Shown: positions 1 through 41,061 of the stretch, piece after piece
Numbering within the stretch: the stretch's first letter is position 1
Layout of the letters: each line of letters opens with the position of its first letter
From: Paludibacteraceae bacterium
Lineage (GTDB): Bacteria > Bacteroidota > Bacteroidia > Bacteroidales > Paludibacteraceae
Length of the DNA: 41,061 nucleotides
Assembly (NCBI GenBank): GCA_024399495.1
Contig: JAKSNY010000017.1
Coordinates: 1 to 41,061 of the forward strand
Direction: 5' to 3'
Translations under genes and position numbers: made by a program
The notes under the pieces: model-generated
Databases searched by the model: none
Told to the model about the DNA's origin: nothing
Seen by the model: the letters and a program-made list of their open reading frames with translations, nothing else

Positions 1-241
1 AGGGTCAAGGGGATGCCACTGACGTGGCTAAGGGACATGGGTTGATGTATGATGTATAATGTATGATGTATGAAATCGATTCACCGAATTAACGTGCAAG
101 CCGAACACAGACAAACTTGTTTGTCTGTTGAGGCGAAGCCGTTAATCACGAGCAAAGCGAGTAATCACCGCATCACCGAAAAAGAACGAAATTAACTAAC
201 ATAATTATTAACTTTCAACTTTTAATTTTTAACTTTCAACT
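1..241. repeat. Repeat-rich leader region upstream of the small surface-locus gene
   Basis: No gene is seen here. The stretch opens with AGGGTCAAGG, related to the heptamer repeat seen again at 32115-32142, then a small palindrome GCCAC-tgac-GTGGC at 15-28. A TGTATGATG-type repeat occupies 44-73. A perfect 10-bp stem with a 2-base loop (ACAGACAAAC/GTTTGTCTGT) lies at 107-128. TAATCAC occurs twice, at 143-149 and 162-168, flanking an element rich in GAGC/GCGAG. Bases 201-240 are an AT-rich run of TTAACTTTCAAC-like words ending next to the start codon at 242. Bases 186-216 recur at the right edge of the window (41031-41061). Promoter activity of the TAACTTTC words (near TAnnTTTG) is possible but unproven. 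Confidence 0.7.
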
Positions 242-379
242 ATGAAAAAGAATTATTCCGCTCCTAAGATGGAGCAAGTGAGAATGGAGTCAGAGATGCC
301 TGTAATGGCGGGTTCAGGTGCTCCAACCACTAAAAGCAGTGTAGCCGCAATGGCAGTGGGTGCCACAGGTACTTGGTAA
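242..379 (+). CDS. Small (45 aa) protein of unknown function, MKKxYxxPxMExV type
   Basis: A 45-codon frame starts with ATG at 242 and ends with TAA at 377-379. It begins MKKNYSAPKMEQVRMESEMP and continues with VMAGSGAP, then a small-residue tail ending GTGTW. It is short, but the lysine-rich start, the Pro-x-Met-Glu-x-Val pattern and the Met-Ala-Gly-Ser turn resemble small hypothetical proteins common in Bacteroidales, which supports it being real. There is no classical signal peptide, transmembrane segment or lipobox. The charged first 20 residues followed by a Gly/Ala/Ser/Thr-rich tail recall a leader-plus-core layout, but that is inference. It ends 32 bases before the start of the first lipoprotein, so co-transcription is likely. 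Its 5' leader is repeated at the right edge of the window. Function is unknown. Confidence 0.6.
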   Translation: MKKNYSAPKMEQVRMESEMPVMAGSGAPTTKSSVAAMAVGATGTW

Positions 380-411
380 TCAGAGAAACAACTAAAATTT
401 TATTAAAAGAG

Positions 412-1305
412 ATGAAAAACGTATTTATTACAACAATGGCGGCATTGAGCATGCTTGCCATGGTATCTTGTGAGAAGAAGGATGCCGTAAAGGAGGGTCA
501 GGGGGAGTTGGTGTCAACCACCTTTGTCTGCACTGCCACTCCTACAGAAAAGACAGCCGTAGCGTCAGAGGATGGCGAGACCGCCACAATAGTCTGGTCA
601 AACGGAGATGACATCAAGGTGTTTAATGCAACGGGAGGCTATGTGTGCCCAATGACAAAAGGATCCGGGACATCGGAAGCGGTGTTTGAGGGTCAATGTG
701 AGGGAACGGGACCTTGGACTGCAATCTGCCCGTCAAGTGCCGCCAATGCCTACAACAACGGTGCCATAACCATAGCGTTACCTGCATCTCAGGACTATGC
801 ATACAAGACGTTTGCACAGGGAGCAATGCCATGCGTAGCGTACTCAACCAGTAACCAGCTTATGTTCAATCATGTATGCGGAGCGTTGAAGCTTAGCCTG
901 AAGGGCGAGGGTACAATAGGCTATATCAAGATTACAGACCGTGGTGCCGGCAAGCTTAACGGAGAGTTCATTGTAACCCCGGAAGAGAGTGCCGTTGCCG
1001 TTAAGAGCGGAGAAGACGGAACCAATGCCATACAGCTTAATTGCGGAACAGACGGCGTGGCGTTAAGCACAACAAATGCTACTGACTTTTGGTTTGTAAT
1101 ACCTGCAGGAGCGTTCAGCAGCGGATTTGAAGCAGTGGTGGTGACAACGGACGGCAAACTTGCAAAACTTGGCACACACAATGCCCAGACCATAAGTGCC
1201 GGTGTGGTAAAGCCAATGCAGGAGCTTACGATAGAGTTTAATAAGACAGCCCAGGAGTGGGAATTCAAGAACACACAGGGTTGGGAGATGGTACAAGTGC
1301 TATAA
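412..1305 (+). CDS. Fimbrillin-like surface lipoprotein
   Basis: This is a 297-aa lipoprotein. The ATG at 412 is chosen because it directly gives a signal peptide with the lipobox MVSC (Cys20) followed by Glu-Lys-Lys; an in-frame TTG at 373 would put 13 extra residues before it. The mature part has the pattern of the fimbrillin/Mfa-like family of Bacteroidales: an early KTAV strand, WSNGDDIKVFN, a TYP/CPSS-like strand, LPASQ, a hydrophobic MFNHVCGALKLSLKG strand, and an IPAG motif near residue 250. It is related to the N-terminal half of the next lipoprotein, so the two look like tandem paralogues. It is probably anchored in the outer membrane. The family includes pilus subunits and tip proteins, but pilus assembly is not shown here. 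The family call is by pattern only. Confidence 0.72.
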   Translation: MKNVFITTMAALSMLAMVSCEKKDAVKEGQGELVSTTFVCTATPTEKTAVASEDGETATIVWSNGDDIKVFNATGGYVCPMTKGSGTSEAVFEGQCEGTGPWTAICPSSAANAYNNGAITIALPASQDYAYKTFAQGAMPCVAYSTSNQLMFNHVCGALKLSLKGEGTIGYIKITDRGAGKLNGEFIVTPEESAVAVKSGEDGTNAIQLNCGTDGVALSTTNATDFWFVIPAGAFSSGFEAVVVTTDGKLAKLGTHNAQTISAGVVKPMQELTIEFNKTAQEWEFKNTQGWEMVQVL

Positions 1306-1319
1306 GTTTCCCACGTCAT

Positions 1320-1396
1320 TTTTAGCGGAACACAGTGTAATGAAAAGTCTCGTAATCATTATGAGATCCTTCGCTAACGCTCAGGATGACTAGAAA
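1320..1396. repeat. Hairpin-forming interspersed repeat, copy 1
   Basis: This lies between the two lipoprotein genes. It contains TCTCGTAAT and ATTATGAGA as a near-perfect inverted pair, followed by TTCGCTAACGCTCAGGATGA. That 3' part is almost the reverse complement of the 5' end of copy 2 at 2947-2970, so a complete element would be an imperfect palindrome. Such GGATGAC-ended elements between genes look like small non-coding interspersed repeats. Whether it affects expression between the two lipoproteins is unknown. Confidence 0.6.
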
Positions 1397-1443
1397 AATT
1401 AGTATAACGAAAAATGAAAAATTTTAACCAAAAAATTATAACA

Positions 1444-2925
1444 ATGAAAACAAGACATTACATTTTATTGTCAGCAACAATGATTGCTGCGGTATTGGCA
1501 GGATGCCAAAAGAAAAGTGCGGAGTCACAGGCAAGCGAGACTTGTGTGAAAAAAACATTCTACGCTTCCACTACAGGTGGAGAGAAAACAACTCTTGCAA
1601 CAGACTTTAACACGCTGTGGACAGAGGGTGACAAGATTAAGGTATTTGCAAATGGTGGTGCAGGAGCTGATTTTACCCTTACCACAGGAGCAGGCACAAG
1701 CTACGGAGAGTTCTCAGGCTCAACTGCAGCCACAGGGCCATACGTAGCGGTATATCCATCTACATTTGCCACATCTGCAAGTGGCACAACTGCAACCATT
1801 GCACTGCCTGCCACACAGAGCATAACAGTGGCAGGGACATTTGCCACAAACACAGTTCCGCTTGTTGCATATAGTGAGAATGATTTTCTATATTTTAAGA
1901 ATATAGGTTCTCTGCTGTGCTTAAGCCTAAAAACTAAAAGCGGAAACTCAACACTGACCAAGATAGAGTTATTGGACAATGATGGTGCAAACCTTGCCGG
2001 TACATTTACCGTAAAGGCAGACGACTCACAGCCAAAGGCAGTGTTTGCATCTGACGGCAGTACCACACTTACGGTAAACTGCTCTAACATAACACTTAAC
2101 AGCACCACTTCTACAAATCTTTACATATTTGTACCGGCAGGAGTGTTTGCAAATGGATTTACAGCAACACTTTATAGAGAAGCTGATAATAAAATGGCAG
2201 AAGTTATAACTACAAGCAAACTTACAACAGAATCCTCAAAAGGACAGATTTTTGCTGCTGATGTTGAGTTTAAGCCATACTGCAAAAAATGTACATATAC
2301 ACAAACTATAACAGACATTTGCGGAATCACATACAATCTTGTCAACATAGGTTCACAGATTTGGATGGCTGAGAATATGCGTTGCGACAAGTATGGCAAT
2401 AATAGTGAGAGAGCAGGAGCGACACTTTCCACATCATCAAGTTATACATATAATCCGTACTATACGCCAACACGTAGCGGAGACCCTGCGGCATACGGCT
2501 ACTATTACAACTGGGCTGCCGCTATGGGCTATAAGAATGAGACAGAGGCAACAGCCCAAACAGGAGCATACAGCGGAACCCGTCAGGGTATCTGTCCTGA
2601 TGGTTTCCATATACCAAGCCGTAGTGAGCTCCTGGAATTGGATGCAGCTATTGATGATGAGCAGGATGGCAAGCGTCTTAAGTCATGCGATGGTTGGAAT
2701 AATAACGGTAACGGAGACAACGAAACCTGTTTTGCGGCTCTGCCAGTAGGCTATGCTGGCGGAAGTACTTTGTCTGGTGTTGGTGCCAGCACCAGCTATT
2801 GGTTGTCAGACGCCAAAAGTGATAAATTTGCCTACTTCCGCACCCTCACTTCCAGCTCTGACGTCTTTTCCACGAGCAACTTCAATAAGTATCGTGCATT
2901 TAGCGTGCGTTGCTTAAAGGATTAA
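1444..2925 (+). CDS. Lipoprotein with fimbrillin-like N-terminus and FISUMP C-terminal domain
   Basis: This 493-aa protein starts at the ATG at 1444, which gives a compact signal peptide ending in the lipobox VLAGC followed by QKK; an ATG at 1414 would add ten residues. Residues about 30-285 repeat the fimbrillin-like pattern of the preceding gene (KTTL, LWTEGDKIKVF, VAVYPS, LPATQS, IFVPAGVF). From about residue 290 there is a Fibrobacter succinogenes major paralogous domain: DICGITYNLVNIGSQIWMAE, NMRCDKY, YGYYYNWAAAMG, CPDGFHIPSRSELLELD, and a terminal FSVRCLKD. FISUMP domains occur in large families of secreted Bacteroidota and Fibrobacteres proteins and resemble C-type-lectin-like or formylglycine-enzyme-like folds. 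An adhesin or ligand-binding surface protein is a reasonable inference; the ligand is unknown. A strong terminator lies about 200 bases downstream. Confidence 0.85.
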   Translation: MKTRHYILLSATMIAAVLAGCQKKSAESQASETCVKKTFYASTTGGEKTTLATDFNTLWTEGDKIKVFANGGAGADFTLTTGAGTSYGEFSGSTAATGPYVAVYPSTFATSASGTTATIALPATQSITVAGTFATNTVPLVAYSENDFLYFKNIGSLLCLSLKTKSGNSTLTKIELLDNDGANLAGTFTVKADDSQPKAVFASDGSTTLTVNCSNITLNSTTSTNLYIFVPAGVFANGFTATLYREADNKMAEVITTSKLTTESSKGQIFAADVEFKPYCKKCTYTQTITDICGITYNLVNIGSQIWMAENMRCDKYGNNSERAGATLSTSSSYTYNPYYTPTRSGDPAAYGYYYNWAAAMGYKNETEATAQTGAYSGTRQGICPDGFHIPSRSELLELDAAIDDEQDGKRLKSCDGWNNNGNGDNETCFAALPVGYAGGSTLSGVGASTSYWLSDAKSDKFAYFRTLTSSSDVFSTSNFNKYRAFSVRCLKD

Positions 2926-2944
2926 ATCAGTTGGCAGTCCTTTC

Positions 2945-3098
2945 CCCGTCATTCTGATCGTTAGCGAAAAATCTCGCAATAATTTTGAGTTCCTTCGCTA
3001 CGTTACTCGCTTCGCTCGTGAAGTGCTATCGGCACTCGGCATAACCCAAGTAAACTTGGTTCTGCCCTCATTGGCAAGCACATTCAGGATGACGAAGA
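2945..3098. repeat. Hairpin-forming interspersed repeat, copy 2, with nested palindromes
   Basis: This occupies most of the gene-free stretch 2926-3274. It begins CGTCATTCTGATCGTTAGCG and ends CATTCAGGATGACG, so its ends are inverted repeats. The middle is interrupted by about 75 bases with their own small palindromes: AGTGC-tatcg-GCACT at 3022-3036, and GGCATAACCCAAGT pairing imperfectly with ACTTGGTTCTGCC at 3038-3066. Copy 1 (1320-1396) lacks this inner segment, so the inner part looks like a later insertion. The terminator at 3128-3165 and the promoter at 3183-3214 fill the rest of the gap. Confidence 0.65.
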
Positions 3099-3127
3099 AG
3101 AACGCTCAATGTGTAGTTCTATACTAG

Positions 3128-3165
3128 CAGGGTCAAGGTTTCAAAAATCTTGACCCTGTTTTTTT
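3128..3165 (+). terminator. Rho-independent terminator after the lipoprotein locus
   Basis: A perfect 10-bp stem, CAGGGTCAAG (3128-3137) with CTTGACCCTG (3149-3158), has an 11-base loop and is followed directly by seven T (3159-3165). The stem contains the same GGGTCAAG word as the repeats at 1-10 and 32115-32142, so the terminator may have been built from that repeat family. Confidence 0.9.
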
Positions 3166-3182
3166 AAAAGATTCCTTTAAAA

Positions 3183-3214
3183 TTTGCATTTAGGTAATTT
3201 TTTTTGTAATTTCG
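3183..3214 (+). promoter_or_regulatory. Candidate promoter of the RSH gene
   Basis: TTTG at 3183-3186 and TAATTTCG at 3207-3214 fit the Bacteroidota -33 TTTG / -7 TAnnTTTG arrangement with a 20-base spacer and one mismatch in the -7 box. Transcription would start near 3220, giving a leader of about 55 bases. Confidence 0.45.
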
Positions 3215-3274
3215 CTCTTTAGTTTTCATAAGAAAATATAGAATTACTAATAAACAGAACCCACCTTAAGGCTT

Positions 3275-5170
3275 ATGGACGTAGAATCTTTACAAAACAA
3301 TTTCTTTTCACAAATTAGTGCACGCCATACAAAGCAGGAGATTGAGGATATTAAGAAGGCGTATTTTTTAGCAAAGAAGGCTCATGAGGGACAGTTCCGC
3401 AGGAGTGGAGAACCGTATATAATACACCCCATAGCCGTGGCACAAATCATAAATAGTGATATGCAGTTAGGGGCGGTTCCTATAATGGCGGCATTGCTAC
3501 ACGATGTGGTTGAAGATACTGAATATACAATAGATTATATAAGAGATGAGTTTGGCGATGAAGTTGCGTATCTGGTAAATACAGTTACAAAACAAAAATC
3601 TGTAAAGGTAGGTTCTCAGCAGGTTGCTAATTTTAAGCAGATGCTTGCCGCTTTTAATTATGATATTAGGGCATTGCTTATAAAACTTGCAGACCGTTTG
3701 CATAATATGCGTACATTAAAGAGCATGAAACCTGAGAAGCAGCTTAAAATTGCAGCCGAGACTGATTTCTTTTATGCACCGCTTGCCAATCGTTTGGGTC
3801 TGTACCTTATAAAAACAGAGTTGGAGAATTTAGGCTTGCAGTATCGTTCTCCGTTTGAGTACAGCCTTATTCAGGAGCATCTTAACAATTATGTGTTGCA
3901 ACACTCTGATGCCACGGAGAAATGGATGGACCCTATACGCAGGAAACTGCAGGAGAACGGAATAGAAGCCACAGTTACTTGTGACCCAAGAAGTGTATAT
4001 TCTCTTTGGTATAAAATGCACCAGACAAGGGAGTCTTTTAAGGAGATAGAGCATATACGTGTGGTTCATATATGTTATGACACTTTTCTGCCTGAAAAGA
4101 ACTCAAGAGAGAGAGCTGGAGGTGAGAAGGATACCGCTTTGTTTATATATTCTTTACTTACAGAACTTTATACAGAAAAGCCATACAGTCTGCTGAATTA
4201 TATAGACACCCCTAAGGCAAATGGATATAGAAGCCTGCATTGTAAGCTTATGGGTAATGAGGGCAGATGGATGGAGGTTCACATTCAAAGTCGCGAGATG
4301 ATGCGTCTGAGCCAATATGGTTGTTTGGCGGAGCGGGAGACCGGTGTTGATAAGTGGATTGATAAATTCAAACTTGTGCTACAGGATATTTCTGACCAGA
4401 GTAAAGACCAGATTTTTGATGATGTAATTACAAGTTTTTACCACGATGATATAGTTGTGTTCTCTTCTGACGGCAGCAAGGTGCTTTTGCCAAAGGGTTC
4501 AAGTGCCATTGATTTTGCATACGAGATTCACTCCGATATAGGGGACCATGCCAAATATGCTGTAATAAATGATAAGTTATGTGCTGTGACAACTCCACTT
4601 ACCAGAGGTGATAGGGTGAAGATTGGTACGGACGATGATTTTCATCCACAGGAGCATTGGCTTAAATACGCACAGACATATAGGGCAAGGGTGCATATAC
4701 GCCATTATCTTAACTCAATTCAGAAGGACAAAGATAAGGGGGCGGTAAAATTGGAACTTTGTGAGCGTTGTCATCCGCTTCCAGGTGATGAGGTTGTGGG
4801 ATTCAAGCGTAAGGACGGTTCCGTACTTGTACATAAGTGCAGTTGCGATGTGGCGTTGTCACTGTCATCGCAGCAGGGCGATGAAATAACTCAGGTGGAG
4901 TTAAAGAGCAATTCTGATAAAACTTATCCTACAGGGATTATTATCAAAGCTGTAAACAGGGATAAGTTCCTTTACGATATAATGAATTTTATATCGGGTA
5001 CTATGAAATTAAGCATTGACAGTATTAACAGCACCACGACTGATGAGATAATAGAGTGCAATATAAAGACTTTTATTCACTCTTTAGATGAACTTAAAGT
5101 TTTAATATCGGGTCTTCAAAATATCCCTAATGTGTATGAGGTTAGAAGAGAGCGCGGCAGAATGTTATAA
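3275..5170 (+). CDS. rsh: RSH-family (p)ppGpp hydrolase with degenerate synthetase domain
   Basis: This is a 631-aa RelA/SpoT homologue with the usual order: HD hydrolase, synthetase, TGS (about 391-455) and ACT (about 555-631). The hydrolase motifs are intact: HP at 51-52, HDVVED at 76-81 and KLADRLHNMRTL at 137-148. The synthetase region is eroded. The conserved Asp of the family's D-x-x-A-x-R motif is His260 (EHIRVVHI), the usual EVQIRT is EVHIQS at 334-339, and the MHxxAExGxAAHW segment reads MMRLSQYGCLAERE. Tyr318 of NGYRSLH remains. I infer a mainly or solely hydrolytic SpoT-like enzyme that lowers the stringent-response alarmone in the cytosol, with synthesis done by another RSH elsewhere. 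It lies two bases upstream of the chorismate mutase gene, so the two are probably co-transcribed. Confidence 0.93.
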   Translation: MDVESLQNNFFSQISARHTKQEIEDIKKAYFLAKKAHEGQFRRSGEPYIIHPIAVAQIINSDMQLGAVPIMAALLHDVVEDTEYTIDYIRDEFGDEVAYLVNTVTKQKSVKVGSQQVANFKQMLAAFNYDIRALLIKLADRLHNMRTLKSMKPEKQLKIAAETDFFYAPLANRLGLYLIKTELENLGLQYRSPFEYSLIQEHLNNYVLQHSDATEKWMDPIRRKLQENGIEATVTCDPRSVYSLWYKMHQTRESFKEIEHIRVVHICYDTFLPEKNSRERAGGEKDTALFIYSLLTELYTEKPYSLLNYIDTPKANGYRSLHCKLMGNEGRWMEVHIQSREMMRLSQYGCLAERETGVDKWIDKFKLVLQDISDQSKDQIFDDVITSFYHDDIVVFSSDGSKVLLPKGSSAIDFAYEIHSDIGDHAKYAVINDKLCAVTTPLTRGDRVKIGTDDDFHPQEHWLKYAQTYRARVHIRHYLNSIQKDKDKGAVKLELCERCHPLPGDEVVGFKRKDGSVLVHKCSCDVALSLSSQQGDEITQVELKSNSDKTYPTGIIIKAVNRDKFLYDIMNFISGTMKLSIDSINSTTTDEIIECNIKTFIHSLDELKVLISGLQNIPNVYEVRRERGRML

Positions 5171-5172
5171 AC

Positions 5173-5445
5173 ATGAATGAATTGGAGTCAATAAGGGAGC
5201 AGTTGCTTGCCATAGATAACGATATGGCTAAGCTATTTGAAAGCAGAATGAGGCTAAGTGCAAAGGTGGCTCAGTACAAGAGGTCTCACAATTTACCTGT
5301 GTTGGATTCTGACAGGGAGAGAAAGGTTATAGAAAATGCTTTGCGTAATATTCAGGACGCAAATCTGAAAGAGTACTGCACTCAGTTCTTTCAAAGTATA
5401 ATGGATATCTCTAAAAAGTATCAGGAGAACTGCCTTGAAAAATAG
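5173..5445 (+). CDS. Chorismate mutase (AroQ class)
   Basis: This is a free-standing 90-aa AroQ-type chorismate mutase that converts chorismate to prephenate on the way to Phe and Tyr. Alignment by eye with the E. coli P-protein mutase domain shows every active-site residue: Arg8, Arg25, Lys36, Asp45, Arg48, Glu49, Ser80 and Gln84, equivalent to R11, R28, K39, D48, R51, E52, S84 and Q88. The protein is all-helical with no ACT or dehydratase domain. It starts two bases after the RSH stop codon. Its last 25 bases overlap the 3' end of the convergent aroD-aroA gene, so this mutase faces the minus-strand operon whose product chorismate it uses. The free mutase presumably feeds TyrA; no prephenate dehydratase is in the window. 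Confidence 0.93.
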   Translation: MNELESIREQLLAIDNDMAKLFESRMRLSAKVAQYKRSHNLPVLDSDRERKVIENALRNIQDANLKEYCTQFFQSIMDISKKYQENCLEK

Positions 5446-7346
5446 GCGTTAAAGTTAGGGTATGATTTGGCTACACACTCCGTATTGTCTATCTCTATCC
5501 TGCCCGATGCCCCTAACTCCGCAATCCTTAAAGCCATAACCATACGATGGTCCTTATAAGAGGTGTACTTTCCGCCTTTTAGGGGCTTGTTGTTGGCATA
5601 TCTGTAGCTTAAAGAATGCCCTTGAACTGTTAAAGTGTCGCCATTTTGGCTACACTTTACTCCAAGTTTTGCCAGCGTTTCTGTAATTGCCTTTGCCCTG
5701 TCAGACTCTTTGCCTGATAGTCTGCCAAGTCCGCTGATTAGGCTTGTACCTTCACAGAACGCCGCAAGAACTGATACTACAGGGAACAGGTCAGGTGCAT
5801 CGTTCAAATCTGTGGTAAAAGAGTGTAACGGTGATTTTGCAACACTTGTTTCAGTGCCGCTGTAACGTGTTCTTGCCCCTGCAATCCTAAGTATTTCATC
5901 TATTTTACAGTCTGCCTGTAGTGAGGTGTTGTTGAATCCTTTTAGTGTTATGCCCGTAAATATGGCACCTGCCACAAGCATAGGGGCTGCACCGCTCCAA
6001 TCGGGTTCAGGAACAAAGTCCGTAGGCTTATATGTCTGATTCCCTTTTATACTTATTTTCAGTTCATCATTTAGGCGTTCACACTTGACATCAATATTAA
6101 ATTTTTGTAGAACCTGCTGTGTCATAAATATATACGGCACACTTTTGGGTTGTTTGACAATTATCTCAGAATCAGACGGCAACAAAGGTAGTGCCGCCAT
6201 CAGTCCGCTTATTATTTGGGAGCCGTCTTTGCCCGATATTGAGGCTTTACCCGCCGTCAGTCTCCCTTTTATTGTAAATGGCACGCTATTGCAATCTATA
6301 TCAACGCCAAAACATTTAAGAGTCTCCGCCATTCCTTTAAGGGGTCTGCCTACAAGTGTCTTCTCTCCTGTAATCTTAATTGTCCTGCCGCTTAATGCCA
6401 ATATGGGGGTTATGAATCTTGTAAGGAACCCCGATTCCCCCACAAATACGGTATCAGTGGTATTGTTGAGCCCTGAACCTGTTATTTTAAGTGTGGTGCC
6501 ATCTTTTGTTACTTTAGTGCCAAGAGAGCGTATCAGTGCAATGGCTGATTCTGAATCCTCACATGGATGGTAGTTTTTAAGGGTAGATTCTCCCGATGCC
6601 ATCATAGCGGCTATTATAGCCCTTTGTGCAATGCTTTTTGATGTAGGGATTTTTATATCACTGTAATCAAACCCGATGCTACTGAAACGCTCATTTCCCG
6701 ATGTTCCGTATAGAGCCTTAACCATATCACTTGCAACCCACTGTCCCGGTGCGGTGGCTTCCGCTTTTGACAGTGCGGCGTATGTGAACGGAGCTGCAAA
6801 TTTAAGTGCGTCCATACGGCTCTGCTTGCCAGCCTCTCCCATACAGAATGCTATAAGTTTGCCAGCAAGTGAGGGTGTGTATAATTTTTGCACAGTCTTT
6901 ACATCGTCAGCGTCAGTGGCGTATGTAACTATTTTAATTATTTCAGCAAAACCATCACTGCACTTTGATACGCATTCCTGTAGAGCCTCCAATGATGGCG
7001 TTCCGTCAAAAAAGTGGACTGAACGGATTAGGTGGCAGCCAAATGTATTACATGTTTTGGCAATGCGGCTTACCATATCAGACGGTGCCTCAATTTCAAT
7101 ATCAATAAAATGTGCATGCTGTGCGGCGTATGTTAGTTTCCGCTCTGCTTCTTCTGCGGGCATATCGGGCGATATCCTGCATGTGGCTAAAAGTGGGACT
7201 CTTGCCGTAGAGAACAGTGTTTCAATATCGTGTATAGAGAGTGCAGGACACAGGTCCAGCCTTATTTCCGCCATCTCTACATCGGGGTTACTTAAGACGG
7301 AAGTAATCTCAGATAGAGTCTTGTTCTGTATGCTGGTACATATCAT
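5421..7346 (-). CDS. aroDA: Bifunctional type I 3-dehydroquinate dehydratase / EPSP synthase fusion
   Basis: This 641-aa protein joins two shikimate enzymes. Residues 1-215 are a type I dehydroquinase: Glu84/Glu86 (IDIEIE), His111 (SVHFFDGTP), Schiff-base Lys138 (EIIKIVTYA), CMGEAGKQSR, and APGQ at 199-202. Residues about 224-641 are 5-enolpyruvylshikimate-3-phosphate synthase: IPTSKSIAQRA at 233-243, GESGFLTRF at 303-311, a GRPL loop near 333, the catalytic PEPDWSGAAP segment, and KDHRMVMA near the C-terminus. The two enzymes catalyse non-consecutive steps; AroE and AroK lie between them and are absent here. The usual GNAGTAMRP loop of EPSP synthase is divergent. It is last in the minus-strand operon, six bases after aroG. 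No break in frame is seen, so the fusion looks genuine. Confidence 0.93.
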   Translation of the reverse strand: MICTSIQNKTLSEITSVLSNPDVEMAEIRLDLCPALSIHDIETLFSTARVPLLATCRISPDMPAEEAERKLTYAAQHAHFIDIEIEAPSDMVSRIAKTCNTFGCHLIRSVHFFDGTPSLEALQECVSKCSDGFAEIIKIVTYATDADDVKTVQKLYTPSLAGKLIAFCMGEAGKQSRMDALKFAAPFTYAALSKAEATAPGQWVASDMVKALYGTSGNERFSSIGFDYSDIKIPTSKSIAQRAIIAAMMASGESTLKNYHPCEDSESAIALIRSLGTKVTKDGTTLKITGSGLNNTTDTVFVGESGFLTRFITPILALSGRTIKITGEKTLVGRPLKGMAETLKCFGVDIDCNSVPFTIKGRLTAGKASISGKDGSQIISGLMAALPLLPSDSEIIVKQPKSVPYIFMTQQVLQKFNIDVKCERLNDELKISIKGNQTYKPTDFVPEPDWSGAAPMLVAGAIFTGITLKGFNNTSLQADCKIDEILRIAGARTRYSGTETSVAKSPLHSFTTDLNDAPDLFPVVSVLAAFCEGTSLISGLGRLSGKESDRAKAITETLAKLGVKCSQNGDTLTVQGHSLSYRYANNKPLKGGKYTSYKDHRMVMALRIAELGASGRIEIDNTECVAKSYPNFNAYFSRQFS

Positions 7347-7352
7347 AAGTGG

Positions 7353-8384
7353 TTACAGAAGCTCTGCAAGGTCATAAATAAGGCGTTCTGTCTTTTCCCA
7401 ACCAAGGCATGGGTCTGTAATGGATTTGCCGTAGGTGCATTCATTTACGCTTTGGGCTCCGTCCTCTATGTAAGACTCTATCATAAGCCCTTTTACCAAT
7501 GTTTTAATATCTGAGCTATGACGCATGCAGTGCAGTACCTCTTTTGATATGCGGATTTGCTCCAAGTACTGTTTGGCTGAATTGGAGTGGTTGCAATCCA
7601 CTATAACGCCAGGGTTTTGCAGATTAGGTGATTTATGGTATAACTCCACCAAGTGGCACAAATCCTCATAATGGTAGTTAGGGTGCGTTACTCCATAGTT
7701 ATCTACATAGCCACGTAAAATGGCGTGAGAGAACTTATTGCCTGTACTTTGCACCTCCCAAGTCCTGAATATGAATGTATGTCCGTCTTGAGCCGCCTTT
7801 ATGGAGTTCATCATAACTGACATATCGCCACTGGTAGGGTTTTTCATTCCTACAGGAATGTCAAGCCCACTTGCTACAAGGCGGTGATATTGGTTCTCAA
7901 CGCTTCTTGCACCTACTGCTACGTATGACAGCAGGTCAGAGAGGAACTGATGGTTCTCAGGGTATAGCATCTCATCGGCACAGGAGAATCCTGTCTCGCT
8001 TAATGCTCTGCGGTGCAGTTTCCTGATGGCTATAAGCCCTTGGTGTATATCCGGGTCTGCAAGTGGATTAGGCTGGTGTAGCATACCCTTGTATCCTGCT
8101 CCTGTGGTTCTGGGCTTGTTTGTATATATTCTTGGAACAATTACAATCTTGTCTTTAACTTTATCCTGTACAGGACGCAGACGGCTTATATAGTCTATTA
8201 CGCACTCCTCGTGGTCTGCAGAGCAGGGTCCTATTATCAGCAGCATCTTGTCTGACTCTCCGCTAAGTACAGCCTTTATTTCCTTGTTGTTAATCTCTCT
8301 TTGTGCTTTATCCTCTTCTGAAATAGGGTACATTGCCTTAATTTCATCAGGTTGAAAAAGTGCTTTTTTATAAGTTAGGTTCAT
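7353..8384 (-). CDS. aroG: 3-deoxy-7-phosphoheptulonate (DAHP) synthase, class I
   Basis: This 343-aa enzyme condenses phosphoenolpyruvate with erythrose 4-phosphate, the first committed step of aromatic biosynthesis. Class I (AroFGH-type) motifs are clear: LIIGPCSADH near residue 50, PRIYTNKPRTTGAGYKGM, GFSCADEML, VGARSVENQYHR, GMKNPTSGD, VDCNHSNS and MIESYIEDGAQ. The length fits the AroG/F/H branch, without a fused chorismate mutase. The isozyme letter cannot be settled from sequence alone. Its start overlaps the tyrA stop by four bases (ATGA), which implies translational coupling. Feedback specificity cannot be read with confidence. Confidence 0.94.
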   Translation of the reverse strand: MNLTYKKALFQPDEIKAMYPISEEDKAQREINNKEIKAVLSGESDKMLLIIGPCSADHEECVIDYISRLRPVQDKVKDKIVIVPRIYTNKPRTTGAGYKGMLHQPNPLADPDIHQGLIAIRKLHRRALSETGFSCADEMLYPENHQFLSDLLSYVAVGARSVENQYHRLVASGLDIPVGMKNPTSGDMSVMMNSIKAAQDGHTFIFRTWEVQSTGNKFSHAILRGYVDNYGVTHPNYHYEDLCHLVELYHKSPNLQNPGVIVDCNHSNSAKQYLEQIRISKEVLHCMRHSSDIKTLVKGLMIESYIEDGAQSVNECTYGKSITDPCLGWEKTERLIYDLAELL

Positions 8385-9235
8385 ATCTTATTAAAATAGT
8401 TTCTACGTTCGGTTGATATTTTCATCATCTCTTTAAGTGTGTTTGTATCGCCGTTTTCCACTGCATTTCTCATTCTGCTGAATTGGGACGCAAACAAATC
8501 CATCTGCTTTAGCAGTTCGGTCTTGTTTAACAGAAACAGCTCACTCCACATGCTGTCATTTATTCTGGCTATGCGTGTAAGGTCTCTGAATGAGTCTCCT
8601 GTAAATCTTACAAGGTCTTTGGAGTCCTTGCAGTTCATAAGCGACACCGCTATGCAGTGAGTAAGCTGGCTTAGGAATCCTATTATTTCATCGTGATACT
8701 CAGGTGTAAGTCTTGAAATGGTGGTGCAGCCTAATATTCTGCCCAATGTCTCGCAGTCCTCTATAGCCTCTTCTGTGTTATGCTCAGTGGGGGTTACTAT
8801 ATAATTAGCCCCGATGAAAATATCTGCTGATGCATTTTCAACTCCGCTAACCTCCTTGCCGCACATAGGGTGGGCAGCCACAAACTCCACATCGGGTCTT
8901 AGAATATGCTGTATCTTCTCTACGATAGGTCCTTTTACACCTGTAACGTCTGTTATCAACGCACCGCTTTTAAAGAATTTTTGGTATTTCTCTATCCACT
9001 CTGTAAATGTCTTGGGGTAGAGAGAGAATACTATTATGTCAAACCGCCCCACATAACCAGCCTCTATCTCAATGGAGCCGTGTCTTATTATTCCGTTTCT
9101 TATGGCAAAATCTATTGAGTGTTGTGAGCGTGTAACGGCACCAACCTCAAATCCTGCCTTGGTGAGTGCGGCAGCATAACTGCCTCCCATAAGTCCAAGA
9201 CCCACTATCAGTATCTTCTTATCTTTTGTAATCAT
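8381..9235 (-). CDS. tyrA: Prephenate dehydrogenase
   Basis: This 284-aa NAD(P)-dependent enzyme oxidises prephenate to 4-hydroxyphenylpyruvate, the precursor of tyrosine. A Rossmann fold opens the protein (KILIVGLGLMGGSYA, residues 8-22), followed by the substrate-site AAHPMCGKEVSG segment with its conserved His. The C-terminal helical half has LSQLTHCIAVSL and a short tail; there is no ACT domain and no fused chorismate mutase, matching the separate mutase at 5173-5445. The gene overlaps aroC upstream and aroG downstream by four bases each, so the three are probably translated in a coupled way. Confidence 0.93.
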   Translation of the reverse strand: MITKDKKILIVGLGLMGGSYAAALTKAGFEVGAVTRSQHSIDFAIRNGIIRHGSIEIEAGYVGRFDIIVFSLYPKTFTEWIEKYQKFFKSGALITDVTGVKGPIVEKIQHILRPDVEFVAAHPMCGKEVSGVENASADIFIGANYIVTPTEHNTEEAIEDCETLGRILGCTTISRLTPEYHDEIIGFLSQLTHCIAVSLMNCKDSKDLVRFTGDSFRDLTRIARINDSMWSELFLLNKTELLKQMDLFASQFSRMRNAVENGDTNTLKEMMKISTERRNYFNKI

Positions 9236-10332
9236 TTAAGGTAGTCTGTTCCTTCTTTAAGTGACAGCATATCACACAATACTATGGCGGTAATGCTTGA
9301 AATTACAATGCAAATGCGTCTTATTATTGCAGGGTCATGTCTGCCTGTAAGGGTAAGGGTTTGCTCCTGCGATGTAAGCATATTAACGCTTTGCTGAGGC
9401 TGTGCTATTGATGGTGTTGGTTTTACCGCTGTGTTGAATACTATAGGCATTCCATTTGATATGCCACCATTTATGCCACCATTATTGTTTGTAACGGTTT
9501 GTATATTGCCGTCTTTTACGCAGAAACAGTCGTTTGCTTCAGAACCCTTCATACCCGATAGGGCAAATCCTGCACCAAACTCCACTCCTTTTACGCCACC
9601 TATGGAGAACACTGCATTTGCAATAGCCCCTTCAAGTGAGTCAAACCAAGGTTCTCCTACACCTGCCTTTAAGCCTGTTATGGCTGTCTGCACTATGCCT
9701 CCTATTGAGTCTTGTGAGTTTTTGGCTTTAAGTATCTCTGCCGATATATTGTCTGAAATATCAGAAATGACAGGGAACGGATTTGCGTTAAGTGTGTCAA
9801 TGCACTTTGCTGTGCAAATTGGGTCTTCTGTCAATAAATCCATGTCAGATACATCTCCGCAACTCAGTATGTGGGTGCCTATCTTTATGTTCCGTTTCTC
9901 AAGTGCCTTTATGGCTATGGCACCTGCCGCCACAATGCCTGCCGTAATGCGACCGCTGAAATGTCCTCCGCCTCTGTAATCCTCAAATCCGCAATATTTT
10001 ATATGGGCAGTGTAGTCTGCATGTGAGGGGCGTGCAATGCCTAAGGTCTTCTCATAATCTGCACTGCGGGTGTTCTCATTAGGGATAATGATACAGATAG
10101 GTGCTCCTGTAGTGTGTCCGTTAAACACACCGCTTAGGATTTTGAAATTGTCATTCTCCACTCTGGCAGTTTCCGTGGAGCCTGTGGGACGGCGTTTTGA
10201 AAGTTGTGCGGCAATAAATTCATCACTGACCTCTATGCCTGCAGGCATTCCGTCAAGCACCGCTCCAATGGCATCGCCGTGGGACTCGCCAAATATTGTC
10301 AGGGTAATATTTCTGCCTATGCTGTTCCTCAT
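9232..10332 (-). CDS. aroC: Chorismate synthase
   Basis: This 366-aa FMN-dependent enzyme makes chorismate from EPSP, the last step of the common aromatic pathway. Signature segments are present: TIFGESHGDAIG with His17-type base, SKRRPTGSTET, ARPSHADYTAHIKY, DYRGGGHFSGRITAG and a C-terminal GRHDPAIIRR. Length matches the family. It starts four bases after the rpiB stop and overlaps tyrA by four bases, within the metK-rpiB-aroC-tyrA-aroG-aroDA run. Confidence 0.96.
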   Translation of the reverse strand: MRNSIGRNITLTIFGESHGDAIGAVLDGMPAGIEVSDEFIAAQLSKRRPTGSTETARVENDNFKILSGVFNGHTTGAPICIIIPNENTRSADYEKTLGIARPSHADYTAHIKYCGFEDYRGGGHFSGRITAGIVAAGAIAIKALEKRNIKIGTHILSCGDVSDMDLLTEDPICTAKCIDTLNANPFPVISDISDNISAEILKAKNSQDSIGGIVQTAITGLKAGVGEPWFDSLEGAIANAVFSIGGVKGVEFGAGFALSGMKGSEANDCFCVKDGNIQTVTNNNGGINGGISNGMPIVFNTAVKPTPSIAQPQQSVNMLTSQEQTLTLTGRHDPAIIRRICIVISSITAIVLCDMLSLKEGTDYLK

Positions 10333-10336
10333 GTAG

Positions 10337-10792
10337 TTACTTGATTACTTTGGATATTTTAGTAACACGAGCTTCGTGTCTGCCTCCTTCAAAATCAGTG
10401 GTAAGGAATGTTTCTAGGAAATGTTCCGCCTCTGCTTCTGATATGAAACGGGCAGGCAACCCTATAATGTTTGCATCGTTGTGTTGGCGTGCAAGTTTTG
10501 CTATCTCATCTTTCCAACATAATGCGGCACGTACATTAGGATACTTGTTGCAGGTCATGCTCATACCGTTTGCCGTTCCGCAGATGGCTATGCCAAAATC
10601 AAACTCTCCTGCATTTATGGCAGAGGCAAGCGGATGTGCAAAATCGGGGTAGTCACAACTGCTTTCTGAGTTGGTACCAAAGTCCTTTAGCTCATAAACA
10701 AGTGGTTTAAGAAGTGTTTTAAGGTCTTCTTTAAGAAGGTATCCTGCATGGTCAGATGCAATGCCGATACTCAGTTTTGATAAATCTTTCAT
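10337..10792 (-). CDS. rpiB: Ribose 5-phosphate isomerase B
   Basis: This 151-aa RpiB/LacAB-family isomerase interconverts ribulose 5-phosphate and ribose 5-phosphate. Visible features are IGIASDHAGY near the N-terminus, DYPDFA, the active-site Cys71 in ICGTANGMSM, and RQHNDANIIGLPAR with His104. The pentose phosphate pathway supplies the erythrose 4-phosphate used by AroG, so its place directly upstream of the aro genes makes metabolic sense. It sits 26 bases downstream of metK and four bases upstream of aroC. Confidence 0.94.
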   Translation of the reverse strand: MKDLSKLSIGIASDHAGYLLKEDLKTLLKPLVYELKDFGTNSESSCDYPDFAHPLASAINAGEFDFGIAICGTANGMSMTCNKYPNVRAALCWKDEIAKLARQHNDANIIGLPARFISEAEAEHFLETFLTTDFEGGRHEARVTKISKVIK

Positions 10793-10818
10793 ATTTTTAT
10801 GGTGATTCGGTGTTTTGG

Positions 10819-12069
10819 TTATTTGATTATTTTTTCTTTAATAACGCTTATGGCATCAAGTTTCTCCCAAGTGAACAACTCAACCTCCTTTGTCAGCGGT
10901 TTTCCGTTGTCTGAGAACTGCTTTTTTACAATCTTTGGCTCTCTTCCAAAGTGTCCGTAAGATGCTGTCTCCTCATAAATGGGATTCCTTAGTTTAAGAC
11001 GTTGCTCTATTGCGTAAGGTCTCATGTCAAATATGCTTGGCAATTTAGCCGCTATCTCCGCATCGGTGAACTTGGTTTTGTTAGTCCCGCACGTGTTTAT
11101 ATATAGGTTCATAGGCTCTGCCACCCCGATGGCGTATGCCACCTGGATAAGCACCTCATCGCAAACTCCTGCAGCCACAAGGTTCTTGGCAATGTGACGT
11201 GCCGCGTATGCCGCACTTCTATCCACTTTAGACGGATCTTTGCCTGAAAAAGCACCGCCTCCGTGAGCTCCTCTGCCCCCGTAAGTGTCAACTATGATTT
11301 TTCTGCCTGTAAGTCCTGTATCTCCATGTGGTCCGCCTATAACAAATTTGCCTGTAGGGTTCACAAACAATTTAAAGTCTCCTTTATTAAGGTCTGAGTA
11401 TGCTTTGTCTTTGGCAAACACACGCGGAAGAAGAATATTTTTTACATCTTCTTCTATGCGTTTAAGCATTTTGTCATCATCGCTGTCAAATTCATCGTGC
11501 TGTGTGGAGACTACTATCGCCTCTATACGTAGCGGTTTGCCGTTTTCTGAATACTCAACTGTAACTTGACTCTTGGCATCGGGGCGGAGATACGGCATCT
11601 GCCTGCCTTCTTTACGCAAGGCATCAAGTTCTTTTAGAATGGCATGTGCCATATCTATAGTGACAGGCATATAGTTTTTGGTTTCAGAGCAGGCATATCC
11701 AAACATAATGCCTTGGTCTCCTGCACCTTGCTCCATCGGGTTTTGGCGGCTGACGCCACGGTTTATATCGGCACTCTGCTCATGTATTGATGACAGAACT
11801 CCACAAGAATGAGCCTCAAACATATAGTCGCTCTTGTTGTAACCTATACGGTCAATAACATCTCTTGCAACTTTTTGCACATCTACATAACCATCTGTTG
11901 TAACCTCGCCTGCAAGTACTACCTGCCCTGTAGTTACAAGTGTCTCGCACGCCACATGAGATTGTGGGTCTAAGGCTATGAAATTATCGAGTAAGGCATC
12001 TGAAATTTGGTCTGCAACCTTATCTGGGTGTCCTGCTGATACAGACTCTGAGGAAAAGAAATAGTTCAT
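10819..12069 (-). CDS. metK: S-adenosylmethionine synthetase
   Basis: This 416-aa enzyme forms S-adenosylmethionine from methionine and ATP. The start chosen is the ATG at 12069, giving [20 protein letters not shown], which is where the family normally begins; an upstream in-frame GTG at 12117 would add 16 poorly conserved residues. Motifs include [48 protein letters not shown] and [20 protein letters not shown]. The upstream region carries a TATATTTG -7 box on the minus strand. It is the first gene of the apparent metK-aro operon. I saw no SAM riboswitch in the short leader. Confidence 0.95.
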
Positions 12070-12131
12070 TTTAGCATTTTTTTTGTGTGTGGTTGCAAGC
12101 ATATCAAATCTTTCCACACCGATTAGTGGTG

Positions 12132-12139
12132 CAAATATA
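12132..12139 (-). promoter_or_regulatory. -7 element of the metK operon promoter
   Basis: Read on the minus strand this is TATATTTG, an exact TAnnTTTG match about 63 bases upstream of the metK start. It would give a leader of roughly 55 bases. No clear -33 element was assigned. Confidence 0.55.
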
Positions 12140-12202
12140 GTGCAAAATATTAAATCTTGAAAATTTTTGTTGAATTGTGCAAAAAAAAATGGTGTGTGTG
12201 GC

Positions 12203-12231
12203 TTGTTTTTGAAAAATTATTTTTAATTTTG
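12203..12231 (+). promoter_or_regulatory. Candidate pckA promoter
   Basis: TTG at 12203-12205 and TAATTTTG at 12224-12231 fit the Bacteroidota -33/-7 pattern. A TTTTAACTTTTAACTTTCAACT tract at about 12261-12282 lies in the leader and resembles the leader of the gene at 242. Confidence 0.5.
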
Positions 12232-12295
12232 CAAATTGTTGTAGAATTGGTCATTTTCAACTTTTAACTTTTAACTTTCAACTAATAATTATATT

Positions 12296-13900
12296 ATGGC
12301 AAATTTAGATTTAACAAAGTACGGTATCACCGGTGCAAAGGTGATAGGACACAACCCTTCATACGAGGAGTTGTTTGCTGCTGAGACAAAAGCAGGGCTA
12401 ACTGGGTTTGATAAAGGTCAAGAGACAGAACTTGGCGCAGTTAATGTTATGACAGGTGTTTATACAGGACGTTCTCCTAAAGATAAATACATTGTTATGG
12501 ATGCCAAATCTAAAGATACTGTTTGGTGGACATCAGACTCTTATAAGAATGATAACCACCCGATGAGTGAGGAGGTTTGGGCTACAGTTAAAGAGATTGC
12601 CAAGAAAGAACTTTGCAACAAGGAACTTTATGTTGTAGATGCATTCTGCGGTGCAAACAAAGATTCACGTATGGCTGTCCGCTTCATTGTTGAGGTTGCA
12701 TGGCAGGCTCACTTTGTAAAGAACATGTTTATCCAGCCATCTGCAGAGGAACTTGCTAACTTTGAGCCTAACTTTGTAATTTACAACGCTTCTAAGGCAA
12801 AGGTTACAAACTATAAGGAACTTGGTCTTAACTCTGAGACTTGCGTTGCATTCAATGTAACATCTCGTGAGCAGGTTATCATTAACACTTGGTACGGCGG
12901 TGAGATGAAAAAGGGTATGTTCTCAATGATGAACTACTATCTACCTCTTCAGGGTATGGCTTCAATGCACTGCTCTGCAAACTGCAATATGGAAGGCAAG
13001 GAGACAGCAATATTCTTTGGTCTTTCAGGTACAGGTAAGACAACCCTTTCTACAGACCCAAAACGTAAACTTATTGGTGACGATGAGCATGGTTGGGACG
13101 ACAACGGCGTATTTAACTTTGAGGGTGGTTGCTATGCAAAGGTTATCAACCTTGATAAAGAGAGCGAGCCTGATATTTACAATGCTATCAAGCGTAACGC
13201 ACTTCTTGAGAACGTTACAGTTGACGCTAACGGTAAGATTGACTTTGCAGACAAGAGCGTAACAGAGAATACTCGTGTTTCTTATCCAATCAACCACATT
13301 AAGAATATTCAAACACCTATTTCAGCCGCTCCTGCAGCACAGAATGTTATATTCCTATCTGCTGACGCATTTGGTGTATTGCCTCCAGTATCTATTCTTA
13401 CACCGGAGCAGACAAAATACTACTTCTTAAGTGGATTCACCGCTAAGCTTGCAGGTACAGAGCGTGGCATTACAGAGCCTACTCCTACATTCTCTGCTTG
13501 CTTTGGTCAGGCATTCCTTGAGCTTCATCCAACAAAATATGCTGAGGAACTTGTAAAGAAGATGGAAAAATCAGGTGCTAAGGCATATCTTGTTAACACA
13601 GGCTGGAACGGAACAGGCAAACGTATATCTATCCGTGATACTCGTGGTATTATTGATGCTATCCTTGGCGGTGCCATCAAGACTGCTCCTACAAAGAAAA
13701 TCCCTATGTTTGACTTTGAGGTTCCTACAGCACTTCCAGGTGTTGACCCTAACATTCTTGACCCACGTGATACATACAAAGATGCGTCTGAGTGGGAGGC
13801 TAAGGCAAAAGACCTTGCTTCACGCTTTATCAAGAACTTTGACAAATACACAGGCAATGAGGCTGGTAAAGCTCTTGTAGCCGCTGGTCCAAAACTATAA
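12296..13900 (+). CDS. pckA: Phosphoenolpyruvate carboxykinase (ATP)
   Basis: This 534-aa ATP-dependent PEP carboxykinase interconverts oxaloacetate and PEP. In Bacteroidota it often runs in the CO2-fixing direction during succinate fermentation. Motifs: [12 protein letters not shown] near residue 57, [18 protein letters not shown], the P-loop [11 protein letters not shown], the metal-site [19 protein letters not shown], and a C-terminal [10 protein letters not shown] adenine-binding segment. Codon choice is more uniform than in the neighbours, consistent with high expression. It is monocistronic: its own promoter region lies upstream and a strong bidirectional terminator follows directly. 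PEP made or consumed here is also a substrate of AroG next door. Confidence 0.97.
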
Positions 13901-13920
13901 TTTAGGATTAGACTATAGCA

Positions 13921-13959
13921 AAAAGTCCATATCACATTTGTGGTATGGACTTTTTTTTG
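13921..13959. terminator. Bidirectional terminator between pckA and ispG
   Basis: AAGTCCATATCAC (13924-13936) pairs with GTGGTATGGACTT (13941-13953) over 13 positions with one G-T wobble and a 4-base ATTT loop. T runs follow on the plus strand (to 13959), and AAAAA precedes it, which reads as a T run on the minus strand. It can therefore end both convergent transcripts. Confidence 0.88.
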
Positions 13960-13972
13960 AGTACGTCTGATT

Positions 13973-15502
13973 TTAATTTTTTGAACTCTCAATCAATTCC
14001 ACCAATGCTTCTACAGCCTCCTCTTGTGGAATATTACGGCGTACTATGGTCTGCCCTTTATAGAGGCTTATTTTTCCTGGTGCGGCGCCTACATAGCCAA
14101 AATCTGCATCTGCCATCTCCCCAGGTCCATTTACAATGCACCCCATGATGCCTATCTTCAGGTTTGGATAGCCACTTGTAGCAGCCTTTATTTTGGCTAT
14201 TGTACCCTCTATGTCAAATAGTGTTCTGCCGCAACTTGGACAAGATATATACTCTGTCTTGCTCATTCTGGCTCTTGTCGCTTGAAGAATAGTCAGCATA
14301 AGGTTATCCAAATCATCTTGCTTAACACCGTCAGCGGTAATGCGGAGACCGTCACCAAGTCCGTCAATAAAGAGTGGACCCAATTCACACGATGCCCTCA
14401 CTATTAGCTCTTCTGTAGGCATCGGGCCGTAATGGCGGGAAATGACAACTGGAGAGCAGTCTTTTGAAGAATTTAATTTTGAAAAGAAAGTCATAGCCTC
14501 ACCTATGGCATTCTTGGTCTTCAGATTACATTCAAGCACACCTGACGGCAATGTATCTGTGGTAGATAGGATTTCAGGAACCTGACCGCCTCCAAAAGCA
14601 CCAATCTTAACGGAATTACGCCTGATATATTTATATGGATTTATAAAAGGTGTGTCAATATCCGGTATATGCTGTGCAGAAGCCCTGTCTTCAATAACCT
14701 TTACAATCTGCTTTGCTACAGGAATTTCTTTTTCCGGGGCTTCACTAAGTGAAACCCTTATTGTATCGCCAATGCCGTCTGTAAGTAAGGTGCCTATGCC
14801 AACGGCACTCTTAACCCTACCCTCATAGTCGTTGCCTGCTTCTGTTACACCAAGATGCAGTGGAAAATTAAGCCCTTCTGCATCCATAGTGGCAGCCATA
14901 AGCCTTACGGTATGCACCATAACCCTTACATTGGATGCCTTGACTGATATTACCACATTGGTGAAATTTTCTCTTTTGCAGATTCTAAGGTACTCCATAC
15001 AACTTTCAACCATTCCCTCAGAAGTGTCTCCGTACTTATTCATTATTCGCTTGCTGAGTGAGCCATGGTTTACTCCTAACCTTATTGCAACACCGTTTTT
15101 CTTGCATAGGTCAAGTAGGGCTGTAAACTTTTCATCTGCTTCCTCTAATGTCGGGGCAAAGTTACCTGGGTTTATTCTGACCTTTTCAATATGTTTTGCC
15201 GCCTCAAAAGCCGCCTTTGGGTTAAAATGTACGTCAGCCACAAGTGGTATGTCTGAGTATCCTGCCTCATTGAGTCCAGACCTTACATTTGCCATATTTG
15301 CAGCCTCACGCTCACCTTGTGTTGTAAGACGCACAATTTCACCACCTGCTTCTATTATCCTTATGGCTTGTGCCACACAGGCATCGGTATCATTAGTGGA
15401 TGTGTTTAGCATTGACTGCACTCTTATGGGAGCGTCGCCACCTATTTGTAAACCTCCCACAAAAACGGCTTTTGTAACTCTGCGATTATAATTAGTATGC
15501 AT
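13973..15502 (-). CDS. ispG: 4-hydroxy-3-methylbut-2-enyl diphosphate synthase
   Basis: This 509-aa iron-sulfur enzyme (GcpE) acts in the MEP isoprenoid pathway. The ATG at 15502 is chosen because the protein then begins MHTNYNRRVTKAVFVGG, in line with the family, and because a divergent promoter occupies the upstream bases; extension to 15643 would run through that promoter. The TIM-barrel motifs are VQSMLNTSTNDT, ADVHFNPKAAFEAAKH, RINPGNF, RLGVNHGSL and FHLGVTEAG-like HLGVTEAG. The C-terminal 4Fe-4S domain has CPSCGRTLFD and GIMGCIVNGPGEM. The protein is longer than E. coli IspG because of an internal region between barrel and cluster domain, as in other Bacteroidota. It ends convergently with pckA. 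Confidence 0.93.
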   Translation of the reverse strand: MHTNYNRRVTKAVFVGGLQIGGDAPIRVQSMLNTSTNDTDACVAQAIRIIEAGGEIVRLTTQGEREAANMANVRSGLNEAGYSDIPLVADVHFNPKAAFEAAKHIEKVRINPGNFAPTLEEADEKFTALLDLCKKNGVAIRLGVNHGSLSKRIMNKYGDTSEGMVESCMEYLRICKRENFTNVVISVKASNVRVMVHTVRLMAATMDAEGLNFPLHLGVTEAGNDYEGRVKSAVGIGTLLTDGIGDTIRVSLSEAPEKEIPVAKQIVKVIEDRASAQHIPDIDTPFINPYKYIRRNSVKIGAFGGGQVPEILSTTDTLPSGVLECNLKTKNAIGEAMTFFSKLNSSKDCSPVVISRHYGPMPTEELIVRASCELGPLFIDGLGDGLRITADGVKQDDLDNLMLTILQATRARMSKTEYISCPSCGRTLFDIEGTIAKIKAATSGYPNLKIGIMGCIVNGPGEMADADFGYVGAAPGKISLYKGQTIVRRNIPQEEAVEALVELIESSKN

Positions 15503-15521
15503 ATTTATGTAATCTTTGATA

Positions 15522-15548
15522 CAAAGATACAATTTTTTTGTATATTTG
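15522..15548. promoter_or_regulatory. Divergent promoters for ispG and the RsbU-like phosphatase
   Basis: CAAAGATA at 15522-15529 is TATCTTTG on the minus strand, about 20 bases upstream of ispG. TATATTTG at 15541-15548 serves the plus strand, 21 bases upstream of the ATG at 15570. Both match TAnnTTTG exactly. The two -7 boxes are 11 bases apart, so polymerases would compete. Confidence 0.65.
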
Positions 15549-15569
15549 TAGGGTAAAGTAAGCAACATA

Positions 15570-17252
15570 ATGCGAAGTAGAGAAGAAAGACGTAAATCTT
15601 TAGGCAATCTGGCATTACGTATGTCAGTAGCCGTATGTGTCACTGCACTTATAATTCTGATAGTCGGGGGATATTATGAATTTAAATATATCTATGACGC
15701 AACTATGGAACTTGCTGAAGAAGATGCTGTTGCTGCCATTGACGCATCTATCTTGTCAATAAACCTTAAACTTGAGCAAATTGAGGCGGCTGCCAACTCG
15801 TTTGACCTGTCAGATGAGCAGTATTTGAATCCTAAAGAGTGCTTGAAAGCCACGGAAAGATTCATAAAGGCATATCCTGCTGTAAATACGGCATCGGTTA
15901 TGTATGCCCCCGGATTTTCTCCTGACAGCAGTGATTGTTACATTGTAGGGGCTGCTCATTACAAGGATTCAGACAGTCTTATACTTGTTGACGGATACAA
16001 GGATATTGATTATATTAATGTAGATGATAATTGGAAAAACTCAGGTGAGAATGACACTGTATGGTGGTCAGAACCATTCTATTCCAAATTCCATACAGAA
16101 TTTTCATTTATCAGTTATTCCAAGCCGCTTAAGATTCAAAACTCAGATATCATATACGCAGTTTTTAATGCCTCCACAACACTAACTGATATGGAGGAGA
16201 TGATTGTAAAACTTAAGCCAGACCCCTTGTGTGACATTTCTGTAACAGGAAGAAATGGTATGTATGTATGTCGCAGAGATACAGCCAGCATTGCAAGAAA
16301 CGGGGATTATATGTCTGTGACCCGTCCGTTCCCGCGCTTAGGTGGAGAGATAACATGTACATTCCCTTATAAGATTATTACGCAATATATTAAAGAGGGG
16401 GTCGTGCATATCGTTATTACGCATGTCATTCTGCTTATAGCCCTTATTGCCGCCATAATACTTAGTGTCCATTTTATTGCCAAACCTTTTATGAAGAGAC
16501 ATAAGGAGGAGGTAAAACAGAATGCCGCTATGGAGGAGGACTTGAGTATAGCCTCTCAAATGCAGCAATGTATGTTGCCAAAAGAGTTGCCAAACCAGCC
16601 GTCTCTTGACATATATGCAAAATTGATACCCTCAAAATATGTTGGTGGAGACCTCTATCACTATTCAACAAAGCAGAACAAACTCTTTTTCTGTATAGGA
16701 GACGTATGTGGGAAAGGTGTGCCTGCCGCATTTTTTATGGCAGGGCTTGCAAGTGAATACTCTGTATTAAAAGACGTATCAGATGACCCGTCAGAAATAG
16801 TAAAGAAAATAAACGACGATGCAGCCATTAACAACGACCAATGTATGTTCAGTACCGTGTTTGCTGGTGTTCTTGACCTTGAAAAAGGGTACTTGGACTA
16901 TTGTAATGCGGGCCATAATCTGCCTATATGGAACAGTGCCAAGAATGGCGTTGATTGGTTGCCTGGCACTGATGATGGTGTTTTAGGCGTAAGTATTGAT
17001 GCCACATTCCACACTAAACGCATTAAATTTGAGAAAGGAGACTCTCTGTTGCTTTACACTGATGGTGTGACGGAAGCGGTAAATACTAAAAATGAGGAAT
17101 TTGGCAACGATGCCACCCTTACAGCCTTCAAGGAGTGTGCAGGGAAAAGTGCTAAGGATTCTATCAACTATATTCTGCAAAAAGTTGATGAGCATACCGG
17201 CGATGCCCTTCAAAGTGATGACATTACAATATTGTGCGTAAGGTATCTGTAG
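15570..17252 (+). CDS. Membrane-anchored RsbU/SpoIIE-type PP2C phosphatase with extracytoplasmic sensor
   Basis: This 560-aa protein has one transmembrane helix at about 16-36, an extracytoplasmic Cache-like sensor region (about 40-275), a second helix at about 279-303, a short linker and a C-terminal SpoIIE/RsbU-type PPM phosphatase (about 345-560). Phosphatase motifs: GGD at 359-361, IGDVCGKGVPAAFFMAG with Asp378, YCNAGHNLP, LLLYTDGVTEAVN and SDDITILCV. The usual second Asp of GGDxYD is His364. In partner-switching systems such enzymes dephosphorylate a STAS anti-anti-sigma factor that is phosphorylated by an RsbW-like kinase. An RsbW-like gene lies convergently two bases downstream, so the two probably act in one signalling route. 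No STAS protein is in the window. The ligand of the sensor is unknown. Confidence 0.88.
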   Translation: MRSREERRKSLGNLALRMSVAVCVTALIILIVGGYYEFKYIYDATMELAEEDAVAAIDASILSINLKLEQIEAAANSFDLSDEQYLNPKECLKATERFIKAYPAVNTASVMYAPGFSPDSSDCYIVGAAHYKDSDSLILVDGYKDIDYINVDDNWKNSGENDTVWWSEPFYSKFHTEFSFISYSKPLKIQNSDIIYAVFNASTTLTDMEEMIVKLKPDPLCDISVTGRNGMYVCRRDTASIARNGDYMSVTRPFPRLGGEITCTFPYKIITQYIKEGVVHIVITHVILLIALIAAIILSVHFIAKPFMKRHKEEVKQNAAMEEDLSIASQMQQCMLPKELPNQPSLDIYAKLIPSKYVGGDLYHYSTKQNKLFFCIGDVCGKGVPAAFFMAGLASEYSVLKDVSDDPSEIVKKINDDAAINNDQCMFSTVFAGVLDLEKGYLDYCNAGHNLPIWNSAKNGVDWLPGTDDGVLGVSIDATFHTKRIKFEKGDSLLLYTDGVTEAVNTKNEEFGNDATLTAFKECAGKSAKDSINYILQKVDEHTGDALQSDDITILCVRYL

Positions 17253-17254
17253 TC

Positions 17255-17659
17255 TTAAAAAATCAGTGTCAGACGGTTCTCTCCAAGTGACCTTTCGTAT
17301 CTGAGAGAGGTTGTCATTTGTTTCATAAGCATAATGCCCAAGCCACCTATTTTGCGTGTTTCAAGGTCATTACTAAGTTCTGTATCGTTCTGCTCAAGCG
17401 GATTGAACGGTTTTCCGCTGTCACAAAGAGTAACCATAGGGTTGCTACCTTCATTCGCTATCTCCACTCTTAAAGATCCGTCATCGGGGTAGGCATAGTT
17501 TATAATATTTACAACAGCCTCTTCAAGTGCCAGACATATATTGTTGTTGTCAGTGTTCAAGACACTCATAATGTCTCTGATTATTTTCTCTGAACCTACG
17601 CTTAGAGTGCTGTAGTTCAGTTGATTGCAGCTCTTATATTTAGTGGTTGCCTTTGTCAT
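17255..17659 (-). CDS. RsbW-like ATP-binding regulatory kinase (HATPase_c)
   Basis: This 134-aa stand-alone GHKL ATPase domain is of the anti-sigma/serine-kinase type. The N box is intact (ALEEAVVNIINYAYP, Glu47 and Asn51), the G1 box reads CDSGKPFNP (Asp80, Gly82), and a GGLGIMLMKQM G2-like loop follows. It should bind ATP and phosphorylate or sequester a partner. It is the last gene of the coaD-to-RsbW minus-strand run, overlaps the upstream RsbW-GNAT gene by four bases, and ends two bases from the convergent phosphatase. The partner (STAS protein or sigma factor) is not in the window. Confidence 0.88.
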   Translation of the reverse strand: MTKATTKYKSCNQLNYSTLSVGSEKIIRDIMSVLNTDNNNICLALEEAVVNIINYAYPDDGSLRVEIANEGSNPMVTLCDSGKPFNPLEQNDTELSNDLETRKIGGLGIMLMKQMTTSLRYERSLGENRLTLIF

Positions 17660-19128
17660 CTGTTTTGCTCTTTTAGGTGCATTTGCCTTATGGCGTATTC
17701 CTTTATCTCTTTACCCCAATCACTTACTGCAACTATAAGGTCAGGATTCAGGTTTGTGTTAACTATATATTGAAAATGTATGGTGTCTGCATCGTGTAAT
17801 TCGTATGGCATGATGCCTGAATAGCTGAATCCCATTTTTTCAACAACGGCTGTTGCATAATCAACAGCAGGGTCACTTAATGAAAGTTGCAGAAAGAACA
17901 CCTGCATGCCGTCAGACACCCCACGCATAAAGTTACGCCTCATACATAGTTCAAAATCCTTTCCTATTGTTGAAACCTGGCATATTGATTGGTCCCAATC
18001 AACCTTAAATGTATATGCGTATTCAGAATGTTCAGCTGTAGGTTTCCCTCCGTTTTGCAGTATGGTACGTTTTATGTTAAGCAGGTTATATGTCTTTTCA
18101 ATAATCTGTCTATGCCTTAATGGTATGTAAATCTCTCTCTTGTCAGTATGTGCTGTGGCTTTAAAATAGTTCATCACAGCCTGACGTTGCCCATTTGCCT
18201 TAGATACAACACTCTGTAAGTCAGCAGGTATATAAGATATTTCCATTCCTGTCTCAATACATCCAATTGCATTGTTACCTTGTTGTGTGAATGGGTGGGA
18301 GGTGACGGCACTGCTGAAAACCCCTCTCAGTCTGTCTTTTGCCGCCTGCTCTATCAGGGCTTGTTTCAGTTTTGAGAACAATCCTCTTTTGCCGTATTGC
18401 GGCGATACAAACGCCATTCCGCTCTCACAAATCGTATCGTCGGGGTTTGCCTTTACCATACCAATGTGAGCCACCACCTCACTGCTTGTGTTGGTGCATA
18501 CAATTCCCTTATATACCTTGCTCCTCATTCTTTCTGCCATATCGTCAGGTGAGTACATTGAGGCGGCAGAGTAGTTGTATCCGAAAACTTCATACAGACA
18601 ACGGACTATGCTTTTTAGGTCAGATGTTTTTGCCAGACGCATTTTAGTGGCATCGGTAGCAAGTATAATCTCCCTGCCTGCATTTTTTGCGGCATTTTCA
18701 GAAACCTTTTTCATCTCCTCAAGTGAAGAAGAAGGTAATGCCATGCTCATCTCAATGGTTTGTCCGTCCTTACCGTTGTAGATTACTTTGTATGAGGTAC
18801 TTAACGTTCTTATAAGTTGTAGGCTGATTTTGTCTTCCTCATTTTTTGCCTGGTTAGGGTCATACGCAAAAGGTATTCCCTTGTACATATATCGTAATAC
18901 AAAGGACTGTGCGTTAGTTTCACCTTGAAGTTGGATAACATGGTCAGGCTCACCATTATAGGCATAACGGACAATGCGTACAAACACCTCCTCAATCAGA
19001 ATGCATAGCTGAAAGCATTTCTCATCAGAAATTCCATAGTGCTTTGCCACTGCCTGAACATACTGTTGCAGAGGCTCCAAATGGTAGTTCTCTGAACTTA
19101 CTTTAATATCAAAAAGTTGTGTAGCCAT
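17656..19128 (-). CDS. Degenerate RsbW-like domain fused to GNAT acetyltransferase-like domain
   Basis: This is a 490-aa two-part protein. Residues 1-132 match the RsbW/HATPase fold, but the ATP-site residues are altered: the N box reads LIEEVFVRIVRYAY, with Arg at the Asn position (residue 51), and the G1 box reads RYMYKGIPFAYDP, with Tyr in place of Asp. It is probably a non-catalytic pseudo-kinase or docking module. Residues about 162-300 look like a GNAT acyltransferase (MRLAKTSDLKSIVRCLYEVF, then VSPQYGKRGLFSKLKQALIE as the acyl-CoA pyrophosphate loop region). The C-terminal about 170 residues, with DGMQVFFLQLSLSDPAVDYA and VEKMGFSYSGIMPY, are also GNAT-like, possibly a second degenerate copy. 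It overlaps the LuxC fusion by one base and the RsbW-like gene by four. The acyl acceptor is unknown. Confidence 0.75.
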   Translation of the reverse strand: MATQLFDIKVSSENYHLEPLQQYVQAVAKHYGISDEKCFQLCILIEEVFVRIVRYAYNGEPDHVIQLQGETNAQSFVLRYMYKGIPFAYDPNQAKNEEDKISLQLIRTLSTSYKVIYNGKDGQTIEMSMALPSSSLEEMKKVSENAAKNAGREIILATDATKMRLAKTSDLKSIVRCLYEVFGYNYSAASMYSPDDMAERMRSKVYKGIVCTNTSSEVVAHIGMVKANPDDTICESGMAFVSPQYGKRGLFSKLKQALIEQAAKDRLRGVFSSAVTSHPFTQQGNNAIGCIETGMEISYIPADLQSVVSKANGQRQAVMNYFKATAHTDKREIYIPLRHRQIIEKTYNLLNIKRTILQNGGKPTAEHSEYAYTFKVDWDQSICQVSTIGKDFELCMRRNFMRGVSDGMQVFFLQLSLSDPAVDYATAVVEKMGFSYSGIMPYELHDADTIHFQYIVNTNLNPDLIVAVSDWGKEIKEYAIRQMHLKEQNR

Positions 19129-21809
19129 TAAATACGTTTATCTATCACTTGCTTAAGTTTTCCTGTGCGTGGGTTACGGGGCAGTGTATCGGGGTTAAGA
19201 ACTATAGTCTTAGGCTTACAGATAGTACCCGTATTCACCATAGTCTCAAAATTATGGTCATTACGCATAAGGGTCTCATAAAGTTTCTCTGAAAGAGTCT
19301 TTAATTCAGCATCGGAGCAATGTTTTATTGTCTCAACCTCCACTGTAAGCAGGTCTTTATGTCCTTCCGTAGATGCTGTCATCCTAAAGTGCATACTCAG
19401 TTCCGGGATCATTCCAACCACTTTTGATATGGCTGATAGGGCGGTGTTGCCTGCCCCGATAATAAGCACATCATCACTTCTGCCAAGTAACTCCATCTGC
19501 TTTACTGTGCGTCCGCAAGGACAAGGGTCTGTAATGATTCTGCCCATATCGCCTATATCGTAACGTACAAGTGGCATTAGTCTGCGAGTGAAGTTTGTCA
19601 CCAAAATCTTACCTTCAGTGCCATCAGGCACAGGCTGGTTTGTCTCTGGGTCAACCACCTCCATATAGCAGTAACTCTCATGAATATGGTGAATGGCAGT
19701 CCCAACTGAAGTTTTAATCTGCTCTTCGCACTCAAATCCTATGCAGCCTGTATCGTTGCTTAGATAACCAGTAGAGGCAAAGACCTCTGTTTTAAGTATC
19801 TTAGAAATGTATTTTTTTGCTTCAGGGAACAGATGTTCTCCGCCTGTAACTATCTTTTTAAGGGTTACACCCTCCACATTGTTTTTGTCAACATATTCAG
19901 CAATACTAAGTATTACAGATGGAATAGAAATGGCTCCCACAGGCTTGTAAGCCTTTAGCATGCCCACTATAACTTCCATACTTATATTGCCGGCGATGGG
20001 CAGGATATGAGCCCCCACAGCCTCCAATGCTTCATTATGGCTAAGAAACGATGCCCACATATTGCCTGCGTATAGCAGGTTAGCCACCATATCGCCATGG
20101 TTAAATACGCTTAGGGCGTAGCCTTTACCTATAAGGCGGGCATTCTCATGTGTCTCATCCGTTGTGCGGTAAATGCACTTAGGGTCTCCTGTGGTGCCTC
20201 CGCTTGAATAAGAGATGCTATCTCCTAACTCTCTTGTCAGCAGACCTTTGCCTTTTGGTGGCAGATTTGCTTTAAGTTCATCAGGTGTAAGAATAGGCAA
20301 TTTTGCTATCTCATCCAAACTTTTCAGGTCATTTATAGGCAATTTGTCTGCATAATATTGCGAATGTGTTTTTGTGTAGTGAAGGAAAGAGTTAATTCGC
20401 ATTAAAGTTATCTCATCACGCTCACTTTTTGGCAGATAGTCAAACGGATTTTGGAAAGGTTCGTCACTGCCAACGCTTACCCAACGTACAAGTTCACTTA
20501 CGCCTCTTGTGCCATCGTGTGGTGTGCCGTGCTTGCGGCGTGTCATCCAGCCTATATCAGTTATACGGTCTGCCCCCAAGCCTACAAGTGCGTCTGAAAG
20601 TTTAAGTTTTAGTGCCGTAGGTGCCACAATGGCTATTGACTGTATGAATTTACCATACTCTTTTACTGCGTTCAGCGTATCGGTGGTATGGTCTTTGCTT
20701 ATTATTACAAACCCTGTACGGTGATGTGGACTAACCTTAAAAACGCAATTTTTTTGCAGTATAAGTGTCCAATCCTGATTGTTTATGGCAGGAATGACAA
20801 GTTCCGCCTCTCCTAAGGCTTGGTCAACTCTTGCAAGTTCTCTTGTGCGGGTAATCTCAACCGCCTCATTAAGGGGTATTGCAGAGTGGGGTATAACGCT
20901 TGCCCAATAGTTCAACTGCTCTGCAAGCACCTTTATAAATTTAGAAGCAAGTGCCTCATCATCAATAAATACTGCGTGTGGAGATGAGCAAGCGGACTGT
21001 TCCCACATAGTAAAGTCTCTTGCAAGTTGGTTTGCAATGCCCTCCATATTATCATCATTAAGGCTATCTTTTGAGAGTATTGCAAGTGAGTATTTAGGTC
21101 CGTACTCAATTATTTTAGTATGCAAGCCTGTACCTTGACGGTAAGCCTTTACAGTATCCTCTCCACCATAAACCACAAGCACATCACTCTCCATCTTGAC
21201 CACAGCCTCCACCTCTACATCGCCGCCCTTAAATGGTACAAGAGCAAATGAACGGCATAAAATACCCTTATAATCAACCTCTTGCAGAATTTCTGCAAAA
21301 ATCATCGGGAAAACAGGGTCCGCACTTGACATTTTAAGAATATTGACATTCTTGGTAATTATGCCCTGCACAAGTGTGTCAACGGCACTTACAAACACAT
21401 TGCCAGCCGATACATGAGATACCACACCCGAAGGTTCAGCCTTTACCATTCCCTTGAAAGCCTTGTTGTATGTAAACTCATCAAGGTATGCCACATCATC
21501 AATATCTGCCTTTATCCTTGCTTCAAGATTGTCATATTTAAGTACATCGATAATAACTTTAAGCCCCTCAATAACCATAGCCTCACTCCAGCCAAGTTGG
21601 TTGTGCATAATCTTTATAATGCTTTTAACCCTCTCTGATTCAAAATCTTCAAGAGCCTCTCCAGCACGGCTCAGTACATCAAGTATATAGGCAATAGGCA
21701 CACGGCGTATATCACTTACACGCTCCTTTGCCATACTCATCACAAGTTTTATATCTTCTACGGTGATACGCTCACTGTCACGCACTTCACCAAACAAATA
21801 CCACTTCAT
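19128..21809 (-). CDS. LuxC-like acyl-CoA reductase fused to PaaK/LuxE-like adenylate-forming ligase
   Basis: This 893-aa fusion has LuxC-type fatty-acyl reductase features in residues 1-445: SGVVSHVSAGNVFVSAVDTL at 127-146, MSSADPVFP, YGGEDTVKAYR, and the nucleophile Cys274 in WEQSACSSPHAVF. Residues about 450-893 are a PaaK-like AMP-ligase with SSGGTTGDPK at 535-544, VTGGEHLFPEAK, STGYLSNDTGCIGFEC, LVRYDIGDMGRI, CPCGRT, and the C-terminal catalytic-lysine region LPRNPRTGKLKQVIDKRI. Together the halves could adenylate an acid, load it as a thioester and reduce it with NAD(P)H to an aldehyde, like the LuxC/LuxE complex of luminous bacteria but in one chain. No luciferase is nearby. The gene starts one base after the luxE-like gene ends. 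The substrate is unknown. Confidence 0.87.
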   Translation of the reverse strand: MKWYLFGEVRDSERITVEDIKLVMSMAKERVSDIRRVPIAYILDVLSRAGEALEDFESERVKSIIKIMHNQLGWSEAMVIEGLKVIIDVLKYDNLEARIKADIDDVAYLDEFTYNKAFKGMVKAEPSGVVSHVSAGNVFVSAVDTLVQGIITKNVNILKMSSADPVFPMIFAEILQEVDYKGILCRSFALVPFKGGDVEVEAVVKMESDVLVVYGGEDTVKAYRQGTGLHTKIIEYGPKYSLAILSKDSLNDDNMEGIANQLARDFTMWEQSACSSPHAVFIDDEALASKFIKVLAEQLNYWASVIPHSAIPLNEAVEITRTRELARVDQALGEAELVIPAINNQDWTLILQKNCVFKVSPHHRTGFVIISKDHTTDTLNAVKEYGKFIQSIAIVAPTALKLKLSDALVGLGADRITDIGWMTRRKHGTPHDGTRGVSELVRWVSVGSDEPFQNPFDYLPKSERDEITLMRINSFLHYTKTHSQYYADKLPINDLKSLDEIAKLPILTPDELKANLPPKGKGLLTRELGDSISYSSGGTTGDPKCIYRTTDETHENARLIGKGYALSVFNHGDMVANLLYAGNMWASFLSHNEALEAVGAHILPIAGNISMEVIVGMLKAYKPVGAISIPSVILSIAEYVDKNNVEGVTLKKIVTGGEHLFPEAKKYISKILKTEVFASTGYLSNDTGCIGFECEEQIKTSVGTAIHHIHESYCYMEVVDPETNQPVPDGTEGKILVTNFTRRLMPLVRYDIGDMGRIITDPCPCGRTVKQMELLGRSDDVLIIGAGNTALSAISKVVGMIPELSMHFRMTASTEGHKDLLTVEVETIKHCSDAELKTLSEKLYETLMRNDHNFETMVNTGTICKPKTIVLNPDTLPRNPRTGKLKQVIDKRI

Positions 21810-21810
21810 A

Positions 21811-22932
21811 TCATCCTCTGTTTAATAGTTGGGCGGCACTGATACCGCAACCTGCATATTTCTTAACTCCGCCTCTTCCTTTAAGTACTATATATTTGCC
21901 CTCTCTGCCACAAGGACAGTCGCTCATTACGCAACCAAGGTCAGTTGACAGCAGTGATAGGGCAGGTGTTGAACGCAAATACGGAGTAATCAGTTTCAGC
22001 AGACCGACCTCTCCGTCAGGCAGCACCTCCATAGTTCTTGGGTCAACAGCACACACTCTTGAATAGACAGGAATATGAAAATGTCCGTGCTCACAAGTCA
22101 TGTAAGGCACTCCGTGTTCCACCATTCCATATACATCTCTGATACGGTCAGGCGTAAGACCAAGCACACGGTTCACAAGGGCGGCGTATTCCTCTTGTGA
22201 AATGGTCTTGCCTGTATAGTTTTTCCAGCCGCCACCGGAGAAAAGCACGCTCTCTTTAGGAAATGTAAAGTGTACCCCTCTCTTGTCAAGTTCGGTCAGT
22301 GTCATATAGCCGAATGCAGGAAATCCTGTTATTCTTAATGGTAGCCCCGATGCGGCGAATTTCTCAAGTTTTGCAATGCCCTCATCTACAGAGAAATCGG
22401 GGTTACCGTATTTATCCGCGTGTATTGCAAAAAATGTCTCATTCTCCTTTGCAAACTGTGCGTAGGCATTATGTGCGTATGCGGCGCCCCTTGTGCCTGA
22501 TACATCAGGGGCGTATGAGAATACCAAATTATTTACAAGTTGGTTATAATCTGCCAAGCCGTAACTCTCAACTATTGAGGTGCGCATAAATCCCTGACGC
22601 TCCATAGAAGTCTTGTCCCAATTTATCTGAGACTTGCTGCCTGTGGTGCCGCTTGATGTAAAGGTTTTTACAATATCGCTCTCAGGCAAACTGAGTAGTT
22701 TACGCTCTTTAAAAGCAGTGACAAATATGGCAGGAATATGCAGAATATCATCTTCTGAATTTATGTCATTCACAGAAAATCCGTATTGTTTCTGTATGCC
22801 GTTGAATATAACCGAGTGCTCAGAATGGAATGTGAACATCTCACGCACTGATTCCAAGAACAGCCTCGATGTGCCACCATAGTCAAAGGCATCTCTATGC
22901 TCAAAAAGTTTATTTGTCTTTTCCTCTGTCAT
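21811..22932 (-). CDS. LuxE-like acyl-protein synthetase
   Basis: This 373-aa member of the LuxE family activates a carboxylic acid as acyl-AMP and, in Lux systems, holds it on a Cys near the C-terminus. Visible motifs are FTSSGTTGSKSQI (ATP site, 91-103), LPLRITGFPAFGYM, VLFSGGGWKNYTGKTI, VYGMVEHGVPYMTCEHGHFH and STDLGCVMSDCPCGREG. It ends KKYAGCGISAAQLLNRG, which keeps a cysteine in the C-terminal part. It lacks the PaaK-type GKxKxxIDKR tail of its neighbours. It overlaps the PaaK-like gene upstream by four bases and lies one base from the LuxC fusion, a natural partner. Confidence 0.87.
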   Translation of the reverse strand: MTEEKTNKLFEHRDAFDYGGTSRLFLESVREMFTFHSEHSVIFNGIQKQYGFSVNDINSEDDILHIPAIFVTAFKERKLLSLPESDIVKTFTSSGTTGSKSQINWDKTSMERQGFMRTSIVESYGLADYNQLVNNLVFSYAPDVSGTRGAAYAHNAYAQFAKENETFFAIHADKYGNPDFSVDEGIAKLEKFAASGLPLRITGFPAFGYMTLTELDKRGVHFTFPKESVLFSGGGWKNYTGKTISQEEYAALVNRVLGLTPDRIRDVYGMVEHGVPYMTCEHGHFHIPVYSRVCAVDPRTMEVLPDGEVGLLKLITPYLRSTPALSLLSTDLGCVMSDCPCGREGKYIVLKGRGGVKKYAGCGISAAQLLNRG

Positions 22933-24164
22933 AATACTCTCTTATCTATAATTTTCTTTATTTTGCCTGTTATTGGATTGCGTGGCAGGCTTCCAAGCGG
23001 TTTCAGCACCACTTCATATCTATGGAAGAAACCTAACTCCTCTCCACCTTTCAAATCCTTGATTAACTCTTGCAGGCGTGAACGCAATTTAAGTGCTGTA
23101 TCCTGACGTTTCTCAGGCTCATCACACTCAACAGTAAGAATTATGTCCATTTGGTTGCCCACATCTTCAAGCACAAGTTGGAAGTTCATACTCAAATCAC
23201 CGAATTCAGAGATTCCTTTTTCAAACTCCCCGATGGTTACGTATGCACCGCCAAGTTTGAAATCCTCTCCTGCACGTCCTGCAAGTTGAAATACACCTTT
23301 CTCCTTGTCAATCCATTTTGCCATATCGCCTATGCGGTAACGGATAATAGGTTGCAGTTTGCGTACAAGATTGGTTATCACAATCTCACCAAATTCACCA
23401 TTATGTACTGGTTGCAGGGTATCGGGGTTAAGTATTTCTATAAATTGGAAGTCTTGTGGCAGATGATAGGTGCCAAAGCCGTCATCAAGGGTCTGAATGC
23501 CCATAATGCCGCAATCACTGCTGGTGTAGGCGAGTGCCTTTATATACTTGACTCCTAACCATTTGCGTACATGGGCTTCCGCCTCTCGGCTTAGTTGTTC
23601 TCCTGCGTATGCAATAAGTCTCAGATTCTTGAACGGCTTGCCCTCTTTTTTTGCTAAATCAGCCAAAAATACAAACATAGTAGGTAGGGATACCATAACG
23701 GTAGGCTCATATTGGCGGCATATCCTATAAATATCCTCTACAGGAATGTTGCTTGAAATAGGCAGGTGAACACCGCAGGAGTGGGTAATCATCTCGTGAA
23801 CCCCTATGAATGATGGCCATAGGTGACCTGCTACAAACAGGTTTGCAATTATATCACCGGGTTTGACACCTAATGTCAGAAACGCCTCGCCCTGTTTTCC
23901 GCAAAAGGCGTCCCATTCAGCGTTTGAGAGCACCACGGTTCTTGCAACACCTGTAGAGCCTCCTGTTGACAGCACTATGGCATTTTCAAGTGGTGCAGTC
24001 AGCATTGCTGTGGAAGCCGGATATGTATTCTGAAACAAATCATTGCGAGTGAGGAACGGTACTTTAAGCCAATCCTCATAACTTTCCGGCTCTTTGACAC
24101 CCTTATACTTTTCTGCATAATAGGGTGATTTCAACGCCTCTTTAAAAATTTCAAATGCTTTCAT
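22929..24164 (-). CDS. PaaK-like adenylate-forming ligase
   Basis: This 411-aa protein is of the phenylacetate-CoA ligase/coenzyme F390 synthetase type. Motifs: VLSTGGSTGVARTVVLSN at 64-81 (ATP phosphate loop), LIAYAGEQLSREAEAH, ALAYTSSDCGIMGIQ, ITNLVRKLQPIIRYRIGDMA, and the C-terminal LPRNPITGKIKKIIDKRV with the catalytic Lys. It should form an acyl-AMP and transfer the acyl group to CoA or a carrier thiol. It resembles the C-terminal half of the LuxC fusion, which suggests duplication. Its 5' end overlaps the MATE exporter gene by 14 bases. Substrate unknown. Confidence 0.85.
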   Translation of the reverse strand: MKAFEIFKEALKSPYYAEKYKGVKEPESYEDWLKVPFLTRNDLFQNTYPASTAMLTAPLENAIVLSTGGSTGVARTVVLSNAEWDAFCGKQGEAFLTLGVKPGDIIANLFVAGHLWPSFIGVHEMITHSCGVHLPISSNIPVEDIYRICRQYEPTVMVSLPTMFVFLADLAKKEGKPFKNLRLIAYAGEQLSREAEAHVRKWLGVKYIKALAYTSSDCGIMGIQTLDDGFGTYHLPQDFQFIEILNPDTLQPVHNGEFGEIVITNLVRKLQPIIRYRIGDMAKWIDKEKGVFQLAGRAGEDFKLGGAYVTIGEFEKGISEFGDLSMNFQLVLEDVGNQMDIILTVECDEPEKRQDTALKLRSRLQELIKDLKGGEELGFFHRYEVVLKPLGSLPRNPITGKIKKIIDKRVL

Positions 24165-25464
24165 CTGTTATTTTTACTTTGCAAATTTTATATAAAAGCA
24201 GCCCTATGGCTACTGCCAAAACGTCTCCAATCCAAAATGAGTGCCATATAAGTTCCGGGTTGATTTTAACTATGCACCACATTACAGGTGCCACCATAAA
24301 TGAGTGTGTTATTGCCAATATACATGATAGTGTTCTCCTTTTTTGAATAAGGCATATTATAAACAGCAGGTAGCTTATGCCAAAGAATGGAAAACAGATA
24401 CAGAATATACGCAAGGCAGGTATAGTCAGCTCCAGACACTCTCCACTTAGTCCAAAGAGTCTTGCAATAGGAGATGCAAGTATATTTACAATTATTACCA
24501 ATGCCACACCGCTTACAATAAGCACTATGGCAGACATTTTAACAACCCACTGCACACCTTGTTTGTTCCCTTCTCCACCCAATCTGCCTGCAAGTGGTTG
24601 CAATGCCTGTGATGTGCCTGCCACCACCATATTCATAAACATAAGCACAGCCATCAGTACAGCCATTATTGACATTCCGTACTGAGGAAGTGTGTCCATA
24701 ATTATGTGGTTAGCCCAAAGAACACGAACAAACATAGTGGCTGTGTCCGCTACAAGCGGAAGCCCCATAGTAAGCAGACTTATAATAGCCACATCCTTGA
24801 AATTAACGTTTAGTTTTAGGGTGCTGTCATTATATGTAAAGTGTATGCACATTAGTGCCAAAGCCAATGCATAGCCTGTGGCGGTAGCCCATGCCGCACC
24901 ACCTATACCCATTCCAAAGAATTTTATATAGACGTAATCACAGGTAAGATTTACGACATTTGCTAAAATCATTGCCACAAGTACAAGTCTCGGACTGTTG
25001 TCAGTCCTTATATATGCAGCCAAATTCTGTATCATAAAGAACAGCGGGGCAGTGTAGAACATAACCACACCGTATGCCTTGGCATCTGCAAAAAGAGTGG
25101 TATCCGAGCAGAACACTTTAATGCACGCATCGGGGCAAACAAGACCTAAAGCGGTGAATATGAATCCAATGGCAAGTGTCAGTATAGATGACATTGTAAA
25201 GTAGCCATTAGATACATTGTAGTTTTTCTGCCCTATTCCGTATGCCGCAAGTAACGCACCGCCCATACTGAGCAGCATTACAAGTGCCACTGACAGTTGA
25301 ATAAACGGCATCATAATGTTAATTGCAGCCAACCCTGTATGCCCTATAAGGTTGCCCACAATTATTCCGTCAACCATAACAGCCAGTGCGGTAGTAAGTG
25401 ATGTCAGCACTGCCGATATCAGATACCTTGAGAACATTGTCTTTATCTCTTCTTTGGTAGTCAT
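24151..25464 (-). CDS. MATE-family efflux transporter
   Basis: This 437-aa integral membrane protein has about 12 hydrophobic helices and the MATE layout: N-terminal LTTALAVMVDGIIVGNLIG, GLAAINIMMPF, LLSMGGALLAAYGIG in helix 2-3, and a repeat-related second half with MAVLMFMNMVVAGTSQALQPL. MATE proteins export cationic or hydrophobic small molecules using Na+ or H+ gradients. Its place between two adenylate-forming enzymes, overlapping one by 14 bases, suggests it exports the product of the cluster or protects against it. It lies six bases after the adenylate-forming gene upstream. Confidence 0.9.
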   Translation of the reverse strand: MTTKEEIKTMFSRYLISAVLTSLTTALAVMVDGIIVGNLIGHTGLAAINIMMPFIQLSVALVMLLSMGGALLAAYGIGQKNYNVSNGYFTMSSILTLAIGFIFTALGLVCPDACIKVFCSDTTLFADAKAYGVVMFYTAPLFFMIQNLAAYIRTDNSPRLVLVAMILANVVNLTCDYVYIKFFGMGIGGAAWATATGYALALALMCIHFTYNDSTLKLNVNFKDVAIISLLTMGLPLVADTATMFVRVLWANHIIMDTLPQYGMSIMAVLMAVLMFMNMVVAGTSQALQPLAGRLGGEGNKQGVQWVVKMSAIVLIVSGVALVIIVNILASPIARLFGLSGECLELTIPALRIFCICFPFFGISYLLFIICLIQKRRTLSCILAITHSFMVAPVMWCIVKINPELIWHSFWIGDVLAVAIGLLLYKICKVKITDESI

Positions 25465-25470
25465 TGGTTA

Positions 25471-26841
25471 TCAGTCTGTTATGAATTTGTGCTTGGTGCC
25501 TGTAGGTATATTGTTAATGTCATCTACTTTAAGTCTGATTAGCGATACATTTACAGATTTAGAGAGATTCTGGTATTTTATGCGGAACTCTGCACTGTAA
25601 TCACAAAGGTAATCAATAAGTTTACTGAAATAATTGGATTCCAATGTGTTACGCTTATTGTCAAGATTCTGTGTACGTATGTAAACCTTAAATTCAAGGT
25701 ACGATATGCCCTCAGTCTGTTTCTCCGATACGGTAAACAGTCCTCCGTACTCCATATCGGCAGGTTGTGAGAGTAGAAACTCCTGTATGTCGTTTATCAT
25801 AAGGTTAGTGCCGTAGAAAATTACGGCATTGCCCACACGCCCGTGAATATACATAACCTTGCCTGCCTTGATGTTTGACAGCAACGGTGCCACAAGTTCC
25901 TGTGGTACATCTTTCAACTGTTCTTCTGTAACTAATCCGCCTGAATCGGCTGTGTTATAGCGTACAAGTGGAATAAATTGGTCTTTTGTCACCACTATAT
26001 TGCCGTCAACAGCCTCAATATAGACATCGGGGCTGAGGCATTCAAGTATCATAGGAGTTGATTCTGAACCAAACACCTTTTTTGAGAGTTCAGGGTGCTT
26101 GTAGAAATATTTTCTAAGTTTTATGCTGTTCTCGGTTTCTTGCGATACGTAACCAGTATCGGCACTGCCATAACCTGTCCACACTATATTGTAGGCATCT
26201 TTAGGGTGCCCGAACAGTTCACATACATACTCACGGAATGATTCTGTGAAATACTCTCCAACCACTGCGAAATAGACGCTTGCCTTTGGCAGTTCTATGT
26301 TGTTCTGCTTGATAAGGGCGGCTATAAGCGGCAGGTTACCCGGGTTTGTTGTGATTATGATTTGGTCATATCTCTTGTGATACTGACCTATTACATCAAC
26401 AGCTGTCTTTAGGTCAAGTCCTGGAGTTGCAAGGGTCATTCTGTATTTGCCACTCAATGCTATGTTACGATATGCCGTGGCTATCTGCATTCCACCTATC
26501 CACATTCCAAATGCAAGACACTCAATCATCAGGGTCTTTTTTGTGTCAATGTGGTAGTTTGTAACAAACATTGTCTCAATGCCCTGCATATAGCCAGCCT
26601 CATCTTGCGGACGCTTAGGCCAATATACGGCACCTGTTTTTGAGAACCCTGAACTTGCACCTATCAGGTGGATTTTATCCAATTCTCCCTCTTCACACAA
26701 TTCCTCCATCGGGTAAGAAAGCAGATAATTGCTTTTTGTAAGCAGAGGCAAATCTTTAAACTCACCTGACCACTCAGGTGTCATCTTGCGGTATGCTGTT
26801 ACGTTATTCCGTATCTTGGTTGCAAATTCTGTTACGTTCAT
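25471..26841 (-). CDS. Divergent adenylate-forming (PaaK/LuxE-like) protein
   Basis: This 456-aa protein is placed in the PaaK/LuxE superfamily by order of motifs: HLIGASSGFSKTGAVYWPKR (phosphate loop, near residue 60), YFAVVGEYFTESFREYV, WTGYGSADTGYVSQET, IPLVRYNTADSGGLV and YIHGRVGNAVIFYGTNL. The C-terminal tail ends NNIPTGTKHKFITD, so the PaaK-like GKxK lysine region is only loosely kept. It may have an altered substrate or have lost the second half-reaction. It lies 18 bases after the phosphopantetheinyl transferase and six before the MATE gene. Functional assignment is limited to fold. Confidence 0.75.
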   Translation of the reverse strand: MNVTEFATKIRNNVTAYRKMTPEWSGEFKDLPLLTKSNYLLSYPMEELCEEGELDKIHLIGASSGFSKTGAVYWPKRPQDEAGYMQGIETMFVTNYHIDTKKTLMIECLAFGMWIGGMQIATAYRNIALSGKYRMTLATPGLDLKTAVDVIGQYHKRYDQIIITTNPGNLPLIAALIKQNNIELPKASVYFAVVGEYFTESFREYVCELFGHPKDAYNIVWTGYGSADTGYVSQETENSIKLRKYFYKHPELSKKVFGSESTPMILECLSPDVYIEAVDGNIVVTKDQFIPLVRYNTADSGGLVTEEQLKDVPQELVAPLLSNIKAGKVMYIHGRVGNAVIFYGTNLMINDIQEFLLSQPADMEYGGLFTVSEKQTEGISYLEFKVYIRTQNLDNKRNTLESNYFSKLIDYLCDYSAEFRIKYQNLSKSVNVSLIRLKVDDINNIPTGTKHKFITD

Positions 26842-26859
26842 TTTACTGCATCTTTGATA

Positions 26860-27429
26860 TCAAGTGGTTTTGAATTTGGCTATGGTATATACATACCCTT
26901 TTTCTGCGTTTTCAACTGTATATAAATCGTAGATATCGGGGGTAAGTGTATCTTGCATAAAGTCTGTTATACCTGTGCCTGTGAGTTTGCTTACAGCCTC
27001 TTTCTGTGTCCAAAGTCTTGTGAATGCAAGGCTTGGATTGGCGGAGGCGTTTATGAGTGCCGCCTCTTTTGCATTCATAACTTTATCTATAAGTCCGTCA
27101 GATGGTTGCTTTATGGCTTCAATATCCACCCCGATGGGTTCTGTATCCACCGCCACTGCTATCCCTTTTTTGCAGTGGCTTATATTAAAATAAGTGCCTT
27201 TAAGTTGTTTTAAGAAGGGCTTGCCGTTTTCTCCGTACCCCCAATCGGAGACTTTATCTGTGGAGCCTATCATATCCTGAAGCATACAATAAGATTTGAG
27301 GGAGGCAAACTGCCCAAACAGATGCCTGAATTTCAGAGCCTCTTCTCTACGCCAGGCAGGAACCCTGTCAATCAGGCTTGCAATGGAATCCTGATTTATA
27401 GTGTCCATATCATCAAAAATCTCCAGCAT
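26860..27429 (-). CDS. 4'-phosphopantetheinyl transferase (Sfp-like)
   Basis: This 189-aa protein moves the phosphopantetheine arm of CoA to a carrier-protein serine. Motifs: FNISHCKKGIAVAV at 81-94, IGVDIEAI with Asp102 and Glu104 (Mg binding), and FTRLWTQKEAVSKLTG with Trp140, Lys143 and Glu144. It is shorter than Sfp. It starts inside the coaD stop codon (one-base overlap, TAATG), so CoA-pathway enzyme and CoA-consuming enzyme are coupled. No carrier protein was found in the cluster; its target may be the general ACP or a carrier elsewhere. Confidence 0.9.
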   Translation of the reverse strand: MLEIFDDMDTINQDSIASLIDRVPAWRREEALKFRHLFGQFASLKSYCMLQDMIGSTDKVSDWGYGENGKPFLKQLKGTYFNISHCKKGIAVAVDTEPIGVDIEAIKQPSDGLIDKVMNAKEAALINASANPSLAFTRLWTQKEAVSKLTGTGITDFMQDTLTPDIYDLYTVENAEKGYVYTIAKFKTT

Positions 27430-27851
27430 TAAATCTCCACCCCATATTTATGCAGTTCACGGGCTACAGTAGATGATACCTCCTTAAGTTTGGGGTCTGC
27501 AAGCATGTAGAGTGTCTCTACCCCAAAAACAGTGTAGTTTACACGGGTTATTTCATTTTCGTAGTCCAAATCCACTGAGTTGCGGATTCCCCTTATTATA
27601 AAGTTAATGCCCATCTCCTTAACAACCTGTGCTGTAAGGGTGTTGTAGCCTATAACCTCAACCTTTGGATTACCATCGTATATTTTCTTAATGCTGTCAA
27701 CCACCGATACAGAGGATTTGGCATCGGAGTGTTTTTCTGAATTTACGCCAACGGCAATAATCACTTTGTCAAATAGTGAGCATGCTCTGTCCACTATATT
27801 TTTATGACCTATCGTAAATGGATTGAACGTTCCTGGAAACAAAACTCTCAT
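27429..27851 (-). CDS. coaD: Phosphopantetheine adenylyltransferase
   Basis: This 140-aa enzyme makes dephospho-CoA from phosphopantetheine and ATP, the penultimate CoA step. The ATG at 27851 gives the canonical start MRVLFPGTFNPFTIGHKNIV with the GxFxPxxxGH nucleotidyltransferase motif; an upstream extension to 27932 would overlap the lipoprotein gene and adds unrelated residues. Other motifs: GVNSEKH and NFIIRGIRNSVDLDYE. It is somewhat short at the C-terminus. It starts four bases after the stop of the upstream lipoprotein gene and is coupled to the phosphopantetheinyl transferase. As an essential housekeeping gene it may simply have been co-opted as the first gene of the cluster. Confidence 0.92.
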   Translation of the reverse strand: MRVLFPGTFNPFTIGHKNIVDRACSLFDKVIIAVGVNSEKHSDAKSSVSVVDSIKKIYDGNPKVEVIGYNTLTAQVVKEMGINFIIRGIRNSVDLDYENEITRVNYTVFGVETLYMLADPKLKEVSSTVARELHKYGVEI

Positions 27852-27855
27852 AGCT

Positions 27856-29211
27856 TTATTGTATAAAATCAAAATGCCTTGCCCTGCCCTTGTAAGAGTC
27901 AAGAACAAACTCACCGCTATCAGTAAAGCCACCTAAAACGTATATATTGCCATCTTTATCAGATACTATATTACAACCATATTTTAACCTGAAATCCTGG
28001 AATGGAATATTTTGGTAATATTTGCTCTCATACCATGAATACCCTTTATCATCACTCACATACATTTTATCTAAATAACCCGATTCGGTTTGTCCGCCTA
28101 TCATAAATATTTTTTTATCATAGCAAGTGGCACCTGCATTTTTAATAGAGGGGAATATATATTTTTCTTCTAAAGGGGATTTACGTACGTCTGTCCAATA
28201 CCACATATTATCTGATGAAAACGCTGTGTTTAAAAAATTACCATCTTCATCAAGTCCGCCTAAAAGATATGAAACAATCATACGACTCTCATAAGCAGAA
28301 GATGTATTTGTTATACAAACCTTTGCCGCACCACCTTGTTCCGGGAAATAAGACGGATTATTAAATCCAATATTCTCTATGATTCCAGTTTCAATGTCAA
28401 AGCCAAGAATTGTGTTTTCTGATTCATTGTTTTTGGCAAGAATCACAATTTTTGTATCTAAAATATCGTACGCTCCTATAATGTCTAATGCAGTATAATC
28501 GTTAGGAATATCAGCAACCTTAAGAAACGTAAAATCTGCTGACATTAAATAAATTGAGTTGTCGTTACCCAAAGCGGCAATCGTTTCCTCATCTAAGTTA
28601 GGTGAAATATATAACGTAGATAGATTGATATCCCAAGTTCCTGAACTTTTCTGAAACCAAGTTTCAGCGTCATAACTTGTATAAACGTATGTCTTACCAT
28701 CTGTTGATGTCCCTATAAGTACAGGTATCCCATTAACAACAAGTACTTTAGCACAATTAAAAGTAATATCTATGTTATTACTTAATTCTGACCATATTAT
28801 CTCATCAGAATTCACTTTGTGCTTGATTACCGTAACTGTTACATCTCTTATTGTTTTTTTATCTGCCGCCACAATGGTAAGTTTAAACGGATTGCTTGCA
28901 TCTATGGGGTCAACTTGATTCCATGCCTTGTCATTTATTCTTATTTCTGACGGGGCACTTACACAGCCAACTTTTGGAACTACTTTTGTAAGATTAGACG
29001 TATAAGCTACAGAATCCACGTTGTAGATTCTACCATTATTTAAATCCACTTTAAAAGCAATGTTTTTTAAATCTGGAGCGGAATCGTTAGCCGCAAAAGT
29101 AAATCTTGTTATTCCTGTTTCGCTTGATGCGGTACTTTTTTTGCAACTCTCTAAAGATGTAAGAAATACAAACAATAGTGTGGCACACACTATAATAACT
29201 TTACTGTTCAT
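27856..29211 (-). CDS. Secreted lipoprotein, DUF6242/kelch-like
   Basis: This 451-aa protein starts with a hydrophobic signal segment VIIVCATLLFVFLTSLESC followed by KKS, a weak lipobox with Cys near residue 23. The ATG at 29211 is preferred over 29226 because it gives a compact signal peptide and leaves about 18 bases of leader. After a beta-rich N-terminal part (residues 30-135) come repeated short blades with kelch-like features: FMIGGQTESGYLDKMYVS, IYVLGGFTDSGEF and SDDKGYSWYESKY. This looks like the DUF6242 family of Bacteroidales. Function is unknown; a surface beta-propeller is likely. It sits four bases before coaD and so may head the coaD operon. Confidence 0.7.
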   Translation of the reverse strand: MNSKVIIVCATLLFVFLTSLESCKKSTASSETGITRFTFAANDSAPDLKNIAFKVDLNNGRIYNVDSVAYTSNLTKVVPKVGCVSAPSEIRINDKAWNQVDPIDASNPFKLTIVAADKKTIRDVTVTVIKHKVNSDEIIWSELSNNIDITFNCAKVLVVNGIPVLIGTSTDGKTYVYTSYDAETWFQKSSGTWDINLSTLYISPNLDEETIAALGNDNSIYLMSADFTFLKVADIPNDYTALDIIGAYDILDTKIVILAKNNESENTILGFDIETGIIENIGFNNPSYFPEQGGAAKVCITNTSSAYESRMIVSYLLGGLDEDGNFLNTAFSSDNMWYWTDVRKSPLEEKYIFPSIKNAGATCYDKKIFMIGGQTESGYLDKMYVSDDKGYSWYESKYYQNIPFQDFRLKYGCNIVSDKDGNIYVLGGFTDSGEFVLDSYKGRARHFDFIQ

Positions 29212-29234
29212 ATCTTTTGTATCCATAATACGTG

Positions 29235-29262
29235 CAAAGGTAGTAAATTTTATTTATCTTTG
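29235..29262. promoter_or_regulatory. Divergent promoters for the lipoprotein-coaD operon and murF
   Basis: CAAAGGTA at 29235-29242 reads TACCTTTG on the minus strand. TATCTTTG at 29255-29262 is on the plus strand, 18 bases upstream of the murF ATG. Both match TAnnTTTG. The whole intergenic gap is only about 70 bases, so the two start sites face each other closely and leaders are short. Confidence 0.65.
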
Positions 29263-29280
29263 CAATATATAAACAGCAAT

Positions 29281-30570
29281 ATGGATCTATACAATAAATT
29301 TTTAGAGTGTGGAGTAATTACAACAGACAGCAGAGACTGCCCTAAAGGCTCCATGTTTTTTGCCCTGAAGGGTGAGAGTTTTGACGGTAATCAGTATGCT
29401 TTAAGTGCATTGGAGAAAGGTTGTGCATACGCAGTGGTAGATGATGCCAAAGTTGCCGTTGACAACCGTTTTTTAGTGGTGGATAATGTTCTAAAAACCT
29501 TACAGGATATGGCGGCGGAGCATAGAAAAGCACTTGGCACCACCATCGTGGGTATAACAGGTACTAACGGGAAAACCACAACTAAAGAGTTGGTAAGTGC
29601 CGTATTGAGCAAAAAGGGCAATGTGCTATATACACAGGGTAACTTCAATAACCACATCGGGGTGCCAAAAACACTTCTGCAAATTACACCTCAGCATAAG
29701 ATTGCAGTGGTGGAGATTGGGGCAAATCACCCTGGAGAGATAAAGACCCTGGTAAACATAGTGTGCCCTAACTATGGGCTTATAACCAATGTGGGCAGAG
29801 CACACCTTGAGGGTTTCGGCAGTTTTGAAGGGGTAAAGAAAACCAAAGGTGAACTTTATGATTTCTTGCGTGACAACGGAGGTATGGCATTCTTGTTCTC
29901 TGACAGCGAAGACCTTACATCTATGGCTGTTGAGCGTGGGCTTAAAACCATTGGCTATGGCTTGTGTAAAAAGGATACAAACTATGTTAGCGGTCAAGTC
30001 ATTAAAGACGGTACTCCATATCTGAGTGCAAAGGTTGAATGCTTTGATGAGGAGATAGAGATTCATACCAAACTTATAGGAGACTATAATATTTCCAACT
30101 TGCTTTCAGCGGTTTGTGTGGGAAGGTTTTTTGATGTCCCGATGCGTGACATTAAGGCCGCTCTTGAGGATTATACCCCATCAAACAACCGTTCACAGTT
30201 GGTAAAAACCGCTTCCAACACTCTGATTGTAGATGCCTATAACGCCAATCCTACCAGCATGACAGCCGCCATAAAGAATTTCATTAACTTGGAGGCAGAC
30301 CATAAGTGTGCCATACTTGGTGATATGGGGGAACTTGGTGCAGACAGTGAGACAGAACATCAGAAAATAGTAACGTTGTTGCAGTCTGCCAGTTTTGAAC
30401 AGGTTATTCTTGTAGGTAAAAGATTTGGTGCAACAGACCATACATTCCTTAATTTTGACAATGTGGATACCCTAAAAGAGTTTATAAAGAAAGAGCCAAT
30501 CACAGGAAAAACAATCCTTGTAAAAGGCTCTAACTCAATGAAAATGTTTACATTACCAGAGATACTCTAA
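29281..30570 (+). CDS. murF: UDP-N-acetylmuramoyl-tripeptide--D-alanyl-D-alanine ligase
   Basis: This 429-aa cytoplasmic Mur ligase adds D-Ala-D-Ala to the UDP-MurNAc-tripeptide in peptidoglycan synthesis. The ATG at 29281 is used; an in-frame TTG at 29260 lies inside the -7 box. Motifs: TTDSRDCPKGSMFFALKG at the N-terminus, the P-loop GITGTNGKTTTKE at 91-103, NFNNHIGVPKTLL, AVVEIGANHPGEI, ITNVGRAHLEGFGS, and DAYNANPTSM plus LGDMGELG in the C-terminal domain. It is convergent with the nucleoside kinase gene and their stop codons overlap (TAA plus, TAG minus, within 30567-30570). Confidence 0.96.
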   Translation: MDLYNKFLECGVITTDSRDCPKGSMFFALKGESFDGNQYALSALEKGCAYAVVDDAKVAVDNRFLVVDNVLKTLQDMAAEHRKALGTTIVGITGTNGKTTTKELVSAVLSKKGNVLYTQGNFNNHIGVPKTLLQITPQHKIAVVEIGANHPGEIKTLVNIVCPNYGLITNVGRAHLEGFGSFEGVKKTKGELYDFLRDNGGMAFLFSDSEDLTSMAVERGLKTIGYGLCKKDTNYVSGQVIKDGTPYLSAKVECFDEEIEIHTKLIGDYNISNLLSAVCVGRFFDVPMRDIKAALEDYTPSNNRSQLVKTASNTLIVDAYNANPTSMTAAIKNFINLEADHKCAILGDMGELGADSETEHQKIVTLLQSASFEQVILVGKRFGATDHTFLNFDNVDTLKEFIKKEPITGKTILVKGSNSMKMFTLPEIL

Positions 30571-32237
30571 TACTTGAACCCACTTCCACCTAAGAATTCA
30601 CGTAGCAGTGATGTGGCTGGAATGCTATTGAAATTAATAGGCTTTATAAACCTGAGCATAGTACGCAGGCGGTTTGCTATAGGGTAGGCATCGCTGTAGT
30701 GTGGAACCTCCATAAGCAGTGGCAGAGCCTGGCGGCTGGTGGCTGCAAGTTCAAACAGCAGTGTGGAGTTGAACATCTCATCTGCCTCTTCCATAAACGG
30801 GTCAATCCATTTAAACTCTCCACGCCTGACGCTTGGCCAACGCAGAATGGTATCTTCTGCAGAGTAGCCACGATATTTGTAGTCCCTTATTATACGGCGT
30901 AGCAGACGTGTGTCATCGGCGGCTATGCAGATATGGTCATTTAGAGACATTGTGTTTAGTGCCGATACAAATATCTTGAACAGTGCCTTCTGTGGCAGTG
31001 TTTTAGTAAGTTCGGGATTTAGAGCGTGAGTGCCTTCTATAATAAGCACCTCAGAATCATTAAGTTTCATTGGCACTGAAGCTTCATTTCTCAGACCTGT
31101 CTCAAAATTATACACAGGAGTTTCTACTGTTTCACCTTTAATAAGCCCCTCTAAATCGGCATAGAATTTCTCTAAATCAAGAGAATATAGAGATTCAAAA
31201 TCAAGCTGTCCATTCTCATCTATAGGGTTCATATTGCGGTTTACAAAATAGTTATCAAGCGATAGTGGTACAGGTTTTACCCCCGATGTAGCCAATTGAA
31301 CGCTAAGCCTTTTAGAGAATGTGGTCTTACCCGATGATGACGGACCTGCAATCAGCACCACTTTGATTTTTGAATTTGAAGTTATTTTATCAGATATGCG
31401 TACAATGTTTTTCTCGTGTAAAGCCTCTGAAAGCATAATCATGGTTGGAACATCGCTCTCTTTTAAGTTGTTCAACTCTGCCACCCCTGTAAGTCTTGCT
31501 TTATGCTCAAGACTCCAGTTATTTTTATAGGTATTATACAGCCTTGGCATCAGTGTCAGAGGTGTCACCTCATCGGGTTTTTTAGGATTTGGCAGTTGCA
31601 ATAGCCAACCATCGTAATATGGCTGCAAATCAAAAACTTTAAGGTAAGATGTCGATGGAACAGTTCCTGTTGTCACATACTCCGCAGTATCAGCTAACTG
31701 ATAATACGTGGTGTAATATGATTTTCTGAATTTAAGAATATCTGCGGCGGCGGAGTTCCCCTTGCTCTCCATCAGTTTTACAACATCAGGCGTTGGCTTG
31801 GAGAAAGTGTAAAACGGAATGTCTGCATTTATTATTTGAGCCATCTTCCTTTTTACAATTTCACCTTTCAGTTTAGTCACCACATGTTGCCCATGGAATA
31901 TGCGTACAAAATAACCGCCTGAGATGGAATGCTCTATAATGAATGAGCCGTTTCTAATGGAATCAGAAACCGCTTTGCTTAACACCATTGTAAGTGAATT
32001 TAGATAAATCTCCCGCCCCTCTTGGTCTGCCACGGTTACAAACCGTACAGTCTTGTTTTGGAACAGAGGTGTAGCCAAACCCGATGCCACGTTATTCACC
32101 GTGGCACCAATAATCCTTGACCCTTGACCCTTGACCCCTGACCCTATAGGATATACCATATCCTTCAGCTCAGCCAGAGTAGTTCCCTCTTTAACGGTAA
32201 CGGTCTTGTTCAGATTTTTTATAATAACCTCAATCAT
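30567..32237 (-). CDS. Uridine kinase-like nucleoside kinase with TGS/ThrRS-type N-terminus
   Basis: This 556-aa protein has a TGS-like N-terminus (1-70), a threonyl-tRNA-synthetase-like second domain (HSISGGYFVRIFHGQHVVTK, FYTFSKPTPD), and a C-terminal P-loop kinase of the uridine kinase/phosphoribulokinase family: GPSSSGKTTFSKRL at 298-311, SLDNYFVNR, IIEGTHALNP and RLLRRIIRDYKYRGYSAE. The same architecture is found in Bacteroidota and Firmicutes proteins annotated as nucleoside kinases. Residues about 33-41 (SGVKGQGSR) are encoded by four tandem 7-base repeats (32115-32142) and look like an insertion into the TGS domain. The start codon lies inside a TGTATGATG-type repeat. It is last in the minus-strand run from DUF4271. 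Confidence 0.85.
   Translation of the reverse strand: MIEVIIKNLNKTVTVKEGTTLAELKDMVYPIGSGVKGQGSRIIGATVNNVASGLATPLFQNKTVRFVTVADQEGREIYLNSLTMVLSKAVSDSIRNGSFIIEHSISGGYFVRIFHGQHVVTKLKGEIVKRKMAQIINADIPFYTFSKPTPDVVKLMESKGNSAAADILKFRKSYYTTYYQLADTAEYVTTGTVPSTSYLKVFDLQPYYDGWLLQLPNPKKPDEVTPLTLMPRLYNTYKNNWSLEHKARLTGVAELNNLKESDVPTMIMLSEALHEKNIVRISDKITSNSKIKVVLIAGPSSSGKTTFSKRLSVQLATSGVKPVPLSLDNYFVNRNMNPIDENGQLDFESLYSLDLEKFYADLEGLIKGETVETPVYNFETGLRNEASVPMKLNDSEVLIIEGTHALNPELTKTLPQKALFKIFVSALNTMSLNDHICIAADDTRLLRRIIRDYKYRGYSAEDTILRWPSVRRGEFKWIDPFMEEADEMFNSTLLFELAATSRQALPLLMEVPHYSDAYPIANRLRTMLRFIKPINFNSIPATSLLREFLGGSGFKY
32115..32142. repeat. Tandem heptamer repeat inside the nucleoside kinase gene
   Basis: Three copies of CCTTGAC and one CCCTGAC stand in tandem (four 7-base units) on the plus strand, giving GTCAAGG/GTCAGGG on the coding strand. 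The same word occurs outside genes at 1-10 and in the terminator stem at 3128-3158. Seven is not a multiple of three, so a gain or loss of one unit would shift the frame near codon 40. Confidence 0.85.
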
Positions 32238-32250
32238 ACATCATACATTA
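32234..32250. repeat. TGTATGATG-family repeat at nucleoside kinase start
   Basis: TCATACATCATACATTA reads TAATGTATGATGTATGA on the coding strand and contains the ATG of the kinase gene (32235-32237). It fills the short gap after yidD. Confidence 0.7.
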
Positions 32251-32251
32251 A

Positions 32252-32470
32252 TCACGGTACCGGGTCGTACCCACTTCCACCCCAAGGGTGACATCGGGCA
32301 AGACGTTTAAGCCCTAACCAACCGCCCTTAAAGACACCGTATTTCATGACAGCCTCTATCATGTATTGAGAGCATGTAGGCACAAATCTGCACGATGGCG
32401 GAGTAAGCGGAGATATACACGCCCTATAGAAATATATCGGAATAAGAAACAGTTTCCTAAATAACATCAT
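32252..32470 (-). CDS. yidD: Membrane protein insertion efficiency factor YidD
   Basis: This 72-aa protein has the YidD pattern: [59 protein letters not shown] and a terminal YDPVP. It is thought to sit at the inner membrane and help YidC-dependent insertion. The ATG at 32470 is used; ATG 32467 is equally possible, and a TTG at 32479 is less likely. It overlaps the end of pssA by about 14 bases. In many genomes yidD follows rnpA directly; here five kilobases separate them on the same strand. Confidence 0.93.
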
Positions 32471-33179
32471 CGGTCTCAATAATCATTTTAACCCAAGATA
32501 TTGTTATGTAGGCAGCCATAGAGACTGCAAGCCCAAAGAATCCGCTTAGAAGAATAAGTAAAGCACAGATGGTTATAAATATGTATTGTAGTTTGCCTTT
32601 CTGCTTAAGAGAGAACATAGGTATCTCTGATACAAGCAGGTAGCATACTGTGCCAGTGATAATAAGCAGTACAGAGGTTCCAACGCCAGGGCATTGCCAT
32701 ATCATGGCAAACTCGGGCCAATCCATCCACAGAAATGATGCTTGAGGAGCGTTTGCCATACCTGCTATAAGAAGAGCGTTGGCAGGAGTTGGAAGCCCCA
32801 TAAATGATTTTGTCTGGCGTGCATCGTTATTGAACTTTGCAAGTCTGAGTGCAGAGAAAACCGCAATCAAGAAGGCAATATAGGGTATAATCAATGCACC
32901 TAACTCTGTAACGTAAGGGTATTCCTTAAACAGGGAGAACATAATGGCAGACGGAGCAAGTCCAAATGTTATATCATCTGCCAGAGAATCCAAATCCTTG
33001 CCTATGGTGGAGTGTGCATCAAGCAATCGGGCTAAGAATCCGTCAAAGAAATCAAAAACCGCCCCCAGAATTATAAACATCGTAGCCATAAAATAGTTTG
33101 CTTGCAGAGCAAAAACCGTGGCTGCGCACCCTGAAAACAAGTTCAGGCTTGTTACCGTGTTAGGTATATATTTTTTCAT
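32457..33179 (-). CDS. pssA: CDP-diacylglycerol--serine O-phosphatidyltransferase
   Basis: This 240-aa integral membrane enzyme makes phosphatidylserine, the precursor of phosphatidylethanolamine. The CDP-alcohol phosphatidyltransferase signature DGx2ARx8Gx3Dx3D is complete: [20 protein letters not shown] followed by SLAD. About seven hydrophobic helices follow the usual PssA layout, with [14 protein letters not shown] after the catalytic loop. Its start overlaps the stop of the recX fusion by three or four bases (ATGA). Confidence 0.94.
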
Positions 33180-34816
33180 AATGTAAAATTCTGAGGTTCG
33201 GGAGCAGGAGATTCCAAAATTTTGCCATTGACATCTATTCTAAAATAGGCAGGGGCGTTTTTTACGCCAAAAACCTTGATAAACTCCAAATTATCTTCCG
33301 AAAGCAGAATGTTTTTTCTATTCTTAAGGTGTGCTACCGCATTAGCCGCTTTTATAGGGTCTTTGTCTAAAAAGATTACCAAAACCGCGCATTTCTCTTT
33401 CCATTGAACCGAACGCAAGGCGGCAAACTCAACATCACTCTCACTTTGAGGTAGCATTGAATTGGCAAATATAATATAAATTTGTGGAGATTCAAAATCT
33501 TTTAGTTCAAGAATTTCGCCATCTATGTTTTTTATACTTTTTACCGATGTAAACGAACCTCTTGCGGCAACTTCAAGCATCTCTTTAGCCTGTGCGGCTA
33601 TATGTTTGTTCTCATCTGTTTGTATTTTATGTAAAAAAGCGGAGGATACATTCCCCGATAGCGCATTTTGTATTACCACCAATTCCTGCAAAGGCTTGTT
33701 GCCTGAAAGATTGTCTATATCCTTATAGTTTTCAAACAGTACGGAGAATGCATCCCAATAGGCAGGATTATTATATGCCACAGGATTGTCTATAAAGAAT
33801 GCCTTGATGGCGGTATTTGGTTGCGTAGGTTCATATAGATTTATAAGAATGGCGTAGTTGCAGTAGCGGTAAGTTGTAAAAAACGGGTCATCATCGCCAA
33901 AAGTGTATTCCAGGGCAAAATACTCCTTTTCAATTCTGCTTGGTGTAATGTCATCATTGATTATACGGTTAAACGCCACATCAAATGAGTCATCAAAGGC
34001 GGTAATGCGTAGGTTTAGGTCATCAGGAGCGGGATTTATAAGGCTTAAAAGCACTTTTTTAGGCTTAAAATATGGGTTTAGCAAATCCTGCTCATTAGGC
34101 AATGTAAGGGGTGGCAGATTTACATGGTAGTCTTTGTATGGTTCTATAAAAAGTTCACCCGCATAACTGCCTAAAGGGATTGTACATTTTGTAGTGCGTG
34201 TAATGTTATTTGTGTTTAGAGTGAAATTACCCGATGCATCCACCTTGCATGAATCCACAAAGACTTTGGCATTTGTTATTCCGTTGTCAGTATAAAACAA
34301 TTCAAGGGTACGTCCTACATAATCTGGGGCAATACCGCTTATAGTTCCTCCGTCAGCCCAATCCGCCTTGGCACTATTTATGCCAAAAACAATGAGAATA
34401 AGAATGGCGAACCCTCTGCTTGCCATAAACCTTAGTACCTTTGCTCTGTTTTCCATACTGTTTTTATCTCCTTTAAGTGTCCTCTCTTTTGCAGCCTTTA
34501 CTGAATCCTTAACCTTGTCATACTCATCGGAGTCTATTGAGTCCAAGGCGTTGGATACTAAAGACTCAGGAATATGTTTCATTCTTAAAGCAAACTCTAT
34601 TTTACGCTTGCCCCAATGAGAAAATCTGAACTTGTCCATTGTGAACGCTTTTGCATAGCGTTGCTCATCTATAAACCCTTCTTTTTCAAGTTTCTCTATT
34701 ATTTCCGAATATTCCTCTTCCCCGATGTCAAGCCTCTTCATTTTCTCTACAACCTCAGCCTTGCACCTCTCACAAGCGGCACAGTAGTTAGATATTTTTA
34801 TGTAATTAGTGCTCAT
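33176..34816 (-). CDS. RecX-like protein fused in frame to a secreted thioredoxin-fold-like protein
   Basis: This 546-aa frame starts at ATG 34816; extension to 34840 adds only repeat-coded residues. Its first about 135 residues are RecX-like (RecA modulator): CERCKAEVVEKMKRL, LEKEGFIDEQRYAKAFTMDK, HWGKRKIEFALRMK, and ENRAKVLRFMASRGF, which is the usual RecX C-terminal helix. Directly after this comes a hydrophobic stretch AILILIVFGINSAKA and then a secreted-type protein of about 400 residues with a DUF4369/TlpA-like layout: an N-terminal beta domain and a C-terminal thioredoxin-like fold (IYIIFANSML, FGVKNAPAYFRIDVNGKIL) with no CxxC. Internal ATGs at 34456 and 34426 could start the secreted protein separately; MASRGFAILILIVFG is a plausible signal peptide. 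Either two proteins are made from one frame or this is a true fusion. Confidence 0.75.
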   Translation of the reverse strand: MSTNYIKISNYCAACERCKAEVVEKMKRLDIGEEEYSEIIEKLEKEGFIDEQRYAKAFTMDKFRFSHWGKRKIEFALRMKHIPESLVSNALDSIDSDEYDKVKDSVKAAKERTLKGDKNSMENRAKVLRFMASRGFAILILIVFGINSAKADWADGGTISGIAPDYVGRTLELFYTDNGITNAKVFVDSCKVDASGNFTLNTNNITRTTKCTIPLGSYAGELFIEPYKDYHVNLPPLTLPNEQDLLNPYFKPKKVLLSLINPAPDDLNLRITAFDDSFDVAFNRIINDDITPSRIEKEYFALEYTFGDDDPFFTTYRYCNYAILINLYEPTQPNTAIKAFFIDNPVAYNNPAYWDAFSVLFENYKDIDNLSGNKPLQELVVIQNALSGNVSSAFLHKIQTDENKHIAAQAKEMLEVAARGSFTSVKSIKNIDGEILELKDFESPQIYIIFANSMLPQSESDVEFAALRSVQWKEKCAVLVIFLDKDPIKAANAVAHLKNRKNILLSEDNLEFIKVFGVKNAPAYFRIDVNGKILESPAPEPQNFTL

Positions 34817-34823
34817 AAATTTT

Positions 34824-34866
34824 AATCCATCATCCATCATACATCATACATTATACATCATACATA
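34824..34866. repeat. TGTATGATG-family repeat between uvrA and the recX fusion
   Basis: Tandem CATCATACAT-like units fill the whole gap. On the minus strand the repeat supplies the last codon and TGA stop of uvrA (TATGTATGA) and possible upstream start codons of the recX frame (coding MMDDG). Confidence 0.8.
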
Positions 34867-37662
34867 TTTGTATGTCTCCCCAACCCCCATCTTCTTTATC
34901 TCTTCCGGTGTTCCGGTGCATAAAATCCGTCCACCTGCAGAGCCGCCTTCGGGTCCCATATCAATAATATGGTCTGCATGGCGTATAACATCTATGTTAT
35001 GCTCTATGACTATCAGTGTGTTACCCCTATTTACCAGACGGTCAAGAACTCCAAGCAGAATATTTATATCCTCAAAATGGAGACCCGTAGTGGGCTCATC
35101 AAGAATATAAAGAGTCTTTCCTGTATCCTTTTTTATAAGTTCAGCCGCAAGTTTTACCCGTTGGTTCTCTCCTCCCGATAATGTATTAGACGGTTGTCCA
35201 AGCTTTAAGTAACCTAACCCTACACTTTGCACCACTTTAAGTTTATGAAGCAGCATAGGTATGTTCTCAAAAAACTCCACTGCCTGATTAAAGGTCATAT
35301 CCAGCACATCACCTATGGATTTGCCCTTATATCTGACCTCAAGAGTCTCCCTGTTATAGCGTTTGCCTCTGCATACAGGGCATGGAACATATACATTTGA
35401 CATAAAGCCCATCTCTAAGCACTTATATCCGTTACCGCCACATTCAGGGCATCTGCCTCCCTTAACGTTAAATGAGAATCTACCTGCTTTGTATCCTCTT
35501 ATCTTAGATTCAGGCAATGCTACAAACAGGTCTCTTATATCAGTAAAAATGCCTATGTAAGTAGCTGGGTTTGAGCGTGGTGTACGTCCTATTGGAGATT
35601 GGTCCACCGCAATTATCTTATCTATATTCTCAAGCCCCGATATCTCTCTATATGGCAATGGTTCTGCCAAGCTATGGTAGAACGTCTTACTGATGGCTCT
35701 CTGTAACGTGGCATTTATAAGACTCGATTTTCCACTGCCCGACACGCCTGTGATGCAGATGAATTTTCCAAGTGGGAACTCCGCATCCACGTTTTTCAGG
35801 TTGTTCCCCGTAGCCCCATATATTTTGAGTGCCTGCCCGTTACCCACACGCCTTTGTAGTGGCACCTCAATTTTAACCTTCCCATTTAGATATCGGGTAG
35901 TAAGGGTGTCTGATTTCATCATTTCTGCAAGAGTGCCTGCAAAAACCACATTGCCGCCAAGACGACCAGCCTTAGGTCCCATATCCACTATGTAATCTGC
36001 AGATAGCATCATCTCCATATCGTGTTCCACCACTATGACGGTGTTGCCTATATCGCGTAACGCTTTAAGAGAGTTTATGAGTTTAGTGTTATCCCTTGGA
36101 TGTAACCCGATGCTTGGCTCATCAAGAATATACAGTACATTTACAAGTTGGGAACCTATCTGTGTGGCAAGCCTTATACGCTGACTCTCCCCACCCGATA
36201 GGCTGGCAGACGCACGGCTAAGCTGAAGATACCCAAGACCCACGTCAATAAGGAATTTAAGCCTTTTAAGAATTTCACTGACTATAGGATGTGCTATTTT
36301 CTTCTGATTATCGGTAAGTAGAGGCTCCAATTCTGTAAACCATCCATATAAAGTTATAATATCCATATTGGACAGTTCCACTATGTTTTTATTTGCAATG
36401 CGGTAATAGAGTGCCTCTTTTTTAAGTCTGCTGCCACCACATTCAGGGCACACTATGGTCTGTGAGAATTGCTCAGCCCACTTGCGTTCTGTGGCTGAGG
36501 CTTCAGTGTCCTCTATATTTATGTATTGGGCTATTCCGTTATAGGTGGTGGCATAGCCGCTAACACCCTCTACAGGGCTTTTTATAACAACTCTATCCTC
36601 GCTTCCGTTTATTATTATATCCAACAGCTCTTCAGGCAACTCCTTGACAGGGGTGTCTATGGTGCAGTCAAAATTCTCACATAGAGTTGCTATCTGAGTA
36701 AAAATAGGTGTTGATTTCTGCTTGCCAAGAGGGGCTATGGCTCCATCTCTGATAGACAGATTCTTATTAGGGAAAATCTTATCAATATCAACCTGCGTTA
36801 TAAAACCTGTTCCATGACACTTACGGCAACACCCTTTTGGAGAATTGAATGAGAAGTCATTAGGGGCTGGGGTGTCGTATGATATACCCGATGTGGGGCA
36901 CATCAGTCGACTTGAGAAATAGTGTACTTTGCCAGTGTCGTCTTTCTCTATGACCATAATGACCCCATCGCCTGTGTCAAGCCCTGTCTTGACGGAGCGG
37001 CGTATGCGTGCCTCATCATTTGGCGTTATCTCCAAACGGTCTATAACAAGTTCTATATCGTGAGTCTTATAGCGGTCAAGCCTCATCATTGGCTGTATTT
37101 GCTCCAACTTGCCGTCTATGCGTACATTAAGATAACCTTTTTTGCGTAATGACTCAAACAACTCTCTGTAATGCCCTTTTCTGGAGCGTACAAGAGGTGA
37201 TAGTATATACACCTTTCTGCCGTCACAACTCTTCATAAGCAACTCCACTATTTGGTCTTCTGTGTATTTGACCATCTTCTCCCCTGTTACGTATGAGTAA
37301 GCCTCTGCCGCTCTGGCAAAAAGGAGACGCATATAGTCATATATCTCTGTAGTGGTGCCTACTGTAGAGCGTGGGTTATTGTTTGTGGTTTTCTGCTGAA
37401 TTGCAATTACGGGGTTTAGCCCTGTTATTTGGTCCACATCGGGTCGCTCGCCTCCAGCTAAAAATTGGCGTGCGTAAGCGGAAAAAGTCTCAATATATCG
37501 TCTTTGACCCTCTGCGTAGATGGTGTCAAATGCCAGCGATGACTTACCGCTGCCGCTAAGCCCTGTTATTACGGTAAGGCTTTTATGTGGAATCTGCACA
37601 GAAACATTCTTTAGGTTGTGTTCTCTGGCACCACAGACTGATATGTAGTCACTTTGTTCCAA
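34858..37662 (-). CDS. uvrA: Excinuclease ABC subunit A
   Basis: This 934-aa DNA-damage recognition ATPase of nucleotide excision repair has two ABC modules. Walker A motifs: GLSGSGKSSLAF near residue 34 and GVSGSGKSSLIN in the second half. Signature motifs: LSGGESQRIRLA and LSGGENQRVKLA. Zinc modules: CCRKCHGTG with a partly kept first knuckle (CPTSG), CPECGGSRLK, and CPECGGNGYKCLEMG ... CPVCRGKRYN. The family length is normal. It lies between rnpA and the recX fusion in the same direction, flanked by repeats on both sides, so the block may have been inserted between rnpA and yidD, which often adjoin. Confidence 0.97.
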   Translation of the reverse strand: MEQSDYISVCGAREHNLKNVSVQIPHKSLTVITGLSGSGKSSLAFDTIYAEGQRRYIETFSAYARQFLAGGERPDVDQITGLNPVIAIQQKTTNNNPRSTVGTTTEIYDYMRLLFARAAEAYSYVTGEKMVKYTEDQIVELLMKSCDGRKVYILSPLVRSRKGHYRELFESLRKKGYLNVRIDGKLEQIQPMMRLDRYKTHDIELVIDRLEITPNDEARIRRSVKTGLDTGDGVIMVIEKDDTGKVHYFSSRLMCPTSGISYDTPAPNDFSFNSPKGCCRKCHGTGFITQVDIDKIFPNKNLSIRDGAIAPLGKQKSTPIFTQIATLCENFDCTIDTPVKELPEELLDIIINGSEDRVVIKSPVEGVSGYATTYNGIAQYINIEDTEASATERKWAEQFSQTIVCPECGGSRLKKEALYYRIANKNIVELSNMDIITLYGWFTELEPLLTDNQKKIAHPIVSEILKRLKFLIDVGLGYLQLSRASASLSGGESQRIRLATQIGSQLVNVLYILDEPSIGLHPRDNTKLINSLKALRDIGNTVIVVEHDMEMMLSADYIVDMGPKAGRLGGNVVFAGTLAEMMKSDTLTTRYLNGKVKIEVPLQRRVGNGQALKIYGATGNNLKNVDAEFPLGKFICITGVSGSGKSSLINATLQRAISKTFYHSLAEPLPYREISGLENIDKIIAVDQSPIGRTPRSNPATYIGIFTDIRDLFVALPESKIRGYKAGRFSFNVKGGRCPECGGNGYKCLEMGFMSNVYVPCPVCRGKRYNRETLEVRYKGKSIGDVLDMTFNQAVEFFENIPMLLHKLKVVQSVGLGYLKLGQPSNTLSGGENQRVKLAAELIKKDTGKTLYILDEPTTGLHFEDINILLGVLDRLVNRGNTLIVIEHNIDVIRHADHIIDMGPEGGSAGGRILCTGTPEEIKKMGVGETYKYV

Positions 37663-37663
37663 T

Positions 37664-37742
37664 TGAAAATTGAAAATGGAAAGTTGAAAGTTATGATAAT
37701 ATTAACGGCACTTCATACATCATACATCATACATCATACATT
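37664..37742. repeat. Leader-like and TGTATGATG repeats between uvrA and rnpA
   Basis: Bases 37664-37693 read, on the minus strand, as AACTTTCAACTTTCC-type words like those upstream of the genes at 242 and 12296, and end just before the uvrA start. Bases 37713-37742 are four tandem TCATACA units. The rnpA stop (TGA at 37736-37734) lies inside this second repeat. Confidence 0.75.
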
Positions 37743-38072
37743 ATTTATTTTGATTATCGCTTGTTCTATAACTTCATAGCTTTCTATTTTATCGCTTACA
37801 TAGATAAGTGCCACATCGTACCCCGATGGAAATTTATTCTGACGATATGCCGCACGGATTAGCCTCTTTACTCTGTTGCGGTCAACGGCATTGTGAAACC
37901 TTTTTTTTGCAACGCTTATAAGAATGCGGCTTGGAAGTTCATCATCACGTTTAAGAAACACCACAGAGAATGGAAAAACATGAATACGCTTCCCTTTACT
38001 AAAAAGATTATCTATAGCAGATACACCACATAAGTGTTCACTTTTAGGGAATATGTTTCTATCTTCTGTCAT
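37734..38072 (-). CDS. rnpA: Ribonuclease P protein component
   Basis: This 112-aa basic protein subunit of RNase P helps process the 5' end of tRNA precursors. The family fold is evident: FPKSEHLCGVSAIDNLFSKG, ISVAKKRFHNAVDRNRVKRL with the RNR motif, IRAAYRQNK and a C-terminal DVALIYVSDKIESYEVIEQA. The last residues INNV and the stop codon are read from a TGTATGATG repeat, so the natural C-terminus may have been replaced or extended by the repeat. It follows hemD after a 65-base gap with a hairpin and its own -7 box. Confidence 0.94.
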   Translation of the reverse strand: MTEDRNIFPKSEHLCGVSAIDNLFSKGKRIHVFPFSVVFLKRDDELPSRILISVAKKRFHNAVDRNRVKRLIRAAYRQNKFPSGYDVALIYVSDKIESYEVIEQAIIKINNV

Positions 38073-38082
38073 TAAAATGAAA

Positions 38083-38115
38083 ATTCTCCCAAAGATAACA
38101 ATTCTGTGGGAGAAT
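38083..38115 (-). promoter_or_regulatory. Hairpin with embedded rnpA -7 element
   Basis: ATTCTCCCA (38083-38091) pairs perfectly with TGGGAGAAT (38107-38115). On the minus strand the loop and one arm hold TATCTTTG (38097-38090), an exact TAnnTTTG box about 18 bases upstream of rnpA. The hairpin is followed on the minus strand by a weak T-rich stretch, so it could end hemD transcripts partly while rnpA gets a fresh start. Confidence 0.5.
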
Positions 38116-38137
38116 ATGACTATTTTGCTATAAGTTT

Positions 38138-38893
38138 TTACTTTTTGTTCACCTTATTCTCTGTGAAGAACATATCTATAGCCGCCGACATAGATGACGC
38201 TTTCTCATTAGGTGCCGCAATGTCAAGCCTTAGGCCGGCATCTGTAACGGCTTTGGCAGTCGATGCACCGAATGTTGCTATTACAGTATCTCCCTGTTGG
38301 TAGTCTGGAAAATTCTTAAGCAGAGAATTTATACCCTCTGGACTGAAAAACACCAACATATTGTAGTCAAACGGCTCATCGGGTGTAAAATCATTACTTA
38401 CTGTCTTGTAAAAAGCAGCCTTTGTAAACTCTATTCCGTTCTCTTCAAGAATGGCGGTGTTGTTGTCTTTGTTTACATCAGATACCGCCAATAGATACTT
38501 TTCTGTATTGTGCTTACGGATTGCCGGCATAAGGTCTGCAAACTTGCCTGTGGGCGAGAAGAAAATCTTACGCTTACGGTATTGGATATACTTTTGTAGA
38601 TACACTGCCACGTTCTCCGTTACGCAGAAGTATTTCATAGTTTCAGGTATAGTAACCCTTATCTCCTTGCAAATACGGAAAAAATGGTCTATTGCAGTGC
38701 GTGCTGTGAATATGATTGCGGTATAGTCAAGCACTTCCACTTTCTGTGCCTTGAATTCCTTGAATGAGAGACCCTCAACTTTAATAAAAGGGCGGAAAAC
38801 CACCTCTGTGCCATATTTAGAAGCCAAGTCATAATATGGAGACTTTTCTGTCTGAGGTTTTGGTTGCGAAATAAGTATCTTTTTAATATTCAT
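38138..38893 (-). CDS. hemD: Uroporphyrinogen-III synthase
   Basis: This 251-aa protein is HemD-like: it should cyclise hydroxymethylbilane to uroporphyrinogen III in tetrapyrrole synthesis. The family is poorly conserved, but the pattern fits: KILISQPKPQTEKSPYYDLA at the start, YTAIIFTARTAIDHFF, MKYFCVTENVAVYL, LAVSDVNKDN and MLVFFSPEGINSLLKNF, then TFGASTAKAVTDAGLR. In Bacteroidales hemD commonly sits between a DUF4271 gene and rnpA, as here. It overlaps the DUF4271 gene by 11 bases. No other heme gene is in the window. Confidence 0.88.
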   Translation of the reverse strand: MNIKKILISQPKPQTEKSPYYDLASKYGTEVVFRPFIKVEGLSFKEFKAQKVEVLDYTAIIFTARTAIDHFFRICKEIRVTIPETMKYFCVTENVAVYLQKYIQYRKRKIFFSPTGKFADLMPAIRKHNTEKYLLAVSDVNKDNNTAILEENGIEFTKAAFYKTVSNDFTPDEPFDYNMLVFFSPEGINSLLKNFPDYQQGDTVIATFGASTAKAVTDAGLRLDIAAPNEKASSMSAAIDMFFTENKVNKK

Positions 38894-39509
38894 TTATAAG
38901 CACCATCAAAGGCAAAATTTCGAGGGTGCAAAGGTACAAAAAAAGACGCAAAAAAGAGCCCTTATTTTCAAAAAATGTGGATATAAAAATATAAGATACT
39001 GATGCACAATACAATACGCCAATTGTTAAGGTTATAATCCAAATGGACATTTTAGAGGCTCCAAATGTATATGAAATAAACATACCGCCTATAAAACATA
39101 TAACTCCAAACAGAACGGTAAGTTTGTAGTATCTGGAAATGAATCCGCCCGCTTTTTTAACATAAAAGGTATTGAAAAAGAGCGATATTATTGGAATTTT
39201 TATGGCAATAAACAGTAATGAGGTGGCAAGACAGATGGCTAAATTAGTAAGAGTTTGCTCCATTTGGGTTACGTAAAGAAGCATTGTGGCATATCCTATC
39301 AATGCAAAAAACGCAAGCAGAACAGATGAAAAGGCTGTGTTTGGCACAGGTGCGTTAAAACTCCGCACAGATTCAGGAGTGAATATGGTGGCTATTATGT
39401 TGAATTTTGATTTGTGATAGTTGTAGATGAACATGCCAAAGACCACAAAAAACAGCATTACAAACGTAATGTACAGATTTGAGTTGAATATAGGGTGTGT
39501 AAGAGGCAT
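38883..39509 (-). CDS. DUF4271 integral membrane protein
   Basis: This 208-aa protein has about six hydrophobic helices. The ATG at 39509 is chosen because it follows a -7 box at 39528-39535 by a short leader and gives the start MPLTHPIFNSNLYITFVML; longer in-frame extension upstream would run through the promoter and antisense to the divergent methylase gene. DUF4271 proteins in Bacteroidales typically precede hemD. The motif VPNTAFSSVLLAFFALIGYA and a C-terminal LRLFLYLCTLEILPLMVLI are visible. Function unknown. Confidence 0.8.
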   Translation of the reverse strand: MPLTHPIFNSNLYITFVMLFFVVFGMFIYNYHKSKFNIIATIFTPESVRSFNAPVPNTAFSSVLLAFFALIGYATMLLYVTQMEQTLTNLAICLATSLLFIAIKIPIISLFFNTFYVKKAGGFISRYYKLTVLFGVICFIGGMFISYTFGASKMSIWIITLTIGVLYCASVSYIFISTFFENKGSFLRLFLYLCTLEILPLMVLINEY

Positions 39510-39527
39510 TTTTATACAAATAACACA

Positions 39528-39555
39528 CAAAGTTACAGTTTTTTTTGTAACTTTG
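39528..39555. promoter_or_regulatory. Symmetrical divergent promoter (DUF4271 operon / trmH-like gene)
   Basis: CAAAGTTACA (39528-39537) and TGTAACTTTG (39546-39555) form a perfect 10-bp inverted repeat with an 8-base GTTTTTTT spacer. Each arm is an exact TAACTTTG -7 box, one for each strand. The plus-strand box ends only five bases before the ATG at 39561, so that mRNA should be leaderless or nearly so; the minus strand leader is about 12 bases. Confidence 0.75.
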
Positions 39556-39560
39556 CAAAT

Positions 39561-40091
39561 ATGAAGAAACTTACGGTACTTGAGATGAACAGATTGAGCC
39601 CTAAACAGTTTAAGATGGCTCATAAGACTCCGCTTGTAATTGTCAGTGATAATGTGAGGAGCATGCATAATATAGGTTCCTTTTTCCGTACCGCCGATGC
39701 GTTCCGATTGGAGGGTGTATGGCTTTGCGGTATCAGTGCCACACCCCCATCGGCAGAAATACATAAGACAGCATTGGGTGCGGAGGAGAGTGTATGGTGG
39801 CACTATTTTGAGGATTCATTGAAGGCGGTGGAGGCTCTTAAAGAGGAGGGCTATGAGGTTTGGGCTTTGGAGCAGGCAGAGTGTAGCGTAATGATTGGAG
39901 ATTTTAAAGTAAATCCCGATAAGAAATATGCCATAGTGCTTGGGAATGAAGTTAATGGTGTAAGACAAGATGTGGTGGATGCCTGTGTAGGGGCAATAGA
40001 GATACCCCAATACGGAACCAAACATTCACTAAATGTTAGTGTGGCGGCGGGCATTGTAGTTCATAAGTTTGCAGAAACACTGATTAAATAA
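39561..40091 (+). CDS. TrmH/SpoU-family RNA 2'-O-methyltransferase
   Basis: This 176-aa SPOUT methyltransferase uses S-adenosylmethionine to methylate tRNA or rRNA ribose. The ATG at 39561 gives the family start MKKLTVLEMNRLSPKQF; an earlier in-frame start at 39495 would lie upstream of the -7 box. Knot motifs: SDNVRSMHNIGSFFRTADAF (motif 1), YAIVLGNEVNGV (motif 2) and EIPQYGTKHSLNVSVAAGIV (motif 3). It lacks the N-terminal substrate-binding domain of RlmB. The target nucleotide cannot be told from sequence. Confidence 0.92.
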   Translation: MKKLTVLEMNRLSPKQFKMAHKTPLVIVSDNVRSMHNIGSFFRTADAFRLEGVWLCGISATPPSAEIHKTALGAEESVWWHYFEDSLKAVEALKEEGYEVWALEQAECSVMIGDFKVNPDKKYAIVLGNEVNGVRQDVVDACVGAIEIPQYGTKHSLNVSVAAGIVVHKFAETLIK

Positions 40092-40230
40092 AAAATAATT
40101 TGTAACTTCGTGGCGAAGTTGAGGGGTTTAGGAGTGAAGGAGTTTAGGAGTTTAGGAGTGAAGGAGTTTAGGAGTCTAGGAGTATAGGAGTATAGGAGTG
40201 AAGGAGTTTAAATATTTAAAATAAATTTTT
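40092..40230. repeat. Hairpin and GGAGTTTA tandem repeat leader of pyrH
   Basis: A 7-bp stem AACTTCG-tgg-CGAAGTT lies at 40104-40120. From about 40125 to 40210 the sequence is a degenerate tandem array of 8-9 base words (GGAGTTTA, GGAGTGAA, GGAGTATA). The array ends about 20 bases before the pyrH ATG and each word carries a GGAG that could act as a ribosome-binding decoy. No gene is seen. Confidence 0.8.
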
Positions 40231-40938
40231 ATGAAATTTAATAGGGTTTTATTGAAATTAAGCGGAGAGTCGCTTATGGGTGAGCAGGGGTACGGAATAG
40301 ATTCCGCACGCCTTAATGATTACGCAGAGCAGATAAAGGAGGCATCTAAGATGGGGGTGCAGGTTGCCATAGTTATAGGTGGAGGTAACATTTTCCGTGG
40401 ATTGAGCGGAGCGTCTAAAGGTTTTGACCGTGTAAAGGGAGACCAGATGGGTATGCTTGCCACAGTTATAAACAGCCTTGCATTAAGTTCAGCCCTAAAT
40501 GCAAAAGATGTTAAGGTTAAGGTGCTTACAGCCATAAGAATGGAGCCTGTAGGAGAATTCTACAGCAAGGATAAGGCAATAGAGTATCTAAAAGCAGGTT
40601 ATGTTGTAATATGTTCGGCAGGCACGGGAAATCCGTTCTTCACCACAGATACAGGCTCATCGCTAAGGGCTATAGAACTTGAATGTGACGTTATGCTTAA
40701 AGGTACACGTGTAGATGGCATTTACACCGCAGACCCTGAGAAAGACCCTAAAGCAGTTAAGTTTAATGAGATAACCTACGATGAGATTTACAACCGCAAC
40801 CTAAAGGTTATGGACCTCACAGCCACCACCATGTGTAAGGAGAACGGCATGAAAATTTACGTATTTAATATGGATAAGTACGGCAACCTGATAAAGGTGC
40901 TTAAAGGAGAGGAGATTGGAACGCTTGTTACTGCGTAA
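40231..40938 (+). CDS. pyrH: Uridylate kinase
   Basis: This 235-aa UMP kinase of the amino-acid kinase fold phosphorylates UMP to UDP in pyrimidine synthesis. Motifs: RVLLKLSGESLMGEQGYGID at the start, VAIVIGGGNIFRGL, DQMGMLATVINSLAL, SAGTGNPFFTTDTGSSLRA and LKGTRVDGIYTADPEKDP. Length is normal for the bacterial hexameric enzyme, which is usually allosterically regulated by GTP and UTP. It has its own repeat-filled leader and is followed by TGTATGATG repeats. Confidence 0.97.
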   Translation: MKFNRVLLKLSGESLMGEQGYGIDSARLNDYAEQIKEASKMGVQVAIVIGGGNIFRGLSGASKGFDRVKGDQMGMLATVINSLALSSALNAKDVKVKVLTAIRMEPVGEFYSKDKAIEYLKAGYVVICSAGTGNPFFTTDTGSSLRAIELECDVMLKGTRVDGIYTADPEKDPKAVKFNEITYDEIYNRNLKVMDLTATTMCKENGMKIYVFNMDKYGNLIKVLKGEEIGTLVTA

Positions 40939-40942
40939 CACA

Positions 40943-41061
40943 ATGTATGATGTATCAAACTCCTACGGAGTTATGTATAATGTATGATGTGTGATGTATG
41001 AAATCGAATCACCGCATCACCGATATAGAAAACGAAATTAACTAACATAATTATTAACTTT
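40943..41061. repeat. TGTATGATG repeats and duplicated leader at the right edge
   Basis: AATGTATGATGTA at 40943-40955 is followed by a small palindrome AACTCC-tac-GGAGTT (40958-40972), which splits the repeat, and then a second stretch at 40972-41001. Bases 41002-41061 (AATCGAATCACCGCATCACC onward) match the left-edge leader; the last 31 bases are identical to 186-216. The next gene beyond the window is therefore likely to be a relative of the small gene at 242. Confidence 0.8.

Follow-up and report, generated by a model that had tools for sequence, protein, structure and literature searches.

A candidate cassette of LuxE, a LuxC::PaaK fusion and a GNAT acyltransferase beside partner-switch genes in a Paludibacteraceae bacterium

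Contig JAKSNY010000017.1 of a Paludibacteraceae bacterium (assembly GCA_024399495.1; the whole 41,061-nucleotide stretch analysed is called the window here) carries a gene cluster whose core is a LuxE-type acyl-protein synthetase, a LuxC reductase fused to a PaaK-type ligase, and a GNAT acyltransferase. This gene set, here in a gut bacterium, is rare and its inheritance is patchy. Our tentative reading, held with a little less than even confidence, is that the cassette is a horizontally spread, NRPS-free route to a small, exported aldehyde bearing an N-acyl group, or to an alcohol or ring formed from that aldehyde, and that its acyltransferase would be gated by a partner switch; both the identity of the product and the gating are things we infer. 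There was no published account of this gene set among the matches listed from open-licence PMC full text, which agrees with an earlier note on this DNA that knew of no named pathway with these genes.

Organisation and enzymes of the locus

Every gene listed in the earlier note was recovered within the coordinates it gave (Table 1), and those on the minus strand do form a single run with gaps of 18 bp or less. Neighbouring genes overlap by 1 bp (CoaD/PPTase and LuxC::PaaK/HATPase::GNAT), 4 bp (PaaK/LuxE and HATPase::GNAT/RsbW) or 14 bp (MATE/PaaK), or are separated by 1 bp (LuxE and LuxC::PaaK), 6 bp (divergent enzyme and MATE) or 18 bp (PPTase and divergent enzyme). RsbU is convergent to RsbW at a distance of 2 bp, and its SpoIIE (Pfam E-value 3.3e-46) and PDC sensor (5.4e-06) domains bear out the description of a convergent phosphatase with an outside sensor. 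Further Pfam matches were obtained for LuxC (8.2e-80), LuxE (7.3e-42), AMP-binding (9.5e-12), MatE (1.9e-29), ACPS (5.7e-15) and CTP_transf_like (1.1e-17), while HATPase_c_2 was matched in both RsbW-like proteins. The Bacteroidota-type promoter pattern occurs five times in the window compared to 1.41 expected, a number reached in 3 of 100 shuffles; a sigma-70 scan did not rise above chance, with 48 matches against 41.7 expected (sd 6.6). Terminator-like patterns, which are patterns only, numbered 21 within 13900-29400 and so exceeded chance (10.5 expected); four of them fall within the run in its own orientation, on the minus strand, and speak against a single transcript.

Table 1. Features of the locus, in window coordinates
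Feature	Coordinates	Strand	Basis and remarks
Bacteroidota-type promoter match (TTTG, spacer, TANNTTTG)	15515..15548	+	just 5' of RsbU ATG
RsbU/SpoIIE-type phosphatase with PDC extracytoplasmic sensor	15570..17252	+	Pfam SpoIIE and PDC sensor
RsbW-like kinase	17255..17659	-	Pfam; N-box Asn, G1 and G2 motifs seemingly intact by eye
HATPase::GNAT fusion	17656..19128	-	residues 12-128 RsbW-like; residues 160-486 cassette-family GNAT
LuxC::PaaK fusion, 893 aa	19128..21809	-	LuxC 1-446, PaaK 447-893
LuxE, acyl-protein synthetase type	21811..22932	-	Pfam LuxE; acyl cysteine C362
PaaK-like adenylate-forming ligase, stand-alone	22929..24164	-	Pfam/NCBIfam scan
MATE exporter	24151..25464	-	Pfam MatE
Divergent adenylate-forming (ANL) enzyme, accessory	25471..26841	-	hhalign probability 97.3
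PPTase	26860..27429	-	Pfam; probably housekeeping
CoaD	27429..27851	-	housekeeping; outside cassette
DUF6242/Kelch protein	27856-29226	-	same-strand run continues upstream into it

Acid activation followed by reduction, as proposed in the earlier note, is supported by the LuxE and LuxC profile matches and by the acyl cysteines that both proteins have kept. The LuxE cysteine is invariant in all seven aligned proteins and aligns with residue 364 of PDB 7xc6_E; that of LuxC, C274, aligned with PDB 7xc6_A of the same solved LuxC-LuxE complex and is a cysteine in all 21 proteins of an alignment that left out four further LuxC rows used in the tree. The PaaK half of the fusion has an A10-type lysine (K884). 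Like the LuxC-LuxE fatty acid reductase (PDB 7xc6), the cassette combines a LuxE adenylation fold, both acyl cysteines and adjacent genes, but its proteins score far below the curated NCBIfam equivalog cut-offs (141.5 against 750 bits for LuxC, 94.7 against 550 bits for LuxE). The equivalog cut-off for PaaK phenylacetate-CoA ligase, 646.3 bits, likewise exceeds the scores of the fused (147.6) and stand-alone (88.8) domains, which are assigned to the superfamily only.

In luminous bacteria LuxE and LuxC together reduce fatty acids, and the match of the window proteins to the luminous complex would be accounted for by plain reduction of a fatty or aryl acid to an aldehyde or alcohol, in which case the GNAT would acylate some small molecule outside the pathway or serve in self-protection. 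We consider this unlikely, as it explains neither why there are additional adenylate-forming domains nor why the GNAT is always present. The cassette also differs from the luminous system in that its LuxC is fused to PaaK, it has an additional GNAT, PaaK and exporter, and its genome lacks luciferase: the absence from view recorded in the earlier note extends to the genome sequence, 82.5% complete, which contains no luciferase-family (PF00296) match. A lux operon remnant was rejected for this reason. Anti-phage defence was also rejected, as the five proteins scanned gave no PADLOC matches.

At the upstream end, CoaD does not belong to the cassette and the PPTase probably does not belong to the pathway, contrary to the earlier note, whose signal-controlled route to an aldehyde, alcohol or acylated product otherwise stands with respect to activation, reduction, likely export and regulators. 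CoaD does not adjoin the cluster in relatives: it is divergent and 2.7–5 kb away in G003 and G010, and absent from the stretches fetched around the cluster in G002 and G005. Nor does it evidently start the run, since the same-strand run extends upstream into the DUF6242/Kelch gene. The PPTase is the only PF01648 match in the genome, so that it was rejected as a pathway-specific enzyme or a sign of a dedicated carrier step, and is probably housekeeping. Four stand-alone ORFs resembling carrier proteins occur elsewhere in the genome, and a carrier acting in trans is therefore possible. The divergent enzyme has a homologue in the G347 cluster (43% identity), no Pfam or NCBIfam matches and no credible relative in the PDB (best E 0.14); around its two homologues in the plasmid collection, the 25 kb retrieved held neither LuxE nor LuxC, and its AlphaFold model (pLDDT 44) was too poor for use.

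Distribution and phylogeny of the cassette

The core set of LuxE, LuxC::PaaK and GNAT was found in other Bacteroidales, in another order, in Streptomyces and on Salmonella plasmids; this recurrence across phyla argues that it is not a chance association. The earlier note had named co-location in relatives as a test of its idea, and it was observed for these three genes. The family GNAT is present in 13 of 14 LuxC::PaaK loci, the remaining one being truncated where its contig stops. It is present in none of 13 loci in which LuxC is not fused to PaaK. Six fusion loci were found without a GNAT query (L123 by LuxC; L126, L129, L130, L131 and L133 by LuxE or LuxC::PaaK), although the GNAT profile was trained partly on the GNATs of L123, L126, L128 and L131 (those of L129, L130 and L133 lay outside the training set), the LuxC and LuxE search profiles were built from Bacteroidales rows, and L117 is counted as a fusion locus only because what can be seen of its LuxC is 94% identical to L070. 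A second PaaK occurs in 11 of the 14 fusion loci (missing from L029, L077 and L123). Export is likely, as previously suggested: besides the MATE protein of the window, eight loci have an MFS exporter (9/14 in total), and no exporter was seen in the other five. Among plasmid and phage matches we examined H1-H3, H7, H8, H22, H27, H28, H32, H48, H54, H62, H63 and H64. No E. coli genome matching the Salmonella cassette DNA was found.

Monophyly of the PaaK domains fused to LuxC was rejected (p-AU 0.013, in a test that omitted the divergent-enzyme rows and was run after the tree had been inspected), and with it the idea that LuxC and PaaK were fused only once; the clusters therefore need not all share one product. 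The four-row group containing the window PaaK and that of G093 gave a p-AU of 0.073.

Published passages on flagellin glycosylation islands and O-antigen loci propose a role for luxC and luxE there, describe LuxE and LuxC alongside genes for glycosylation in islands of Enterobacteriaceae and Aeromonas, with an AMP-dependent ligase accompanying the pair in flagellin islands, and report a LuxE domain in V. cholerae RfbN. By analogy, surface glycans or lipids might be decorated with a fatty aldehyde or acyl group made by the window LuxE and LuxC, and six Bacteroidales LuxE/LuxC loci (L119-L122, L124 and L125) do resemble glycan clusters, as labelled by eye. However, these six have neither the family GNAT nor the PaaK fusion, and their LuxE proteins form a clade (support 100/99) separate from the four-row clade that includes the window LuxE (99/97). 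Flagellin islands, compared by description, have a glycosyltransferase context, and no glycosyltransferase was found by Pfam among the ten window proteins scanned. We regard a role in glycan or lipid decoration as quite improbable.

The GNAT fusion and the partner switch

The GNAT half of the HATPase::GNAT protein falls under the Pfam cut-off (18.1 against 20.7 bits), but is homologous to GNATs without a HATPase (profile comparison probability 99.6), and 17 of 22 HATPase::GNAT homologues give an Acetyltransf_1 match (E up to 0.01). Its HATPase part has an eroded ATP site (R51, Y82, G2 glycine absent). The ATP-site Asn, Asp and Gly are all present in 4/22 HATPase::GNATs (9/22 if Glu is allowed for Asp), so that some retain a plausible site, and in none of six aligned rows from clusters with LuxC and LuxE (one of six if Glu is allowed). 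Cassette GNATs outside Bacteroidales are without the RsbW-like domain, whereas those of Bacteroidales have one, often eroded at the ATP site and near partner-switch genes. The earlier note had counted this fusion among the regulators; an RsbW-like domain is indeed fused, but it looks degenerate, and the GNAT belongs to the pathway and is more than a regulator. The AlphaFold model (pLDDT 31) was too poor for use.

HATPase::GNAT evidently has other roles, since a profile search found no strong LuxE in 16 of 22 Bacteroidales genomes carrying it, a count biased by the LuxE profile (A4) having been built from HATPase::GNAT-positive loci. In some loci without LuxC and LuxE it has as neighbours a gene of the histone deacetylase family (identified by Pfam in L066 and by clustering in L071 and L074) and aldehyde dehydrogenases (by Pfam in L071 and by clustering in L072), as might be expected if it were mainly a signal-controlled protein or polyamine acyltransferase for which LuxC, LuxE and PaaK merely supply the acyl donor. 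This seems a poor prospect to us, given that supplying an acyl donor needs no aldehyde-forming reductase, and that Streptomyces, Salmonella and G701 have a HATPase-free GNAT in one run with LuxE and LuxC::PaaK or PaaK.

The SpoIIE phosphatase and HATPase_c_2 kinase confirm the partner-switch regulators proposed earlier, and their STAS partner, overlooked at that time, lies elsewhere in the genome as a stand-alone gene (G000:C25:59060-59347; motif ISSSGLR, with a phosphorylatable serine) that we infer to pair with the window RsbW. A stand-alone STAS gene was found in 5/5 carrier genomes in a search of genus genomes (the STAS and PPTase searches took in 12 of 16), lying outside the cluster in near carriers, and all nine STAS sequences inspected have the motif ISS(S/A)GL. 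Within HATPase::GNAT loci, STAS is nearby in 10/23 and SpoIIE in 8/23. The window RsbW alone had no PDB matches at 0.01. These components resemble RsbU-RsbV-RsbW and SpoIIE-SpoIIAA-SpoIIAB, from which the locus differs in the RsbW-like domain fused to GNAT and in the lack of a recognised sigma factor within the minus-strand run.

Two genomes of the genus that do not carry the cassette have RsbU::RsbW and STAS next to a large enzyme. That of G012 is an NRPS with a terminal reductase, so that here too a switch of this kind accompanies release of the aldehyde type. NRPSs with a terminal reductase (AusA type, for a pyrazinone or peptide aldehyde), found beside RsbU::RsbW and STAS in the genus at L116, share activation, amide formation and reductive release with the cassette, which however has no condensation, carrier or R domain.

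A proposed pathway and its implications

PaaK-type ligases would, from their family, activate a carboxylic acid, and the GNAT may move the acyl group onto an amine such as an amino acid. LuxE would adenylate the free carboxylate, load it onto its own Cys362 and hand it to Cys274 of LuxC, which is predicted, by homology to the LuxC-LuxE complex and from the residues present, to reduce it to an aldehyde with NAD(P)H, for putative export by MATE or MFS. In Bacteroidales the RsbW-like domain fused to GNAT, probably inactive as a kinase, may dock a STAS protein that RsbU, sensing an outside ligand, would dephosphorylate and RsbW would phosphorylate; by such control the switch would gate the acyltransferase itself, and not transcription alone. 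SiaC-SiaD and HsbA-HsbD are earlier examples of partner switches whose output is an enzyme.

The leupeptin pathway uses separate ligases in place of an NRPS. Its published operon leupABCD, with an adjacent transporter, leads to a peptide aldehyde in Klebsiella, Photorhabdus and Xenorhabdus, and it is in this outcome that the proposed pathway resembles it. More speculatively, and with considerable doubt, the cassette may represent an undescribed NRPS-free thioester-relay class for N-acyl (peptide-like) aldehydes that extends over three phyla or more. Bacteroidales would then have attached an RsbW-like pseudokinase to the acyltransferase that forms the amide, placing synthesis under the direct control of a partner switch at the enzyme.

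The testable minimal gene set consists of LuxE, LuxC::PaaK and GNAT, to which a second PaaK and an exporter are usually added. NRPS/PKS-based rules would overlook this set, which probably marks a new family of aldehyde metabolites made by bacteria of the gut and of soil. The locus also suggests that partner switching may act directly on a biosynthetic enzyme to which one of its domains is fused. Small peptide aldehydes are known to inhibit proteases, and some signals arise when they cyclise; a gut producer could therefore influence its neighbours or its host.

Locus and surroundings

The window spans an entire contig, which belongs to a genome of 2.08 Mb that is 82.5% complete. The earlier note had described a tight minus-strand run encoding CoaD, a phosphopantetheinyl transferase (PPTase), PaaK-like, LuxE-like and divergent adenylate-forming enzymes, a LuxC::PaaK fusion, a MATE exporter, an RsbW-GNAT fusion (HAT::GNAT) and RsbW, with a convergent RsbU phosphatase; both the run and RsbU were borne out (see table). 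Apart from a DUF6242/Kelch protein, the nine other flank proteins scanned look like housekeeping functions (MurF, uridine kinase, GcpE, PEPCK, MetK, chorismate synthase, EPSP synthase, Rel, UvrA). A pattern scan found 21 terminator-like patterns against 10.5 in shuffled sequence, roughly a doubling, and four on the minus strand fall inside the run, so a single transcript remains putative. Elsewhere in this genome (G000) lie four stand-alone carrier-protein-like ORFs of 86–91 aa (C5:26978-29924, C6 and C14), two of them near each other on contig C5.

Features of the window and of fetched loci (L-numbers), with the basis of each assignment
Sequence	Position	Strand	Feature	Basis
Window	15515-15548		Bacteroidota-type promoter match directly before RsbU ATG	motif scan
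Window	15570-17252		RsbU, convergent with run	
Window	17255-27851	-	Run, CoaD to RsbW	gene calls, domain scans
Window	27856-29226	-	DUF6242/Kelch protein, same strand as run, upstream of CoaD	domain scan of flanks
L066	10660-11700		Histone-deacetylase family, adjoins HAT::GNAT	Pfam
L071	10724-11791		As L066	clustering
L074	2514-3560		As L066	clustering
L056	1807-3855		Urocanase (two families with L070, L117), adjoins HAT::GNAT or LuxCE cluster	Pfam
L070	15758-17755		As L056	Pfam
L117	3589-5595		As L056	by eye
L063	10807-12534		Biopterin-dependent hydroxylase family, adjoins HAT::GNAT	Pfam
L065	3131-4888		As L063	clustering
L075	13071-14078		NMT1-like, adjoins RsbU/RsbW module	Pfam
L128	11530-12444		Substrate-binding protein, adjoins RsbU/RsbW module	annotation
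L134	11716-14093		LuxE, LuxC; unverified 'Bacteriophage sp.' record, human faeces	
L132	1658-10116		YcaO, MBL-fold, DUF692, LuxE, LuxC grouped; Streptomyces europaeiscabiei plasmid	
L116 (G012)	706-9839		PPTase, NRPS with terminal reductase, RsbU::RsbW, STAS in one run	
L115 (G001)	903-8736		RsbU::RsbW and STAS adjoining cut 1924-aa open frame	

Distribution of the cassette

The LuxC::PaaK fusion was found in five of 16 genus genomes, its own included, and in none of 25 other relatives, and is therefore inherited patchily. The other carriers are G002, G003, G010 and G005 (the last 64% identical); three named relatives were found with the locus, all of them Paludibacteraceae MAGs whose source was the faeces of horses. 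LuxE, the fusion and HAT::GNAT are grouped in G002, G003 and G005, the G003 cluster being spread across two contigs, and the G010 contig stops inside the fusion. PaaK, MATE and the divergent enzyme accompany the cluster in G002, G003 and G010; none of the three was with it in the 36 kb fetched from G005. CoaD is absent from the fetched stretches of G002 and G005, and in G003 and G010 it is divergent and 2.7–5 kb away from the PPTase, which lies beside the divergent enzyme in these two genomes and not in G002. A single PF01648 match was found in each of 10 of the 12 genus genomes searched, and none in G001 and G002, both incomplete.

HAT::GNAT has matches in 31 of 393 Bacteroidales genomes, with most of its length covered in 22 (hand count); LuxE and LuxC::PaaK are adjacent in six of these (the window, G347, G226, G294, G370 and G093). 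The LuxE profile matched 282 of the 393, mostly over short stretches of other adenylate-forming enzymes, and exceeded 560 bits only in the same six and G311, whose contig terminates within LuxC. Next came G350 (332 bits), a LuxC/LuxE pair lacking PaaK and a cassette-family GNAT, then six genomes at 153–195 bits. A LuxC query matched 12 of 395 class genomes, mostly weakly. At 1e-30 a LuxE query matched just two of 395 phylum genomes (its own and G350); the system is thus rare.

G701, from an order other than Bacteroidales, carries MFS, a 391-aa GNAT lacking a HATPase domain, LuxE and LuxC::PaaK, truncated by the contig start. The order PaaK-MFS-GNAT-LuxE-LuxC::PaaK occurs in the Streptomyces NBC_00158 plasmid record and, by tblastn, in plasmid records of S. 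cattleyicolor and Streptomyces BHT-5-2. A Salmonella enterica plasmid record has LuxE-LuxC::PaaK-PaaK-GNAT, and in a second Salmonella plasmid the GNAT is split over two frames. Six plasmid records covered at least 80% of the fusion, five of which were examined at locus level. In one profile scan across all loci, 13 of the 14 loci with the fusion had a GNAT of the cassette family, the one without it being L117, which is cut by its contig; none of the 13 loci with an unfused LuxC had it. Stand-alone PaaK is present in 11 of the 14 (missing from L029, L077 and L123) and an exporter in nine. The cassette is real, conserved, rare and patchily spread.

Among neighbouring genes, aldehyde dehydrogenases and STAS also occur in L071 and L072. 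The NMT1-like cluster recurs in L059, L069 and L077, and this protein or the substrate-binding protein is perhaps a ligand sensor of the RsbU/RsbW module. The S. europaeiscabiei locus is perhaps peptide-modifying. In other Bacteroidales LuxE/LuxC loci (L119-L122, L124, L125) neighbours resemble, by eye, ketosynthases, SDRs or transketolase halves, not every locus having all, and in L119-L121 LuxE and LuxC are joined to each other.

Enzymes, phylogeny and candidate product

Against 7xc6, a fatty acid reductase complex of known structure, the LuxC and LuxE profiles match the two chains (7.2e-62 and 9.7e-42, respectively), and alignment found the acyl cysteines of both proteins present. The cluster PaaK domains retain a loop and a lysine that we take to be the A3 and A10 motifs, and the divergent enzyme aligns with a PaaK domain (probability 97.3). 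The GNAT half of HAT::GNAT (residues 160-486) aligns over its length with four GNATs lacking HATPase (probability 99.6, E 3.4e-24).

In LuxE and LuxC trees the window groups with G005, G347 and G093 (99/97 and 98/94). Separate from these are the Streptomyces, Salmonella, G701, G226, G294 and G370 rows, a second group that in the LuxC tree also includes the unfused LuxC of G350, Chloroflexota, the phage record and S. europaeiscabiei. Glycan-cluster LuxE forms a third clade. A single clade of fused PaaK domains was rejected (p-AU 0.013), hinting that LuxC and PaaK may have joined, or parted, more than once, a reading kept tentative by long branches.

Ligases of these families activate acids, GNATs form amides, LuxE and LuxC relay and reduce, and the transporters export. 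In the cassette the ligases would act first, the GNAT would then make an amide, LuxE-LuxC relay and reduction would follow and the transporter would export the product. The enzyme logic is fairly secure; the order of steps is our proposal, and an N-acyl aldehyde is our hypothetical product.

No description of the gene set appeared among the matches listed from the open-licence literature; a prior description, for instance in a subscription paper, is possible. In published work, luxC/luxE are present in flagellin islands (PMC4875605, PMC7874193), Riemerella has a LuxE homologue (PMC4772473), and a review numbers the catalytic cysteine of another LuxE 362 (PMC12655506). Leupeptin is a peptide aldehyde with a small operon of its own (PMC11480411, PMC8283571).

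Proposed partner-switch regulation

Only two HATPase_c_2 proteins in G000 exceed the cut-off, both in the window. RsbW appears intact by eye. In the HATPase domain of HAT::GNAT, R replaces what we take to be the N-box Asn and Y replaces the G1 Asp; the G2 glycine is missing. Across 22 homologues these N, D and G positions are kept in 12, 11 and 15 rows. All three are kept together in only four (nine if Glu is allowed for Asp), so the GNAT-fused domain appears often, not always, degenerate; among six aligned rows from LuxCE clusters the counts are zero and one.

SpoIIE occurs in eight and STAS in 10 of 23 fetched HAT::GNAT loci, several on short contigs. The G005 cluster runs on into MFS, RsbU::RsbW and STAS, and in G000, G002, G003 and G010 a STAS gene of 98–99 aa follows a phosphoglycerate-mutase-like gene (labelled by eye). 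Among 12 genus genomes searched, out of 16 known here, stand-alone STAS was found in all five carriers; of seven non-carriers, five have only a longer STAS protein (open frames of 375–575 aa), and G001 and G012 have a stand-alone STAS adjoining RsbU::RsbW. The partner switch of G012 is attached to an NRPS that has two A domains, a single C domain, two carrier domains and a terminal reductase. Direct gating of the cassette GNAT by the partner switch is our hypothesis. Within the same genus, given the terminal reductase of the G012 NRPS, a similar switch adjoins a second aldehyde-type route.
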